DNA from: Chryseobacterium cucumeris
GTDB lineage: Bacteria; Bacteroidota; Bacteroidia; Flavobacteriales; Weeksellaceae
Direction of reading: 5' to 3'
Assembly (NCBI RefSeq): GCF_016775705.1
Contig: NZ_CP068760.1
Span: 620,001-684,000 of the forward strand
DNA length: 64,000 bases
Shown here: one piece after another, positions 1 through 64,000 of the stretch
Numbering within the stretch: the stretch's first letter is position 1
Layout of the letters: each line of letters starts with the position of its first letter
The notes under the pieces: generated by a model
What the model was told of the DNA's origin: nothing
Seen by the model: only the letters and a program-made list of their open reading frames with translations
The model's database searches: none
Program-made: the position numbers and the translations under genes

Positions 1-153
1 TTATTCTTTAATATTCAAAAATATGTTTAAATTTATCTCACAAACAAGTGTTTAAAATAAAAACACTGGTATTTCGTTATCAAAATAAAAACTAACCGAT
101 CCGTGAAAGCAAATTAAAAGAGAAACACCAAATTTCTAACTTAATATGAATTA

Positions 154-918
154 ATGAAAAAAGTACTTTTACTTCTTTGTTGTATGTTTTTCGTTACTAT
201 GTCTTCTCAAAAAAAAGGGAAAGACTACAGTGATATTTTGAAAAGTAAGAATATTTACGAGATCAATGCTTTTTTACGGGATGCCCATCCTGATGATCCC
301 CGAAGGTCAGTTCTTAAACCAAGGGTCATGGAAATGATGAAAGAGTATATCAAAAATGCACATCCTGCTGATCAAAAAGTAAAAGATATGCAGGAAATGC
401 TTGCTATGCTACGGAGAAGACCTTCTACCAAAATTACTTTTGATGAAATGAATGCCATCATCAAACAAAAGCAGATTGCAAAATATAAAGCTGAGCTTGC
501 GGCAAAACAATCTACTACAGTGTATACACCCAGCACTGCTCAAAATACATATGTTGTAAATACTGCTGCCAATACTGCCGTTCCTAATACTGAAGCAGAA
601 GAATTCAACATGCTGATGGCAGTGTCTCCTGTAGAACATAAAAACAGAACTGTAAAGATCCTGAATTCCTTATTTGATAATGATCCCAATACTAAAGAAT
701 GCATCGTTTTGATTCAAAATAAATCAGACTGTAATATTATTGTAAGAATGGAAGGTGTAGGAACTACCAAATACAGGCTGGCAGTTCCTGCTCAGGGTGA
801 AGGTTCCATTGTGATAGATAAAGGGCAATATCTTTTCACCAGCCTTGTCTGCGGGGCTCAATATGCGTCACAAAAAACAATTGAAAGGCCAATTATGGTC
901 GCTTTAGGAGGCCATTAA
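154..918 (+). CDS. Secreted hypothetical protein, paralogue 1 of a local family (possibly DUF6759)
   Basis: A 254-residue protein with a Sec signal peptide (MKKVLLLLCCMFFVTMSSQ). Residues about 27-58 contain DILKSKNIYEINAFL followed by AHPDDPRRSVLKPR, a segment closely matched in the protein at 1708-2400. The C-terminal 100 residues hold a beta-rich domain with NKSDCNIIVRMEG, again shared with 1708-2400 and, more distantly, 2407-2844. The middle is low complexity (Thr/Ala/Asn). I recall such proteins in Chryseobacterium under the name DUF6759, but cannot confirm it here. Function unknown; the signal peptide places it in the periplasm or outside. First of three paralogues, with trmB between copies 1 and 2. 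Confidence 0.85.
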   Translation: MKKVLLLLCCMFFVTMSSQKKGKDYSDILKSKNIYEINAFLRDAHPDDPRRSVLKPRVMEMMKEYIKNAHPADQKVKDMQEMLAMLRRRPSTKITFDEMNAIIKQKQIAKYKAELAAKQSTTVYTPSTAQNTYVVNTAANTAVPNTEAEEFNMLMAVSPVEHKNRTVKILNSLFDNDPNTKECIVLIQNKSDCNIIVRMEGVGTTKYRLAVPAQGEGSIVIDKGQYLFTSLVCGAQYASQKTIERPIMVALGGH

Positions 919-1014
919 CACAAACCAGGAACGAATGATCTCTGTGTCTTTTACGACCAAAAGACATAGAGACTCCATAAATTTTCACTATTTTTGCACT
1001 CATTTTATAACTCA

Positions 1015-1692
1015 ATGGGCAAGAATAAATTAGCAAGATTTGCAGAAAACAAAATATTACCGAATGTCATTCAACCAACAAGAGAAGATGCTTTGAATGG
1101 TTTCGAACTTAAAGGAAAATGGAGAGAAAATTTCTTTAAAAATGACAATCCTATTATACTGGAGCTGGGTTGCGGAAAAGGAGAATATTCTGTAGGACTC
1201 GCAAAAACATTTCCTGAAAAAAACTTTATCGGGGTTGATATTAAAGGTGCAAGATTTTGGTTTGGCGCTAAAGAAGCTGTAGAAAACAACATGACTAATG
1301 TAGCTTTTCTGAGAACTCAGATCGAACTTGTAGATTATTTCTTTGCAGAAAATGAAGTAGATGAAATCTGGATTACATTCCCTGATCCGCAGATTAAATA
1401 CAAAAGAACAAAACACAGATTAACACATCCGGATTTTTTAAACCGATATAAAAAGTTCCTGAAGCCAGGAGGTATTATCCACCTGAAAACCGATTCAGAA
1501 TTCCTGCATGGGTATACGCTGGGATATTTACAGGGAGCAGGTTATGAGATCATTTCTGCTCATCATGATATCTATGGTGCCCCGGAATACGACCCAAATA
1601 CGGAGCATTTGAGAGATATCAAAACGTATTATGAAGAGTTATTCTCAGCGAAAGGAAAAACTATAACTTACATCAAATTCCGGATAAGCTGA
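1015..1692 (+). CDS. trmB: tRNA (guanine-N7-)-methyltransferase TrmB
   Basis: A 225-residue SAM-dependent methyltransferase that makes m7G46 in the variable loop of tRNAs. The Rossmann motif LELGCGKGEYSVGLA is followed by the acidic strand FIGVDIKGAR. The family hallmark WITFPDPQ, with the basic KRTKHRL run after it, is present, and the C-terminus matches the usual length. The ATG at 1015 is chosen over an in-frame TTG at 994 because the protein then starts MGKNKLARF as in relatives. TATTTTTG at 989-996 fits a flavobacterial -7 box about 19 bp upstream, although no TTG -33 element is seen. It sits between two paralogous secreted-protein genes with no obvious functional link. Confidence 0.96.
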   Translation: MGKNKLARFAENKILPNVIQPTREDALNGFELKGKWRENFFKNDNPIILELGCGKGEYSVGLAKTFPEKNFIGVDIKGARFWFGAKEAVENNMTNVAFLRTQIELVDYFFAENEVDEIWITFPDPQIKYKRTKHRLTHPDFLNRYKKFLKPGGIIHLKTDSEFLHGYTLGYLQGAGYEIISAHHDIYGAPEYDPNTEHLRDIKTYYEELFSAKGKTITYIKFRIS

Positions 1693-1707
1693 TGAAATAA
1701 AAACCTG

Positions 1708-2400
1708 ATGAAAAAAAATTTTTTAACGATTTTATTCTTCACTTTTCTTATTCCCGGCTTTACACAGGCTCAGAAAAGCAGTAAAGATATTCTAAAAAGC
1801 ACGAATATTAAAGAAATTGAAGAATACCTAAAGAATGCACACCCTGATGATCCCAAAAGAACTGTGCTGAAGCCTAAGCTTATTGCTTTAAAAAACTCTG
1901 AATGGACAAAGGGAGCCCGTACTGCCAAACCTATGGAAGCAAGGCCTGTTATCTCCGACATCCCTAAAAGCATTATGAAAAACCCTAATTCAGATGATGC
2001 TGAAGAGTTTAAAAAACTTATCACAGAGACTTCTGCTGAACATAAAGAGAAAACAGTGAAGCTTCTGAATGCAATGTTCAATGAAGATATTACACGCAAG
2101 GAGGCTATACTCTTATTTAAAAATAATTCTGATTGTAATATTGTATTGAGAGTTGAGGGAAAAGACTTCTATAACCTCGCTGTTCCGGCCCACGGAGAAA
2201 ATTTTATTGTGATCAATAAAGGTTCATACACGCTTAGTAGTAATATCTGTGATATAAAATATTTCTCCCAGAAAGATATTAAAAAAAGTATATTTGTAAC
2301 GGTGGACAGCCCAAAAATGTCCGAAACGCAAGCCAGTGCAATCAAAAAGGATGAGGTTCAGAAAAACAAGCCATCAAACAAAAGAAAAATCAAAAAATAA
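1708..2400 (+). CDS. Secreted hypothetical protein, paralogue 2 of a local family
   Basis: A 230-residue protein with a signal peptide ending near PGFTQAQ. DILKSTNIKEIEEYLKNAHP followed by DDPKRTVLKPK matches the first paralogue at 154-918, and so does the C-terminal block with NNSDCNIVLRVEG and PAHGENFIVINKGSY. The tail after residue 200 is very basic (KKDEVQKNKPSNKRKIKK). Only 15 bp separate it from the trmB stop and 6 bp from the next gene, so trmB, this gene and 2407-2844 could be one transcript. Function unknown. Confidence 0.85.
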   Translation: MKKNFLTILFFTFLIPGFTQAQKSSKDILKSTNIKEIEEYLKNAHPDDPKRTVLKPKLIALKNSEWTKGARTAKPMEARPVISDIPKSIMKNPNSDDAEEFKKLITETSAEHKEKTVKLLNAMFNEDITRKEAILLFKNNSDCNIVLRVEGKDFYNLAVPAHGENFIVINKGSYTLSSNICDIKYFSQKDIKKSIFVTVDSPKMSETQASAIKKDEVQKNKPSNKRKIKK

Positions 2401-2406
2401 AATAGT

Positions 2407-2844
2407 ATGAAAAAACTATTAGTTTTTGCCGGAGTTTCAATAATCTTTGCCGGTTGTAATGTAAATTACGGCGGTTATCCGGGAAGAACCTCCTATCCTG
2501 CCGGTAATTCAACAGGCAACAGAGCCAATACAGAAAGAGAATATAATGAACTTATAAAGACCTACAAGCCGGAAACAGCTGAAGTTCTGAACGACCTTCT
2601 GAATAATGATGATCCGAAGAATCCCAGGACTTCTATTTCTGTAGAAAACAAATCTCCATGCAATATGGTGCTTACGGTAAGCGGGGGTAATTTCTTCAAG
2701 AAAATCCCCATTGGGGCAGGGAAAATTGGATATACCATGGTTCCTAAAAATCAAAATTACAGACTATCGGGTATTCTTTGTAACTCGGTATACCAGTCTA
2801 CAAAGTTTATCACAACTTCTTATTCTATAAAACTTTCAAATTAA
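2407..2844 (+). CDS. Small lipoprotein, shortened paralogue of the same family
   Basis: A 145-residue protein with a lipoprotein signal peptide (lipobox IFAGC, Cys17), so probably membrane anchored. It lacks the AHPDDP N-terminal segment of its two neighbours but keeps the C-terminal domain: NKSPCNMVLTVSGG, a conserved small beta core, and a paired Cys near the end (GILCNSVYQSTKF), compared with LVCGAQYASQKT and NICDIKYFSQKD in the paralogues. It is followed at once by an intrinsic terminator. Function unknown; the series looks like duplication followed by loss of the N-terminal part. Confidence 0.82.
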   Translation: MKKLLVFAGVSIIFAGCNVNYGGYPGRTSYPAGNSTGNRANTEREYNELIKTYKPETAEVLNDLLNNDDPKNPRTSISVENKSPCNMVLTVSGGNFFKKIPIGAGKIGYTMVPKNQNYRLSGILCNSVYQSTKFITTSYSIKLSN

Positions 2845-2850
2845 GATATA

Positions 2851-2880
2851 ACCGGCAGAATTCTGCTGGTTTTTATTTTA
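2851..2880 (+). terminator. Intrinsic terminator after 2407-2844
   Basis: ACCGGCAG, loop AATT, then CTGCTGGT (one G-U wobble), followed by TTTTATTTT. It lies 7 bp after the stop codon. Confidence 0.8.
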
Positions 2881-2988
2881 ATGAATATTCTGACCCTTTA
2901 TTAAGGCCTGCAGAAACAAATACACTTAAAGCGGAGAAAACATAACATCAAAAATAAGAATCCAAAGAAATGATTTCTGATATAAATA

Positions 2989-3019
2989 AAAAAACGCTGG
3001 ATCGAAATCCAGCGTTTTT
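2989..3019 (-). terminator. Terminator of the rplM-rpsI-rpsB operon
   Basis: AAAACGCTGG and CCAGCGTTTT flank an 8-base loop, with A-runs upstream and T-runs downstream, so it can work on both strands. It lies about 25 bp beyond the rpsB stop, where tsf would often be expected. Confidence 0.85.
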
Positions 3020-3042
3020 CCTATATTAAAGAAAATCTTCAA

Positions 3043-3804
3043 TTATTCCGCATCGAAATCAGCATCTGTATCAGCAGATACTTTTTCTCCTTCTTCTTTA
3101 GATTTTTCTTTATCAGCTTTTCTCTGAGACTGACCTTCTTTGATAGATTCAGAAACTACGCTAAGGATCATATCAATAGACTTAGAAGCATCATCGTTTC
3201 CTGGGATAACGAAGTCAACTTTTCTAGGGTCAGAGTTTGTATCAACGATACCGAAAACTGGAATACCTAATTTCTTAGCTTCAGTTACCGCGATGTGTTC
3301 TCTCAAGATATCAACTACAAATACAGCAGATGGAAGTCTCACCATGTCAGCGATAGAACCTAAGTTCTTCTCAAGGTTAGCTCTTTGTCTGTCAACTTGT
3401 AATCTTTCTTTTTTAGATAAAGTTTCGAATGTACCGTCTTTTTTCATTTTGTCGATAGCATTCATCTTCTTTACAGCCTTTCTGATAGTAACGAAGTTCG
3501 TTAACATACCACCTGGCCATCTTTCTGTAATATAAGGCATATTAAGTTCAGAAGCGTGTTTTGCAACTACTTCTTTCGCTTGCTTCTTAGTAGCTACGAA
3601 AAGAACTTTTTTACCTGCAGAAGTTAATTTTTCTAAAGCGTTGCAAGCTTCATCCAATTTAACTGCTGTTTTATGTAAGTCTACAATGTGAATACCGTTT
3701 TTCTCCATAAAAATGTATGGAGCCATATTTGGATTCCACTTTCTGGTCATGTGACCGAAGTGTACGCCAGCCTCTAAAAGGTCTTTTACATTTGCTTTTG
3801 CCAT
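3043..3804 (-). CDS. rpsB: 30S ribosomal protein S2
   Basis: A 253-residue S2 protein of the small ribosomal subunit. The N-terminus DLLEAGVHFGHMTRKWNP and the segments FVATKKQAKE, ERWPGGMLTNF and PSAVFVVDILREHIAV are family hallmarks. The last 30 residues form a charged, acidic tail, common in Bacteroidota S2. It is transcribed after rplM and rpsI with a 207-bp spacer that contains degenerate repeat-like sequence. The usual partner tsf is not downstream: a terminator and then an opposite-strand gene follow. Confidence 0.98.
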   Translation of the reverse strand: MAKANVKDLLEAGVHFGHMTRKWNPNMAPYIFMEKNGIHIVDLHKTAVKLDEACNALEKLTSAGKKVLFVATKKQAKEVVAKHASELNMPYITERWPGGMLTNFVTIRKAVKKMNAIDKMKKDGTFETLSKKERLQVDRQRANLEKNLGSIADMVRLPSAVFVVDILREHIAVTEAKKLGIPVFGIVDTNSDPRKVDFVIPGNDDASKSIDMILSVVSESIKEGQSQRKADKEKSKEEGEKVSADTDADFDAE

Positions 3805-3869
3805 GTTTTCTGTTTTTGTTAGTTTACTTTCCGTCTTTTAAACAATCAACAACTTCTTTAGATGGGAGA

Positions 3870-4005
3870 AGCGTTTGGATGCTAAACGTAACGGGCAATT
3901 GGCGGTCTGCTTTTTGCTTTTGGCAATGGGCTTTTCGCCGAGATTAAGTTTAAAAAAAATTTAATACATTCCTGTAGCCAATAGCCATAAGCCATCTGCC
4001 AACGA
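3870..4005. repeat. Degenerate TTGGC/AGCCA-rich intergenic repeat between rpsI and rpsB
   Basis: This spacer reads as runs of short GGC-containing words: GGGCAATTGGCGG, TTTTGGCAATGGGC and AGCCAATAGCCATAAGCC. On the minus strand the words resemble TTGGCTATTGGC tandem words found between genes in flavobacterial genomes. It may be a small palindromic or variable-number repeat. No gene is seen in it. Confidence 0.45.
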
Positions 4006-4011
4006 GAAATC

Positions 4012-4398
4012 TTAACGTTTTGAGAATTGGAATCTCTTTCTTGCTTTTTTCTGACCTGGCTTCTTTCTTTCCACCATTCTTGCGTCTCTTGTAAGTAAAC
4101 CAGCTGGCTTCAATGCTAATCTGAACTCAGCGTTGATTTCGCATAAAGCTCTAGAAATACCTAATCTGATAGCTTCTGCCTGACCTGTATTACCACCACC
4201 GAATACGTTTACGGTAACGTCATACTGACCAACAGTCTCAGAAAGGATAAACGGTTGGTTTAATTTGTAAACCATCACGTCTGTAGAGAAATATTCTTTA
4301 GCATCTTTACCGTTTACTGTAATAACACCAGAACCTGGTTTTACATAAACTCTAGCTACAGAAGTTTTTCTTCTTCCGATTTTGTGAACTATAGACAT
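4012..4398 (-). CDS. rpsI: 30S ribosomal protein S9
   Basis: A 128-residue S9 protein. The N-terminus [18 protein letters not shown], the block [19 protein letters not shown] and the basic C-terminus [15 protein letters not shown] are diagnostic; the C-terminal Lys/Arg tail reaches toward the P-site tRNA. It lies 6 bp after rplM, as in the usual rplM-rpsI pair, and is transcribed from the rplM promoter. Confidence 0.99.
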
Positions 4399-4404
4399 AA
4401 TTAA

Positions 4405-4860
4405 TTATTTAAATTCGTTAACATTAATTGTTTTTGGCTGTTGAGCTTCATGTTTGTGCTCAGTTCCTTCATATAAATAAAGGTTCTTAAGGATAGCAGC
4501 TCCTAATCTGTTTTTAGGTAACATACCTTTTACAGATTTCTCTAATACCTTTAAAGAATCTTTCTTCTGAAGTTCAGCCGCAGTCATAGACTTCTGTCCA
4601 CCAGGATATCCTGTATGCCAGATATAAGTCTTATCAGCCCACTTGTTTCCGGAAAGTGTAATTTTCCCAGCATTCAAAACGATTACGTTATCACCACAAT
4701 CTACGTGAGGTGTGTAGTTCGTTTTGTGCTTACCTCTCAAAATCTTTGCAACCGTAGAAGCTAATCTACCTAACGGCTGTCCTTCAGCGTCTACCACAAC
4801 CCATTCTTTATTAGCAGTAGCTTTGTTCGCTGAAACAGTTTTGTAACTTAATGTATTCAC
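4405..4860 (-). CDS. rplM: 50S ribosomal protein L13
   Basis: A 151-residue L13 protein. WVVVDAEGQPLGRLAS, AKILRGKHKTNYTPH and GMLPKNRLGAAILKNL are conserved. The start is GTG (CAC at 4858-4860 on the plus strand), and no ATG lies in frame before the conserved core. It is the first gene of the operon, preceded by a well-formed flavobacterial promoter at 4907-4935. Confidence 0.98.
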   Translation of the reverse strand: MNTLSYKTVSANKATANKEWVVVDAEGQPLGRLASTVAKILRGKHKTNYTPHVDCGDNVIVLNAGKITLSGNKWADKTYIWHTGYPGGQKSMTAAELQKKDSLKVLEKSVKGMLPKNRLGAAILKNLYLYEGTEHKHEAQQPKTINVNEFK

Positions 4861-4906
4861 ACGTTTTAGTTAAAGATTAAACATAATTTACCCCTAAAAG
4901 GGTGTG

Positions 4907-4935
4907 CAAAGGTACAAATTATTTTTGTAACCCAA
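4907..4935 (-). promoter_or_regulatory. Flavobacterial-type promoter of rplM-rpsI-rpsB
   Basis: On the minus strand, TTG (plus 4933-4935) is followed by an 18-base spacer and TACCTTTG (plus 4907-4914). This matches the Bacteroidota primary sigma consensus TTG-N17-19-TAnnTTTG. The leader to the GTG start is about 40 bases. Confidence 0.85.
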
Positions 4936-5009
4936 AAACATATTTTATTTAATCTATATAATCCATGTGTTATACCCCTCTATCAATAGATTTTAACATT
5001 ATTTACAAT

Positions 5010-5025
5010 TTGGCATAAAACTTGC
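5010..5025 (+). promoter_or_regulatory. Candidate sigma-54 (-24/-12) promoter
   Basis: TTGGCATAAAACTTGC fits the sigma-54 core TGGCAC-N5-TTGC with one mismatch. The invariant GG and GC are separated by exactly 10 bases. It lies in a gene-free stretch pointing at the short hairpin-ended region below. Transcription would start near 5037. Confidence 0.5.
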
Positions 5026-5036
5026 GAACTTATGAG

Positions 5037-5116
5037 CCGATGAAAAGAAACACTTCGAAGATTCTAAAAACACAATGAAACAGCAAAGAGTTTATTCCCT
5101 CAACTCTTTCTTTTAT
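5037..5116 (+). ncRNA. Candidate short transcript, about 80 nt
   Basis: Inference only. The segment runs from the predicted start of the sigma-54-like promoter to a hairpin at 5085-5109 (AAAGAGTT, nine-base loop, AACTCTTT) followed by CTTTTATTA. A 14-codon reading frame (MKQQRVYSLNSFFY, 5075-5119) overlaps the hairpin, so a leader peptide is an alternative. The rest of the 347-bp gap 4861-5207 holds only the rplM promoter and AT-rich sequence. Confidence 0.3.
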
Positions 5117-5207
5117 TAACTTTACTTTAAAGATTTCCGTAAAATACCCAGATATCATTATAATTTCATTGAAATATTTATATTTGCGTTAATCATATTC
5201 TATATCC

Positions 5208-6305
5208 ATGAGTCACGGAAAACTAAGAGAAGACAAAACCTGCCTGAACTGCGGGCATCAGGTTGAAGAAAGGTACTGCCCTCACTGCGGACAGGAAAAT
5301 ACTGAAAGACGGCAGCCCTTTTATTTTCTTTTTACCCATTTCATTGAAGATTTTACGCATTATGACGGCCAGTTCTGGGGAACTGTAAAAAACCTGTTAT
5401 TTAAACCTGGTAAACTGACCAACACTTATCTTGAAGGGAAAAGACAGAAGTTTGTACCTCCTGTAAAGCTTTATATTTTTGTCAGTTTTATTACATTTTT
5501 TGTGTTTGCCCTTTTTCCTATGGTTAATATTGGTTCTTCGAAAGAGAGAAATACCGGAGAAAATGGCAAGACGAATCTACTGAAAGTCATGAAGCCTGTT
5601 GAAAAACAAAAGCTGATAGACAGCATAAAAGCAAAAAAACACCTGAATGGGGAAGACTCTCTTGCCATTGAAGGCCTGAAAGCAGTTCCCGACTCTTCTG
5701 AAATAGAAGATATCATTGACATGGATAAAAAGATAGATCCGGATGTTAGTTTCGGTGAATACAAAACCAGAAAGGCTTATGATTCGGCTAAAGCCAAAAA
5801 TCCGTCATCTCTTAGTTTTATTGAAGCCCCAATTGTTCACAAATTCTTTGAACTAAAAGAAAAAGGAGTGAAGAAAAAGGAGATTATGGCCGGTATGGTA
5901 GAAAAGTCCTTTCATAATCTTCCCAAAGCACTTTTTATCTATCTTCCTCTTTTCGCATTCTTTTTATGGGTCTTCCATAGTAAGAAAAAATGGTGGTATT
6001 TTGATCACGGAATTTTCACGCTGCATTACTTCTCATTTTTACTGCTCACCATCTTACTCATTTTCTTACTCTCCAAATTAGCAGGTCTCACAGACCTCTG
6101 GCCGGTTAATACCATTTTGTATTTAGCAATATCACTCCTGTCATTGTACACGATGGCCTATTTCTTTATTGCTCACCGGCGCGTATATCGTGCTCATGGT
6201 CTGGTAAGCATTATTGTCGGGATGATATTATTCACCATTAACTTTATTGCCTTCATGTTTTTACTGCTGGGTCTTGCCCTGATCAGTTTCATGATGATTC
6301 ATTAA
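5208..6305 (+). CDS. DUF3667 family zinc-ribbon membrane protein
   Basis: A 365-residue protein. The N-terminus has a zinc ribbon with Cys12, Cys15, Cys24 and Cys27 (CLNCGH, CPHCGQ). The DUF3667 signature follows: FTHYDGQFWGTVKNLLFKPG and YLEGKRQKFVPPVKLYIFVS. One membrane segment lies near residues 86-105. A charged cytoplasmic or periplasmic stretch (about 110-235) comes next, then four to five further hydrophobic segments to the C-terminus (about 238-362). The family is common in Bacteroidota and its function is unknown. TATATTTG at 5179-5186 could be its -7 box, without a clear -33. Confidence 0.9.
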   Translation: MSHGKLREDKTCLNCGHQVEERYCPHCGQENTERRQPFYFLFTHFIEDFTHYDGQFWGTVKNLLFKPGKLTNTYLEGKRQKFVPPVKLYIFVSFITFFVFALFPMVNIGSSKERNTGENGKTNLLKVMKPVEKQKLIDSIKAKKHLNGEDSLAIEGLKAVPDSSEIEDIIDMDKKIDPDVSFGEYKTRKAYDSAKAKNPSSLSFIEAPIVHKFFELKEKGVKKKEIMAGMVEKSFHNLPKALFIYLPLFAFFLWVFHSKKKWWYFDHGIFTLHYFSFLLLTILLIFLLSKLAGLTDLWPVNTILYLAISLLSLYTMAYFFIAHRRVYRAHGLVSIIVGMILFTINFIAFMFLLLGLALISFMMIH

Positions 6306-6306
6306 T

Positions 6307-6345
6307 AAAAAAAAGAGACTGTCGTATCGGACAGCCTCTTTTTTA
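6307..6345. terminator. Bidirectional terminator between convergent genes
   Basis: AAAAGAG-ACTGTC and GACAG-CCTCTTTT pair around GTATCG with one mismatch, with A-rich and T-rich flanks. It serves the DUF3667 gene and the opposite-strand gene at 6347. Confidence 0.8.
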
Positions 6346-6346
6346 T

Positions 6347-6679
6347 TTATTTTCTCAGTGACTTTGTTGCCCTGAAACTTGCGATGACATAATAGGCCAC
6401 AAATACCATGGAAAACTTCAGTATAGATGGAATAGCCAGTTCAAGTTTAAAAATTAAAGTACCAGCCCCAACCAGTATAGCCATCACTACAAAAGATAGC
6501 CCCAGCTTTTTAGCCAATGTAAAATCCGGAGTATCCAAATAATAAGCAATACCCCAGGCAGCACCAAAAGCAACGGCATAATATAACTCCAAACCAATGT
6601 TTTCTGAACTTAAAAGGAAATAATTAATCAGGAAGCTTACTATAGTTCCCAATGCGAAATATATCAACGCTTTTTGCAT
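6347..6679 (-). CDS. Small integral membrane protein, unknown
   Basis: A 110-residue protein starting MQKALIYFALGTIVSF. An in-frame start 15 codons further upstream is possible, but the extension (MPQLNFLFLQHIFTH) is not convincing. Four hydrophobic segments are visible: residues about 4-21, 28-45, 58-75 and 82-103. It ends in a basic tail (SFRATKSLRK). I do not recognise a family. It stands alone, convergent with the DUF3667 gene. Confidence 0.75.
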   Translation of the reverse strand: MQKALIYFALGTIVSFLINYFLLSSENIGLELYYAVAFGAAWGIAYYLDTPDFTLAKKLGLSFVVMAILVGAGTLIFKLELAIPSILKFSMVFVAYYVIASFRATKSLRK

Positions 6680-6880
6680 GTGTGTAAAAATATGCTGCAA
6701 AAATAGAAAATTTAATTGTGGCACAGAATCATCGCAGCTATTTAATTATTGAATAAAAGACTGCTTTTATATTTTAAAGCAATACAATATCACCCAAAAA
6801 GGTAATTGAATACCAATATTACAAATTATACATTTGAAATAAAATTAAGAGCTGAATTCACAAACCAAAAGTCAACAGAC

Positions 6881-7279
6881 ATGAAAAAAATCCCTCAAAA
6901 AACAGTAAAAATCACTCACTTTAAAGAAAATAATGTTGAAGTGAATGTAATAATCAGTGCCAACACACAATTTGGCGACCCTCATTTTATCATTAATGGA
7001 AAGAGAATAGATGATAACAATTTAAATGATGATAAATTTTCTTTTACCATTCCAAAAGCAGATTTAGCATCAGATCATTTACTTTTCGCGACTTCTTTCA
7101 ATATTAATATGCAGGTAAATCATCTGCAGATTTTAATCAATACATGCAGGATAAAGTTTGAATTTCCTCAGATTCCTTCCAGGAATTTTCATTTCAATCC
7201 TTTTGAAGGTAAAACAACTGATGATTTATCCGGTAAGTTTATCTATGGTGTTTATAAATACATAAAAGTTGAGCTATGA
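6881..7279 (+). CDS. Hypothetical protein, first gene of a two-gene operon
   Basis: A 132-residue soluble protein with no signal peptide, starting MKKIPQKTVKITHFKE. The ATG at 6881 is preferred to a TTG at 6806. The sequence alternates polar and hydrophobic residues as in a beta-sandwich and has no motif I can name. The stop overlaps the next start by 4 bp (ATGA at 7276-7279), so it is translationally coupled to the secreted protein downstream. Function unknown. Confidence 0.75.
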   Translation: MKKIPQKTVKITHFKENNVEVNVIISANTQFGDPHFIINGKRIDDNNLNDDKFSFTIPKADLASDHLLFATSFNINMQVNHLQILINTCRIKFEFPQIPSRNFHFNPFEGKTTDDLSGKFIYGVYKYIKVEL

Positions 7280-8523
7280 AAAAGATAGTACTACTAGCAG
7301 CGCTGATGTCTAATATGACATTATTGTTTGCTCAAAGCAAAGAAATCAGTGCAGAGTTAAACAAACTCGAGCTTTCCAATGCACCAAGTGTAATGCTTCT
7401 CGGCTTGGCAAGTTCTGATCTGGAGACCCCGAAATCAAAAAAGGCTTTTATGTCCAGTATTGTCAATTCATTCAGCGAGAACGACGGTCTTCCCAATGCT
7501 TATGCAGTAGAACTTACTCCTACTCATTTATTTCCTCTGACGGAAATGGATGCTTTAAAGTATGCCGGCATTAAAAGCATTAAAAAAACAGATAATAGTT
7601 ATGAGTATAAAAATAACATTTTCAGTGAAGCCAAAAACGTTTCTGTCTCATTTGCCTTTCTGAGAAATTATAAAATTGAAGATCTTGACACTGAAAATCC
7701 TTCGGTATCTTTTTCATTACGAACCACAGTATTTAAAATAAGAAATAAAAAAAACATAGAGGCTATTACAGACTCAAATAAAAATATTTCAAAGGCATTA
7801 ACTGATATTCAGAGTGAGTTTTATCAATCACAGAAATATAAAGATATATATGCTTCCAATATCACCCAAAGTGAAAAAGAGAAAAAAATTGCACAAGCGC
7901 TAGAAGAATTTGCCACAGAGTATTACAAAGCGGAAACTGAAAATTATAAAAAATACCTTGACGAAAAACCTGCTTTTCAACTGGATGTAGCTTCGGCCTA
8001 TAGTACTTTCTTTTTAGATAATCAGTTTAAGAATAATCAATTCGGGAAATTGGGATTCTGGATAACCATGAGCTCCGGGATCAATCTGGAAAGAACAAAA
8101 ACTCCACAGAAAAAAGAAGATCAAAATAATGAAAAATCAAAAGTAATTATCAAAGAAGCCTCTACCACAGATGCTTCAAAGATTGAAAAAAGATTAAATT
8201 TCTATGCTGTTGCGAGATACATGCAGGATAAAACGGTTTATGATGCAGCCAGCGGATTCAGCAGGACTGATAATTATGATTTCGGTGGCAAAATAGAGCT
8301 TGTATACAACAGATTCTCTATTGGCTATGAGTTCATCTACAGAAGCAGCGATTTGGATGATACCTACCGTTCCAATGGAGTCATCAACTATAAAGTGTCT
8401 GACAGTGTGTATATCAATGCTGCCTTTGGAAAAAATTATGGTGACAAGAATAATCTTATTACATTTTTAGGATTAAACTGGGGACTGGACAGCAAAAGAA
8501 AAACACTTTTTTCAGAAAAATAA
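7276..8523 (+). CDS. Secreted hypothetical protein, probable outer-membrane barrel
   Basis: A 415-residue protein with a signal peptide (MKKIVLLAALMSNMTLLFAQ). The central part, about 150-235, is charged and probably helical. The C-terminal 200 residues consist of alternating short strands with aromatic ends, for example LNFYAVARYMQD, NYDFGGKIELVYNRFSIGYEFIYRS and LITFLGLNWGL, as expected for an outer-membrane beta-barrel. It is translationally coupled to 6881-7279. I do not recognise a family. A hairpin terminator follows at 8577-8618. Confidence 0.8.
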   Translation: MKKIVLLAALMSNMTLLFAQSKEISAELNKLELSNAPSVMLLGLASSDLETPKSKKAFMSSIVNSFSENDGLPNAYAVELTPTHLFPLTEMDALKYAGIKSIKKTDNSYEYKNNIFSEAKNVSVSFAFLRNYKIEDLDTENPSVSFSLRTTVFKIRNKKNIEAITDSNKNISKALTDIQSEFYQSQKYKDIYASNITQSEKEKKIAQALEEFATEYYKAETENYKKYLDEKPAFQLDVASAYSTFFLDNQFKNNQFGKLGFWITMSSGINLERTKTPQKKEDQNNEKSKVIIKEASTTDASKIEKRLNFYAVARYMQDKTVYDAASGFSRTDNYDFGGKIELVYNRFSIGYEFIYRSSDLDDTYRSNGVINYKVSDSVYINAAFGKNYGDKNNLITFLGLNWGLDSKRKTLFSEK

Positions 8524-8576
8524 TAATACAGATCATTTTTTATGAAATAAAGACCAAACTTCATGACACAAAAGAA

Positions 8577-8618
8577 AAAATGTCAGCGGGTTATTATCTG
8601 CTGACATTTATATTTTTA
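8577..8618 (+). terminator. Intrinsic terminator
   Basis: AAAATGTCAGC, a 12-base loop, GCTGACATTT, then TATATTTTT. It closes the 6881-8523 operon. Confidence 0.75.
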
Positions 8619-8783
8619 CAGAATAGTGTAATAATCTGTAAAATACAGAGCTAGCCTCTAACAAAGTTTTTCGAGCTCAAAAAACAATTATCATAAACGT
8701 TTAAAAATCAGAATTTTACTCTACAATACGAGGTTTTTATTTTATTGCTATATTTGAGAACTTAGAAACTGTCTAGAATTTTT

Positions 8784-11700
8784 ATGGAAACCCAAAAATA
8801 TACTCCAACCAACAAGGTAAGAATCGTAACTGCTGCCTCATTATTTGATGGGCACGATGCTGCGATCAATATTATGCGTCGTGTGATTCAGGGAACAGGA
8901 TGCGAAGTGATCCACCTGGGACACGATAAATCAGCAGAGGAAGTTGTAAATACAGCCATCCAGGAAGATGCCAATGCTATTGCATTAACTTCATATCAGG
9001 GAGGTCACAATGAATATTTCAAATATATCTATGACCTTTTGAGAGAAAAAAACTCACCGCAGATCAAAATTTTTGGCGGCGGAGGCGGTGTAATCCTTCC
9101 GGAAGAAATCAAAGACCTTATGTCTTATGGTATCGACAGGATTTATTCTCCGGATGACGGCCGTGAGCTTGGGCTTCAGGGAATGATTGATGACCTGGTA
9201 CAACGATCAGATTTTGCAACAGGAAAAGATGTTACCGCAAAAGATCTTGACAATATTAGCTTTGAAAATCCATCAAGTATTGCACAAATCATCTCAGCCG
9301 TAGAAAACTTTTCAGAAGAAAAACCTGAGCTTGTAAAAGCTATTGACGAAAAGTCTAAAGATCTGACTATTCCAATCATTGGTATTACAGGTACCGGAGG
9401 AGCAGGTAAATCTTCATTAACGGATGAACTGGTAAGACGTTTCTTACGTTCCAATACAGACAAAAAAATCGCTATTATTTCCATTGACCCTTCGAAAAAG
9501 AAAACCGGAGGTGCTTTATTGGGAGACAGAATCCGTATGAATGCAATCAATGATCCAAGAGTTTATATGCGTTCTATGGCAACCAGAGAAAACAACGTTT
9601 CTGTTTCTCCATTTATTCATTCTGCACTGAATGTATTAAAACTGGCTCATCCGGATGTCATCATCCTTGAAACTTCGGGAATCGGGCAGTCTGGTTCAGA
9701 AGTTTCTGATTTTGCAGATGTTTCCATGTATGTAATGACTCCTGAATACGGAGCTTCTACTCAGCTGGAAAAAATCGACATGTTAGACTATGCGGATCTG
9801 GTAGCATTGAATAAATCTGACAAACGTGGAGCACTGGATGCTCTTCAGGCCGTAAGAAAACAGTTCCAGAGAAACCATTTGCTATGGGAAAGCCCATTAG
9901 ATGATATGCCGGTGTATGCTACCAAGGCGTCTCAGTTTAATGATCATGGAACAACAGAATTATACAACAGATTAATTTCAAAAGTAAACGATAAATTCTC
10001 CGGATTGAATCTAAAAACTTTTGTAGAACAGGAAGTGACAGAAGAAGTAACGATTATTCCTCCAAAAAGAGTCCGTTACCTTTCTGAAATTGTTGAAAAC
10101 AATAAACAATACGACATCAATATTGAGAAACAGGCTGAACTGGCCAGAAAAATGTATCATATTGAAGGCGTAAAAAATATCATTTCCAATGATATTCTGG
10201 ATGCTGAATACCAAAAGGCGGAAAAAGAGCTGCAACAAGAAAATATCGATTTCCTGAAGACCTGGGATGATACAAAAAAAGCATTCCATGCAGAGTTTTA
10301 TTCTTATTTCGTAAGAGGAAAAGAAATTAAAGTTGAAACTTCTACTGAGTCTTTATCTCACCTGAGAATTCCTAAAATTGCATTACCAAAATACAATGAC
10401 TGGGGTGATCTGATCAGATGGAAAGGCCAGGAAAACCTTCCGGGAAGCTTCCCTTACACGGCAGGTATTTATCCGTTCAAGAGAACCGGTGAAGATCCTA
10501 CAAGGATGTTTGCAGGAGAAGGAGGCCCTGAAAGAACCAACAGAAGATTCCATTATGTTTCTGCAGAAATGCCTGCAAAACGTTTATCTACTGCATTTGA
10601 CTCTGTAACCTTATATGGTCAGGATCCTGCTTTACCACCGGATATTTATGGTAAAATCGGGAATGCGGGAGTTTCTATTGCAACACTGGATGATGCTAAG
10701 AAATTATATTCCGGATTTGATCTTGTCAACGCACTAACTTCGGTTTCAATGACGATCAACGGTCCTGCACCGATGCTGTTGGCCTTCTTTATGAATGCTG
10801 CCATCGATCAGAATGTTGAAAAATATATCAAAGAAAACGGTTTAGAGTCTAAAGTAGAAGCTAAGCTTAAGGAAAAATTTGACGATAAAGGGTTAGAAAG
10901 ACCTAAATATAACGGTGAACTTCCTCCATCCAACAATGGTTTGGGATTACAGCTTTTAGGATTAACCGGTGATGAAGTGATTCCTGCTGATATATACGCA
11001 GAAATTAAAGCTAAAACAATTGCTACGGTTCGTGGTACTGTTCAGGCGGACATCTTAAAAGAAGACCAGGCACAGAACACCTGTATTTTCTCTACAGAAT
11101 TTGCCTTAAGATTAATGGGTGATGTTCAGGAATATTTCATCAGAGAAAAAGTAAGAAACTTCTACTCTGTTTCTATTTCGGGATACCATATTGCTGAAGC
11201 TGGAGCCAATCCGGTTTCCCAATTAGCATTTACACTGGCTAACGGGTTCACTTATGTTGAATATTATTTAAGCCGTGGAATGGATATCAATGATTTTGCA
11301 CCGAACTTATCTTTCTTCTTCTCCAACGGTATCGATCCTGAATACTCAGTAATCGGACGTGTAGCAAGAAGAATCTGGGCAAAAGCGATGAAATTAAAAT
11401 ACGGAGCAGACGAAAGAAGCCAGATGTTGAAATACCACATCCAGACTTCGGGACGTTCACTGCACGCTCAGGAAATTGATTTCAACGATATCAGAACCAC
11501 GCTTCAGGCACTGTATGCGATCTACGATAACTGTAATTCACTTCATACCAATGCTTATGATGAAGCGATCACTACTCCTACCGAGCAGTCTGTAAGAAGA
11601 GCGATGGCAATCCAGTTAATCATCAATAAAGAATTAGGATTGGCTAAAAACGAGAATCCGCTTCAGGGATCATTCATCATTGAAGAATTAACGGATCTTG

Positions 11701-12131
11701 TAGAGGAAGCTGTATATACGGAATTCGACAGAATCACAGAAAGAGGCGGTGTTCTCGGAGCGATGGAAACGATGTATCAGCGTTCAAAAATCCAGGAAGA
11801 ATCTATGCATTACGAATGGCTGAAGCATACCGGTGAATATCCTATTATCGGAGTGAATACCTTCTTAGGAAAAGATGGTTCACCAACCGTTCTACCGGGA
11901 GAAGTTATCCGTTCTACGGAAGAGGAGAAACAGGCACAGATTGAGTCTCTTCACAACTTCCAGCAGGCCAATGAAAATAAGTCTGAGGAAGCTTTAAGAA
12001 AACTTCAGCATGCAGCCATCAACCAGCAAAACTTATTTGAGGTGATGATGGATGCTGTGAAGTACTGTTCTTTAGGACAAATTACCAACGCTTTATTTGA
12101 AGTAGGCGGTAAATACAGAAGAAATATGTAA
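8784..12131 (+). CDS. icmF: Fused acyl-CoA mutase IcmF (B12-binding, GTPase chaperone and mutase domains)
   Basis: An 1115-residue fusion enzyme for adenosylcobalamin-dependent carbon-skeleton rearrangement, probably isobutyryl-CoA to n-butyryl-CoA. Domains in order: B12-binding (residues about 12-140, with FDGHDAA, His24 as the probable lower cobalt ligand); MeaB-type G-protein chaperone (about 195-430, P-loop GTGGAGKS at 203-210, NKSD near 343); a linker; and the mutase TIM barrel (about 560-1115). The barrel has [20 protein letters not shown], where Phe rather than the Tyr of methylmalonyl-CoA mutase follows Pro; that supports IcmF over MCM. Length is normal for IcmF. TATATTTG at 8749-8756 is a possible -7 box. 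A related substrate such as pivalyl- or isovaleryl-CoA cannot be excluded. Confidence 0.93.
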
Positions 12132-12158
12132 GGCTATACAGCAAACATTTTTATAAAT

Positions 12159-12194
12159 CAAACCTCAAAGGATTTCTTTGAGGTTTTTATTTTA
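12159..12194 (+). terminator. Intrinsic terminator after icmF
   Basis: AAACCTCAAAG and CTTTGAGGTTT pair around a short loop, followed by TTATTTTAATT. Confidence 0.85.
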
Positions 12195-12285
12195 ATTGTA
12201 ATAAAAACCAAGAACACTATTTCGTCATCTGATTTAATTTCAAAACCCTTCTTAAATCCTTATTTTTGACAGATTTATTTTTACA

Positions 12286-12996
12286 ATGAAACCAAAAGCA
12301 TTATTCAACTGGAGCAGCGGAAAAGACTCTTCCCTTGCTCTTTATAAAATACTAAAGGAGGATCAATATGAGATTTCTACACTGCTTACCAGCATCAATC
12401 AGGAGTTTCAAAGGATTTCTATGCATGGAGTTCATGTATCGCTTTTAGAAAAACAGGCAGAAAGCCTTGGGATTCCTTTGATCAAAATGGAACTTCCAAA
12501 AGAACCATCCATGGAAGAATACCAACAGATCATGAGTAAGACAATGACTGAAATTCAGGCTCAGGGCATTACCCATTCCATTTTCGGAGATATTTTTCTG
12601 GAAGACCTGCGAAAATACAGGGAAGACCAATTAAATGCTATCGGTATGAAAGCCTTATTTCCTCTATGGAAACAAAATACAACTGACCTCATCAGTGAAT
12701 TTCTGGACCTTGGTTTTAAAACGATTGTAACATGTGTGAACGGATCTTATCTTGATAAAAACTTCGCCGGAAGGATTATTGATCAGCAATTCATTGATGA
12801 CCTTCCTGAAAATGTAGATCCGTGCGGAGAAAACGGAGAGTTCCATACCTTTACTTTTGATGGACCTATTTTCAAAAATCCTGTTGAATTCAAAATCGGG
12901 GAAACCGTCAAAAAGACTTATCCTAAGCCTAAAACAAGTCCTGAAGAAGAAGACGGAGAATATGTTTTCTGGTTCAGTGACCTGATATTAAGATAA
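12286..12996 (+). CDS. Dph6-like ATP-pyrophosphatase (diphthine--ammonia ligase family)
   Basis: A 236-residue PP-loop ATPase. The N-terminal SSGKDSS (residues 10-16) is the pyrophosphatase loop. GDIFLEDLRKYRED and the C-terminal CGENGEFHTF are conserved in the Dph6/MJ0570 family. In eukaryotes and archaea the family amidates diphthine on elongation factor 2. Bacteria lack diphthamide, so the substrate here is unknown. It is a single gene, with TATTTTTG at 12261-12268 as a possible -7 box 18 bp upstream. Confidence 0.88.
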   Translation: MKPKALFNWSSGKDSSLALYKILKEDQYEISTLLTSINQEFQRISMHGVHVSLLEKQAESLGIPLIKMELPKEPSMEEYQQIMSKTMTEIQAQGITHSIFGDIFLEDLRKYREDQLNAIGMKALFPLWKQNTTDLISEFLDLGFKTIVTCVNGSYLDKNFAGRIIDQQFIDDLPENVDPCGENGEFHTFTFDGPIFKNPVEFKIGETVKKTYPKPKTSPEEEDGEYVFWFSDLILR

Positions 12997-13207
12997 ACCT
13001 GCGAGCTTTCTTCCACAGGTTCTTTCAATGTATTATTTCCTCAGCAACACCCTTATTCATAACATTGAAATATTCCACAAAAGCTGATTAAATCTATATA
13101 AAGTTGTTCCAGCAGCCTATCCTAGCACGCAATTTGCTTCTCTTAATGCTCTTCAGGATATTTTAGTATCTTTAAGAGTATAATCATCATTTAAAAATAC
13201 AACACCT

Positions 13208-14320
13208 GTGATCAAAAATTTATTATTCCTGTCTTTTTTCTGTTTTTTATTTTCCTGTACAACAACTGAGGGTCCAAAAATTGCCCCGGTTGATAAAAAA
13301 GCAATTATAGACTCTACCATCTCAGCTTTTCAGAAAACACTTTTGGAACAACAGATTGATTCTGCTTTTAAAAAGTATCATTTCAATGGAAGCATTGCTG
13401 TTTTTAAAGACACCATTCCTCTTTACAGAAGAGAAAACGGATATTCTGATTTTAAGAAGAAAACTAAAATTGACAGCAATACCATTTTTGCGATAGGATC
13501 TGTGAGCAAACAATTTACCGCTGTTTTAATCTTACTTCAGATGGAGCATGGAAAACTGAATGTGACAGATAAGGCTTCAAAATACCTGAAGGAATTTCAG
13601 ATCAAAGAATATGAAAACATTACGATTCACCAACTGTTAAACCACACTTCAGGATTGAACCTGATGGGTGGAAAGCTGATGTTTAAAAGCGGATCAGATT
13701 TCTATTACTCCAACGATGGTTTTAATGCACTTGGAAAAATTGTGGAAAAAGTCTCCGGAAAATCCTATCATGAAAATGCATTGGAACTTTTTAAAAAAGC
13801 AGGAATGTCCCATTCTTCAACAGGAGACATTTTCAAAGGAAATAACTTTGCCAGTGCTTATGTTGGTACTCCTGCTAAATTCTCTGAGGTTCCCAATATG
13901 CCGAAAAGATTAGGCGGGTCGGAAATCGGAACACCTGCCGGAGGAATACTGTCTACCATTGAAGATCTTCATTTATGGAATAATGCTCTGTACAGCGGGA
14001 AAATTCTAAAACCCGAAACCTTGAAACTCTTCATGGCCAAAAGTGCGGAAAGACGCCATGCTATCTTTGGGAAAATGGGTTATGCTTACGGAATTATGCT
14101 TAACATCGGCCAACCCAATTCCTATTTCCACAGTGGTTATGTAAAAGGTTCTCCTTCTTTAAATATTTATTATCCGGACACCAAAACGTCTGTGATTATT
14201 CTGTCTAATATTGCAGATGAAGAAAGAGGAAAAGGCGCGATCTTCAGACCTCATATTGAAGTAAAAAGGATCACTGATCATCTTGAGAATACGCTTACAC
14301 AGCTCAGGATAAAACATTAA
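13208..14320 (+). CDS. Serine hydrolase lipoprotein, class C beta-lactamase fold
   Basis: A 370-residue protein with a lipoprotein signal peptide (lipobox LFSC, Cys17). The GTG start at 13208 is needed to keep this signal. The penicillin-binding/beta-lactamase triad is present: SVSK (Ser98, Lys101), YSN (Tyr167, Asn169) and HSG near residue 318 in place of KTG. NHTSGL at about 145-150 is also typical. Relatives include esterases, D-aminopeptidases and DD-peptidases, so true beta-lactamase activity is not implied. It is probably anchored in a membrane, acting on peptidoglycan fragments or small esters. Confidence 0.9.
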   Translation: MIKNLLFLSFFCFLFSCTTTEGPKIAPVDKKAIIDSTISAFQKTLLEQQIDSAFKKYHFNGSIAVFKDTIPLYRRENGYSDFKKKTKIDSNTIFAIGSVSKQFTAVLILLQMEHGKLNVTDKASKYLKEFQIKEYENITIHQLLNHTSGLNLMGGKLMFKSGSDFYYSNDGFNALGKIVEKVSGKSYHENALELFKKAGMSHSSTGDIFKGNNFASAYVGTPAKFSEVPNMPKRLGGSEIGTPAGGILSTIEDLHLWNNALYSGKILKPETLKLFMAKSAERRHAIFGKMGYAYGIMLNIGQPNSYFHSGYVKGSPSLNIYYPDTKTSVIILSNIADEERGKGAIFRPHIEVKRITDHLENTLTQLRIKH

Positions 14321-14348
14321 TTCCCGGAAGTAAAAAAAAAATTGCCGT

Positions 14349-14873
14349 ATGAAAAAAATGTATTTCATTGCAGTTTATCCGCCGCAGGAGATTATTGAGG
14401 AAATAAAAGTCTTTAAAAAAGATCTGGCAACCAATTATGCCAATTCCAAGGCTTTGAAAAATGAAGCACATATTACACTCTTCCCTCCCTTTTCAAGAGA
14501 AATTGAGCTGGAGGAGGATATTCATATTGCTTTTCAGAAGATCAATACTGAAATTATACCTTTTGAAGTAGAACTGGATGGTTTTGGAAGCTTTCCCAAT
14601 CCTAAAAATCCTGTCCTCTATATTCAGCCCAAAGAAAGTAGTCAATTAACAAAACTTTATCATAGGGTAAAAGAGCGTTTTAATTTCGCAAAGTATTCGT
14701 TTAATCCGCATATGACTGTAGGATACAGAGATCTGACCTGGGAAAATTATCTTAAAGCCTGGGAAAAATATGAAAACATGGAATACAAAACTAAATTCTT
14801 AGTAGATAAAATAATACTTCTTCGCCATGACGGACGGTGGGTACCCATAGCAGAGAAAAAACTGGAAAAATAA
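14349..14873 (+). CDS. 2'-5' RNA ligase / cyclic phosphodiesterase family protein
   Basis: A 174-residue two-histidine phosphoesterase. The two HxTx motifs are HITL (His41, Thr43) and HMTV (His121, Thr123), spaced as in the LigT/CPDase fold. Members act on 2',3'-cyclic phosphate or 2'-5' linkages in RNA; the substrate here is unknown. It begins 28 bp after the serine hydrolase stop and may be cotranscribed with it. It is followed by a strong hairpin. Confidence 0.9.
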   Translation: MKKMYFIAVYPPQEIIEEIKVFKKDLATNYANSKALKNEAHITLFPPFSREIELEEDIHIAFQKINTEIIPFEVELDGFGSFPNPKNPVLYIQPKESSQLTKLYHRVKERFNFAKYSFNPHMTVGYRDLTWENYLKAWEKYENMEYKTKFLVDKIILLRHDGRWVPIAEKKLEK

Positions 14874-14896
14874 AACCGGCTCCCAGAGCCGGTTTC
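14872..14896. terminator. Bidirectional terminator
   Basis: AAAACCGGCT, loop CCCAG, AGCCGGTTT. It lies between the convergent genes 14349-14873 and 14903-16261. Confidence 0.8.
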
Positions 14897-14902
14897 GTGT
14901 AA

Positions 14903-16261
14903 TTATTCTTTAATGATTTTCTGAGAAATGATCAGGTTTTTATTTTCTTTTACATTCAACAGATACGTACCTGTCGGATAGTTTTTAATATCAACCCGTA
15001 TTGCAGAATCATTCAGTTCAAATCTGGATGGAATAAGTTTTCCTGAAGCGTCATACACTTCTACTTTTACATCTTTTGAAAAGCCCTGTTTGCCCTTAAT
15101 AAAAAATTCGCCACCTGTAGGATTAGGGTAAATACTGAAACGACGCTCTTCCGCTTTGACTTCTGAGAGTTTAAGAGTTGATTTGCTCAGTGTCCATGAA
15201 ACATTGGTAACATGGAGTGTGCTGTGATTGTCTACTTTTAAAAGCGGATTGTTATCCACTACCGATAATATCAAAGTATTATTTCCGTTGTTAAGTTGTC
15301 CGGGAGTAATCGTTATGCTATTTCCCGTTGCTCCCAGAGCCGTTCCGTTTAAGCTCCATGAATTGACCAGCGTGTTCGGAATGGGAAGAATTTCATTCAC
15401 AGTGAAGGTAACATTGGATGTAGCATCAACGGCTGTATTATTGGCCGGAGTATAGGAATCCACAGGGGAAACCAGAGTATGAATCCTTTCAATAATTGCC
15501 TCTTTACACACAGAGCAGAACTGCTGGTTAAGATATCTCATTTCACAGCTCTGATGGGGTCTGAACCAGCTTGGGCTTTCAGCATGGGCATATACTCCTA
15601 CCCCATTTAATCCTACCCAGTTTTTCCATTTTATCGTTGCCGGATTAGAATTTTGTGTTTTATTGGGAGATTCCAGCGAACCGGAAAACCAATATTCATC
15701 GGCCAATTTTCCAAAGGAATGTCCCAGTTCATGCACTACAATTTCATTGGAAGAACCGTTGAGTGAAGCAAAAGCATAGGTACCGCCACAACCTCCGTAT
15801 TCTGTAGAATTACCCAGCACATAAGTAATATCATAATCCGGGATATTGGCGGCCAGAACCTGTCCTACTTTATTGGTAGTATTGCTGTATATACATCTGT
15901 GAACTCCTACATCGAAAGTAGACCCAAGATAGTTATTGGGATTAGTTACAGGAATTACAGGTTCTGCAACATCTGCTGCGGTTCCGGGATGCTTTACTCC
16001 TGATTCTGTGGAAATTACTTTTACCGCATAGGCATTAAAGTAATTCTTATATTCTGTATAAGGACTTTTCGTAAAAAGATAGTTGATCGTATTCTGAGCC
16101 GATGTTGTAAAAGCAGTTTGCTGTGCAGCGGTAAACCCGTCTCCCAACACTGCAATAACAATCCGCTTACTGTTGTCCCCGTTCTGTAATAGCGGAACGG
16201 TCTCAAAAGTCTGGGCAAAACAACTGCTTCCTATTAAAAGGGATAATAAAGTTTTTTTCAT
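14903..16261 (-). CDS. Secreted M64-family metallopeptidase with T9SS sorting tail
   Basis: A 452-residue protein with a signal peptide (MKKTLLSLLIGSSCFAQ). The peptidase domain spans about 20-260. HELGHSFGKLADEY (His177, Glu178, His181) is the zinc site and matches the IgA-peptidase M64 family; VLGDGFTAAQ near 38-47 also fits. An Ig-like stretch (about 265-360) follows. The last 75 residues are a type A T9SS sorting domain (FSIYPNPTGGEFFIKG near 375-390). It is exported by Sec, then moved to the surface or medium. It lies 2 bp downstream of 16264-16755 and is probably cotranscribed. Confidence 0.9.
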   Translation of the reverse strand: MKKTLLSLLIGSSCFAQTFETVPLLQNGDNSKRIVIAVLGDGFTAAQQTAFTTSAQNTINYLFTKSPYTEYKNYFNAYAVKVISTESGVKHPGTAADVAEPVIPVTNPNNYLGSTFDVGVHRCIYSNTTNKVGQVLAANIPDYDITYVLGNSTEYGGCGGTYAFASLNGSSNEIVVHELGHSFGKLADEYWFSGSLESPNKTQNSNPATIKWKNWVGLNGVGVYAHAESPSWFRPHQSCEMRYLNQQFCSVCKEAIIERIHTLVSPVDSYTPANNTAVDATSNVTFTVNEILPIPNTLVNSWSLNGTALGATGNSITITPGQLNNGNNTLILSVVDNNPLLKVDNHSTLHVTNVSWTLSKSTLKLSEVKAEERRFSIYPNPTGGEFFIKGKQGFSKDVKVEVYDASGKLIPSRFELNDSAIRVDIKNYPTGTYLLNVKENKNLIISQKIIKE

Positions 16262-16263
16262 GA

Positions 16264-16755
16264 TTATAGTTTTTGTGTGAATATTACTTGTGCACCATCC
16301 TCAGTTGCTTTTTCAATCTTTACCGACTGTACATTTTCAGAGTAAGAAAACCTGGCACTGAATTCGGTATTTTGAAGGGAAGCTTTATGTCTGGATATTC
16401 CCTCTTTTTCATATACTTCCAGTTCAGGATTGAAAGGATCTTTCACCAGCTGTTTACCCATTTCTTTTCCGTCAGCTCCTGTTAATGTAATCACAAGATC
16501 ACCCTTACGGATGTTGTTTCTTTCAAATGAAGGCATCTGTTTCAATCTGCCATCTGCAATTTTAGTACTCTGGAGAGTAATTTTTGCATTTCCCGACTGA
16601 TCTTTATCTGCTTTGAAAAACAAATAAATGATCCGTTCGCTCTTTGCTGTAAAAGCTTCTGAATGCTTATTCTGAACTAAATTATTTCTCTCTTTAAGGC
16701 TAAACAAGAGAAAGACAGGAACAATTAATACATTAAATACATTTTTCATGATCAT
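16264..16755 (-). CDS. Hypothetical exported protein upstream of the M64 peptidase
   Basis: A 163-residue protein with an N-terminal hydrophobic segment (VFNVLIVPVFLLFSL), either a signal or an anchor. The first ATG is at 16755, and one two codons in is equally possible. The remainder is beta-rich and charged with no recognised motif. Because it precedes the M64 peptidase by 2 bp, a role as chaperone, inhibitor or N-terminal partner of that enzyme is an attractive guess but no more. Confidence 0.75.
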   Translation of the reverse strand: MIMKNVFNVLIVPVFLLFSLKERNNLVQNKHSEAFTAKSERIIYLFFKADKDQSGNAKITLQSTKIADGRLKQMPSFERNNIRKGDLVITLTGADGKEMGKQLVKDPFNPELEVYEKEGISRHKASLQNTEFSARFSYSENVQSVKIEKATEDGAQVIFTQKL

Positions 16756-16850
16756 TTTTATTTAAAGATATTAAAATTTTAAACATAAACGAAAATCATT
16801 ACCAATACTTTTTCCACTAAAAAAACATAGAAAGTCCTATCTTTGAAGCA

Positions 16851-17405
16851 ATGATTTCAGAGAAAATAATTTTAGGAATTGACCCGGGGACAACGGTAAT
16901 GGGATTTGGTATCATCTCCGTAAAAAAAGGAAAAATGGAGATGGTTTCTATTCATGAACTTATCCTGAAAAAATATCCCAATCACGAAACCAAGCTGAAG
17001 TATATTTTTGAAAGAACCCTTTCTCTTATTGATGAGTTTCATCCTGATGAAGTAGCTCTTGAAGCTCCTTTCTATGGGAAAAACGTTCAGAGTATGCTAA
17101 AACTTGGCCGTGCTCAGGGCGTTGCTATGGCAGCCAGTCTTTACAGAAATATTCCTATAACCGAATATTCTCCAAAAAAAATCAAAATGGCGATCACCGG
17201 AAACGGAAATGCCAGCAAGGAACAGGTAGCAGGAATGCTTCAGAACCTTCTTAAATTAAAGGAGTTTCCTACAAAATATTTAGATGCTTCCGATGGTCTT
17301 GCCGTAGCTGTATGTCATCATTTTAATTCCGGGACAATAGCAGATACGAAATCGTATTCCGGATGGGAGAGCTTTCTTAAACAAAATCCGGACAGATTGA
17401 AATAG
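16851..17405 (+). CDS. ruvC: Holliday junction endodeoxyribonuclease RuvC
   Basis: A 184-residue resolvase that nicks four-way junctions after RuvAB branch migration. The RNase-H-fold catalytic residues are visible: Asp11 in GIDPGTT, Glu71 in ALEAPFYG, and Asp145 and Asp148 in DASDGLAVAVCHH. Length is normal. TATCTTTG at 16838-16845 ends only 5 bases before the ATG, so if it is the -7 box the mRNA would be almost leaderless. It stands alone; ruvA and ruvB are not in the window. Confidence 0.97.
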   Translation: MISEKIILGIDPGTTVMGFGIISVKKGKMEMVSIHELILKKYPNHETKLKYIFERTLSLIDEFHPDEVALEAPFYGKNVQSMLKLGRAQGVAMAASLYRNIPITEYSPKKIKMAITGNGNASKEQVAGMLQNLLKLKEFPTKYLDASDGLAVAVCHHFNSGTIADTKSYSGWESFLKQNPDRLK

Positions 17406-17515
17406 GTTCCACATTCTTTTTTCAATTTTTCAAAAACAAAATTTAACATTCTAAAAAACAGCATTTTACCCAAACAAACACAATTACTTGGTAAAACATA
17501 ATACTATCTTTTACA

Positions 17516-17542
17516 TTGGTATGATTTTTAGTACTACCTTTG
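17516..17542 (+). promoter_or_regulatory. Flavobacterial-type promoter of the DUF4407 gene
   Basis: TTG (17516-17518), a 16-base spacer, then TACCTTTG (17535-17542), 15 bases before the ATG at 17558. An in-frame TTG inside this box is not the start codon. Confidence 0.75.
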
Positions 17543-17557
17543 TATAAATTTTCAGTT

Positions 17558-18628
17558 ATGAAAACAAACCAACAAACTATAAATCAAGGGACTCATACAA
17601 TAAACTGGTTCCAAAAGTTTCTGATGGTATGTTCAGGCGGGAACATCCATATTTTAAGAAAAACTCCGAGTGAATGGAACAAGTTTTCCGGTATCGGGGG
17701 TATCGTACTTTTCACTGCAGTATTCGCTACTTTGTCTGCAGGCTATGCAATGTATACAGTATTCGACAATATCTGGGCGGCTGTAGGATTTGGAATCCTG
17801 TGGGGTCTGATGATCTTCAATCTTGACCGTTATATTGTTTCTTCCATCAAAAAAACAGGAACATGGTGGAATCAGATTCTGATGGCTATTCCGCGTCTCA
17901 TCCTTGCTACGTTCCTGGGAATTATTATTTCCAAACCTTTAGAACTTAAAATTTTTGAAAAAGAAGTCAACAAACAGCTGAATACCATTATTCAAAGAAA
18001 TAAAAAACAACTGCAGGGTGAAATGAACGGGCGAATTCTTCAGCAGAGCGGTCCTTTTGAAACAGAAAAGCAGCAGATTTCAGGAAAAATCGCTCAGTAT
18101 CAGCAGGCATATGATTCGGCTTCGGTAGAGCTTGAGAAAGAAATTCTGGGTAAGCAATCCGGACTTACCAGTGGAAAAGAAGGCTATGGTCCCAATGCAA
18201 AACGTAAACAGCAACTGAAGGAGCAACGCAGACTTGATCTGGAAAATTATCAGAAACAAGCGGCTCCAAGGCTGGAATATTTAGACAAAGAAATATCGAA
18301 GGTATACACAAATCTGGAAACGGAAAGAAAATCTACAGAAACATTTGAAGATAAATTCAATGGTTTTGCAGCAAGGCTTCAGGCTTTGGACGAACTTGGT
18401 AAGAATTCTGCCATCATTGGGCTTGCAGCCACTTTTATCATGGGATTGTTTATCTGCCTTGAGATTTCTCCGGTTCTGGTAAAACTGATTTCTCATATAG
18501 GACCCTATGATTATCTTTTAGAAAAAACAGAAAATGATTTCAGGCTGTATTCTAAAGAAAAAATTGAAAAAGGAAATGCATTGACTGATTTCAGAATCGA
18601 TGATTTTAAAGATAATCTTAAACATTAA
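17558..18628 (+). CDS. DUF4407 domain membrane protein
   Basis: A 356-residue protein starting MKTNQQTINQ. Three hydrophobic helices lie in the first 130 residues (GIVLFTAVFATLSAGYAMY, AVGFGILWGLMIFNLDRYIV, PRLILATFLGIIISKP). They are followed by a long charged coiled-coil region (about 140-275) and a fourth helix (IIGLAATFIMGLFICLEISP). ILWGLMIFNLDRYIV is typical of DUF4407. Its function is unknown; the layout suggests a large extramembrane coiled coil. A hairpin terminator follows. Confidence 0.9.
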   Translation: MKTNQQTINQGTHTINWFQKFLMVCSGGNIHILRKTPSEWNKFSGIGGIVLFTAVFATLSAGYAMYTVFDNIWAAVGFGILWGLMIFNLDRYIVSSIKKTGTWWNQILMAIPRLILATFLGIIISKPLELKIFEKEVNKQLNTIIQRNKKQLQGEMNGRILQQSGPFETEKQQISGKIAQYQQAYDSASVELEKEILGKQSGLTSGKEGYGPNAKRKQQLKEQRRLDLENYQKQAAPRLEYLDKEISKVYTNLETERKSTETFEDKFNGFAARLQALDELGKNSAIIGLAATFIMGLFICLEISPVLVKLISHIGPYDYLLEKTENDFRLYSKEKIEKGNALTDFRIDDFKDNLKH

Positions 18629-18707
18629 AATGATCATTTAATACATTATTAGCTGTTAAATATTAGAGAAAAAATCTATAATAAATCAATTTTCAATAAA
18701 TAAAATC

Positions 18708-18742
18708 TAACCTTTTGTTATATAACGAAAGGTTTTTCTTTT
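18708..18742 (+). terminator. Intrinsic terminator after the DUF4407 gene
   Basis: AACCTTTTGTTAT and ATAACGAAAGGTT form a long hairpin, followed by TTTCTTTT. Confidence 0.8.
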
Positions 18743-18801
18743 AATCAAGCATTTTATGTAAAATATTTTCTAATTTTATACTACTTAAAATTCTTGCTAT
18801 C

Positions 18802-19395
18802 ATGAAAAACTTAATTTTTGCATGTACACTGCTGATATGCAGTGCATTTGTTCCCGCTCTAAAAGCACAGGCATCAGAACCATTTTTAGGGCAAATAGCC
18901 TTTGTACCTTATAATTTTGCTCCAAAATACTGGGCAGAATGTAATGGGCAGCTTCTGCCCATCGCGCAAAATCAAGCACTTTTTTCACTGTTAGGAACCA
19001 CTTATGGAGGAAACGGAGTTACCACATTTGCTTTACCTGATATGCGGGGAAGAGTACTTGTTCATAACGGACAGGCACCGGGCGGCCCTACAATGTACAC
19101 CATGGGAGAAACCGGAGGAACTGAGAGTGTAACATTATTGGTAACACAAATGCCGGCTCATAATCATACCGTGAATGCTGTAACAACGGAAGGAAATCAA
19201 AATTCTCCAACCAATAATCTTCCGGCAGACACCAAAACACTTGACAAAGAATATTCCGATGCAGCGGCAAATACGACCATGAAAAACACAATGGTAGGAA
19301 GCACAGGAGGAAGCCAGCCTCATGAAAACAGACCTCCGTTTATTACGCTGAAATGTATCATTGCATTAGCAGGAGTCTATCCATCTCAAAACTAA
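18802..19395 (+). CDS. Secreted phage tail-collar domain protein
   Basis: A 197-residue protein with a signal peptide (ending near ALKAQA). It is followed by the tail-collar/microcystin-dependent-protein (MdpB) fold: GQIAFVPYNFAP, WAECNGQLLPIAQNQALFSL, LGTTYGGNGVTTFALPDMRG and MPAHNHTVNA are conserved. The end is NRPPFITLKCIIALAGVYP. Phage versions are tail-fibre tips without signal peptides; this one is exported and has no phage genes around it. It lies 5 bp before a T9SS-sorted protein, so the two are probably one operon. Role unknown, possibly adhesion. Confidence 0.88.
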   Translation: MKNLIFACTLLICSAFVPALKAQASEPFLGQIAFVPYNFAPKYWAECNGQLLPIAQNQALFSLLGTTYGGNGVTTFALPDMRGRVLVHNGQAPGGPTMYTMGETGGTESVTLLVTQMPAHNHTVNAVTTEGNQNSPTNNLPADTKTLDKEYSDAAANTTMKNTMVGSTGGSQPHENRPPFITLKCIIALAGVYPSQN

Positions 19396-19400
19396 TCGTT

Positions 19401-20093
19401 ATGAAAATTCTTTACTTATTATGTCTTGTTATAGGAAGCTCAGCTTTTACACAGACAATAACATTCAGTGGATGTCCCAATCTGTTTGATAGCCCACCTA
19501 ATACGTATGTATTTAACAAAACAGGAGTAGATGCCTTTAGTAAGAACATCTACATGACCAGTCCTATTGATGGCGGACAGGATTGTAGTGGATTAGGTAC
19601 CTGTGAATTTAAAATCCAATGGAACAATGCTCTTACAAGATGGGAATTTCTTGGTGATGAAGGAAACGGAACTTTTACAACTCCTTATCTGATTTATTAT
19701 AACTCAACAGGTAATAATTCTGTTCCGATACCTCCCGGTAACAGTATCGGAACCTGGGTTGAAAATACAGCAATGACTAACGGGCAATGTGGAGGAAATC
19801 TTACTGCAGTAAACTCCACCATGACAGGTGATGTACAGACCACTACATTAGGAACTTCAGACCTTTCAAAAAATAAAATTCAGATCTTCCCTAATCCTGT
19901 GGTTGATTTTATTACTATTTCCGGTATTGACGATGGGCTAACCATCCAGATTTACAATATTGACGGACGTCTGGTAAAATCAGAAATGTTTGATTCCAAG
20001 ATTGATGTTTCACAACTTGTTCCCGGAGGATATATATTAAAAATAAATACCCGGAATTTTCAGATACATCAATTTAAATTCATGAAAAAATAG
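19401..20093 (+). CDS. T9SS-sorted secreted hypothetical protein
   Basis: A 230-residue protein. The ATG at 19401 gives a good signal peptide (MKILYLLCLVIGSSAFTQ); an upstream in-frame start would run into the preceding gene. Residues 20-150 are a Cys-containing beta-rich domain (FSGCPNLFDSPPN, DCSGLGTCEFKI) of no family I can name. The last 80 residues are a type A T9SS sorting domain (IQIFPNPVVDFITISG). Export to the surface is therefore likely. Probably cotranscribed with the tail-collar protein. Confidence 0.85.
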   Translation: MKILYLLCLVIGSSAFTQTITFSGCPNLFDSPPNTYVFNKTGVDAFSKNIYMTSPIDGGQDCSGLGTCEFKIQWNNALTRWEFLGDEGNGTFTTPYLIYYNSTGNNSVPIPPGNSIGTWVENTAMTNGQCGGNLTAVNSTMTGDVQTTTLGTSDLSKNKIQIFPNPVVDFITISGIDDGLTIQIYNIDGRLVKSEMFDSKIDVSQLVPGGYILKINTRNFQIHQFKFMKK

Positions 20094-20125
20094 AATGATA
20101 TTCTGTTTCAAGAAATCAATTACTG

Positions 20126-20158
20126 AAGCTTTCGGAAATTTCGGAAGCTTTTTATTTT
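20126..20158 (+). terminator. Intrinsic terminator
   Basis: AAGCTTTCGGAA and TTTCGGAAGCTT pair with wobbles, followed by TTTATTTTAT. Confidence 0.75.
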
Positions 20159-20191
20159 ATGGCAAGGAATGTTTTTTGCATGAAATGAAGT

Positions 20192-20389
20192 ATGCCTTCA
20201 AGTGTTGTCAATCATTTCATCTATTTTCCGGATACTGAAATATTAAAAATTATATATCAGTCGGGAGCAGTTTATGATTATCTTAAGGTACCTCCTGATA
20301 TTGTTGAAAATTTTAGAAAAGCTAGATCTAAGGGGCAATTTCTTAATAAAGTTATTAAGCCAAGGTTTAAGTACAGGAAGATGGAATAA
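20192..20389 (+). CDS. KTSC domain small protein
   Basis: A 65-residue single-domain protein. SSVVNHFIYFPDTEILKII, QSGAVYDYLKVPP and ARSKGQFLNKVIK match the KTSC fold, named for the C-terminal domain of a lysyl-tRNA synthetase. Free-standing copies are common and of unknown function; nucleic-acid binding is a guess. A weak hairpin (AATGTCCCC and GGAGACATT) follows at about 20392-20416, between it and the convergent M43 protease. Confidence 0.85.
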   Translation: MPSSVVNHFIYFPDTEILKIIYQSGAVYDYLKVPPDIVENFRKARSKGQFLNKVIKPRFKYRKME

Positions 20390-20442
20390 AAAATGTCCCC
20401 ATTACAATGGAGACATTTATATATACCTGAATGAAGATCAGT

Positions 20443-22311
20443 TTATTTAATGATCAATTTAGAAGACTTACTGTCTTTTCCATTAGAAATCTGAATCATA
20501 TAAACTCCTTTTTCTAATTGCTGGTCCACTTTATAAACACCGTTTCCTTCTTCAGTCACAGCTGGACTTGCCAACAATCTTCCTGACATATCAGAAATAG
20601 AAACCTTCAGATTTTTACCATTTTTAGCTTTAATGAAGATTTTATCTCCGGTTGCTACCGGGTTAGGATAAACTGTTAAATCACCATTATCTGCTTTCAC
20701 TTCGCTTGTTCCCAGATTGGTAACAAATTTTACAGTATAATCTTCAACCTGCCCATACATTAATTGCCCACAAGGAGTCATATTAGGGTTCTCATCATCA
20801 ACAAGAACTCTCATTCTTAGTGGAGTGTTCAATACTACTGAGGCTGGGGCTGTAATCGTTGTACTGTACGTACCTATTAAGGTAACCGGATCCGCAATAA
20901 TGTTATCAGCTGAACCTACAAGTTCAGAAGCTTCAAAAGTACCATTATTATTGTAATCGATCCATATTCTTACATCATTATTTGAATCTGAAACATTCAC
21001 CTGAAGATTATGAGTTCCCGTTGCAGAAAGCTCAGTTGATGTTGCTCTTAAGCAGTTTGCACCTGTATAATCTTCATAAAAATTAGCAGCAGCCTGCCAA
21101 TATCCTGTTGATGCATTATTAATATTTCCCAGTTTTACTAAAGTAGGGCCTACAAAATAGTTACTTGGTGTAGTGATACCTGTTGGGTTACATGCAGCAG
21201 CAATAGGAGTTCCAATTGCAGCTCCTGCAGAAGGAGCCGTTGCACCTAATGAAGTACTCAACCCTCCTTTCATCAAGAAAAAGTAAAGAGCTGCTCTGTC
21301 ATGCTGTCCATTTGTAAATTTAAATGCTATCGGATTGGTATAGTTCATCATATTATACTGTACGCCCTGATAGTTTGTTCCTGTACAATAATTCATATCA
21401 TTGTTGGTTGGTGCAGGATCGTTTAGCAAACTTCTTGATCTTTCTGTATCACAAACCTGATCATCGTCTTTGTTACAGTCATTATTAGTCATTGGTGGAC
21501 AGTAGGTCGTAGAAGTAGTTCCTTGTGGCGGCTGAGCGTTAGCATTACCAAATGTATGAAGTAATCCCATACTATGTCCAAACTCGTGAGCCAGAGTAAT
21601 ATCATCCTGTAAAGTAACTACAAAAGATTTCATAAAGGATTCGTAGTTAGCATCGGCATTTTGAGGCAGCCCTGCCCATCCCATGATACCATATGTTCCA
21701 CCTCCATCTACTTTATTCATGATATAGATATTAAAGTAAGACGCTTCCGGCCAGTGTGGCGCAATAGTCTTTACCTGATCCGTAGTAACCCCATTTGCTC
21801 CACTACGCTTTACTCCATAAGTATCATATCCTGCAAGTGCTCCTCCATTATATCTGATAATACCTGTAGTAGCATTACAGTTAGGGTCTCTTTTAGCCAA
21901 TACCAATTTAATCGGCATCGTAGCAGCAGTACCAAAATCTGCCGGAACTCCCTGAGCCCATTGATAAGTTCCTGCATACATTTCATTACAATGATCCAGC
22001 CAGGCCTGAATTTGTGCATCACTCTTATTGTAAGCAGTACCAATAGCCGCACCCGTAGGTGCTATTACGTGTACAACTACAGGAATTTCATAAACTCCAT
22101 TTACAATTTTGTACGCACTTCCATTTTTAGCAGTAGTATTTTGATTACTGCTAATAACTTTGTTACGGATATTACGAATCATTTCATCAATTTCCGCATT
22201 CTGTTTTTGGTGTACTCTCTGTTCATTATCAAAGTCACACCACTCTTTTTTTTGCTGTGCAGATACTGAAAGGGATAGTAACAAAGCCCCACAAAGGATA
22301 GTTTTCTTCAT
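20443..22311 (-). CDS. Secreted M43 (pappalysin-like) metalloprotease with GEVED and T9SS domains
   Basis: A 622-residue protein with a signal peptide (MKKTILCGALLLSLSVSAQ). The protease domain covers about 70-360 with the extended zinc motif HEFGHSMGLLH (His242, Glu243, His246, His252), followed by a Met-turn candidate (YNMMNYTNP). A GEVED-type beta domain (about 430-535, VSDSNNDVRIWIDYNNNGTF and YGQVEDYTV) comes next. The last 75 residues are a type A T9SS sorting domain (LTVYPNPVATGDKIFIKA). It is a surface or extracellular endopeptidase. Single gene, minus strand. Confidence 0.93.
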   Translation of the reverse strand: MKKTILCGALLLSLSVSAQQKKEWCDFDNEQRVHQKQNAEIDEMIRNIRNKVISSNQNTTAKNGSAYKIVNGVYEIPVVVHVIAPTGAAIGTAYNKSDAQIQAWLDHCNEMYAGTYQWAQGVPADFGTAATMPIKLVLAKRDPNCNATTGIIRYNGGALAGYDTYGVKRSGANGVTTDQVKTIAPHWPEASYFNIYIMNKVDGGGTYGIMGWAGLPQNADANYESFMKSFVVTLQDDITLAHEFGHSMGLLHTFGNANAQPPQGTTSTTYCPPMTNNDCNKDDDQVCDTERSRSLLNDPAPTNNDMNYCTGTNYQGVQYNMMNYTNPIAFKFTNGQHDRAALYFFLMKGGLSTSLGATAPSAGAAIGTPIAAACNPTGITTPSNYFVGPTLVKLGNINNASTGYWQAAANFYEDYTGANCLRATSTELSATGTHNLQVNVSDSNNDVRIWIDYNNNGTFEASELVGSADNIIADPVTLIGTYSTTITAPASVVLNTPLRMRVLVDDENPNMTPCGQLMYGQVEDYTVKFVTNLGTSEVKADNGDLTVYPNPVATGDKIFIKAKNGKNLKVSISDMSGRLLASPAVTEEGNGVYKVDQQLEKGVYMIQISNGKDSKSSKLIIK

Positions 22312-22659
22312 TTTACTAATTTAAAAAATTAAACAATTTAAAAATTTACAGCCTTTACATTCTTACCCGTGATACTCACAACTAAAACAAGCAATAAATT
22401 TAAAATTTCATTACAGTTAGTAGAAAAAAACTAAATATTGTTACATTCAAATCATAAAATAAAATTAACGCGAAACCAAATACAATAAACTTTATTTATA
22501 TTATAATTATAAAAAACGGAAAAATAAAACCAAATCGATAATTTAATAAACAGATAATTTAAAATTAACACCCTGTCAACCAGACTATTAAAACAGAATC
22601 ATACAATAAAAAAACCGCACATATTGTGCGGTTTTTCATATTTAAATTCAATTATATTT
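22312..22659. other. Gene-free AT-rich spacer
   Basis: 348 bp between the M43 protease and guaB, which are both on the minus strand. It holds the guaB terminator at 22609-22638 and very AT-rich sequence that presumably includes the protease promoter. I see no gene, and no TTG/TAnnTTTG pair I would defend. Confidence 0.6.
22609..22638 (-). terminator. Terminator of guaB
   Basis: AAAAAACCGCAC, loop ATATT, GTGCGGTTTTT. It lies just past the guaB stop on the minus strand. Confidence 0.85.
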
Positions 22660-24120
22660 TTATAAAGAATAATTTGGGGCTTCCTGTGTGATAATTACAT
22701 CATGAGGGTGAGATTCTTTCAATCCGCTTCCTGTAATCATTACCAGTTTGGAATCTTTTTGAAGTGTTTCAATATCTTTTGCTCCACAGTATCCCATACC
22801 GGCTCTCAAACCTCCTGTCAACTGGAAGATCACATCCTCCAGTTTTCCTTTATGCGGAACTCTTCCTTCAATTCCTTCCGGAACAAATTTTTTAGCTTCA
22901 CTCTGGAAATATCTTTCTTTACCACCTCTCTTCATTGCTGAAAGACTTCCCATTCCCTGGTAAGATTTGAATTTTCTTCCCTGGAAGATAATTTCTTCTC
23001 CCGGAGCCTCATCTGTACCTGCTAAAAGAGAACCAAGCATTACTGCTCCTGCACCACTCGCAATAGCTTTAACGATATCTCCTGAAAGTTTGATTCCACC
23101 ATCAGCGATTACCGTTACATTTTTTGACTTAGCATATTCGTAAACGTTATAAATAGCAGATAGCTGAGGAACACCTACTCCTGCAACTACTCTTGTTGTA
23201 CAGATGGAACCCGGTCCTACTCCAACTTTAAGCACGTTGGCTCCTGCTTCAATAAGGTCTTTAGCAGCTTCTGCAGTTACGATATTTCCTCCTACAACAT
23301 CAAGGTTCGGATATGCTTTTCTGATTTCTGAAATTTTATCTAAAACTCCTTTAGAATGACCATGTGCAGAATCAATGGCTACAATATCAACTCCAGCCTG
23401 TACTAAAGCCTCAATTCTCGCTAATGTATCTTCTCCTACACCTACTCCGGCTCCTACGATAAGACGTCCGTTTTGATCCTTATTAGCATTAGGATATTCC
23501 AACTGATTATCGATATCCTTTATCGTAATTAAACCTACAAGTTTGTTATCTTTATCTACGATAGGAAGTTTTTCAACTCTGTTTTTAAGAAGGATTTCTT
23601 TAGCCTTTTCAAGGTTGGTATCTTTATCTGAAGTGATCAGATTATCTTTGGTCATAATCTCTTCCACTTTCATATCAAGATTTTCCTGATATTTTACGTC
23701 TCTGTTGGTAATAATTCCGATCAGAACATTATCAGCATCCACTACCGGAAGGCCGGAAATCTTATATCTTGACATAAGATCTTTAGCTTCCCCTAAAGTA
23801 TGATCTTTAGATAGCGTAACCGGATCAGATATCATTCCGTTTTCGGAACGTTTTACACGGTTTACCTGAGCTGCCTGCTCAGCAATTGTCATGTTTTTGT
23901 GGATAAATCCTAACCCTCCGACTCTTGCTAAAGCAATGGCCAGATCAGCTTCAGTAACAGTGTCCATCGCAGCGGAAACTATCGGAACATTCAGCGTGAT
24001 TTTGTCGGTAAGTCTTGATTTTAATGAAACCTGGTTAGGTAAAACTTCTGAATAAGAAGGGACTAGAAGAACGTCATCGAAAGTGATGGCTGTCTCTACA
24101 ATTTTGTTATGAATAGACAT
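22660..24120 (-). CDS. guaB: Inosine-5'-monophosphate dehydrogenase
   Basis: A 486-residue enzyme oxidising IMP to XMP with NAD, the committed step of GMP synthesis. The TIM barrel starts with [18 protein letters not shown]. Two CBS domains are inserted (about 90-205). The catalytic loop [15 protein letters not shown] holds the active-site Cys. The flap [15 protein letters not shown] and [12 protein letters not shown] are conserved. On the minus strand a TAATTTTG box (plus 24135-24142) lies 15 bases before the ATG and is a likely -7 element, although a TTG -33 is not evident. Confidence 0.98.
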
Positions 24121-24213
24121 CTTTACTTTCTTTGCAAAATTAGGTTATTTTGGTGAGATATGAAAATCCTTTTTGATAGTTTAAATAAAATTTAATAATC
24201 AATAACTTAAATC

Positions 24214-24243
24214 GAAAAACCGCCCTTTTGTAAGAACGGTTAC
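24214..24243 (-). terminator. Terminator of the 24309-25013 gene
   Basis: On the minus strand, AACCGTTC and GGGCGGTT form a hairpin followed by TTTTCGATTT. Confidence 0.6.
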
Positions 24244-24308
24244 GGTACAAAATAATTGAATAAGTTTGAAACTACTTTATTTATAGGTTAAATATGATCA
24301 TGTAAGAT

Positions 24309-25013
24309 CTATTTGATGAGACTTCCATTTTCATCAATATTCTCAATATGGGTCTGATTATTTTTATCGATGTATAATTTTAATCTTACTTTCCCTTTAT
24401 TATCGCGGATAAATATGCCTACATCACCATTGGCTGTCTTGCCTGCAAAAAAGCGTTCACTTCCCAGTTTACCTTTTTCCTGTAGTTGTGCGAATGCTTT
24501 TTTTGAAGCTTCCGGATTATTCAGTTTCTTTATAGAATCAGCAGCCTTAATAATATCCTCCATCGGGAAATCATCAGGTCGATCCCAGAGCTTTAAACCA
24601 TATACTCTTTTTTTATCTTTTCCTGAACCTTCAAAATACTGAAGCTGCATAATCTGATCTGTATTTCTCTGGTCTACAGAATAGACCATTCCGGATTCTT
24701 TCTCATTGCCGTCATACACAAGCCCTCCACATTCATCTCCCAGGGAATTGAAAAAAATAAGTCCTGCTTCTCTTTCACGGGGTTTCATTTCCTTATGATT
24801 CACCAATCCGGGATGCTGACGCTCCTTATTACTGATAACCATCTTTAAAGTTCCATCTTTCTCAACGATATTGATACGTTCTACATCTATTTCTTTGAAA
24901 CGTTCGTTGGAAGACTGATTTTTAAAAGCAAGAAGGAAAAACATTACACATAGTACGGTAAGTACAGCGGCGTAGATTTTAAGGACCCGGACTTCTCTTA
25001 TTAATTTCTCCAT
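24309..25013 (-). CDS. Hypothetical protein with N-terminal membrane anchor
   Basis: A 234-residue protein. The first 12 residues are charged, then one transmembrane helix (IYAAVLTVLCVMFFLLAF, about 13-30) acts as an anchor, so the rest is probably periplasmic. The soluble part has repeated short beta motifs: ERINIVEKDGTLKMVISN, AGLIFFNSLGDECGGLVYDG and VGIFIRDNKGKVRLKLYID. Each reads as strand, turn with Gly/Asp, strand. I have seen such proteins in Bacteroidota but know no function. It has its own terminator and stands alone. Confidence 0.8.
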   Translation of the reverse strand: MEKLIREVRVLKIYAAVLTVLCVMFFLLAFKNQSSNERFKEIDVERINIVEKDGTLKMVISNKERQHPGLVNHKEMKPREREAGLIFFNSLGDECGGLVYDGNEKESGMVYSVDQRNTDQIMQLQYFEGSGKDKKRVYGLKLWDRPDDFPMEDIIKAADSIKKLNNPEASKKAFAQLQEKGKLGSERFFAGKTANGDVGIFIRDNKGKVRLKLYIDKNNQTHIENIDENGSLIK

Positions 25014-25100
25014 GCGGTAAAAGTTTTGGGGATTAGTTATCAGGATTATTGAACAGCAACGGAATTAATCATTTTGGGATGTTGATATCATTTTTAGTTT

Positions 25101-26387
25101 TTACTTGATTTGCCTTAAGCTTCCTCCTGAAATTTTATCCACTTTAGCATCCAGCTCAGGGTTTCCTTTCAATTTTACATCGGCTCCTGAAGAAACATTT
25201 ACTTTCAGTTTGTCTGTAACCAATAAGGAAAGACTTGCTCCCGAAGTAGATTCAGCTACTGCCGTGGCAATTTTAAGGTCATCTGCTTTACACGAAGCGC
25301 CACTGCTCGTTTCTATCACGGCGGAAACAGCTTCTCCGGATAAGCTTACACTTGCTCCGCTTGAGGTATCCAAAGCCAGTTTCTGTGTGGTAAGTTCAGC
25401 AGTCAAAACAGCTCCGGAACTCGCTGTAACATTGGCAGCCTGTCTCGCATTAAAAGTTCCTTTAATAACAGAACCTGACTCTGCTTCAATCTCCATACTA
25501 TTTTCATTAACAGGATTCACTGCTGTAAAAATACTTCCGGATGAAGTTTTTATACTTTGAAGAGAAGGAGCAGAAACATTAACATTAAGATTTTTAAATC
25601 TCAGATTACGGACTCCCTTATTGTCTACGTATATTTTCAATACTCCGTCTTCCACCTTGGTGATAACATATTGAAGTTTATCTGCATCTGCAATTACTTT
25701 TACACTGCTGGTATTTTCCTGCTTGAAGGTAACATTTACTCCCACGCTGGCATCTATTTTTGAAAATTGGCCTACATTCCTGTTATCTCCATTCAGATAA
25801 GAAGAGGTATTGCCTGATGTAAGGTCATTTCTTACAGAACTCGTCACAGAAGATGTAGTTGTTTCACCAGAATTAATGATCTTATTAACATCCGACAGCT
25901 TCATCTTTCCATTGAGGATAAAAATGATATTCTCTTCTTTGGAATCCACATTAAAAACCAGATTCTCCAGATAGTTGTCTTTTTCTTCTTCAGCCAGAAA
26001 TTTCATAGAAGTTCCGTCACTGCTCATGGACATCAGCTCATTGAAGTTGAGAGCGTTTAAAGCCTTGTTTATTCTCTCTGTTTTTTCTTCATTCATTTTT
26101 ATGTTCGCAAGATTTTCATCTTTTAAACGATCCGGGAAAGTAATTTTAGGAATAATCAGAATTTTAAGTCCTTCTACATCGTTCAGTATAGGTTTTATCT
26201 TTCCGATATAGGCATCATTAACATCAATGGTATTCAATAGCTTGAACATCGGTTTTTTGATGTTGATAGAGGTTACTCTTCCTCTTTTTTCAAAATCCTG
26301 AAAAAGCTTGTCTAATTTCTCAGTCTGTGCAGAATAAGTTGCAAAGCTGCTCAGCATTATGGCTATTATAAAAAATATTTTTTTCAT
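25101..26387 (-). CDS. Secreted DUF4252-DUF2807 two-domain protein
   Basis: A 428-residue protein starting MKKIFFIIAIMLSSFATYSAQ (signal peptide). An upstream in-frame start would overlap the anti-sigma gene and add a polar stretch before the signal. Residues about 22-180 fit DUF4252 (LDKLFQDFEKRGRVTSINI, GLKILIIPKI). Residues about 205-428 fit the head-GIN/DUF2807 beta-solenoid, with repeated SSGASV, TSSGAS and SSGADV rungs. Family members are surface or periplasmic and of unknown role. As third gene of the sigma/anti-sigma operon it may be an envelope-stress target. Confidence 0.87.
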   Translation of the reverse strand: MKKIFFIIAIMLSSFATYSAQTEKLDKLFQDFEKRGRVTSINIKKPMFKLLNTIDVNDAYIGKIKPILNDVEGLKILIIPKITFPDRLKDENLANIKMNEEKTERINKALNALNFNELMSMSSDGTSMKFLAEEEKDNYLENLVFNVDSKEENIIFILNGKMKLSDVNKIINSGETTTSSVTSSVRNDLTSGNTSSYLNGDNRNVGQFSKIDASVGVNVTFKQENTSSVKVIADADKLQYVITKVEDGVLKIYVDNKGVRNLRFKNLNVNVSAPSLQSIKTSSGSIFTAVNPVNENSMEIEAESGSVIKGTFNARQAANVTASSGAVLTAELTTQKLALDTSSGASVSLSGEAVSAVIETSSGASCKADDLKIATAVAESTSGASLSLLVTDKLKVNVSSGADVKLKGNPELDAKVDKISGGSLRQIK

Positions 26388-26403
26388 GAGATTGATCTGA
26401 TTT

Positions 26404-27093
26404 TTAGTATTCGCTGTCAAGATTTTCATTTTTTTGAGAAGATGCTACTGTTTTTTTTAACTCACTTCCTAACTTCATAAAGGAGTATTTTGCAACATCT
26501 ATAGCTTCTTTTTCACTGCTGATTCTTTTTCCGTTTACAATGACATAAGAATCATTGTATGCTGTTGCAGAATCATTTAAATTTTTACCCAGGAAGGAAG
26601 AATTATCAACATATCTGGGTTTTCTTTCTTTTTTAAGCCTTCCTCTTTTTGGCAGAATTTCATCCATTACATCTTTCTCTGCCACCTGGTTATCCTGAAA
26701 AACAGAATCTTTTTTCACTCCGGAAATAGAATCGGTATGATTCACCGCTACTTGTTCCTGGTGATCACTGTTTTCTTCCATAAACCCGGACTTTTGTTTT
26801 AAGATTTCATCTTTTACGAGTTTTTCTCTGTCCTGCACATCTGCTGTGCCGGAATTATTATCATTAAGAAATAAGCCGATTCCGAATACCAACATCACAC
26901 TGGCGGCCATCCAGAACCATTTGGGAAAAGAGGGTTTCTTTTTTTCGTCCAATGGAATAATAGGTACAGCATCCTGTTCAGCTTCCCTACTTTCTGCAGT
27001 GTGAAGAAAATCCTCAAAGCTCCAGTCCATTTTTTCTTCCTTGATCTCCCGGAAGACTTCGTTGTATTTATCTTGTAATTGATCTTTTTTCAT
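26404..27093 (-). CDS. Putative anti-sigma factor, single-pass membrane protein
   Basis: A 229-residue protein. The cytosolic N-terminus (about 1-75, acidic, WSFEDFLHTAESREAE) is followed by one transmembrane helix (WFWMAASVMLVFGIGLFLN, about 79-97) and a charged periplasmic part. Its start overlaps the ECF sigma gene by 26 bp, the usual coupling of sigma and anti-sigma. It does not show a zinc anti-sigma HxxxCxxC motif, so the assignment rests on context and topology. Confidence 0.75.
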   Translation of the reverse strand: MKKDQLQDKYNEVFREIKEEKMDWSFEDFLHTAESREAEQDAVPIIPLDEKKKPSFPKWFWMAASVMLVFGIGLFLNDNNSGTADVQDREKLVKDEILKQKSGFMEENSDHQEQVAVNHTDSISGVKKDSVFQDNQVAEKDVMDEILPKRGRLKKERKPRYVDNSSFLGKNLNDSATAYNDSYVIVNGKRISSEKEAIDVAKYSFMKLGSELKKTVASSQKNENLDSEY

Positions 27094-27577
27094 AGCTCAT
27101 CAGTTGTGAAATTTGTTCTTTTACTTTTTGTCTCGCACGCATCAGGTTTACCCTTACTGCATTTTCCTCCATTTCCAGCATTTCAGAAATTTCGGAAACA
27201 TCATATTCTTCTACATCTTTCAAGTGGATGACCATCTTCTGTTTCTCAGGGAGCTGATTGATAAATCCTACAATATGTTCCTTAAGGTTATCAACTTCCA
27301 TACTATAAAGCTCCGAGCGGTGAAGCTGCATATCCGCAAAACCGATCTTTACGTCGTGATGCTTCAATCTGTTCAGGCATTCGTTCCGGACCGACTTCAG
27401 CGCATAGGATTTAAAATTCCCGAATTGCTCAAGCTCATCCCTCTTCTGCCAAAACTTCATCATGAGATCCTGTACTACATCTTCTGCTTCATCACTGCTC
27501 ATGACAAACCGTTTCGCAAAACGATACATCTCGTCTTTGAGAATAAACACCGTATTCTTGAAAGTTTCTTGGGTCAT
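27068..27577 (-). CDS. ECF-type RNA polymerase sigma factor
   Basis: A 169-residue sigma-70 family protein. Region 2 (RFAKRFVMSSDEAEDVVQDL, then MMKFWQKRDEL) and region 4 (LPEKQKMVIHLKDVEEYDVS, then EISEMLEMEENAVRVNLMRARQKV) are clear, and regions 1.1 and 3 are missing, as in extracytoplasmic-function sigma factors. It is followed by an overlapping membrane anti-sigma candidate and a secreted protein, so it likely responds to an envelope signal and controls its own operon. Confidence 0.93.
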   Translation of the reverse strand: MTQETFKNTVFILKDEMYRFAKRFVMSSDEAEDVVQDLMMKFWQKRDELEQFGNFKSYALKSVRNECLNRLKHHDVKIGFADMQLHRSELYSMEVDNLKEHIVGFINQLPEKQKMVIHLKDVEEYDVSEISEMLEMEENAVRVNLMRARQKVKEQISQLMSYEKRSITR

Positions 27578-27629
27578 GAGTTTTGTTTCTTATAGGTAAG
27601 ACAATTGCAGTTACTTATCTATTACATCA

Positions 27630-27661
27630 AAAATAAAAAAACTTCAAAAAAATTTGAAGTT
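27630..27661 (-). terminator. Terminator of the GlmU-family gene
   Basis: AACTTCAAA and TTTGAAGTT (9 bp) pair, with a T-rich tail on the minus strand (plus 27631-27640, A-rich). Confidence 0.8.
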
Positions 27662-27676
27662 TTTTATTTTATTGAA

Positions 27677-28840
27677 TTAATACGTGTCAAAAATATGTTT
27701 CAGAATCGCTTTATCCTCTTCTGATAAAGCTACTTTTCTCCTTGCCATGGCTCTTTCTGCTACCTCATATACTTTATCAAGTTTGAATCTTTCATCATCT
27801 TTCAGTCCGCCCCATGAAAAGTTTTCCACAAGATTAGGTGGAAATCCTGGTTTGAAGATATTAGAAGCAACACCGATTACCGTTCCTGTATTCAATTGTG
27901 TATTGATAGCTGTTTTGGAATGATCTCCCATAATAAGACCTGCAAACTGCAATCCTGTATCTTCAAATGATTTTGTTCTGTAGTTCCAGAATTTTACATT
28001 TCCATAATTATTTTTCATGTTTGAAGAATTGGTATCCGCTCCGAAATTACACCATTCGCCAATCACAGAGTTTCCTACAAAACCTTCATGCCCTTTACTG
28101 GAGTATCCGAATATAATGATATTATTTACTTCCCCACCTACTTTACAGTGAGGACCAATTGTGGTAGCTCCATAAATTTTAGCCCCAAGATTAAATTTGG
28201 AATCATCACAAAGAGCGATTGGCCCGCGAAGATGACAGCCTTCCATCACTTCAGTATTCTTACCGATATAAATCTTCCCTGTTTTTGTATTGATGGTAGA
28301 GAATTCAACATAAGCTCCTTCTTCAATAAACAGATCTTTTTTATCACCTAAGAAACCATTGGTTGAAGACAATTCCTGTGAAGTTCTTCCTTTGGTAAGC
28401 AGATCAAAGTCAAAATCAATCGCATGATGATTATAGGTAAACAGATCTTTTGGCCTTTTAAAGAAAACAAGATCTTCCTTAATATCTGTCATTTTCTCAA
28501 TCTGGTTCAGAGAAAAACCTTTCATATTGATTTTTGCGGCGATTAATTCGTCTTCGTACACCAGCGCCTCCCCTTGCTTAAGATCTTTAATTTGTTGGAT
28601 TACGTTTTCTGTTGGCAGGAAATTCGGAACAAGAAAAAGGCTTTCTTTTTCCTCAGGGCTTTTAAATTTATCCTGAAGATATATTTCTGTGAAATAAGTT
28701 ACCTCAGTGTTTTCAAGTATTTTCTGCCATCTCTCAGAAAATGTAAGGATTCCGCATCGCATAGCAGCAACCGGGCGGGTAAAAGTAAGCGGAAGAAAAT
28801 CTTCCCAGTATTGTGCGTCTGAAAATACCAACTGCATCAT
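27677..28840 (-). CDS. GlmU-family putative sugar-nucleotidyltransferase
   Basis: A 387-residue protein. The N-terminus is a degenerate nucleotidyltransferase-like region (MMQLVFSDAQYWEDFLPLTF, then TRPVAAMRCG, as in the Bacteroidota GlmU family). Residues about 185-340 form a left-handed beta-helix of hexapeptide repeats (GKIYIGKNTEVMEGCHLRG, GATTIGPHCKVGGEV). The canonical GlmU motif LAAGxGTRM is missing, so this is not the true bifunctional GlmU. Either of two adjacent ATGs may start it. Its promoter overlaps the terminator of rpmE2. Confidence 0.87.
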   Translation of the reverse strand: MMQLVFSDAQYWEDFLPLTFTRPVAAMRCGILTFSERWQKILENTEVTYFTEIYLQDKFKSPEEKESLFLVPNFLPTENVIQQIKDLKQGEALVYEDELIAAKINMKGFSLNQIEKMTDIKEDLVFFKRPKDLFTYNHHAIDFDFDLLTKGRTSQELSSTNGFLGDKKDLFIEEGAYVEFSTINTKTGKIYIGKNTEVMEGCHLRGPIALCDDSKFNLGAKIYGATTIGPHCKVGGEVNNIIIFGYSSKGHEGFVGNSVIGEWCNFGADTNSSNMKNNYGNVKFWNYRTKSFEDTGLQFAGLIMGDHSKTAINTQLNTGTVIGVASNIFKPGFPPNLVENFSWGGLKDDERFKLDKVYEVAERAMARRKVALSEEDKAILKHIFDTY

Positions 28841-28877
28841 TCAGTTTTTAAGTTTAAGGTTTAAAATTCAAGATCAA

Positions 28878-28905
28878 CAAATTTACAATAAAAAAAGTCT
28901 CCCAA
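28878..28905 (-). promoter_or_regulatory. Flavobacterial-type promoter of the GlmU-family gene
   Basis: On the minus strand, TTG (plus 28903-28905), 17-base spacer, TAAATTTG (plus 28878-28885). The -33 region sits inside the rpmE2 terminator hairpin. Confidence 0.75.
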
Positions 28906-28925
28906 AAATTGGAAGACTTTAATAT
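28891..28925 (-). terminator. Terminator of rpmE2
   Basis: AAAGTCTTCCAA and TTGGGAGACTTT pair on the minus strand around a short loop, followed by TTTTATTG. Confidence 0.75.
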
Positions 28926-28941
28926 TTTTAATGTACAAAAA

Positions 28942-29193
28942 TTACTTAGCGAATTTTTTATACTTGTTCATGAACTTATCAACTCTACCTGCAGTGTCAA
29001 CTAGTTTTACTTTACCAGTGTAGAAAGGGTGAGAAGTTGAAGAGATTTCCATTTTGATTAGAGGATACTCTTGTCCTTCGTACTCGATAGTGTCTTTTGT
29101 TTCTGCAGTAGACTTGCAAAGAAACATCTCGTCGTTACTCATATCTTTGAAAACAACAAGTCTATAATTTTCTGGGTGGATTCCGTTTTTCAT
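28942..29193 (-). CDS. rpmE2: 50S ribosomal protein L31 type B
   Basis: An 83-residue L31. It starts [17 protein letters not shown]; an in-frame start further upstream adds a non-homologous leader and is rejected. [22 protein letters not shown] is conserved. The zinc-binding Cys pairs of type A L31 are missing (a single Cys remains), which makes this the zinc-independent type B form. It has its own promoter (29267-29296) and terminator. Confidence 0.97.
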
Positions 29194-29266
29194 AATACTA
29201 TTTTTAAAAAAATTAAAGTTTGCTTTCGAAATAGTAATGGATATTTCTCTGCTAAATTTTAGGTTG

Positions 29267-29296
29267 CAAAAATACAACATTTTTTTAAAATTCCAA
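29267..29296 (-). promoter_or_regulatory. Flavobacterial-type promoter of rpmE2
   Basis: On the minus strand, TTG (plus 29294-29296), 19-base spacer, TATTTTTG (plus 29267-29274). It leaves a leader of about 70 bases before the ATG at 29193, which could allow post-transcriptional control. Confidence 0.75.
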
Positions 29297-29378
29297 ATAC
29301 TGAATTCAATATTTTTTTATTGATAAGAAATTTAAAGTATTTTCGTTAAATTTGGAACTTACTTAAACTTTAATTTCA

Positions 29379-30788
29379 ATGAAATTCAAATTATTACTGG
29401 CTTTTTCCTTCTGGATGTTACTTGTAGCAGTATCATGTAATAAAGATGACATAACGTTTGACAGCCCTACGCAGGAACTTCGTTTCTCAAGAGATACGGT
29501 ATTTTGTGATACGGTATACCATCAGGTACGTTCAGAAACTTATGTTGTAAAAGTATATAATAATGAAGATAAGGATATTATGATCCCAAGAGTGAACCTT
29601 GAAAAAGGAGCCGCTTCATTATATAGAATCAATGTAGATGGAAAACCGGGATATGATTTTAAGAATGTTCCTTTAAGAAAGAAAGACAGTCTTTATATTT
29701 TTGTTGAAATTGCCCCGGAAGCTACAGGACCAGAGGCCATAGCAGAAGACAAAGTTCTTTTTACCGGTCCAACAGGACAACAGCATGTAACTTTATTTTC
29801 TGTCGTTCAGGATGCAGAATTTTTTATTCAGACTCCTGGCAACCCGAATGTAATTACCAGTTCCACAACATGGAATAATGATAAGGCAAAGATCATCTAC
29901 GGAAATCTTACCATTAATCCTAATATAACATTGGATATCAATCCCGGAACGAAAGTATACTTCCACAAAAACAGCGGAATGAAAGTTTCTTCCGGAGCGG
30001 TCTTAAATATTAACGGTACTCAGGCAGATCAGGTTATTCTTCGCGGAGACAGGAATGATCCTTATTATGATACGATTCCTAAAAACTGGAATTCTATTAA
30101 AATGGAGGCCAATTCTACCCTTAAGATGAACCATGCAAGACTTTTCGGAGGTACGAGAGGACTGGACATGAAGCAAACCAATGCTACCATTACCAATTCA
30201 TTCATCCATACTTTCTTTGAATACGGAATTTATGCCGTAGGTTCTACCGTGAATGCCAATAATCTTGTCATGAACAATTGCGGTTTATCATGTATCGGTA
30301 TTTTCCTTGGTGGAAAACACAGCTATACTCACGCTACGATTGCCAATTACTCCAGAACGATGAGTTCTTTTGACAGAGCAGGAATTTTTGCAGCCAATGA
30401 ATGGAAAAATGATGCGGGGCAATCACAGCAGGGCGCTTTGCAGCTTCTTGACATCAAAAACAGTATTGTGTATTCTGACAGGGATGATGCGGTTCATTTT
30501 GAACAAACCCCAGGGCAGCAGTTTGAGTTCTTACTTCAAAATTCATTAATCAAATATACCAGTGCAACAGGATCCGGCTTCACTTTTGACAATAATCCGA
30601 ATGTGATACAAACGGTCAAGAATGCAGAACCACAGTTTGTCAATTATTTTATGGCTAAAATGAATTTAAGAGTAAAACCTGGTTCTCCGGCTCTTGGAAA
30701 AGGAAATACAGCTGTTGCAGCAACTGTACCTTTTGATATTGTGAATGTTTCCAGAACCACCAACCCAACTCTAGGAGCTTATCAATAA
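29379..30788 (+). CDS. Lipoprotein with parallel beta-helix-like domain
   Basis: A 469-residue protein with a lipoprotein signal (lipobox AVSC, Cys20, followed by NKDD). Residues 30-150 are a beta-sandwich-like region. From about 170 on, repeated short strands with Asn/Gly turns (YGNLTINPNITLDINPGTKV, GAVLNINGT, NNCGLSCIGIFLGG) suggest a right-handed parallel beta-helix. Function unknown. Its last base overlaps the start of the MazG-like gene (TAATG), so the two are coupled. TAAATTTG at 29347-29354 may be its -7 box. Confidence 0.83.
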   Translation: MKFKLLLAFSFWMLLVAVSCNKDDITFDSPTQELRFSRDTVFCDTVYHQVRSETYVVKVYNNEDKDIMIPRVNLEKGAASLYRINVDGKPGYDFKNVPLRKKDSLYIFVEIAPEATGPEAIAEDKVLFTGPTGQQHVTLFSVVQDAEFFIQTPGNPNVITSSTTWNNDKAKIIYGNLTINPNITLDINPGTKVYFHKNSGMKVSSGAVLNINGTQADQVILRGDRNDPYYDTIPKNWNSIKMEANSTLKMNHARLFGGTRGLDMKQTNATITNSFIHTFFEYGIYAVGSTVNANNLVMNNCGLSCIGIFLGGKHSYTHATIANYSRTMSSFDRAGIFAANEWKNDAGQSQQGALQLLDIKNSIVYSDRDDAVHFEQTPGQQFEFLLQNSLIKYTSATGSGFTFDNNPNVIQTVKNAEPQFVNYFMAKMNLRVKPGSPALGKGNTAVAATVPFDIVNVSRTTNPTLGAYQ

Positions 30789-31114
30789 TGGAAATTACAC
30801 AGTTACAGCAGCAGGTAGATGAATGGATCAAAACCATCGGTGTAAGGTATTTTAATGAGCTTACCAATATGGCCATGCTGACAGAAGAAGTGGGTGAAGT
30901 AGCAAGGATCATTGCCAGAAGATATGGCGAACAAAGCGAGAAGGAAAGTGATAAAAACAAAGATCTTGGTGAAGAACTGGCAGATGTGCTTTTTGTTACG
31001 TTATGCCTGGCCAACCAAACCGGAGTCAATCTGCAAGATGCTTTCGACAGAAAAATGAAAATAAAAACTGACCGTGATAAAGACCGGCATCAGAACAACG
31101 AAAAATTGAAATAA
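30788..31114 (+). CDS. MazG-like nucleotide pyrophosphohydrolase
   Basis: A 108-residue all-alpha NTP pyrophosphatase. The metal-binding ExxE (MLTEEVGEVARII) and ExxD (GEELADVLFVTLCLA) motifs are intact. These enzymes hydrolyse non-canonical or excess (d)NTPs. It overlaps the upstream lipoprotein gene by 1 bp. Confidence 0.92.
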   Translation: MEITQLQQQVDEWIKTIGVRYFNELTNMAMLTEEVGEVARIIARRYGEQSEKESDKNKDLGEELADVLFVTLCLANQTGVNLQDAFDRKMKIKTDRDKDRHQNNEKLK

Positions 31115-31123
31115 ATATAAATG

Positions 31124-31168
31124 ATGAGTTATGAATACCACATCAATTTGTAACTCATTATTTTTTTA
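31124..31168 (+). terminator. Intrinsic terminator before aroA
   Basis: ATGAGTTA and TAACTCAT (8 bp) with a 19-base loop, followed by TATTTTTTT. Confidence 0.7.
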
Positions 31169-31183
31169 GAAATGTAGATCATA

Positions 31184-32407
31184 ATGAAGCTAGAAAAATC
31201 AAAATTATCGGGAGATAAAACAGTACAGATCAGCGGTTCGAAGAGTATTTCGAATCGTTTATTGATTCTGGAAAGCCTGTTTAGTAATATAAAAATCGGG
31301 AATTTATCCAATTCCCAGGATACTCAGCTGCTGAAAAAAGCATTATCTGAGAACACAGAAACCGTGGACATCCACCATGCAGGAACGGCGATGCGTTTTC
31401 TTACTTCTTATTATTCTATTCAGGAAGGAAAGACAACTGTTCTTACAGGTTCCGGAAGAATGAAAGAAAGACCGATCAAAAATCTGGTAAGTGCATTGAG
31501 GGATCTTGGAGTGGAAATTGAATATATAGAGAATGAAGGATTTCCTCCTTTAAAAATTACAGGAAGAAAAATCACCCAGACTTCGGTAAATGTTCCGGCG
31601 AATATCTCAAGCCAGTTTATCACTTCTCTACTTCTTATTGCAGGAAAACTTGAAAACGGATTAGTCATTAATCTTGTAGGAGAAGTGACTTCAAGATCTT
31701 ATATTGAAATGACGCTTGACATCCTGACCAGATTTGGCATCCAAAGCAGTTTTGAAGGAAATGCCATCAAAGTAGAGCCTTTCAGTCCTGACAAGAATGC
31801 TGAGGCTGTACATTATGAAGTGGAAAGCGACTGGAGTTCGGCTTCTTACTTCTACTCTATCTGTGCGTTGGGAAGAAAAACAATCCATCTGAAAAGTTTT
31901 TATAAAGAATCCACACAAGGAGATTCTGCCATTGCTGATATCTACGAAAAGTTCTTCGGGATTAAAACTACTTTTTCTGAAGATGAGCATCAACTAACGC
32001 TTGAACCTCACCCTGATTTTTCTTTCCCGGAAAAAATTATGCTGGATATGAACGACTGTCCGGACATTGCACAAACTCTTTGTGTAACAGCCGCCGCTTT
32101 AAAAATTCCTTTTGAGATTTCCGGACTGGGGACCTTAAGAGTAAAGGAAACCGACAGGCTTCTGGCTTTATATAATGAGCTTAAAAAGCTGGGTACCGAA
32201 ACAGAGATCACAGATTTGACGATTAAATCAATCAGTTTTGGAGAGGCACAAGACCCTATTTCGATCAAGACCTATCAGGATCACAGAATGGCGATGAGTT
32301 TCGCTCCGTTCTGCCTGATTAAGGAACTCAATATTGAAGATGAAGATGTAGTGGAAAAGTCTTATCCAATGTTCTGGAAAGATCTTGAAAGTATACTGAC
32401 TCATTAA
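31184..32407 (+). CDS. aroA: 3-phosphoshikimate 1-carboxyvinyltransferase (EPSP synthase)
   Basis: A 407-residue enzyme joining phosphoenolpyruvate and shikimate-3-phosphate in chorismate synthesis. Conserved blocks: GSKSISNRLLILESL, HAGTAMRFLTSYY, GSGRMKERPI, DCPDIAQTL, LRVKETDRL and YQDHRMAMSF. It is slightly shorter than the E. coli enzyme, as usual in Bacteroidota. It has an upstream terminator and a downstream terminator, so it appears to be transcribed alone. Confidence 0.97.
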   Translation: MKLEKSKLSGDKTVQISGSKSISNRLLILESLFSNIKIGNLSNSQDTQLLKKALSENTETVDIHHAGTAMRFLTSYYSIQEGKTTVLTGSGRMKERPIKNLVSALRDLGVEIEYIENEGFPPLKITGRKITQTSVNVPANISSQFITSLLLIAGKLENGLVINLVGEVTSRSYIEMTLDILTRFGIQSSFEGNAIKVEPFSPDKNAEAVHYEVESDWSSASYFYSICALGRKTIHLKSFYKESTQGDSAIADIYEKFFGIKTTFSEDEHQLTLEPHPDFSFPEKIMLDMNDCPDIAQTLCVTAAALKIPFEISGLGTLRVKETDRLLALYNELKKLGTETEITDLTIKSISFGEAQDPISIKTYQDHRMAMSFAPFCLIKELNIEDEDVVEKSYPMFWKDLESILTH

Positions 32408-32418
32408 TTTAACAATAT

Positions 32419-32472
32419 AAAAATGTGGTAATTTGAAAAATGATTTTTATTTCGGATTACCACATTTTTATA
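32419..32472 (+). terminator. Intrinsic terminator after aroA
   Basis: AAAAATGTGGTAAT and ATTACCACATTTTT (14 bp) around a loop of about 23 bases, followed by ATAATG. Confidence 0.8.
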
Positions 32473-32640
32473 ATGAAGTTGTTTAATAAAAACATTAAGA
32501 AGAATTGAAGAAATAAAGTATAGTTAAGATGAATCATTCTGATTTTTAAGCTTAAAAGCAAAGCTCATTTTAATACTCTCAACACCTTAATACAATCTTA
32601 ATGTTTCAAAAACAAAAGTTTAAACGAGTTGAATATAATA

Positions 32641-33324
32641 ATGATGAAACCTTTCTTTTCCTTTTTGATTGTCTTAGCTGTTTCGGGTTTATCTGCTCAG
32701 AAGCTGAAAATTTTTTCGGTTCCGAAGGGTTATACTCAGATTGCAGAAGCCAAAGGCGATCTTGACAAAGATGGAAAAGATGAAACGGTTCTGGTATTTA
32801 ATACGAATATAAAAGCATCATACGAGCAGAACCCGGAAGGTATAAGTGACTATAAAAGGGTTTTCTATATTCTGAAAAAGGAAAACAGTGGTCTGAAACT
32901 ATGGAAAGAAAATTCTGATATCATTTTTTCAAGCGGATTCGGATTTTATCCTTCTGATAATACTCTTACAATCAATATAAAAAATAACTGTATTGTTATC
33001 GAACAGCTGTTTTTTACCAATTCAAGGCATACACAGCAATATAAACATACGTTCAGATTTCAGAACGGAGATTTTTATCTGATAGGTTTGTACGATCATT
33101 TTGAAGATACCTGTGATTTCAGTTTCACCAATGAAATTAATTTTTCTACAGGCCAAGTAATTGTTGACAGAGAATATTCCTCCTGTGATGATGATACCAA
33201 ACTACCCGAAAACTTACATAAAGAATTTACTCATAAATTCCCGGCTCTTATTAAAATGAATGATTTCTTTATCGGAGACCACAAGTTCAAAATTCCCGGA
33301 TTGAAGGAGGATTTTGCGTTTTAA
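32641..33324 (+). CDS. Secreted hypothetical protein with Asp-rich calcium-like loop
   Basis: A 227-residue protein with a signal peptide (MMKPFFSFLIVLAVSGLSAQ). The ATG at 32641 (or the next codon) is preferred over an in-frame TTG at 32629. Residues 37-46 read AKGDLDKDGKDE, an EF-hand-like or FG-GAP-type metal loop. The rest is beta-rich with no named family. Upstream, CTTAATACAAT and CTTAATGTTTC (32586-32607) are two adjacent 11-bp units like those before the phosphoesterase genes, but no -7 box follows at the same distance. Confidence 0.8.
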   Translation: MMKPFFSFLIVLAVSGLSAQKLKIFSVPKGYTQIAEAKGDLDKDGKDETVLVFNTNIKASYEQNPEGISDYKRVFYILKKENSGLKLWKENSDIIFSSGFGFYPSDNTLTINIKNNCIVIEQLFFTNSRHTQQYKHTFRFQNGDFYLIGLYDHFEDTCDFSFTNEINFSTGQVIVDREYSSCDDDTKLPENLHKEFTHKFPALIKMNDFFIGDHKFKIPGLKEDFAF

Positions 33325-33360
33325 GAGAGACTTCTATCTGGAAAAGCTATATCTTTTGAA

Positions 33361-33522
33361 AACGCAAAGAAAACAATTCTATAGTTCTATTTAAAGAAAG
33401 CAAAGAAGGCGACAATGTCGCTGATGAAGCTTAATTGTTATGCATCCGCTTAGAAAGAATCAATTTATTGATTTCATCTCTGCTTCCTCAATATTTTAAG
33501 AATAGAAAATAATCTTTGCGTT
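33361..33522. repeat. MITE-like intergenic element with inverted ends
   Basis: About 162 bp bounded by AACGCAAAGA (33361-33370) and its exact inverse TCTTTGCGTT (33513-33522), with an inner palindromic GCGACAATGTCGC. No coding frame. It fills most of the 326-bp gap between 33324 and 33651; the rest holds the promoter of the PI-PLC gene. Confidence 0.55.
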
Positions 33523-33568
33523 AATAAAAATTTATTTTCCCTCAACCACCTTCCTTACTTTAGACCAA

Positions 33569-33626
33569 CTTAATTATCTCTTAAAGTTAAATTAACTCCT
33601 AATGCTTTGATATATTCTTATTTTTA
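33569..33626 (+). promoter_or_regulatory. Candidate PHO box and promoter of the PI-PLC gene
   Basis: Three adjacent 11-bp units: CTTAATTATCT, CTTAAAGTTAA, ATTAACTCCTA (33569-33601). The last TTAA begins 27 bp upstream of TATTTTTA (33619-33626), a near-match to the TAnnTTTG -7 box. There is no TTG -33 element, as expected where an activator replaces it. PhoB-type regulators bind 11-bp direct repeats; that this site is PhoB-bound is inference. Confidence 0.55.
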
Positions 33627-33650
33627 AGCTACTTTAAAAATAAAAAAACT

Positions 33651-34649
33651 ATGTTCAAACAAAGCATGAAACGTATGACAGCCATCACTCTCGGAGTGGT
33701 TACTGCATCCATCTTTTTTTCCTGTTCAAACGACAGTATCCTGGAAAGGGATTCCAACGAAAACAATGTCCCTTCTTTAACAAAAACAGCTGGCAGAGCT
33801 TCATTACTGCCTGTTTCTCTGAATAGCTGGATGGCCGGTATTCAGGATAATATTTCTATTTCAAAAATATCAATTCCCGGTACTCATGATTCCGGAGCTC
33901 GTATAGATGCCCCTGTTGTATCAGGTACGGCTAAAACCCAGGATCTCAGCATTGCAGAACAGCTGAATGCCGGTGTACGTTTTCTGGATATCCGCTGCAG
34001 ACATATTGACAATGCTTTTACCATTCATCATGGTGCAATTTATCAGAATATGAATTTTGATGATGTATTGAATGCCTGTTATACATTCCTTCAGAACAAT
34101 CCGTCAGAAACCATTATCATGTCTGTTAAAGAAGAATATGATGCTTCCAACACCACCAGAACTTTTGAACAGACTTTTGATTCTTATGTACAGAAAAATC
34201 CGTCTAAATGGGATCTTGGAGCCAATATTCCCACACTGGGAGCTATAAGAGGAAAGATCAAGTTATTAAGAAGGTTTTCTTCGGGAACAACCAAGGGGAT
34301 CAATGCTTCACCCTGGGCTGACAATACTACTTTTGACATCAATAACTCAGGCGTACAGCTGAAAGTTCAGGATTATTACAAGGTGACCAACAATGATGAT
34401 AAGTGGAATGCCATCTCCCGCCTGCTTAACGAAGCTAAAAATGATACGAATGGCAAACTTTTCTTGAATTTCACCAGCGGCTATAAACCTGGAATCTTCG
34501 GGATCCCAAGCATTCCTACCGTATCCAATAATATCAATCCAAGACTTAAAACATTCTTCCAGACCAATACTCAGGGTACATTCGGAATAATGCCGATTGA
34601 CTTTGTGAATGCCGAACTTTCTCAATTGATCGTTAACACCAATTTCTAA
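33651..34649 (+). CDS. Phosphatidylinositol-specific phospholipase C-type lipoprotein
   Basis: A 332-residue protein with a lipoprotein-like signal (lipobox FFSC, Cys25). The PI-PLC X domain spans about 58-330. ISIPGTHDSG carries the general-base His79 with Asp80. VRFLDIRCRHID (Arg115) and FTIHHGAIYQNM (His126/127) hold the other catalytic residues of the bacterial PI-PLC fold. SETIIMSVKEEY is also typical. It would cleave phosphatidylinositol or a related glycerophospholipid outside the cell. It is convergent with the GDPD-like/phosphatase gene and has a PHO-box-like promoter. Confidence 0.92.
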   Translation: MFKQSMKRMTAITLGVVTASIFFSCSNDSILERDSNENNVPSLTKTAGRASLLPVSLNSWMAGIQDNISISKISIPGTHDSGARIDAPVVSGTAKTQDLSIAEQLNAGVRFLDIRCRHIDNAFTIHHGAIYQNMNFDDVLNACYTFLQNNPSETIIMSVKEEYDASNTTRTFEQTFDSYVQKNPSKWDLGANIPTLGAIRGKIKLLRRFSSGTTKGINASPWADNTTFDINNSGVQLKVQDYYKVTNNDDKWNAISRLLNEAKNDTNGKLFLNFTSGYKPGIFGIPSIPTVSNNINPRLKTFFQTNTQGTFGIMPIDFVNAELSQLIVNTNF

Positions 34650-34672
34650 ATTATTATTTGTTAGATTTATTC

Positions 34673-34706
34673 AAAGGCTGTCTCTCTTTTTGAGACAGCC
34701 TTTTTG
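34673..34706 (+). terminator. Intrinsic terminator after the PI-PLC gene
   Basis: AAAGGCTGTCTC and GAGACAGCCTTT pair around TCTTTTT, followed by TTGTTCTG. Confidence 0.85.
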
Positions 34707-34720
34707 TTCTGCTTTTATCT

Positions 34721-34784
34721 CTCGCAGATTTTGCAGATAACGCAGATTAACTCAACCATCTGCTTAATCTGTAGAATCTGCGGG
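34721..34784. repeat. Imperfect palindromic CGCAGATT repeat
   Basis: CTCGCAGATTTTGCAGAT and CGCAGATTAA on the left face their imperfect inverse, ATCTGCTTAATCTGTAGA and ATCTGCGGGA, on the right. It resembles a small intergenic palindromic repeat widespread in flavobacteria. No gene. Confidence 0.55.
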
Positions 34785-34863
34785 AATTCTAAATTAATTC
34801 ATAAAAAAAGACTGTTCCAGCAATGAAACAATCTCTCTTTGTAAAAGTAAAAGTGTAAAAAAG

Positions 34864-36690
34864 CTATTTCTTAATTCCGTAAGCAGCCAGTATTTTGTTG
34901 AAGATTTCAGTGTTTTCGAACAATCCTGTGAATTCTTTTGAATTCGGTCCGTACGCAAAAACACTTGACGGAATAGAGGTATGATCATTCGTACTGAAGT
35001 TTCCGAATACCCAACCCTCTTTCAGACTGCCATCTAAAAGTGTTAAACCTCCGGTTTCATGATCCCCCACTACAATCACTAAGGTTTCTTTATTTTCGTC
35101 AGCAAATTTCATAGCTTTCCCTACAACATGGTCGAAATCCAGTAATTCCGTCACCAGATGTTCTATATTATTGCTATGTCCTCCTCCATCAGTCTGTGAT
35201 GCTTCAATCATTATAAAGAACCCTTTTTTATTGTTCTTTAAATCATTTAAAGTAAGATCAAAGGCATCTGCAAGCCAGTTTCCTCTTCCATTGCTGATTC
35301 TTTGTGAGGCCAGAGGATCAATAACCAGCGTACGGTTATTGATTTTCGTTACTGATTTCAAATCCTGATAGAGATCGATTCCGGCATCTTTAAATTTCTG
35401 CATATTTTCCTGAGACAAGCCACTTGTAGGGCCACCGACCAGGATTTTCGTTTTTGAAGCTGCAAAATCTTTCAGAATAGGTTCCGAACTGTTTCTGTTA
35501 TCCGAATGGGCGTAGAAATCAGCTGGCGTTGCATCTGTAACATCTCCTGTGGAAATCAGACCTGAAACCATTCCTTTTTCAGCAATGATATCAGGGATCT
35601 GTGCCAGTGCTTTTCCCATATTGTCAACTCCGACAAAAGTGTTTTTGGTTTTCACTCCTGTTGCGAACGCTGTAGAACCCGGTGCTGAATCTGTAATATA
35701 GGCATTGGATGAATTGGTCTTGGAAAGCCCTGTGGATTTCATATTGAAAACATTCAGTTTCCCTTTATTAGCTGTAAAGGCAGCATAATATTGCGGTAAA
35801 GAAGTTCCGTCCGGAATAAGAAGGATGACATTCTTTACTTTTTTTTCTACTCCGTCTGATTGATAAGTTGGAGTATAAGTGCTGTACTCTTTTGTATTTT
35901 TATAAAAGTTTTTCGGAATGGTGTTCATGAATTTTTTAAGATCAGGAATATGATCGGTATTGATATAATCTACACCTAAATCCATCAGATTTACCCATGC
36001 ATTCGGAAAATCCGGAGCTCCGTAAAAGCGAACAGGTTTTTGCTTCGCATGAGCTTTATCAACCGCAGTTTTAATTTTTGCGGTTTCTTCATCCCTTGGA
36101 ATTCCTTTCCCGTTCCATTTTACCAATCCCGGAAGATCTGCACTGAACATTCCGATTCTTTTCAGCTGATCTTCAGAATAATTTTGGTCAAGATCTCCGT
36201 CAAAGTAAAGATAGTTGGGATAGTTCTTAAAATCTGCAGGCTGAGGTCTTCCTCCGGTAATCACAATTTTAATTCCCGGATTACCCGTAATTTCCGGGTA
36301 TTTCCTGAATATACTGACTAAAGCATCCAATGATGTTTTATAATCCTGCTTAATATCAATCAGCAACTGAAGTTTCTTACCAGCATCAGGATAGATATTT
36401 CCTTTGTTCAGCTTAATCTGTTTTGAAATATTATCGAGATAAAGACTTTCCAATGTTCTGTCCGGAGAAAGTTCTTTTTCAGTATGAGCAACCCAAAGCT
36501 GGTCTTTTACCGGAAAAACATCTGCTTCTATAGAACCGAAATTGGCATAATATGCCTGCCAGAAAGGGATGTCCTGCATATAGTCATTATGCGAATGGGC
36601 ATTCCCTACATTATACTTTAAATAATTCTGTGCCTGATTTTCAGAAAAAACAGCCAGGGCCAGTACAGCCCATATTTTTGATAGTTTCAT
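34864..36690 (-). CDS. GDPD/PLC-like phosphodiesterase fused to alkaline phosphatase
   Basis: A 608-residue two-domain exported protein (signal peptide ending near FSENQAQ). The N-terminal TIM-barrel domain (about 25-260) has the GDPD/PI-PLC pattern: NAHSHNDY (His32, His34), GSIEADVFP (Glu55, Asp57) and WVAHT (His69). The C-terminal alkaline phosphatase domain (about 285-608) has LLIPDG (Asp294), TDSAPGSTAFATG (nucleophile Ser335), DGGGHSNN and VVGDHETGG as metal ligands. Together it could cleave a phosphodiester and then release phosphate. It lies downstream of susC/susD behind a hairpin (36735-36775). Confidence 0.92.
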   Translation of the reverse strand: MKLSKIWAVLALAVFSENQAQNYLKYNVGNAHSHNDYMQDIPFWQAYYANFGSIEADVFPVKDQLWVAHTEKELSPDRTLESLYLDNISKQIKLNKGNIYPDAGKKLQLLIDIKQDYKTSLDALVSIFRKYPEITGNPGIKIVITGGRPQPADFKNYPNYLYFDGDLDQNYSEDQLKRIGMFSADLPGLVKWNGKGIPRDEETAKIKTAVDKAHAKQKPVRFYGAPDFPNAWVNLMDLGVDYINTDHIPDLKKFMNTIPKNFYKNTKEYSTYTPTYQSDGVEKKVKNVILLIPDGTSLPQYYAAFTANKGKLNVFNMKSTGLSKTNSSNAYITDSAPGSTAFATGVKTKNTFVGVDNMGKALAQIPDIIAEKGMVSGLISTGDVTDATPADFYAHSDNRNSSEPILKDFAASKTKILVGGPTSGLSQENMQKFKDAGIDLYQDLKSVTKINNRTLVIDPLASQRISNGRGNWLADAFDLTLNDLKNNKKGFFIMIEASQTDGGGHSNNIEHLVTELLDFDHVVGKAMKFADENKETLVIVVGDHETGGLTLLDGSLKEGWVFGNFSTNDHTSIPSSVFAYGPNSKEFTGLFENTEIFNKILAAYGIKK

Positions 36691-36734
36691 TCGTTTAACT
36701 TTATAATTTTACAGACCAGAAAGGCCTGCCTTTG

Positions 36735-36775
36735 AAAAAACTATATCATCACAGAAAGTTCTGCAATGATATAGT
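36735..36775 (-). terminator. Terminator or attenuator between susD and the phosphatase fusion
   Basis: On the minus strand CTATATCAT, then inner CAGAA/TTCTG, then ATGATATAG form a long hairpin followed by TTTTTTCAAA. It would limit read-through from susCD into the enzyme gene. Confidence 0.7.
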
Positions 36776-36798
36776 GGCTTGTAGATAAAGATTAAATT

Positions 36799-38307
36799 TT
36801 ACCAGCCTTCATTTTGTTTAATGATCCCATGACTGTTTACGATTTCAGCCTGTGGAACTGCCCAAACATTATGTACAGCCGGATTAAAGTTTCTTGCGGC
36901 CCAGACTACCTGTCCGTTGATACCATGCAGAGGTTTAGCATAAGCAGCCTGCGCATCTCCCCAACGCACAAGGTCTCTGTGTCTGTCTGCCCATTCACCC
37001 GCCAGTTCGCAACGTCTTTCATGCTTCAGATCTGCCATTGTACATCCGTTTTTAGCAGATAAACCTGCACGTGCTCTGATCATATTGATCTCCTGATCAG
37101 CAGATTTTCCCTGCATCAGTAAAGCTTCTGCTTTGATCAGGATCACCTCAGCGTAACGCATGATCGGAACGGCAAGGTCTGTACATGGATAATCTCCGTT
37201 GGCACTCACGTGACCATTTTTCAGCTCATATTTGAAGGCATCCATATATTTATTAAACTGGTATCCGGTAAGGGAATTTGTAGAAGCGTATGTTCTTTCT
37301 TTTCCGTTGAAGGTAAATTTATCTCCAATTTTCAGAATGGTAGCACTTCGTCTAAGGTCACCCGTTTCGTATTCATCAAATAACTCTTTTGTTGGCTGAA
37401 AATATCCCCATCCGTTATATTCTCCCCATCCTTTGTTTTCAAGCATTACTCCCGGAAGAATACTTCCCCAGGCAGTAAACTTTGTAGTTCCCGGAACAGA
37501 CCAGATGTATTCTGAACTGTAGTTATTTTCAGCTTTGAAGACATCAGCAAAATTACCTAATAAGGCTCTGTTTCCTTTGGTCATTACTTCATTAGCCCAG
37601 AATTCTGCATTCTTCCAGTCTTTCATAAACAGATATACTTTTGCTAACAATGCCCAGGCAGCAGCTTTATGAGGTCTTCCGTAATCCTTTGCAGGAAGTT
37701 CTGCCTGTGCAGGTAATAATTCGGCAGCTCTTTTCAGGTCGTTGACAATGTACGTGTAATTTTCCATTACGTTGGCTGCTCTTGGAATCGGATTAGGATC
37801 AGGGTCTTTTGAACGGTCTATGATCGGAACTCCCGCTTTTTCATTTCCGTAAGAATAAGCCAGCTCAAAATACATTCTGCTGCTCATAAATAAAGCTTCT
37901 CCAAGGTATTTGTTTTTAATGGCCTGAGAAGTCTGGATATTATCAACATTACGGATCACACGGTTGGCCACTCCAATCACATTATATCTTTTATTCCACT
38001 GGGTTTCAAGGTCTCCTGCCGCGATATAATTACTGCTGAAGTTTTTTGCATTATCTGCTTCACTTTTTGCTCTTCCGGTTACCATATCATCACTGGCATT
38101 GATAAACCAGAACAAACCTCTGCCGTAAAATTCACCATCGAATAAAGGCTTGTACATCGCGTTTGCCCCGGTAATAAGATCGTTTTCTGTTTTCCAGAAG
38201 CTGGCTTCGGTAGGTGTTCCTTCAGGTTGAACATCCAGTTCGCCTGTACATGACAAAAGCATTACGGATATTCCTGATACTAACAATATTTTATTGAAAA
38301 ATTTCAT
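36799..38307 (-). CDS. SusD/RagB-family outer-membrane lipoprotein (pair 1)
   Basis: A 502-residue lipoprotein (lipobox LLSC, Cys20). The TPR-like SusD fold is marked by GTPTEASFWKTENDLITGAN at the N-terminus, ALLAKVYLFMKDWKNAEFWA in the middle and the C-terminal ERRCELAGEWADRHRDLVRWG and NPAVHNVWAVPQAEI. It caps the SusC barrel encoded just upstream (25-bp gap) and binds the imported ligand. Neighbouring phosphoesterase and PHO-box-like repeats suggest a phosphorus-containing or dephosphorylated ligand; this is inference. Confidence 0.93.
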   Translation of the reverse strand: MKFFNKILLVSGISVMLLSCTGELDVQPEGTPTEASFWKTENDLITGANAMYKPLFDGEFYGRGLFWFINASDDMVTGRAKSEADNAKNFSSNYIAAGDLETQWNKRYNVIGVANRVIRNVDNIQTSQAIKNKYLGEALFMSSRMYFELAYSYGNEKAGVPIIDRSKDPDPNPIPRAANVMENYTYIVNDLKRAAELLPAQAELPAKDYGRPHKAAAWALLAKVYLFMKDWKNAEFWANEVMTKGNRALLGNFADVFKAENNYSSEYIWSVPGTTKFTAWGSILPGVMLENKGWGEYNGWGYFQPTKELFDEYETGDLRRSATILKIGDKFTFNGKERTYASTNSLTGYQFNKYMDAFKYELKNGHVSANGDYPCTDLAVPIMRYAEVILIKAEALLMQGKSADQEINMIRARAGLSAKNGCTMADLKHERRCELAGEWADRHRDLVRWGDAQAAYAKPLHGINGQVVWAARNFNPAVHNVWAVPQAEIVNSHGIIKQNEGW

Positions 38308-38332
38308 TTTTTTACTTTTTGTTGGTTAAAAA

Positions 38333-41221
38333 TTATAATCCGATCTCTACTCCGAAGATGAATGAGCGTGCCTGAGGATATCTTCCGGTATCTACTCCGT
38401 AAGAGTTCATTCCTACTTCAGGATCAAATCCTGTATATTTCGTTATGGTAAACAGGTTGTTGGTGGTTACATACACTCTCACTTTGTTTACATCCAGTTT
38501 ATGGTACAATTCTTTTGGTAATGAATACCCGATGGTAAGGTTTTTCAGCCTTAAGTAAGATCCGTCTTCCACGTAGAAATCTGATACTTTGGAATAATTG
38601 CCGCTTGGGTCACCGTGTACCAGTCTTGGGATATCGGTATTCGTATTCTGAGGTGTCCATGCATTCAGGATATCTCTGTCCATATTATAGTTTTGTCCCG
38701 TTCCACCCGGATTCAACGAAATAAACTTCATTCCGTTGAAAATTTTATTTCCGTAAACGCCCTGGAAGAATAAATTCAGATCAAAGTTTTTCCAGGTCAT
38801 ATTGTATGAAAAGCCATAGGAGAACTTAGGATATGGACTTCCAAGATTAACAAAATCATTATTATTAAGCACTCCGGTATTTCCTTCCTTTTTCAGGAAT
38901 TTGATATCTCCCGGCTTGGCATTGGGCTGGATAAGATTTCCGTTGGCATCTTTATAATTGTTGATTTCTTCCTGAGTCTGGAAAATCCCTCCGGTCTTAT
39001 AACCATAGAAAGAATACAAAGGATCGCCTACTTTTACACGGGTTGGCTTCAATACTCCTCTTACTCCGTTATCATTGATGAAGATCTCATCCACATTGGC
39101 AAGCTGCTTCACCGTATTTTTTAGTTGACTCATCGTAGCTCCTATTGAGAACGTGAAATCACCTGAAACTACTTTGTTATAATTAATTCCCAATTCGTAC
39201 CCTTTATCCTGGAATAATCCCGCATTCACATACTGATTATTGTACGTTGCCGTACTTGGCAAGCTTACGTTGAAAATCTGATCTTTGGAATTTTTCACAA
39301 AGTAATCGAACTGTAGGGAAAGGCTGTTATGAAGGAAGGAAGCATCTACCCCGAAGTTGGTCTGCTCAGATTTACCCCATTTCAGGTCCGGATTCGGACG
39401 TGTGGTGGCATAATAAGCAATATTCTGAGATGGATCCTGACCGAAAATGACATTATTATCTCTGGTCATCAACGGATTCACAGCCTGTGGTGAAATTCCT
39501 CCAAGGTTACCCAAAATACCGTAACTGCCTCTTAATTTCAGACTTGAAAGCCATGAGATATCTTTCATAAAGTTTTCTTTCGAAACCACCCAGGCACCGG
39601 AAACGGCATAGTAATTAGCAAATCTGTTCTGTTTTGCTACCAGTGAAGAGCCATCACGTCTTCCCAATAAACTTACAATATACTTTCCTGCATAGTCGTA
39701 GTTTACCCTCGCCAGATAAGAAACCAAAGATTGCTTAAATCTGTAACTGGAAACATCTTTATTGGTATCCGCAGCGTTCTGAAGGTGCTGGAAAACCTCA
39801 GCTTCACTTCTGAAGTCATACGATTTTGCCACAAAACCATCATCAATTGTTTTCTGAAAAGTAAATCCTCCAAGGAAATCGAAATTATGCTGTCCTGCTG
39901 AGATTTTATAGGTTAACAATTGTTCTGCAAGCGCTGTTGAAGAATTATTGGATTGGTATTCCAGATTATTGGTATCAAAAATTTTCCCAATCTCAAGGAC
40001 TCTGTATGTAAAGTTTTTTACATCCCCCAGCTTAAAAGTCTGTGAGAAATTGGAACGGAATTTTAAATCTTTTGCCAGTGTAATTTCAGCATAAGGATTA
40101 ATTAAAATCTCGTGGGTAGGATTTCTGATGCTGATTCTTTTAAGATAAGCAACAGGATTGATCATATCTCCGTAACCACCTGCCACATCAATCGGCAGTC
40201 CGGAAAACGCACCACTCGGCGTATATACCGGAACATTGGGCGGATAGTACATAGCCGCTATCAAAGCTCCTGTATATCCACTTTTGGTATCGGCTGTATT
40301 GCCGTCAGAGTAATTATAGTACATATTTTCTCCGATCGTCAGCCAATCTTTTACTTTATGTTCGGAATTGACTCTGAAATTGTATCGTTTTGCCTGAGTA
40401 TTCAGTAAAATCCCCTCAAGGCTTCTGTGGTTCATGCCCACAAAATATCTGGATTTTTCGCTTCCTCCGCTAAGATTAATATTGTATTCCTGAATGGTTC
40501 CTGTTCTAAAAATTTCTTTCATCCAGTCTGTTCTGGTAATTCTTCCGTCCGGATATTGATTAGGATTAAAAGCAGTTGGCAGACTTCCCAGTTTCCCGGC
40601 ATTTTCATAGGCTTTGTACATCACGTCCTGAAATTCTGCCGCATTCAGGGATTCTTTCAGCCTCCATGCCTGGTTTACGCCGTACTTAACATCAAAATCT
40701 ACTGCTAGATTCCCTTTCTTCCCTTTTTTAGTGGTAATCAGAATAACCCCTCCTGAAGATCTTGCTCCATAAATGGCCGCAGAGGCATCTTTAAGTACAG
40801 AAATATCCTGAATATCATTCGGATTGATAGAGGGTGTTCCGTTGAAAACCACTCCATCCACCACATACAAAGGTGTTTCTCCATTGATTCCTCCCAGACC
40901 ACGAATATTGACCTTCGGTGCTCCGTTAGGATCTCCACCTTCGTTCACTACAGTTACTCCGGGAGCTTTCCCCTGAAGAACTTCTCCTACTCCGGATAAA
41001 GATCTGGAGGTTAGCTTATCCAACGAAGCCTCCGAAACGGCTCCGGAAACTTTACTTTTTTTCTGTGTTCCGTAGCCGACAACAACAATCTCGTCGATGG
41101 ATTTTTCTTTTAAGCTGTCTTTTTTCTGAGCGAGGAATATCGGTGAAGCCGATATTGCACCAATAAGTAATACCCTTCCCGTTAAATAAGTTACGGATAC
41201 AGGGATTTTAAATACATTCAT
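38333..41221 (-). CDS. SusC/RagA-family TonB-dependent transporter (pair 1)
   Basis: A 962-residue outer-membrane barrel. The ATG at 41221, with AAGGAG a few bases upstream, is preferred; an in-frame TTG upstream lies in the promoter box. After the signal peptide (ending near SPIFLAQ) comes a TonB-box-like SIDEIVVVGYGTQKK and the plug (VLQGKAPGVTVVNEGGDPN, SVLKDASAAIYGARSSGGVI). The barrel ends in IFGVEIGL. It lacks the N-terminal CarboxypepD_reg domain common in SusC. It is the first gene of the susC-susD-phosphatase cluster. Confidence 0.95.
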   Translation of the reverse strand: MNVFKIPVSVTYLTGRVLLIGAISASPIFLAQKKDSLKEKSIDEIVVVGYGTQKKSKVSGAVSEASLDKLTSRSLSGVGEVLQGKAPGVTVVNEGGDPNGAPKVNIRGLGGINGETPLYVVDGVVFNGTPSINPNDIQDISVLKDASAAIYGARSSGGVILITTKKGKKGNLAVDFDVKYGVNQAWRLKESLNAAEFQDVMYKAYENAGKLGSLPTAFNPNQYPDGRITRTDWMKEIFRTGTIQEYNINLSGGSEKSRYFVGMNHRSLEGILLNTQAKRYNFRVNSEHKVKDWLTIGENMYYNYSDGNTADTKSGYTGALIAAMYYPPNVPVYTPSGAFSGLPIDVAGGYGDMINPVAYLKRISIRNPTHEILINPYAEITLAKDLKFRSNFSQTFKLGDVKNFTYRVLEIGKIFDTNNLEYQSNNSSTALAEQLLTYKISAGQHNFDFLGGFTFQKTIDDGFVAKSYDFRSEAEVFQHLQNAADTNKDVSSYRFKQSLVSYLARVNYDYAGKYIVSLLGRRDGSSLVAKQNRFANYYAVSGAWVVSKENFMKDISWLSSLKLRGSYGILGNLGGISPQAVNPLMTRDNNVIFGQDPSQNIAYYATTRPNPDLKWGKSEQTNFGVDASFLHNSLSLQFDYFVKNSKDQIFNVSLPSTATYNNQYVNAGLFQDKGYELGINYNKVVSGDFTFSIGATMSQLKNTVKQLANVDEIFINDNGVRGVLKPTRVKVGDPLYSFYGYKTGGIFQTQEEINNYKDANGNLIQPNAKPGDIKFLKKEGNTGVLNNNDFVNLGSPYPKFSYGFSYNMTWKNFDLNLFFQGVYGNKIFNGMKFISLNPGGTGQNYNMDRDILNAWTPQNTNTDIPRLVHGDPSGNYSKVSDFYVEDGSYLRLKNLTIGYSLPKELYHKLDVNKVRVYVTTNNLFTITKYTGFDPEVGMNSYGVDTGRYPQARSFIFGVEIGL

Positions 41222-41242
41222 GATCTCCTTTTTGATTAGGTG

Positions 41243-41300
41243 CAAAATTAGATCAGTCTGCTTCCATGCCTCATTAAGGTTTTCTTATGTTTTTATTAAG
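41243..41300 (-). promoter_or_regulatory. Candidate PHO box and promoter of susC pair 1
   Basis: On the minus strand, three adjacent 11-bp units: CTTAATAAAAA (plus 41290-41300), CATAAGAAAAC (41279-41289), CTTAATGAGGC (41268-41278). The last TTAA starts 27 bp before the -7 box TAATTTTG (41243-41250), and no TTG -33 is present. The geometry equals that before the PI-PLC gene. Confidence 0.55.
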
Positions 41301-41515
41301 AAATTTTAGATTTTTTCAGGTACTAACTACCACAAAATAAAATTAAACACCTGTTTTTCAGAAACATATGTAATTAAAAGTAATCATTCCTCCGATGATG
41401 AATAATGAATTAATATTAAGTTTGTCTTAAATTTATTCCATGATAGGAATAAAAAAAACGCAATTCAGCGGTTTGAACGAAAAATATTTTAAGAATCTAA
41501 TTCTTAAAACACAAA

Positions 41516-42214
41516 CTATACTTCTTTTTCTGTATAAAAATTAACTGTTTTTTTCACAAGATTTAACTTAACAATTCCACTTCGTATTCCCATAAAAATA
41601 TTTTCCTCATCGAATACCACTACAGAGTTTGGATACAGTCCCCCCCAAAACTGTTTCCTGAAAAGGAGTGTCGCTTTTTGATCCACTACTTTATAAAAGC
41701 CATGAAAAGAAGCAATGTAAATACTGTCATTGAATATAGTTAAAGCTTCTAATGAATCCCCAAAGGATTCGACTCTATTATAAGTGAAAGCTGAATCTTT
41801 TTTTAATTCATACAAACTTCCCCATATACCTGAGCCTTCTGTGAAATAGATCTTATTCTGAAATCTGAAAATATCAACAATGTTTCCAAATTTTATTTCA
41901 ATTTTTTCTCTATCTTCTTTAGGCTGGAAGTATAGTGCTCCCCCAAATTCTCCTTTATTTTCTCCAATCAATGTTCCATCTTCAATTTCTAATTCAGAAT
42001 CTTTTTTGTAATAGCTCGTTTTTTCCACAATCAATCTACCATTGTCTTTTTTGACAGCATAACAGTCTTTAGAATGAATAAGAACGAACCATTCCGGAGA
42101 TTCTACTTTTGGAATAGAATGTTCAGTGAAATTCTCCGGAATTTTAATTTCTTGTCCTGTACAATAAAAGCTAAAATTGAGTATGAATAATATTAGCAGT
42201 TCTTTTTTCATCAT
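41516..42214 (-). CDS. Secreted hypothetical protein
   Basis: A 232-residue protein with a signal peptide (MMKKELLILFILNFSFYCTGQ); the Cys near the end of the hydrophobic core could also make it a lipoprotein. The rest is strand-rich with repeated short units (FRFQNKIYFTEGSGIWGSLY, ALTIFNDSIYIASFHGFYKV, VVVFDEENIFMGIRSGIVKL) that resemble beta-propeller blades. No family recognised. It lies upstream of the susC pair 1 regulatory region on the same strand, with no visible tie. Confidence 0.78.
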   Translation of the reverse strand: MMKKELLILFILNFSFYCTGQEIKIPENFTEHSIPKVESPEWFVLIHSKDCYAVKKDNGRLIVEKTSYYKKDSELEIEDGTLIGENKGEFGGALYFQPKEDREKIEIKFGNIVDIFRFQNKIYFTEGSGIWGSLYELKKDSAFTYNRVESFGDSLEALTIFNDSIYIASFHGFYKVVDQKATLLFRKQFWGGLYPNSVVVFDEENIFMGIRSGIVKLNLVKKTVNFYTEKEV

Positions 42215-42466
42215 TAATTTAAAACGTAATTAATTACTAAATTTTACCGGAGTTAAAATATAATAACTTTTCCAACACTGATGGATTATTTCTAAATATT
42301 TTAAATCAGTTAGAGAATACATCCAACTTTACAGCTTTGTTCCTATCAAAGTTCATTTTTCTTTTTTTACATTTGCTGAAAATAGATTTACTTTTGAACA
42401 CAGACCATTAAAAACGTCTCACTGGTATCAGAAGAAAATAAAAACATTAAAAATCATACGAATTCA

Positions 42467-43261
42467 ATGACCATCATTATAACAGGAACCTCATCAGGAA
42501 TCGGGTTTGCATTGGCAGAATATTTTGGTAAAAAAGGACATAAAGTATACGGATTAAGCCGAAAACATACAGAAAGCCAATACTTCAAATCGATCCCAAC
42601 TGATGTGACAGACAATACTGCAGTTCAAAATGCTGTAGCTGAGGTTTTAAAAACAGAAACCAAAATTGATGTTCTGATCAACAATGCCGGAATGGGAATG
42701 GTAGGAGCCGTGGAAGATTCTACGAAAGAAGATATTCTGAAGCTTTTCAGCCTGAATCTTGCCGGACCTGTACAGATGATGAGTGCCGTACTCCCGAATA
42801 TGCGTGAGCACAAATTTGGAAAAATTATCAATGTTTCCAGTATCGGAAGTGAAATGGGTCTGCCTTTCCGCGGATTTTATTCGGCTTCTAAATCGGCTCT
42901 GGATAAAGTAACGGAAGCGATGAGATATGAAGTTTACCCATGGAATATTGATGTATGCTCTCTGCATCTGGGAGATATTAAAACCAATATTGCAGACAAC
43001 AGAGTCATTGCACAGGTCTCCCAGCCTTATAAAAATGTTTTTGACAAAGTATATGCGCTGATGAATTCTCACGTGAATGACGGAACAGAGCCTTCGGAAG
43101 TCGCAGAATACATTGAAAAACTTTTAGCAAAAAATAAATGGAAAGCGCATTATTATTTTGGTAAATTCGGACAGAAAATCGGGGTTCCTTTGAAATGGAT
43201 TCTTCCGCAGGGAACTTATGAGAATTTGATGAAGAAGTATAATAAACTGGATAAAAATTAG
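42467..43261 (+). CDS. Short-chain dehydrogenase/reductase
   Basis: A 264-residue SDR with Rossmann fold. TGTSSGIG (residues 6-13) binds the NAD(P) cofactor, NNAG stabilises the fold, and the catalytic Ser (NVSSIGSE) and YSASKSA (Tyr, Lys) are intact. Such classical SDRs oxidise or reduce alcohols, ketones and lipids; the substrate cannot be named. TACTTTTG at 42389-42396 may be a -7 box. Single gene. Confidence 0.93.
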   Translation: MTIIITGTSSGIGFALAEYFGKKGHKVYGLSRKHTESQYFKSIPTDVTDNTAVQNAVAEVLKTETKIDVLINNAGMGMVGAVEDSTKEDILKLFSLNLAGPVQMMSAVLPNMREHKFGKIINVSSIGSEMGLPFRGFYSASKSALDKVTEAMRYEVYPWNIDVCSLHLGDIKTNIADNRVIAQVSQPYKNVFDKVYALMNSHVNDGTEPSEVAEYIEKLLAKNKWKAHYYFGKFGQKIGVPLKWILPQGTYENLMKKYNKLDKN

Positions 43262-43264
43262 TTG

Positions 43265-43375
43265 ATTGATAAGGCGCATTGTCATTCTGAACACTGACTG
43301 AAAGTCTGCGAACGTAGTTCAGAAATGCAGTGAAGAATCTTTTGTATTTTATAGAGATTCCTTTTCATATTCAGA
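43265..43375. repeat. Intergenic TCATTCTGAA...GAAGAATC repeat
   Basis: The words TGTCATTCTGAAC, GTGAAGAATCTTTTG and AGAGATTCCTTT are those of a repeat often seen between genes in Bacteroidota. It runs up to the following gene and supplies an in-frame GTG (43330) that is probably not its real start. Confidence 0.5.
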
Positions 43376-43383
43376 AGAATAAA

Positions 43384-44988
43384 TTGAAATTACTTTTAAA
43401 AATATTTTTTGTACTGTTCTGCGTTTTTACACAAGCGCAGAAGAAGCAGTATTGGCTGATTGATACGGAAACCAAGGTCAGGAAAAAAGTAAAAGATTCT
43501 ACTTCAGCTGTAAAATTTCTGGATTCATTAGCGCAGAGTAATTATTTCTTCACTCAACTGAAAGACGTAAAAGTAAAAGGTGACAGCACGGAAATTTTCT
43601 ACGATAAAGGAAAGAATTTCAATGAAACATATGTCAACCTTACAGATTCTCTTGTTCAGAAATTAAAAATCCAGAAAGATTTTTTCACTAAAAATTTAGA
43701 CTCCACCAAGAAAAGTATCAACAAGACTTATATTGATGAAGGGTATTCTTTCAGCAGAATCAAATCTAAATACAAAGGCCAGAAAAACGGTTATCCAATC
43801 GTAGAACTTGACATCAACAAGAATGATAAAAGAACAATCAACGGATTCGTAGTAAAAGGATACGAAAAAGTTCCCAAAAGATTCATCAAAAACCTTGAAA
43901 AGGAATTTAAAGGTAAAAACTATGATGACAAAAACCTTTTAGCCATCAACAAAACCTTTCAGAGCCATCCTTTTCTGACCCTTGAACGGCAGCCTCAGAC
44001 TTTATTTACAAAAGATTCCACCAGTATTTACCTGTTTCTGGAAAAGAAAAAGACAAATACCTTCGATGGGGTAATCGGTTTCGGGAATGATAAAACCTCC
44101 AAGTTTACCTTAAACGGGACAATGAATGTCAATTTCAGGAATATGTTCAATGGTTTTGAAACTGTGAATTTATACTGGCAGAGAAACCCTGATAAAGGAC
44201 AGACTTTCGATCTTAGGGTAGATATTCCGTACCTTTTCAAATCGAATGTCGGGATGGATACAAAAGTAAATATCTACCGTCAGGATTCTACGTTTGCCAA
44301 TGTAAAATTCCTGCCTGCCTTTTATTACCACATCAACAACCGGAATAAAATAGGTCTGAGAGCAACTCTCGAAACCTCTACTATTATTGATACGCTATAC
44401 GTTCAGGGAAAAGACTACAACAAAAAAGGGATCGGGATATGGTATGAAATGACTGAGCCTACAGATATTGACCTTTTCCTTTATAAAACAAGGATCAATG
44501 CCGGATATGATTTCTTAACGACTACTTATTCAAAAGATAATATTAAAGCCAATCAAAATCAGTTTTATTTCTTTGGAGAACATAATTATCATATTTCAGG
44601 AAATCACTTTCTGAACATCAAAGCGGAGGGCGCCATGATGGATTCAAAAATAGAATTCTCTGCCAATGAATTATACCGTTTTGGAGGCTGGAATTCCATG
44701 CGGGGATTCAATGAAAACTCCCTCGCCGCCGACTTTTATTATTATGGAAGTCTGGAGTACCGGTACCTTATCGGTAACCAGGCCTTCTTTGATGTCTTTG
44801 GACAATATGGGCAGCTTAATAATAAATCTTTAAATGTAAAACCCAAGCTCTACAGTGTCGGGCTCGGTTTCAATTTCTTCATTCCTATCGGTTTGATGAG
44901 CTTCCAGCTGTCCAATGGTAATGAATTTGGAAATCCTTTTAAGTTTAATGATATTAAAATCCATTGGGGAATTCTGAGCAGGTTTTAG
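43384..44988 (+). CDS. BamA/TamA-like (Omp85 superfamily) outer-membrane protein
   Basis: About 534 residues. The TTG at 43384 gives a clean signal peptide (start, then KLLLKIFFVLFCVFTQAQ), whereas the GTG at 43330 would add 18 residues coded by an intergenic repeat. A POTRA-like part (about 130-230, TINGFVVKGYEKVPKRFIKN) precedes a C-terminal 16-strand-type barrel. GGWNSMRGFNENSLAADF resembles the Omp85 RGF motif, and the end GILSRF has an aromatic last residue. The family inserts or secretes outer-membrane proteins; this short form is of unknown client. Confidence 0.83.
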   Translation: MKLLLKIFFVLFCVFTQAQKKQYWLIDTETKVRKKVKDSTSAVKFLDSLAQSNYFFTQLKDVKVKGDSTEIFYDKGKNFNETYVNLTDSLVQKLKIQKDFFTKNLDSTKKSINKTYIDEGYSFSRIKSKYKGQKNGYPIVELDINKNDKRTINGFVVKGYEKVPKRFIKNLEKEFKGKNYDDKNLLAINKTFQSHPFLTLERQPQTLFTKDSTSIYLFLEKKKTNTFDGVIGFGNDKTSKFTLNGTMNVNFRNMFNGFETVNLYWQRNPDKGQTFDLRVDIPYLFKSNVGMDTKVNIYRQDSTFANVKFLPAFYYHINNRNKIGLRATLETSTIIDTLYVQGKDYNKKGIGIWYEMTEPTDIDLFLYKTRINAGYDFLTTTYSKDNIKANQNQFYFFGEHNYHISGNHFLNIKAEGAMMDSKIEFSANELYRFGGWNSMRGFNENSLAADFYYYGSLEYRYLIGNQAFFDVFGQYGQLNNKSLNVKPKLYSVGLGFNFFIPIGLMSFQLSNGNEFGNPFKFNDIKIHWGILSRF

Positions 44989-45002
44989 AAATAGAAAGGA
45001 AG

Positions 45003-45146
45003 AGGGAAGCTGGAGGCTGGATGTTATCGAAGTCACAGTTTTACTATCCTATTATTAGAAAGGTTTTTCTTCAAAAATTTATTACTGAGAGCTTCAAGAA
45101 GTTGGCAACACCACAATAACTTCTATCCGCCCTCTCCCAGCTTCCT
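45003..45146. repeat. Imperfect inverted-repeat element (GGAAGCTGG...CCAGCTTCC)
   Basis: GGGAAGCTGGAGGCTGG with ATGTTATCGAAG on the left faces CTTCTATCCGCC and CTCCCAGCTTCC on the right. The element is about 145 bp, non-coding, and fills half of the 319-bp gap between 44988 and 45308; the rest is the regulatory region of susC pair 2. Confidence 0.5.
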
Positions 45147-45251
45147 AACTATATTTATATAATAAAGCAAAAGTCTGTATACAAAAGACATTTTCTATTT
45201 TACTTTTCTATTAATTCTTCATGTTAAAAAATATTAAATCGTATTTTTATT

Positions 45252-45296
45252 TTAATACATCATTAAAGTACAGGTAACAGTGCTCTGCTAAATTTG
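45252..45296 (+). promoter_or_regulatory. Candidate PHO box and promoter of susC pair 2
   Basis: TTAATA (45252-45257), TTAAAG (45263-45268) and GTAACA (45274-45279) lie 11 bp apart. TTAAAG starts 26 bp before TAAATTTG (45289-45296), which ends 11 bases before the ATG. No TTG -33 is present. It is a weaker match than the other two sites but has the same geometry. Confidence 0.45.
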
Positions 45297-45307
45297 CCTT
45301 CAAAAAA

Positions 45308-48300
45308 ATGAAGAAAACTCTAGCCACTTTTGCCGTTTTTTTACTTCCTCTTTATTTTTCTGCCCAGGAAATCAATATTTCAGGAAATGTAAAATCAGAA
45401 AACGGTTCTAGTGTTTCCGGTGTGAACATCACCGACAAAAACACAGGAAAGACTGCTACTACAGATGAAAATGGTAATTTCACTATTTCTGCAAACCCAA
45501 AAGATATTCTTGAATTTTTTGCTCCTGATTTTTCCGTTTATACCGTTGAGGTTTCTTCCAAAAAACAGTATTCCGTTGTCTTAAAAAAGCAAAACGAAAA
45601 ACAGATTGAAGGTGTTGTGATTACCGCATTAGGTATTGCCAAAAAGAAGGAAAAAATCGGATATTCTACTCAGGAAGTGGGAACGAAACAGTTTGAAACC
45701 ATTACTACACCGAGTATCGGGAACTTATTTTCCGGACAGGTTGCTGGTCTGAATGTTTCCAATCCAACGGGAATGCAGCAGGCCCCACAGTTTACATTGA
45801 GAGGAAACTCCAATCTCGTTTTTGTCATTGATGGTGTGATTGTGGAAAAAGAGGTTTTCCAGAATTTAGACCCTAACAATATTGAAAACATCAACGTCCT
45901 GAAAGGTGCTACCGCTTCTGCTTTATATGGTTCAAGAGGTCGTTACGGAGCTGTTTTGATCACCACAAAAAATGCTAAAAAGAAAGGTTTCTCTGTAGAA
46001 TTTTCCCAGAACACCATGATTACGGCAGGGTTTACCAATCTTCCGAAAACTCAGACTGAATATGGTAACGGTTCCCATGGAAAATATGAATTCTGGGACG
46101 GAGCTGATGGCGGGGTGAATGACGGAGATATGATCTGGGGACCCAAATTCGTTCCCGGTTTACAGATTGCACAGTGGAACAGCCCTATCAGAGATAAAGT
46201 AACAGGGCAGGTCGTTCCGTGGTATGGAGCTGTAACAGGAACTCAGTATGATGATAAATCAAGGTATGAAAGAGTTCCGATTGACTGGAAGTACCACGAT
46301 AACTTAAATACTTTTTTAAAACCTGCAGTTATCAATAATAATAACTTTGCGATCAGCTACAGGAACAACAAAGACGTATACAGATTCTCGGGGAATTTCA
46401 TGAATTATGATGACAGGGTTCCGAATTCATACCTTCAGAAATACGGAATCAACTTCTCTTCTGAAAACCATCTTGGTGAGAAGTTAATCTTTGATACAAA
46501 ATTCAACTTCAACCAGGCCTTCACCCCTAATATTCCCAACTACGATTACAATCCAAGCGGACATATGTACACCATCCTGATCTGGATGGGAGGCGATGTA
46601 GACGGAAAGGCACTGAAAAATCACATGTGGATTCCCGGAAAGGAAGGAAGAGCACAGGCCAACTGGAACTATGCCTGGTACAACAACCCATGGTTCGGAG
46701 CTGAGTATTATAAAAATCAGAACAGAACCGATATTATCAATGCACAGACAGGCTTAGAGTATAAAGCGACACAGGATCTATCGGTAAAAGGGAAAATATC
46801 TCTTGTCGAAAACCATAGCAAAACGGAAATTCTGAGCCCTTATTCCTATTTCAATTATGATGCACCAAGAAGTGGTGGCTATATTTTGAAGGATAATAAA
46901 ACATGGAACCTCAATTATGATGTGTTGGCGACTTACAAGAAAAAGATATCTGAAAATTTTGATTTTACAATCAATGCGGGAGGTTCTGCTTTCTATTATA
47001 AAAACAACAACAATGAAAGGTCTACGGACGGATTAAAAATTCCTGAAGTGTATACTTTCGAAAACTCTATCGGAGCGCTGAAAAATTATACGTACCTGAA
47101 GGAAAAACTGATTTACAGTGCTTACTCTACCATTGATATTGGATTGTATAATGCTTTCTTCATCAATGTTTCCGGGCGTAATGACTGGTCTTCTACACTA
47201 CCTAAGGCCAACAGATCTTACTTCTATCCTTCTGCTTCCATCAGTGCGGTTATTTCCAACCTGGTAAAAATGCCGGAATCTATCAATATGTTGAAACTTT
47301 CTGCTTCATGGGCGAAAGTAGCGTATGATTTCCAGCCTTATTCCATCAGAAATTATTATCTGAACAATGGGGGAATCACATTCAATGGAAATCCTACTTA
47401 TTATTATCCAACCACTCTGAATGTAGAAAATTCTTTGAAACCGGAGCAGACAAAATCTTATGAATTAGGTTTAAGCGCAGGGTTCCTGAATAACAGAATT
47501 ACTTTAGACGCTACTTATTTCAGAACATTAGATTATAATAATATTCTCCAGTTCCCTGCTGCAGAATCATCAGGTTTCACTTCTCAATATGTAAACGGAA
47601 ATGAATATACAACCAAAGGATTTGAAGTTTCCCTTGGTTTAGTTCCGGTAAAAACTTCTGATTTCAGCTGGAAAACATTAATCAACTGGAGTACTTATGA
47701 ACAAAAGCTGACTTCCATTTATGATAATATGCCGAACTACAAAAATATTAAGCTAGGCGAAAGAATGGATAGCTATTACGACTATACATGGCAAAAGTCT
47801 CCGGATGGAAAAGTAATTCTTGATGCGAATACAGGAATGCCGACAAGAGCTAATAACCCAAGTAATCTGGGACATTTCAATCCTGACTGGACTTTCGGTT
47901 TCAACAACACATTCAAATATAAAAAATTCACTTTAAACATCGGAATTGACGGAAGCATCGGAGGTGTGATGAGATCCCAGGTTGTGGAAAAAATGTGGTG
48001 GGGAGGAAAACACCCTAATTCTGTAGCGTACAGAGATCTTGAATATGCAAATCCGGGAACGTATTATTTTGTACCTGATGGGGTTAACTACAATCCGGCA
48101 ACCGGAACCTATACTCCACACACAAAAGCTATCAGCTACCAGGACTGGTCGCAAAATTATCCCTACCGTGCAAGAGTAACACAGGACGAAAGCGAAGAGT
48201 TTGCTAACATTTTTGACAGAACTTTCGTCAAGCTTAGATCTGTAGTATTAGAATATGACTTCTCTTCATTACTCAACCCAAGAGGAATGGTGAAAGGTTT

Positions 48301-48448
48301 CACCGCCAATATTTCTGCTTACAATCTGGCGATGTGGAAAAAATCAAAAAACCTTTATTCTGATCCAGACTTCCAGACAAAAACAGACAATGATATTCAG
48401 GATCCATCCAGCAGATGGTTTGGAATCGGATTTAATCTTAAGTTTTAA
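45308..48448 (+). CDS. SusC/RagA-family TonB-dependent transporter (pair 2)
   Basis: A 1046-residue outer-membrane transporter. The signal peptide ends near LYFSAQ. A CarboxypepD_reg-like domain follows (INISGNVKSENGSSVSGVNI, about 20-100), then the plug (LFSGQVAGLNVSNPTGMQQ, NVLKGATASALYGSRGRYGAV) and a long barrel ending IGFNLKF. It is the first gene of a susC-susD-phospholipase C cluster, 20 bp before susD. Confidence 0.95.
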   Translation: MKKTLATFAVFLLPLYFSAQEINISGNVKSENGSSVSGVNITDKNTGKTATTDENGNFTISANPKDILEFFAPDFSVYTVEVSSKKQYSVVLKKQNEKQIEGVVITALGIAKKKEKIGYSTQEVGTKQFETITTPSIGNLFSGQVAGLNVSNPTGMQQAPQFTLRGNSNLVFVIDGVIVEKEVFQNLDPNNIENINVLKGATASALYGSRGRYGAVLITTKNAKKKGFSVEFSQNTMITAGFTNLPKTQTEYGNGSHGKYEFWDGADGGVNDGDMIWGPKFVPGLQIAQWNSPIRDKVTGQVVPWYGAVTGTQYDDKSRYERVPIDWKYHDNLNTFLKPAVINNNNFAISYRNNKDVYRFSGNFMNYDDRVPNSYLQKYGINFSSENHLGEKLIFDTKFNFNQAFTPNIPNYDYNPSGHMYTILIWMGGDVDGKALKNHMWIPGKEGRAQANWNYAWYNNPWFGAEYYKNQNRTDIINAQTGLEYKATQDLSVKGKISLVENHSKTEILSPYSYFNYDAPRSGGYILKDNKTWNLNYDVLATYKKKISENFDFTINAGGSAFYYKNNNNERSTDGLKIPEVYTFENSIGALKNYTYLKEKLIYSAYSTIDIGLYNAFFINVSGRNDWSSTLPKANRSYFYPSASISAVISNLVKMPESINMLKLSASWAKVAYDFQPYSIRNYYLNNGGITFNGNPTYYYPTTLNVENSLKPEQTKSYELGLSAGFLNNRITLDATYFRTLDYNNILQFPAAESSGFTSQYVNGNEYTTKGFEVSLGLVPVKTSDFSWKTLINWSTYEQKLTSIYDNMPNYKNIKLGERMDSYYDYTWQKSPDGKVILDANTGMPTRANNPSNLGHFNPDWTFGFNNTFKYKKFTLNIGIDGSIGGVMRSQVVEKMWWGGKHPNSVAYRDLEYANPGTYYFVPDGVNYNPATGTYTPHTKAISYQDWSQNYPYRARVTQDESEEFANIFDRTFVKLRSVVLEYDFSSLLNPRGMVKGFTANISAYNLAMWKKSKNLYSDPDFQTKTDNDIQDPSSRWFGIGFNLKF

Positions 48449-48468
48449 CTAAAAAGTACGTCAAGACA

Positions 48469-49989
48469 ATGAAAAATAATATAAACAAAGTGACAGAGCA
48501 AAAAGGTAAAACAGCAAAATGGCTGATGAAATCTTTATTTGCAGCCGGACTTCTGACATTAGCATCATGTGAATCTAACCTTGATACCATCAATGAAAAC
48601 CCTAATGACCAGGCCAGTATTGATCCCAAAAATCTATTGACTTACGTTGAAAAATATACTTTTCAGGTAAACGGGGACAATATGTATGCCTCCAGAATGA
48701 TGATTGGTACTGATGGTGAGAATTCATACCAGTATATGAAATGGAATGATACTTCTTTTGAAGTCTATACCAAAGGACTTCTGAACACTGGAAAAATGAT
48801 GCAGGAAGCTGAAAAAAGAGGAAACAAAAATTATCTGGCCATCGGAAAATTTTTGAGAGCGTATCATTTCTTCAATATCAGTTTAAAAGTTGGAAGTGCT
48901 CCTTATTCTGAAGCAGCAAAGGGTGAATCCGGCATTACCCAGCCTAAATATGATACACAGGAAGCTATCATGTCCGGAATTTTATCAGAATTAAAAGAAG
49001 CCAATGATCTTATTAATACCACCGATAAAATTGAAGGTGATATTGTCTACAACGGAGATGCTTTAAAGTGGAAAAAACTGATTAATTCATTCCGTCTGAA
49101 AATTCTGATCACTTTATCTAAAAAAACGACAGTAGGAAGTTATAATATAGCCGCAGAGTTTGCTTCTATTGCAGGAAGCCAGTCTCTCATGACCTCTATT
49201 GCAGATAACGGTGAACTTAATTTTGCTGATGCAGCAGACAGCAGATACACGATGTTTAACAACAGTGGATATGGTTCAAGTTTGTACATGGCTGATTATT
49301 TTATTAATATGTTCAAAGACAGGCATGATCCACGTTTGTTCACGTTTGCAGCACAGACTACAGGAGCAAAAGAAGCAGGAAAAGCCATCACAGACTATAC
49401 AGGATATAACGGCGGAAATCCTACTTCTCCGTATTCTGATAATGCAGCACTGATCACTGCAAAAAACATTTCCAAAGTAAACGATCGTTTTTATAAAGAC
49501 CCTACCAATGAACCTGCTTCTGTATTAAGTTATTCAGAACTTGAGTTTATTCTGGCTGAAGCTGCGGCCAGAGGATGGATTTCCGGATCTGCCAAAACAC
49601 ATTACAACAATGCTGTTAAGGCCAGTTTCAATTTTTATCAGACTTATGTAAAAAATCCGGGACAATATTTCTCAGGCTTTGATGTAAACCAATATCTTGC
49701 AACTCCTTTGGTAGTGTATAATGATGCTGATCCTTTACAGACACAGCTCGAAAAGATCATGACTCAAAAATACATGACGATGTTCCATCAAGCACAATGG
49801 ACTTCTTATTATGATTATCTGAGAACTGGCTATCCAAATTATCCTTTAAAAACAGGAGTTCCGGCGCCTTTCAGGTTCAGATATCCGCAGTCTGAATATA
49901 ATTACAACAGCAATAATTTAAAAGCTGCTTTAAACGCTCAGTACGGAGGAAATGATAATATCAACTCAAAACCCTGGTGGTTACAATAA
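48469..49989 (+). CDS. SusD-like outer-membrane lipoprotein (pair 2)
   Basis: A 506-residue lipoprotein (lipobox LASC, Cys33; an ATG 19 codons in, MKSLFAAGLLTLASC, would give a more usual signal). The domain is the SusD-like_2 type: NLDTINENPNDQASIDPKNL, AIGKFLRAYHFFNIS, SELEFILAEAAARGWISG and IMTQKYMTMFHQAQWTSYYDY are characteristic. It partners the SusC just upstream. A hairpin separates it from the phospholipase C gene. Confidence 0.93.
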   Translation: MKNNINKVTEQKGKTAKWLMKSLFAAGLLTLASCESNLDTINENPNDQASIDPKNLLTYVEKYTFQVNGDNMYASRMMIGTDGENSYQYMKWNDTSFEVYTKGLLNTGKMMQEAEKRGNKNYLAIGKFLRAYHFFNISLKVGSAPYSEAAKGESGITQPKYDTQEAIMSGILSELKEANDLINTTDKIEGDIVYNGDALKWKKLINSFRLKILITLSKKTTVGSYNIAAEFASIAGSQSLMTSIADNGELNFADAADSRYTMFNNSGYGSSLYMADYFINMFKDRHDPRLFTFAAQTTGAKEAGKAITDYTGYNGGNPTSPYSDNAALITAKNISKVNDRFYKDPTNEPASVLSYSELEFILAEAAARGWISGSAKTHYNNAVKASFNFYQTYVKNPGQYFSGFDVNQYLATPLVVYNDADPLQTQLEKIMTQKYMTMFHQAQWTSYYDYLRTGYPNYPLKTGVPAPFRFRYPQSEYNYNSNNLKAALNAQYGGNDNINSKPWWLQ

Positions 49990-50014
49990 AAATCTGATTA
50001 TTTTTATATAAAAA

Positions 50015-50060
50015 CAAAGAAACCGCAGGAAAATCCTATTAACTTGCGGTTTCTTTCTTA
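50015..50060 (+). terminator. Terminator or attenuator between susD pair 2 and phospholipase C
   Basis: AAAGAAACCGCA and TGCGGTTTCTTT (12 bp) flank an 18-base loop, followed by CTTATT. It ends only about 13 bases before the ATG of the enzyme gene, so it may act both as a terminator and on translation. Confidence 0.75.
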
Positions 50061-50072
50061 TTACGATTGAAC

Positions 50073-52418
50073 ATGAACAGAAGAGAATTTTTAGAAAAAT
50101 CAAGTCTTTTATTAGCGGGATTAGGAACGTCAGGAGTTCTGCATCCTTCCATTTTAAAAGCTTTAGCCATTGATCCGGCTGCCCAGTCTACATTTTATGA
50201 TGCAGAACATGTTGTGATCCTGATGCAGGAGAACCGTTCATTTGATCATGCTTTTGGCGCTCTTAAGGGAGTAAGGGGCTTTCTGGATAAAAGAGCTTTT
50301 GTAAAACAGGATGGACATTCCGTCTTTTTCCAAAAAAATGACGAAGGGAAATATGCTTCTCCCGCCCGCCTGGATTTAAGAAATACAAAATCTACATGGA
50401 TGAGCTCTTTGCCTCATTCATGGGCAGATCAGCAGAAAGCTTTGAACAAAGGTAAATTTGACCAATGGCTTCAGGCAAAAGCCTCAGGAAATAAAGATTA
50501 TAAAAATATTCCGCTTACGTTAGGATATTACAACCGCGAAGACCTTCCGTTTTATTATCAGCTGGCAGATGCATTTACCATATTCGACCAGTATTTCTGT
50601 TCTTCACTCACCGGAACAACTCCCAACAGGCTATTCCTTTGGTCCGGAACATTAAGGGAACAGCAAAACGGAAAAGTAAAAGCCAATGTTGTTAATGAAA
50701 ACATTGATTATGATAAAGCGAGGCAGGCAAAATGGAAAAGTTTCCCGGAAATATTAGAGCAGCAAAATGTTTCGTGGAGAATTTATCAGAATGAAATCAG
50801 TCTTCCAAAAGGAATGTCCGGAGAACAGGAAGCCTGGCTGAGTAATTTTACAGATAACCCGATTGAGTGGTTTTCAAAATTCAACGTTAAATTTTCAAAA
50901 GGATATTATCAGAATATTCCCAATATCATCGCCTATCTGAAGAAGGAGATTGAAAAAAATCCTGATCAGAAAGAAAGACTGGAAGCCATGCTGGCTGAAG
51001 TTCAGGAAGATCAGGTGAAATACCACCCTGACAATTATTCAAAACTTTCAAAAGAAGAAAAAAATCTTCATGAAAAAGCCTTTACCACTAATTCCAACGA
51101 TCCTGATTACTGGAAACTGGAAATTGGAAAGGATGAAAACGGAGAAAGGCTTGTTGTTCCGGAAGGTGATGTATTATTTCAGTTCCGTAAAGATGTGGAA
51201 GAGAAAAAGCTTCCGTTGGTTTCATGGCTGGTAGCTCCGGAACATTTTTCTGATCATCCGGGATCACCATGGTACGGAGCCTGGTATATTTCTGAAGTTC
51301 TGAATATTCTGACCAAAGATCCTGAAACCTGGAAGAAAACCATATTTATCATCAATTATGATGAGAATGACGGGTATTTTGATCACGTATTGCCTTTTGC
51401 CCCACCAGTGAATCCAAGCCAGCCCGTAGATATGAACGGAAAAGAAGGGGTGGAATATGTGGATAAAACTCAGGAATATATGAGCTCTCCTTCTTTGAAA
51501 AGCTATGAAAAAGTAGAAGGAACTGTCGGATTGGGTTACAGAGTCCCTATGATCATCGCTTCTCCCTGGACGAAAGGAGGTTTTGTCAATTCTGAAGTAT
51601 CGGATCACACGTCTGTCCTGCAGTTTTTGGAAAAATTCATTATGAAGAAATTCAAAAAGGATGTCCGTGTAGAAAATATCAGTGACTGGAGAAGAGCGAT
51701 ATGTGGAGATCTTACTTCCGCTTTCAATTCTTCCAGCGTGAAAGTTCCGAAAATGGATTATCTTGATCAGAAGGATTATGCTAAAACCATCAACGCAGCT
51801 AAAAATAAACCTGTCCCTAATTTGAAATGGTATTCTGAAGATGAACTTAAAGATAGCCTGCTTGACATTCAGGAAAGAGGCTTGAAACCATCCAATCCGC
51901 TGCCCTATCATTTCCATGTAAATCTGGAAGGAGACCATATAAAAATGACTAACCTGAAAGATAATGGGGTTCCGCTTTTGGTATATGACAGAACTCAATT
52001 CGACAATAATAATTATCATTTTTCATATGCTTTATATGAAAAGCAAACGCTATCCCATACTGTGCAGCCGGGAGCTTATGATTATGAAGTTTTCGGTCCC
52101 AATGGCTTTTTCAGGAAATTTAAGGGAAATAAAACTGCAGAAACAGAGGTGATCTTGACGAATATGACCTCAAAAAATCAGATTGAATTAATTATCAGAA
52201 ATCACAAAAAGAAAAATTTTTCCATCAGTCTGGAAGATCTTTATACAAGAAGCGAAAGAACAGTTTCTGTACAAAAAACGGAAGAAAAAATCATTATTGA
52301 TCTTGATAAATACAAAGGCTGGTATGATTTGAAGCTAAAATTAAACGATCATCTGTGGCACTTTGCCGGAAGAATAGAAACCGGAAAAGTTTCCGTTTCT
52401 GACCCGCATTGGGCCTAA
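50073..52418 (+). CDS. Phosphocholine-specific phospholipase C
   Basis: A 781-residue enzyme starting MNRREFLEKSSLLLAGLG, a twin-arginine signal (Arg3-Arg4), so it is exported folded. The phosphoesterase/AcpA-type core begins AEHVVILMQENRSFDHAFGA and includes FCSSLTGTTPNRLFLWSG, INYDENDGYFDHV and YRVPMIIASPWTKGG with SDHTSVLQFLEKF. The C-terminal two beta domains (about 570-781) match the DUF756 repeats of this family. It releases phosphocholine from phosphatidylcholine or sphingomyelin. ATG 50073 is preferred to a TTG two codons upstream. Confidence 0.94.
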   Translation: MNRREFLEKSSLLLAGLGTSGVLHPSILKALAIDPAAQSTFYDAEHVVILMQENRSFDHAFGALKGVRGFLDKRAFVKQDGHSVFFQKNDEGKYASPARLDLRNTKSTWMSSLPHSWADQQKALNKGKFDQWLQAKASGNKDYKNIPLTLGYYNREDLPFYYQLADAFTIFDQYFCSSLTGTTPNRLFLWSGTLREQQNGKVKANVVNENIDYDKARQAKWKSFPEILEQQNVSWRIYQNEISLPKGMSGEQEAWLSNFTDNPIEWFSKFNVKFSKGYYQNIPNIIAYLKKEIEKNPDQKERLEAMLAEVQEDQVKYHPDNYSKLSKEEKNLHEKAFTTNSNDPDYWKLEIGKDENGERLVVPEGDVLFQFRKDVEEKKLPLVSWLVAPEHFSDHPGSPWYGAWYISEVLNILTKDPETWKKTIFIINYDENDGYFDHVLPFAPPVNPSQPVDMNGKEGVEYVDKTQEYMSSPSLKSYEKVEGTVGLGYRVPMIIASPWTKGGFVNSEVSDHTSVLQFLEKFIMKKFKKDVRVENISDWRRAICGDLTSAFNSSSVKVPKMDYLDQKDYAKTINAAKNKPVPNLKWYSEDELKDSLLDIQERGLKPSNPLPYHFHVNLEGDHIKMTNLKDNGVPLLVYDRTQFDNNNYHFSYALYEKQTLSHTVQPGAYDYEVFGPNGFFRKFKGNKTAETEVILTNMTSKNQIELIIRNHKKKNFSISLEDLYTRSERTVSVQKTEEKIIIDLDKYKGWYDLKLKLNDHLWHFAGRIETGKVSVSDPHWA

Positions 52419-52435
52419 AAACGCCTATAATATTG

Positions 52436-52471
52436 ATAAAATACTGCACAAAATTGTGCAGTATTTTTTTT
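52436..52471 (+). terminator. Intrinsic terminator after phospholipase C
   Basis: AAAATACTGCAC and GTGCAGTATTTT pair around AAAATT, followed by a run of T. Confidence 0.85.
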
Positions 52472-52591
52472 GAATTATTTCATCTTATAATGCATTACAT
52501 ATGATAAATAAGCAATTATAAAAAATATGTGGTATATTTTTTTTAAAACATATTGAATTTTGTTATCTTCACTTTACTAATTAACAGTGTC

Positions 52592-53170
52592 ATGAAAAAA
52601 CTAAATTTAACTATTGCAGCGTCTTTATTTGCGTTTGCTCTATGCGGGAATCTGAGTGCCCAAGATCTCGCTACAGATAACCATACGGTTACCATTTCTA
52701 TTCCCGAAGTTGCATTGGTAGATATTGAGCCATCAGCAACCAAAAATATTACCCTTGGATTTACAGCTCCTACTGAAGCCGGAAATCCTATTCTTCCATC
52801 TGCGGCCAACACTACGTTGTGGCTTAATTATTCTTCTATTAAATCTGTGGCAGATCCTACCCGTAACGTAAGCGTAAAAATGAACGCTATCATTCCTGGA
52901 GTAGATCTTAATGTAACGGCGGCGGCGGCCACCGGAGCAGGAGCAGGCACATTGGGAACTTCCGCAGGACTGCTTACATTAACTGGTACTGACCAGACTA
53001 TTATTTCCGGTATTGGAAGTGCTTATACAGGAAATGGAGCTAATAACGGTCATAATCTTACCTATGCACTCGCTGCAGGAAGTGGTCCTGGAGGGGTAGC
53101 CGCGTATGCAGATTTACAGGCTACAGCTACTGTTGCTGCTACCGTTACTTATACAATATCAGACAATTAG
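52592..53170 (+). CDS. Putative surface-fibre subunit A, first gene of a chaperone-usher-like operon
   Basis: A 192-residue secreted protein starting MKKLNLTIAASLFAFALCGN, cleaved near LSAQ. The mature part is small, Cys-free and beta-rich: VTISIPEVALVDIEPSAT, FTAPTEAGNP, TLGTSAGLLTLTGT, IISGIGSAYTGNGANNGH, and a final alternating strand AATVTYTISDN. The paralogue at 56818-57351 shares all these blocks. Size, Gly/Ala/Thr richness and position before chaperone- and usher-like genes suggest an assembled extracellular subunit. This is inference; no named family is recognised. Confidence 0.8.
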   Translation: MKKLNLTIAASLFAFALCGNLSAQDLATDNHTVTISIPEVALVDIEPSATKNITLGFTAPTEAGNPILPSAANTTLWLNYSSIKSVADPTRNVSVKMNAIIPGVDLNVTAAAATGAGAGTLGTSAGLLTLTGTDQTIISGIGSAYTGNGANNGHNLTYALAAGSGPGGVAAYADLQATATVAATVTYTISDN

Positions 53171-53201
53171 AATTTTAATTAAAATTCTATTTTACGTTTC
53201 A

Positions 53202-53245
53202 AAAACAAGAAGAAATTTGTATCCAGTTTCTTCCTTGTTTTGTAT
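53202..53245 (+). terminator. Internal hairpin (attenuator) after subunit A
   Basis: AAAACAAGAAGAAA and TTTCTTCCTTGTTTT pair with one bulge around an 11-base loop, followed by GTATTATT. It lies between the first subunit and the chaperone-like gene, where partial termination would give more subunit than assembly machinery. Confidence 0.6.
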
Positions 53246-53274
53246 TATTAATGTTTTAACTCCAAACTTATATC

Positions 53275-54075
53275 ATGATAAAGCGTATCCTTATCCTGAT
53301 TACCCTGATTTTGCAGTTCAGCTTTTTACATGCCGGTATTGTGATTCTCAACGGACTTACGCATTCTTACAAAATAGAAAATGGAAAGGTTTATAAAGGA
53401 AAAGTTGCCATTGAAAACACGGGCAGCAATCCTCAAAGTGTAAAAATATTTTTACAGGATTATACCTACCATGCGGACGGAACGATCAATTATACAGCAT
53501 TACGTACCAATAAACGAAGTAACGGAGAGTGGCTGAAACTCAACACTAATCTTGTTACCCTTAAAGGTAAAGAAAAGACTGAGATCTTCTATGAAATAAC
53601 CATTCCCAATCAGGCAATGGATCCGGGAAGCTATTGGAGTGTGATTATTGTAGAGCCGGTAGAAGAGATAAAACCCAGCGACGGTAAGCCGGGAGTAAGT
53701 ATCACTTCTGTTATACGATATGCCATTCAGGTAATTACAGATTTTGAAACAGAAAAGGCCCAACCGGACCTTAAGTTTGAAAGTGTAAAGGTGGAAAAAC
53801 AGGAAGGAAAACAAACGGCAAAGATAGCAATAGCCAATAATGGTAATCTTTACTGTAAACCGACTGCTTCCATAGAAATCTATAACCGAAAAACGGGTGA
53901 GAAGGTGGGAACTTATTCAAGTTTAACAATGGGGCTGTTACCCGACACCTCCAAAACATTTTACATTGACATTAGTAAAGTACCCCCTGATAAATACAAA
54001 GCAGCTATTATAGCCACCGATGAAGAAGAGAATGCTTTTGCACTCAATGTGGAATTAGAAGTAAAGAATGATTAG
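53275..54075 (+). CDS. Periplasmic chaperone-like protein, two Ig-like domains
   Basis: A 266-residue exported protein (signal peptide ending near FSFLHA). Domain 1 (about 19-150) runs YKGKVAIENTGSNPQSVKIF, LKLNTNLVTLKGKEKTEIFY and IPNQAMDPGSYWSVIIVEP, the strand order and P/G pattern of pilus-chaperone or DUF916 N-domains. Domain 2 (about 160-266) runs PDLKFESVKVEKQ, KIAIANNGNLYCKPTASIEI and VPPDKYKAAIIATDEEENAF and resembles DUF3324. Unlike Gram-positive WxL-interacting proteins it has no C-terminal membrane helix, so it is probably soluble in the periplasm. It overlaps the usher-like gene by 8 bp. Confidence 0.78.
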   Translation: MIKRILILITLILQFSFLHAGIVILNGLTHSYKIENGKVYKGKVAIENTGSNPQSVKIFLQDYTYHADGTINYTALRTNKRSNGEWLKLNTNLVTLKGKEKTEIFYEITIPNQAMDPGSYWSVIIVEPVEEIKPSDGKPGVSITSVIRYAIQVITDFETEKAQPDLKFESVKVEKQEGKQTAKIAIANNGNLYCKPTASIEIYNRKTGEKVGTYSSLTMGLLPDTSKTFYIDISKVPPDKYKAAIIATDEEENAFALNVELEVKND

Positions 54076-56821
54076 AACTTGGACTTTATTTATTATCATA
54101 TCACTATTCCCGGTATTTATTTTTTCCCAAGAGCAACCCAACAGGTTGATCAGTAAAAAAGATAGTTTATTGCCGGGAATGTCTACTTCTATTCCCTTCA
54201 CATTCGAAAATAATTCGAAGGAAACCAAAACATATGATATTTCAGTTGTCACATCAAGTTCCTCAATCAATCCTATTCTGGCAAAAGGAGAATTTCAGAT
54301 TCTTCCGTATGAAACATCAGTATATCTCGTTCCTTTACGTATCGGAACAGAAACAGGACAGGGCACTTATTCTGTAACTCTGAATATTATGGACCGTAGT
54401 AATGGAACAACATTTACAAAAAATTCAAAAATCCTAGTTTCCGGAAACAGAAAGCTTCTGGTTACTGCGTTGAATACCCCTGAATTTGTAAGGGCAGGAG
54501 AAACAATCCGTGCTTCTTTCCTTTTGAAAAATAATGGTAATGTTACAGAAAGCATTGTTCTTGAAAGTAAAAATGCTGTAGTTGATAACGAATCATCCCT
54601 TGTTCTTGCACCCAATGAATCAAAAATTATTACGATTCACAAAGTGACAAGCCCTGAACTTGCTCAAAATGAATTTCAAAACCTAAATCTTTCGGTACAC
54701 CCGAAGAGTCGTCCCAAAGAAATTCAGGATGTCTACGCAACTACTCAGGTAATTTCAGTAAAGCCATCTGAAAACGATATTTATCACAGACTTCCTGTTG
54801 CCCTCTCCCTATCTTTTATCGGAATGCAGAATATGGGAGTTTATCACGATGGTTTTCAGGGTGAAATCTATGGTAAAGGAACACTGGACAAGAATAATAA
54901 AAACCAGATTGAATTTAGAGCAGTTACTCACAATCCTGTAGAACTCAATACATTTACTCAATATGAAGAATATTTTGTGAATTATAAACGGAACAATCTT
55001 TCTATTCATTTAGGTGATAAAACCTACTCTTCATCCTATCTTACAGAATTTGCAAGATATGGGCGCGGGGCAGAAATTCGCTATGATTTTAATAAAATAA
55101 GCTTTGGGGGATTCTACAATCATCCCAGATTCTTCAGAGATATTAAAGATGAATTTAATATGTATTCAGCTTTTAAAATCCGGAAAGAGTCCGAAATTTC
55201 TGTGGGCTATCTCTACAAAACCCCGAGGAAGGAAGAAATCAGATTTGGAGATGTAAGACTTGATTCAGATGCTCATCTATCATATGCTAAAGGAAAATTC
55301 AAAGTGTCAAAAAATATCAATCTTTCCGGAGAACTGGCATATAGTACAACGAAGAACACTGATGGAACAGCTTATTTATTACAGGCAGAAGCTGTATTTA
55401 AAAAATTAAACGGAAGTCTGATGTATATGAGAGCCAGCCCTGATTTTGCCGGATATTTCACCAATACCAATACCTTTAACGGTAATATTTATTATAATAT
55501 CACCAAAAAAATCAGCGTATTTGCCAATTATATGCAGGATGCCAAAAATTTCCAGAGAGATACATTGCTACTGGCCGCCCCGTACAGAAAGTATTTTCAA
55601 TATGGAGTGCAATACAAATATATTCCTACTGGTTTCATCATCCTGAATAATGGATATCAAACTTATAAAGACCGTTTGGAACCAAAGCAGTTTGATTACT
55701 ATGAACGTTACTTCAAGGTGAGTATTAATCAGCAAATAGGAGTTTTCCAGGTCAATCTGGATGGACAATTCGGTAAAACAGATAATTATATGACTGGATT
55801 TAGTGGAAATTCCAGTTTTTATTCTGCGAATCTTTCATTTCAAAAATTCAGTACCTCATTTAACATCTTCGGAAGTTATGCTATAAGCTCAAGATATCAG
55901 CTTCAAAACCAGAGAAATTTTTATTACGGAGCGAGAATCTTCAGCAAGTTTTCTGATAAGACCAGCTTAAGTATCTTTTATCAGAACAATTACATGCCAG
56001 AGGAATATTTTAAAGACAGAAATCTGTTTGAGCTTCTTTTTCATCAACAGCTGTTTCAGGGGAACGAACTTGATCTTTCCGGAAGGTATTCACTACAAAG
56101 AGGGGAAATCGGAGATAAAGATTTTATATTTTCCATGCGCTATACCTGGCGCCCCAACGTTCCTGTACAAAAAATTGCCGAGTATATTTCACTGTCCGGA
56201 AATGTCAGCAGCTTAGGATTAAAAAAAACAGAAGGAATAAGACTAATACTTGGAAGTTATCTGTCTGTTACGGATAAGGATGGAAATTATATGTTTAAAA
56301 ATGTTATTCCCGGCAACTATTTTCTTGAAATAGACCGTTCCACGACAGAAATCAATGATATTCCAACCCAGACTTTTCCTGCAGCGCTTTCATTACTCAA
56401 TAAGGAAAATACATTTAATTTCGGATTAACAACAGCGGCGACTGTTCAGGGGCATGTTAAGTTCCTGGAAACCGGAGATAAAGATCAAAATGATTTTGGC
56501 CAGCTGCCATCTGCTAAAGGAAAGAAGAAAAAAGAAAGTATTATTGTGGAAGCTACCAATAACGATCAGACTTACCGTAAAGTATGCAACATAGGAGAAG
56601 ATTTTGATTTCACCTATCTGCGTCCGGGAGACTGGACTGTGAAAGTTTACCGCAATGGATTGGACAAGCGTTATAAAATTTCAACGGACAAATTTATATT
56701 TACTTTACAGCCTTCGGAAACAAAGAAAATAACAATCAATGTTGTCAAACAGCAGATAGAGATCAAATATCAAAAGGAATCCTTGAAAGTAGGATATAAT
56801 GAAATAAAAAAGAAGAGATGA
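54068..56821 (+). CDS. Usher-like outer-membrane barrel protein
   Basis: A 917-residue exported protein (signal peptide ending near FIFSQ). Residues about 25-230 hold two Ig/CARDB-like domains (SIPFTFENNSKETKTYDISV; RASFLLKNNGNVTESIVLES). About 235-700 is a long series of alternating, aromatic-rich strands typical of a large barrel (INLSGELAYSTTKN, KISVFANYMQDAKNF, QYKYIPTGFIILNNGYQTY). The C-terminus carries two small carboxypeptidase-regulatory or CNA-B-like domains (SVTDKDGNYMFKNVIPGNYF; FDFTYLRPGDWTVKVYRNG). The plan equals that of FimD-type ushers: N-domain, barrel, two C-domains. Primary sequence similarity to FimD is not evident. Confidence 0.8.
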   Translation: MIRTWTLFIIISLFPVFIFSQEQPNRLISKKDSLLPGMSTSIPFTFENNSKETKTYDISVVTSSSSINPILAKGEFQILPYETSVYLVPLRIGTETGQGTYSVTLNIMDRSNGTTFTKNSKILVSGNRKLLVTALNTPEFVRAGETIRASFLLKNNGNVTESIVLESKNAVVDNESSLVLAPNESKIITIHKVTSPELAQNEFQNLNLSVHPKSRPKEIQDVYATTQVISVKPSENDIYHRLPVALSLSFIGMQNMGVYHDGFQGEIYGKGTLDKNNKNQIEFRAVTHNPVELNTFTQYEEYFVNYKRNNLSIHLGDKTYSSSYLTEFARYGRGAEIRYDFNKISFGGFYNHPRFFRDIKDEFNMYSAFKIRKESEISVGYLYKTPRKEEIRFGDVRLDSDAHLSYAKGKFKVSKNINLSGELAYSTTKNTDGTAYLLQAEAVFKKLNGSLMYMRASPDFAGYFTNTNTFNGNIYYNITKKISVFANYMQDAKNFQRDTLLLAAPYRKYFQYGVQYKYIPTGFIILNNGYQTYKDRLEPKQFDYYERYFKVSINQQIGVFQVNLDGQFGKTDNYMTGFSGNSSFYSANLSFQKFSTSFNIFGSYAISSRYQLQNQRNFYYGARIFSKFSDKTSLSIFYQNNYMPEEYFKDRNLFELLFHQQLFQGNELDLSGRYSLQRGEIGDKDFIFSMRYTWRPNVPVQKIAEYISLSGNVSSLGLKKTEGIRLILGSYLSVTDKDGNYMFKNVIPGNYFLEIDRSTTEINDIPTQTFPAALSLLNKENTFNFGLTTAATVQGHVKFLETGDKDQNDFGQLPSAKGKKKKESIIVEATNNDQTYRKVCNIGEDFDFTYLRPGDWTVKVYRNGLDKRYKISTDKFIFTLQPSETKKITINVVKQQIEIKYQKESLKVGYNEIKKKR

Positions 56822-57351
56822 TTCTGATCCGTACCCTATTATTAATTGCATTTTGTGTTGTATCCGGGCCAATCTATTCCCAGACCGCAAATACTACTGT
56901 TAGTCTTACATTGCCTGTAGTAACTTTAATGGACATTGAGCCTACAGGAAGTATTGTGTTAAATTTTACAGCTCCTACAGAAGCTGGAAATGCTGTTGGA
57001 GCACCGACTCCCAATACATCAAAGTGGATAAACTATACATCTGCTATTGCTTCCGGAGGACTTACAAAAAGAATTACAGCATCTGTGAATCAAGTTATTG
57101 CCGGAGTCAATATAAGGCTGCAGGCAGCTGCGGCTTCCGGAGCAGGAGGCGGAACATTGGGAACATCTGCAGGACAGGTTACCCTTACTACCACTCCTAC
57201 TACCATTATTAGCGGTATTGGTGGAGCATATACTGGAAACGGGGCCAATAATGGTCATGGACTTACCATATCGCTTTCCACCAACACGTATGCCAATTTA
57301 CAGGCACAAGCCAATACAGCAATTGTCATCACCTACACCATCACAGAATAA
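56818..57351 (+). CDS. Putative surface-fibre subunit B, paralogue of subunit A
   Basis: A 177-residue exported protein (signal peptide ending near GPIYSQ). It overlaps the usher-like gene by 4 bp (ATGA). It shares with subunit A the blocks PVVTLMDIEPTGSI, NFTAPTEAGNA, TLGTSAGQVTLT, IISGIGGAYTGNGANNGHGL and a closing ITYTITE strand. One is likely a duplicate that became a minor, tip or anchor subunit. No named family recognised. Confidence 0.8.
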   Translation: MILIRTLLLIAFCVVSGPIYSQTANTTVSLTLPVVTLMDIEPTGSIVLNFTAPTEAGNAVGAPTPNTSKWINYTSAIASGGLTKRITASVNQVIAGVNIRLQAAAASGAGGGTLGTSAGQVTLTTTPTTIISGIGGAYTGNGANNGHGLTISLSTNTYANLQAQANTAIVITYTITE

Positions 57352-57360
57352 AATTAAAAA

Positions 57361-57930
57361 ATGAAAATAGAAAGCCCGTTTTTAAAAAAACAGTTCTTAA
57401 AAAAATATCTATATATTATTGCTTTAATAGCAGGTGCTTGCCTTAAAGGGCAAACTATAAACATTGCAGGAACGAGCTGGACTGCCAGTGTACCTGCCAT
57501 TACGGAGGCAGGAAGTAACTATATCGGGACCTATGAGAATCCTTCTCAGTTAACACTATCAGGCAATTTACCAGGATCTTTTCTGAATGTTCTTTCAGCC
57601 TCAGGTGCTAAAATATCCATGCAGCTTGCTCCAACGTCCTGGAACAGCTCTTTGAAACTCTATGCGAAAAGAAGTGGAGGTACTACTAAGATAAATGGAC
57701 TTTGCCTGGGATGCACCGCAACAATTACTGGTGGAACGGCCAATTATATAGAAATACTTCAAGCCAGTGCCGTAACGCTATCAACTATTACTTTTACAGG
57801 ATTATTAGGAATCAGCAATAGTGTAGATTACTCAGCTATTAGTGTACAATTAGAGATTAGTGGCGTTTCTGTAACAATTCCTGCGGCGGCTTATAGTACT
57901 CAGGTAGTTTTTACAATTGGAGCCAATTAA
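57361..57930 (+). CDS. Third small secreted protein of the operon (possible tip or minor subunit)
   Basis: A 189-residue protein with a basic N-terminus and hydrophobic segment (YLYIIALIAGACLKGQ). The mature part is beta-rich with a CLGC pair in the middle, and it ends TQVVFTIGAN, a final alternating strand like the two subunits. It is otherwise unlike them. It starts 9 bp after subunit B. By analogy with pili it could be a tip adhesin or terminator subunit; this is a guess from position. Confidence 0.75.
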   Translation: MKIESPFLKKQFLKKYLYIIALIAGACLKGQTINIAGTSWTASVPAITEAGSNYIGTYENPSQLTLSGNLPGSFLNVLSASGAKISMQLAPTSWNSSLKLYAKRSGGTTKINGLCLGCTATITGGTANYIEILQASAVTLSTITFTGLLGISNSVDYSAISVQLEISGVSVTIPAAAYSTQVVFTIGAN

Positions 57931-58008
57931 ACTCCAAAGCCAATCCATATCCAACTTATCATAATTAATTGAACAATCCATTTAAAGATATATTCAGTCA
58001 ATTTGTAT

Positions 58009-58056
58009 ATAAAAAAACAATCCTTTTCAAAATCAGAAAAGAATTGTTTTTTTTAG
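58009..58056. terminator. Bidirectional terminator between convergent operons
   Basis: AAAACAATCCTTTTC and GAAAAGAATTGTTTT pair with one mismatch; A- and T-runs flank it. It ends both the usher-like operon and the third susCD operon. Confidence 0.8.
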
Positions 58057-58069
58057 TATGTAAATTTAA

Positions 58070-59965
58070 TTAATGTTTGGCCCACCAAAGAGGAGTCAGT
58101 ACAGCATCCGTACCACCAAGTAATTGCACAGCTTTATCATATCCAGACTGATCAGTATTTCTGAAAGTACTTGGATATCTTAATCTCTGAGGGAAGTTCT
58201 GAATAGAATTCGTCATATAGTTCCCTGAGCTCAGATTAGGAAGGTTGGGCAATGGAGCTTCAATGGCAGGGTTTTCAAAAAATGGCAGCCCAAGTCTTCT
58301 CTGATCATTCCAGGATTCTAACGGTAACCAAGGCATATTGGCAATATATTTCTGGGTAATAATCTTTGTCAGTTTATCATTCTTTACCGATCCGTTCTTA
58401 TAAATGGTATTCACAGGATATTTAATTTCAACAGAAACCAAGTTCCCGGTTACAGGATCTTTATATTTCATGGTATGGCTTGCTCCCGGTTCTGTAATAT
58501 GACTATAAGAAACAGAAGTACCGTCACGGTTATAATCCGTTGAAGCAATATATTGACCATAGAATTGTGAAACTCCATTATAAACAAAACTTTCCTGAAT
58601 TCCTTTATTATATGCAGCTTCATCACTCATTGGAACTGTCCAGCCTTTCAATGCAGCTTCTGCCAGAAGGAAATAGGTTTCCCAGCTTGCAAAAAATATT
58701 CTTGCATTCTTACTTTCCCTGTACTGCTTACCTAAAGCCGGCATACATCCTACTACATTTCTCAAGCCGTTTCTCTGTCCTTTTACGCCCCAGTTTCCAA
58801 TGGTATAGGCGTTCCAGGTATTTACGGTATTTACTGTTATTTTAGAATTGTCTTCAAACGTAAGATCTCCGTGATTGGTAGTTGCCTGATTGGTATACGT
58901 GGGATACAATGAGTAAACCGGGCTTGTAAGATCCCCCGGAATATAGAATGTTTTATAGGCTCTCGGATCGATTTTATTAGGTAATCCGTCCAGCCAGTAT
59001 CCTGCACTTGGGTCGTTAGTCATTGTAGTGAACTGTTGATCATATTTTATACCAATATAATCAGATGCTTTTACCTGTGTGTGTTGAGCTGCTGGTAATT
59101 GGTCTGTAGAATTTACTCCTCCCAGGCCAATGTATAAATTATTAAGGGTTGCTGATAAAATCTGAGAGTTCCATTCTCTGGACATTACACCTGTTAGCGC
59201 ATCCCATCCCGGTTTTTCAGCAACTTTAAAATTATCTGCACTTGTAGCGATAAACATATTTGAATTTGCCGCTGCTTCAAATTCTGTTTTTGCTTTTGAA
59301 GGATCTACTTCGGCGATTCTCATGGCAATTCTCATCCTCATAGAGTTGGCATATTTGACCCATTGACTCCAATTAAACCCATACACCATATCATAGGCAT
59401 TTGCATTGGATGGTACTCCCTGGGTTGTGTCCATTTTGGCGACTGCATCTTTCAATTCTTCCAAAATAAAATAATACACTTCTTTTTCAGAATTAAAAGT
59501 AGGATTCGTTCCCTGAAAAGCGTGAATAGGTTGAGGTCCGAAATTATCCGAAAATTCACTCATTAAATAAGCTCTCCAGATTCTGGAAACCTGAATGACA
59601 TTATCATAATAAGGTTTTCCCTGCCCGGCCGCCTTTTTTTCATTAGCCAACTGAATGGCCGCATTCGCATTATTCAGCCAATCTGAAATGTATTTCCAGT
59701 ATTCGGAAGTCCAGGAATCATCGTAAGTTCCACCTGCAATTCCGGTTGTCAAATGCTGTCTTGCTGCCGTTTTCCAGTATAAAACAAAAACACGTTCTGC
59801 AATATTAGGATCCTGCTGGGCACCGAGAATTGAGTTATTTAATAAATATTCGGGTTCTGCCTTATTAGCGTCTACGGCAAACGGGTTATTATTAATGTCT
59901 TCAAAATCATTGCATGAAGTACATAGTAAACCAATCGTAAAAAATGATAAGATATATTTTTTCAT
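58070..59965 (-). CDS. SusD-like outer-membrane lipoprotein (pair 3)
   Basis: A 631-residue lipoprotein (lipobox LCTSC, Cys18), longer than usual, of the SusD-like_2 type. DFEDINNNPFAVDANKAEPE, ISDWLNNANAAIQLAN, SWETYFLLAEAALKGWTVPM and KIITQKYIANMPWLPLESWND are characteristic. It ends with a conserved RLRYPSTFRN segment. Its ligand is unknown. It is the second gene after susC, 15 bp apart. Confidence 0.93.
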   Translation of the reverse strand: MKKYILSFFTIGLLCTSCNDFEDINNNPFAVDANKAEPEYLLNNSILGAQQDPNIAERVFVLYWKTAARQHLTTGIAGGTYDDSWTSEYWKYISDWLNNANAAIQLANEKKAAGQGKPYYDNVIQVSRIWRAYLMSEFSDNFGPQPIHAFQGTNPTFNSEKEVYYFILEELKDAVAKMDTTQGVPSNANAYDMVYGFNWSQWVKYANSMRMRIAMRIAEVDPSKAKTEFEAAANSNMFIATSADNFKVAEKPGWDALTGVMSREWNSQILSATLNNLYIGLGGVNSTDQLPAAQHTQVKASDYIGIKYDQQFTTMTNDPSAGYWLDGLPNKIDPRAYKTFYIPGDLTSPVYSLYPTYTNQATTNHGDLTFEDNSKITVNTVNTWNAYTIGNWGVKGQRNGLRNVVGCMPALGKQYRESKNARIFFASWETYFLLAEAALKGWTVPMSDEAAYNKGIQESFVYNGVSQFYGQYIASTDYNRDGTSVSYSHITEPGASHTMKYKDPVTGNLVSVEIKYPVNTIYKNGSVKNDKLTKIITQKYIANMPWLPLESWNDQRRLGLPFFENPAIEAPLPNLPNLSSGNYMTNSIQNFPQRLRYPSTFRNTDQSGYDKAVQLLGGTDAVLTPLWWAKH

Positions 59966-59980
59966 TGTTTCAGTTGTTAG

Positions 59981-62878
59981 TTAAAAGCCTAAAGTGATTG
60001 TAAATAAGTAAGATCTTGAAGTAGGAAAAGCAAGGTTTTCAAATCCTGTAGCATTAGAATTAATTGCGAATACAGATTCCGGGTCGATTCCTTTAGCTTT
60101 ACTATAGATCATCCATACGTTATTGGCCGTAAAAGCTACTTTAGCACTCTGTAAGGCTAGTTTTTGGAAAATACTTTTAGGAAAATTATAAGTCAGCTGA
60201 ATATTTCTTAAACGAATATTGGTAGCATCATAAATGTTTTGCTCTGTAATTCCTAAGTTTCCGGATGTTACAGCTCCCCAATAATCCTGTTGAGTAATTT
60301 CTTTTGTATTTGCTGTATAACCGCCATTTCCCTCCACTACGGCATCCAAAATCATATTATCACGTTTTCCTCCGGGCGCGGTGTCTGCAGCAAGTCCATT
60401 CGCTTGTAATGCAGCTTGTGTTGCAGAGAAAAATTTACCTCCGATTCTTCCGTCAATTAAAAATGAAAGTCCGATATTTTTATAAACAAAGCTGTTTGTA
60501 AAGCCAAACAAAGCTCTCGGGGTTTGATCTCCTAAATAATATTGATCAGGTGTTGCCTGCGGTAATCCGTTTTGATCCACAATCAATTTTCCGTAATAAG
60601 GGCTGCTGGTATCTTCTACTCTTAAGAATTTTGTTCCGTAAATGGCTCCGTAAGGTTTTCCTACTTCTGCGAAGAAAGCAACGTTATCAAAACCTGATAA
60701 AGGATATTTTGAAACAATCCCGTCAATTTTATCGATGTTGCTTTTTAACGTTGAAAAATTGGAATTAACATTCCATACAAAGCTTTCCTTCTTAAAGATA
60801 TCCGTATTCATTACGAATTCAAACCCTTTGTTATGCAACCCTCCTGAATTAATCATCATTCTTTCATATCCGGAAAGTGGATTTATCGGAATGGCTATAA
60901 GCTGATCGGTGGCATTATTATTAAAATAACTTACATCCAGAGACACTCTGTCAAAAAACTTCATGTCTGCTCCAACTTCAAAAGTTTTAAGCTTTTCCGC
61001 ATGTAAATCCGGATTAAAAAGTATCTTGTTCCTTGCAAGTACAATATGTCCGTTTGGATCAGTGGAAGCAATATATGTATTGTACAAGCTGTGAGGAGGT
61101 AAAGAGTTACCCACAATTGCGTAGGCCGCGCGAAGCTTAGCAAATGTTAAGGCATTTAAAGTAGTACCATTTAATTTTTTCAGCATATCTGTCAAAACTA
61201 ATGAAGTACTCACAGAAGAATAAAAATAAGACCTGTTATTTATATTCAAAGTAGAAGACCAATCATTTCTTGCCGTAGCATTCAGAAACCAATATCCGTC
61301 ATAATTAATTTCAGCAGCAGCAAATACTGAATTAATTTTTTTCCACATATCAACTTCGGTTGTTGTAACAGAAGCAAGATCACTCGTATTAGACGTACTG
61401 AAAACATTGGCAATAACGAGATTTTGTGTGGAAAAATATAATGCTTTATCCCTGCTTTCCATCATCTGTCCATAAACAGAAAGCGATCCTCCCCATTTAC
61501 CAACAATATCATCTTTTTTAGCATTAAGACTTATGATATAATTATTTTCATAAAACTTTTCCTGACCGGTAGAGTAAGAATTATTACGTCTGGATCCCGT
61601 CCAAACTCTCGCATCCGTATTTAAAGAATAGAAATCCGTTCCTAATCTTACATCTGCGCTCAGCCAGTTATTAAATTGATATTTAAGATAACCGTTTAAT
61701 AAAAACCTGTCTTTTTTATCAGCGTTCAATGCATTATAAGCAGTCCAATAGGGATTAATTCCATTAGAGGTTATCCAGCGCGATGTCACTCCATTTTGCA
61801 TCTGCCCCTCACGATAATCTCTTATATCAACATTTTGAGGCATCAGAAGGATTGCTGGGTAGTAATTCCCGTCACCTTGCCCTGCAGAGGGTCTGTTTGT
61901 ACCTTTAACACTCATATATTGAGCTTTCACCTCAGTAGTCCATCTTTTATTAGCCCCAAAATTAGAATTCATTTTCGCCATAAAATTGAACCTCTCATAT
62001 TTTGAGTTCGGAATCTGGCTATTACTGCTTAAATAATTAGCAGAAGTGTACAAGCTCGATCCTTCACCAATGTTCTCCTGAAAGCTCAATGTATGCTGAG
62101 AATTAGTTCCTGTCTTAAAAAAGTTTTTTAAGTTATCGTGGACTGTCATATTTGAACCTTCAAAAGTCGGTCCCCAGGAAGTTGTATTGTCGGTCCCTTG
62201 AGGATTGACCAAACCATTACTTCCTTGTGCGAAACTATGCTGCAAATCAGGTTTCATAAAAATATTTTCAAAACCTAAGCTTGTAGAATATGTAATTCCT
62301 AATCCCCCTTTTCTTTTACCCGTTTTTGTAGTAATCAAAATAACACCGTTTCCACCTCTGGAGCCATAAAGAGCAGAAGCAGCACCACCTTTCAGAACAG
62401 AAAGACTTTCAATGTCGTCCGGATTGATATCACTTAGACCATTCCCCATATCAAGATCCGGATTCCAGAAATCGTTATTAGAATCTTTTCCATTCTGCTT
62501 AGCCTTTGATCCTAAGCTATTACTTAACGGAACTCCATCTACCACAATAAGAGGCTGATTATCTCCTGTAAAAGAATTAAACCCCCGCAGGTTAATTTTG
62601 GAGGAAGAACCTGGTCCAAAACTTCCTTTAATCACTTGTAACCCGGCAACTTTTCCTGCTAATGCATTGGTAACATTATTTTCTTTGGCGTCGACAAGGG
62701 TTTGTCCTTTCACATCCTGGAAAGAATATCCCAGCGCTTTTTTTTCTTTTTTTACACCATAAGCTGTAACAACTATTTCGTCAATCTTTGACGCTTTAGT
62801 TGAATCACTTTGTGCATACAATCCACCGAAAAAGAATAAGGATTGGAGCAGCCCAACCTTTAAAATGGTTTTCTTCAT
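59981..62878 (-). CDS. SusC/RagA-family TonB-dependent transporter (pair 3)
   Basis: A 965-residue transporter. The signal peptide ends at GGLYAQ. The TonB-box-like SKIDEIVVTAYGVKKEKKAL comes at once, so the CarboxypepD_reg domain is missing. The plug shows NALAGKVAGLQVIKGSFGPG and SVLKGGAASALYGSRGGNGV, and the barrel ends SYLFTITLGF. No enzyme gene is attached, so the substrate cannot be guessed. The 11-bp repeats found before the other two susC genes are not seen here. Confidence 0.94.
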   Translation of the reverse strand: MKKTILKVGLLQSLFFFGGLYAQSDSTKASKIDEIVVTAYGVKKEKKALGYSFQDVKGQTLVDAKENNVTNALAGKVAGLQVIKGSFGPGSSSKINLRGFNSFTGDNQPLIVVDGVPLSNSLGSKAKQNGKDSNNDFWNPDLDMGNGLSDINPDDIESLSVLKGGAASALYGSRGGNGVILITTKTGKRKGGLGITYSTSLGFENIFMKPDLQHSFAQGSNGLVNPQGTDNTTSWGPTFEGSNMTVHDNLKNFFKTGTNSQHTLSFQENIGEGSSLYTSANYLSSNSQIPNSKYERFNFMAKMNSNFGANKRWTTEVKAQYMSVKGTNRPSAGQGDGNYYPAILLMPQNVDIRDYREGQMQNGVTSRWITSNGINPYWTAYNALNADKKDRFLLNGYLKYQFNNWLSADVRLGTDFYSLNTDARVWTGSRRNNSYSTGQEKFYENNYIISLNAKKDDIVGKWGGSLSVYGQMMESRDKALYFSTQNLVIANVFSTSNTSDLASVTTTEVDMWKKINSVFAAAEINYDGYWFLNATARNDWSSTLNINNRSYFYSSVSTSLVLTDMLKKLNGTTLNALTFAKLRAAYAIVGNSLPPHSLYNTYIASTDPNGHIVLARNKILFNPDLHAEKLKTFEVGADMKFFDRVSLDVSYFNNNATDQLIAIPINPLSGYERMMINSGGLHNKGFEFVMNTDIFKKESFVWNVNSNFSTLKSNIDKIDGIVSKYPLSGFDNVAFFAEVGKPYGAIYGTKFLRVEDTSSPYYGKLIVDQNGLPQATPDQYYLGDQTPRALFGFTNSFVYKNIGLSFLIDGRIGGKFFSATQAALQANGLAADTAPGGKRDNMILDAVVEGNGGYTANTKEITQQDYWGAVTSGNLGITEQNIYDATNIRLRNIQLTYNFPKSIFQKLALQSAKVAFTANNVWMIYSKAKGIDPESVFAINSNATGFENLAFPTSRSYLFTITLGF

Positions 62879-63197
62879 AAAAATTAGATTTGGTATATAT
62901 TTAACAATATCACTGGATATTTCAACAAATAAACGTAATTCTTATTAAATTAATATACAATCATCAATTATTTATACCAAATCCATTAATAAAAGCAACC
63001 AAATCTTTATAATTACAATATCTTAAATCATAACTATGAGTGTAAAGCTTTTGATACTTAAATAATTATGTGAAATTTAAAGTTAGAAGAGCTCTAGTCT
63101 GAATCTGATACTTTGTGGGGATTGAGTTGAAGAAAATAATGGATTTGTTTAAAAGGAATCCTTAAGTTTAATAGATATAGTTAATTCTAACTGTTGA
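62879..63197. other. Gene-free region upstream of susC pair 3
   Basis: Very AT-rich spacer that must hold the promoter of susC pair 3. I see no TTG/TAnnTTTG pair and no 11-bp TTAA repeats on the minus strand. Traces of the following repeat family (AAAAGGAATCCTTAAG near 63150) appear at its right end. Confidence 0.5.
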
Positions 63198-63405
63198 GAT
63201 TCCTGCGGAGTGACAGATGGGTGGATAAACGATAGTAGTGAAAGCAAAGAATAGATCAGCTGTAAGAATGAATAATTTTATGCTAAACCGGTAATGATCT
63301 TTCAGTAGTGTCGTAAACATCCATTTCCAGTTGTGCTATGGTTTAACTGACGTCTTTCTATTTCATTTGTGCCGCTTCTTTCTACTGTGTCATTCCGCAG
63401 GAATC
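63198..63405. repeat. Inverted-end intergenic element, copy 1
   Basis: About 208 bp bounded by GATTCCTGCGGAGTGACA (63198-63215) and its near-exact inverse TGTCATTCCGCAGGAATC (63388-63405). The core includes GATAAACGATAGTAGTG (63224-63240), AATGATCTTTCA and CCAGTTGTGCTATG. No coding frame. The form is that of a non-autonomous mobile or structured repeat. Confidence 0.75.
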
Positions 63406-63506
63406 CAACCCCTCCTTTATTAGAGTCTTTAGGATTCCTTTAATTCAGACAATTTGATATTGTAAAATTGTTTGATGATAATTAATTAAGACATATGGAT
63501 TGCAGA

Positions 63507-63716
63507 GACTCCTGCGGAGAGACAGATGGGTGGGATAAACGATAGTAGTGAAAGCAAAAAATGATCAGCCGTAAGAATAATAAATTTTAGGCTGAACCGG
63601 GGTTAATGATCTTTCAACAGTGTCATAAACATCCCTTTCCAGTTGTGCTATGATTCAGCTGGCGTCTTTCTCTTTCATTTGCGCCCTTCTTTCCACTGTG
63701 TCATTCCGTAGGAATC
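63507..63716. repeat. Inverted-end intergenic element, copy 2
   Basis: About 210 bp with ends GACTCCTGCGGAGAGACA and TGTCATTCCGTAGGAATC. The same core word GATAAACGATAGTAGTG lies at 63534-63550, 310 bp after copy 1. Confidence 0.75.
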
Positions 63717-63796
63717 CACCGCCTCCTTTATTAGAGTCTTGAGAGTTCAAAAAAGCAAAAGTAATACTGCTGAGTTGTTTGATAATACTTTGTTGA

Positions 63797-64000
63797 GGCT
63801 CCTGCGGAGTGACAAATAGTTGGGATAAACGATAGTAGTGAAAGTAAAGAATGAACAGCTGTAAGAATAATAAATTTTAGGCTGAACCGGGGTAATGATC
63901 TTTCAATAGTGACGTAAACCATCCCTTCCCAATTGATCTATTGGTTCCGATGGCGTCTTTCTCTTTCACTTGTACCGCTTATTCTACTGTGTCATCCGCA
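63797..64000. repeat. Inverted-end intergenic element, copy 3 (reaches window end)
   Basis: It begins GGCTCCTGCGGAGTGACA (63797-63814), with the core word at 63824-63840, 290 bp after copy 2. The right end is cut by the window border at GTGTCATCCGCA. A reading frame of 63 codons on the minus strand inside it is not a gene. Confidence 0.7.

Follow-up and report, generated by a model that had tools for sequence, protein, structure and literature searches.

A five-gene operon of Chryseobacterium cucumeris, P1 to P5, probably encodes a fibre pathway of chaperone-usher-like kind, in which the chaperone is of the WxLIP type. The operon lies in the window, the 64,000-nucleotide stretch of DNA analysed here (NZ_CP068760.1, positions 620,001 to 684,000), within a genome of one 4.81 Mb contig. 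This reading is favoured by gene content and order, the WxLIP homology of P2, conserved spacing, a hairpin behind the first gene and two sister operons in the same genome, all read directly from the DNA, together with the folds predicted for P3 and P1. Also counting in its favour are the co-location of chaperone and usher-like genes, fusions of P4 with P5, a related gene set in Deinococcus, and the prediction, in PMC10599100, that WxLIP completes WxL with a parallel strand.

In the pathway we propose, soluble P2 would act in the periplasm on secreted P1, P4 and probably P5, holding each by supplying the beta strand that it lacks, just as WxLIP is predicted to complete WxL. The N-terminal Ig-like domains of P3 would receive the chaperone-subunit pair, and the subunit would pass through the wide P3 barrel in the outer membrane. 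The two C-terminal domains of P3 would hold the growing fibre end, and the N-terminal extension of the arriving subunit would displace the chaperone strand. In the fibre, P1 would be the major subunit, with P4 and P5 forming the tip.

Operon architecture, conservation and sister operons

Coordinates confirm the tight operon described in the initial annotation (Table 1), which encodes five secreted proteins, with an 8-bp overlap between P2 and P3, a 4-bp overlap between P3 and P4 and a 9-bp gap between P4 and P5. The median spacings among relatives are -8 (n = 76), -4 (n = 75) and +9 (n = 69), respectively, and the sole long intergenic spacing is the P1-P2 gap, with a median of 98 nt (n = 71). 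Of 109 confirmed relatives of P3 from named genomes, 80 loci were kept; the search query was headed by a distant P3, so that relatives beyond Chryseobacterium were not crowded out. The order and strand P1-P2-P3-P4-P5 are kept in 72 of the 80 loci by hand count, a figure that includes three loci whose P1 is cut at a contig end (L019, L021, L022). The chaperone-usher-like content and order first noted for the operon are supported. The eight deviating loci comprise three P4-P5 fusions, two lacking P1 at a contig end (L041 and L020, the latter with P2 also interrupted) and three with an interrupted gene (L023, L092, L096). The same five-gene order was also found in a genome of another family, where the neighbours differ, and in a genome whose P3 is about 25% identical.

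Table 1. Features of the operon and its sister operons (window positions unless another sequence is named)
Feature	Location	Strand	Description
P1	52592..53170	+	192 aa; secreted pilin-like subunit, probably major subunit
P1 N-terminal extension	52664..52705	+	model residues 24-37; candidate donor strand
Hairpin in P1-P2 gap	53202..53241	+	from shuffles and pairing; putative role
P2	53275..54075	+	266 aa; proposed chaperone of the periplasm, homologous to WxLIP but lacking its C-terminal membrane helix
P3	54068..56821	+	917 aa; proposed usher
P3 two N-terminal Ig-like domains	54164..54757	+	about residues 33-230; model strands
P3 26-strand barrel	54782..56155	+	about residues 239-696; model strands; VIA-align range 238-699
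P3 two C-terminal beta-sandwich domains	56159..56749	+	about residues 698-894; model strands
P4	56818..57351	+	177 aa; second pilin-like subunit, P1 paralogue
P5	57361..57930	+	189 aa; third of the small secreted proteins, proposed to join P4 at the tip
Operon B	L117 (G000:C1:2752500-2764500), 1414-10100		five tandem pilins, WxLIP-type chaperone, usher-like barrel protein, 477-aa adhesin-like protein
Operon C	L118 (G000:C1:3262000-3274000), 1987-8815	-	regulator-like gene, small protein, pilin, chaperone, 342-aa protein, 931-aa usher-like protein

By eye, SusC/SusD-like uptake gene pairs lie on either side of the operon (window positions 45308-49989 and 58070-62878). At one related locus (L016, 6135-9212) the P3 relative is longer (1025 aa) and has, again by eye, a lipoprotein-like start (FSAC). 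In another genome of the genus Chryseobacterium (G095, locus L017) all that remains is a 122-residue frame matching the C-terminal part of P3. As this remnant (about 6494-6697) lies downstream of a gene (3726-6071) that resembles window positions 50067-52418 by eye, the operon may have been lost there at the same site.

The P1-P2 gap contains a hairpin. When each of 72 gaps was compared with ten mononucleotide shuffles, the best hairpin was stronger than the shuffled mean in 71 of them, and its inner helix is 93.6% paired (26 distinct gap sequences), against just 62.2% for the outer helix. The covariation score of 0.228 exceeded all six slid controls (maximum 0.135) and was reached by 5 of 500 shuffles, although the ten cells with changes on both sides, which were not above the slid controls (6-14), speak against covariation. 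No Rfam match was obtained at gathering cut-offs across positions 50000-60000, and promoter-like sites were fewer than in shuffled sequence (8 versus 19.4). A role in providing more P1 transcript would suit this hairpin, and its position behind the first gene would fit P1 as the major subunit.

A P2 profile search located two further such genes in the same genome, each in a sister operon, and operons B and C make a chaperone-usher-like mechanism more likely. Profiles built from the window system found the operon B and C chaperones (3e-20, 4.8e-18), their usher-like proteins (1.4e-5, 1.3e-8) and the operon B pilins (1e-4; best shuffled 0.15). The operon B chaperone matches WxLIP_PGBD over the cut-off (E 1.2e-7), and the operon encodes pilins of 180-181 residues and an usher-like protein of 934 aa. 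Its 477-aa protein, which matches the operon B pilins at 33% over 134 residues (E 8e-10), appears adhesin-like, its make-up being that of two-domain adhesins. The operon C pilin was missed by the P1 profile, yet it matches an operon B pilin (6e-10); pilins of the B/C type scored 90.3% against the P1 family and about 1% against both WxL and E. coli pilins.

Candidate chaperone, usher and subunits

By sequence, P2 is a homologue of WxLIP (DUF916-DUF3324), so the operon is not, as first thought, without a recognised family. Pfam gave PF11797 (WxLIP_HBD) over the cut-off (E 7.1e-9) and PF06030 (WxLIP_PGBD) just under it (E 1.2e-4). Among 14 aligned P2 relatives, eight match WxLIP_HBD and four WxLIP_PGBD (E <= 0.01), and one matches PF08842 (Mfa2; E 1.7e-4). 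Against the PDB, a profile of these 14 retrieved the solved WxLIP of Enterococcus faecium over both domains (9i25_C, E 5.2e-12, and 9i1y_A; E 5-6e-12), and no FimC/PapD at E up to 10; PapD_N likewise had no match in P2 at E <= 5. When P2 was compared by hhalign with eight Bacillota WxLIP sequences it scored 97.4% (E 1e-11), against 0.2% for the reversed control. In the alignment, P2 and 13 relatives end soon after the second domain, leaving no room for the C-terminal membrane helix described for the Bacillota proteins, as expected of a periplasmic protein.

The chaperones of chaperone-usher systems complete pilins with a parallel strand that fills a gap in the pilin sandwich. PDB entry 9i25 contains a WxL protein together with WxLIP. 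In the AlphaFold2 complexes of Hassan et al. (2023, PMC10599100), a hairpin strand of WxLIP likewise pairs in parallel with a strand of WxL, closing a gap in the WxL sandwich; the available part of that paper does not draw the parallel with chaperone-usher systems.

The AlphaFold2 model of P3 (pLDDT 83, pTM 0.55) predicts the layout of an usher, namely an N-terminal domain region, a large barrel and two C-terminal domains. A Foldseek search of the PDB with this model returned FimD/PapC chains at all of ranks 1-10 (E 1.1e-13 to 2.2e-10), aligned over 747-804 columns in a loose superposition. The large usher-like barrel anticipated by the initial annotation is thus predicted; the details differ, with 26 strands in place of 22-24 and, instead of a plug, no plug-sized insertion, the longest loop between barrel strands in the model being about 15 residues. 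PF00577 had no match in P3, nor in 30 relatives at E <= 0.001, of which 23 have CarboxypepD_reg-like matches, bearing on the two C-terminal beta-sandwich domains, at the same threshold. Comparison of P3 with six E. coli ushers by hhalign gave 0.5% in local and 2.1% in global mode, and on these negatives from Pfam and hhalign we do not place P3 in PF00577. The absence of a FimC/FimD sequence signature, remarked on from the start, therefore holds for both P2 and P3 in Pfam, PDB profile and hhalign comparisons.

P1 was searched and modelled minus its first Met, such that model residue 1 is protein residue 2. In VIA-align, 45 of the 50 matches listed for the P1 model were chaperone-usher subunits, with modest Z; none of the 50 was a WxL structure, which excludes nothing. 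The alignment to P1 begins only at model residue 37-40 in 31 of these 45 rows, and model residues 24-37, the candidate donor strand, have no strand assigned. P4 shares 49% identity with P1, in keeping with its original description as a paralogous subunit. P5 has no supported Pfam family, and it is fused with P4 into one reading frame at three loci (L024, L027, L066), the species with a fusion being Chryseobacterium taiwanense, C. tagetis and Arundinibacter roseus.

Profile comparison gave no direct sequence match of P1, P2 or P3 to E. coli pilins, chaperones or ushers. Apparent links between P1 and WxL (73%), P1 and E. coli pilins (43%) and P5 and P4 (92%) were rejected because they fell to at most 1.8% once signal peptides were removed, with reversed controls reaching up to 4.1%; P1/P4-WxL values of 31% and 9% in other comparisons were likewise dropped. 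A genome-wide search with the WxL domain PF13731 gave nothing at E up to 10, and mature P1 and P4 scored under 2% against eight WxL sequences (hhalign); on these grounds we do not class P1 and P4 as WxL proteins. Fimbrillin families were absent from the matches of P1-P5 at E <= 5.

Distribution and remote relationships

Of 296 Bacteroidota genomes, 43 have a match to chaperones of the superfamily and 34 to usher-like proteins (E <= 1e-6), although many of the weaker usher-like matches are limited to the C-terminal domains. At 24 of the 50 chaperone loci (hand count; 18 genomes) an usher-like gene of the same orientation sits next to the chaperone gene or is separated from it by about one gene. 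A WxLIP_HBD search found 6 of the 296 genomes, three over the cut-off. P3 itself occurs in 5 of 395 genomes of the class, once as a fragment. No classical usher (PF00577) passed the curated cut-off in 198 sampled Bacteroidota genomes, which gave one weak match.

Plasmid 2 of Deinococcus deserti (L018, NC_012529.1, 7393-11780) encodes, in order, a small protein, a WxLIP, a barrel-type protein and a small protein. This WxLIP homologue is 31% identical to P2 (E 1e-27) and is annotated as FimB/Mfa2 family. Of the Deinococcus proteins, profiles built without this genus recover P2 (3.7e-40), P3 (6.5e-12) and, of the subunits, one (8.8e-5, against 0.11 for the best shuffled sequence) but not the other. 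The initial proposal of a distant surface-fibre system of Bacteroidota thus survives as the best reading, but without confinement to that phylum. Elsewhere, the actinomycete Nonomuraea gerenzanensis has a weak P2-like match (L115, 6001-6567; 21% identity, E 0.01), and a Klebsiella pneumoniae plasmid record (CP069367.1), possibly from a mixed sample, shows 72.8% identity with an Enterococcus WxLIP over one stretch.

Divergent relatives may form a weak bridge to the classical systems. A frame of 1010 residues adjoining a superfamily chaperone gave the weak PF00577 match (G175; E 3.3e-4 at the protein level, under the cut-off). Together with a second such divergent protein this frame aligned with E. 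coli ushers over 251 columns with a score of 41.9 (maximum 25.7 in 14 shuffles), and it is through the C-terminal domains (92.4%) that this pair is linked to the window usher family. The pooled chaperone superfamily scored 40.2% against E. coli chaperones, with 189 co-linear columns and a score of 33.9 (maximum 17.3 in 39 shuffles), whereas the P3 Ig pair, used as a natural control, gave 1.9% over 69 columns. Short Ig-like matches are unspecific, since the same P3 Ig pair aligned with the pooled chaperones at 67% (73 columns). By hhalign, window-type P2 alone gave 0.5% against E. coli chaperones. Against E. coli ushers, the signal came only from the two divergent proteins; the bulk of the usher-like proteins, including those of the window and of operons B and C, gave 0.7%. 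Together, these comparisons hint at a remote kinship of the superfamily with classical chaperone-usher systems, short of membership.

We consider it conceivable, if rather doubtful, that Gram-positive WxL/WxLIP and Gram-negative chaperone-usher systems are branches of one donor-strand superfamily, with the operons of Bacteroidota and Deinococcota as a living link that combines a WxLIP chaperone with an usher-type barrel. If the chaperone-usher-like reading of the operon is right, a fibre pathway widespread in Bacteroidota and present in Deinococcus has yet to be named, and WxLIP, so far characterised as wall- and host-binding, may at root be a subunit chaperone. A likely chaperone from a family described in Gram-positive cell walls would tie two surface systems together. 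In the open-access literature covered, we found nothing on the operon or joining WxLIP with chaperone-usher.

Alternative readings and comparison with known systems

Since P2 is a WxLIP homologue, and since in Bacillota loci WxL is followed by WxLIP and in one case by a further WxL, the order of P1, P2 and P4, the operon could be read as a Gram-negative WxL display platform. P2 would then hold WxL-like P1 and P4 as a static adhesive surface complex, anchored in the outer membrane by P3, and no polymer would form. We judge this unlikely: the link of P1 and P4 to WxL vanishes with their signal peptides and PF13731 is unmatched, P2 has no membrane helix, P3 is usher-like in Foldseek, and operon B carries five tandem pilins. 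Less probable still, to the point of being improbable, is a reading in which P3 is an outer-membrane barrel of a general type such as MtrB, LptD or a porin, and P1-P5 together make up a different surface complex or assist secretion: the ten best Foldseek chains, aligned over 747-804 columns, are ushers, and this reading leaves the pilin-like subunits and operon B unexplained.

Our data instead favour a chaperone-usher-like fibre pathway, a system that would act like chaperone-usher yet fails sequence membership of its families, and that also fails two defining features of WxL clusters. Type V (FimA/Mfa1) pili resemble it as surface fibres of Bacteroidota (predicted here), through the FimB/Mfa2 annotation of the Deinococcus P2 homologue and through the PF08842 match of one P2 relative, but P1-P5 have no fimbrillin family match, and the type V pathway uses lipoprotein precursors and is not known to use an usher. 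With the WxL/WxLIP clusters of Bacillota the operon shares homology of P2 over both WxLIP domains and a WxL-WxLIP order resembling P1-P2; it differs in a P2 without membrane helix, in having no WxL domain found and in the addition of a large outer-membrane-type barrel. From classical chaperone-usher systems (FimA/FimC/FimD/FimH; PF00345, PF00577) it is set apart by P2 and P3 without Pfam or direct profile matches to the classical chaperones or ushers, by a WxLIP as chaperone, and by the 26 predicted strands of P3 and its lack of a plug-sized insertion. What it has in common with them is the fim operon order of subunit, chaperone, usher and further subunits, together with the usher-like layout of P3 and the pilin-like subunits, both predicted.
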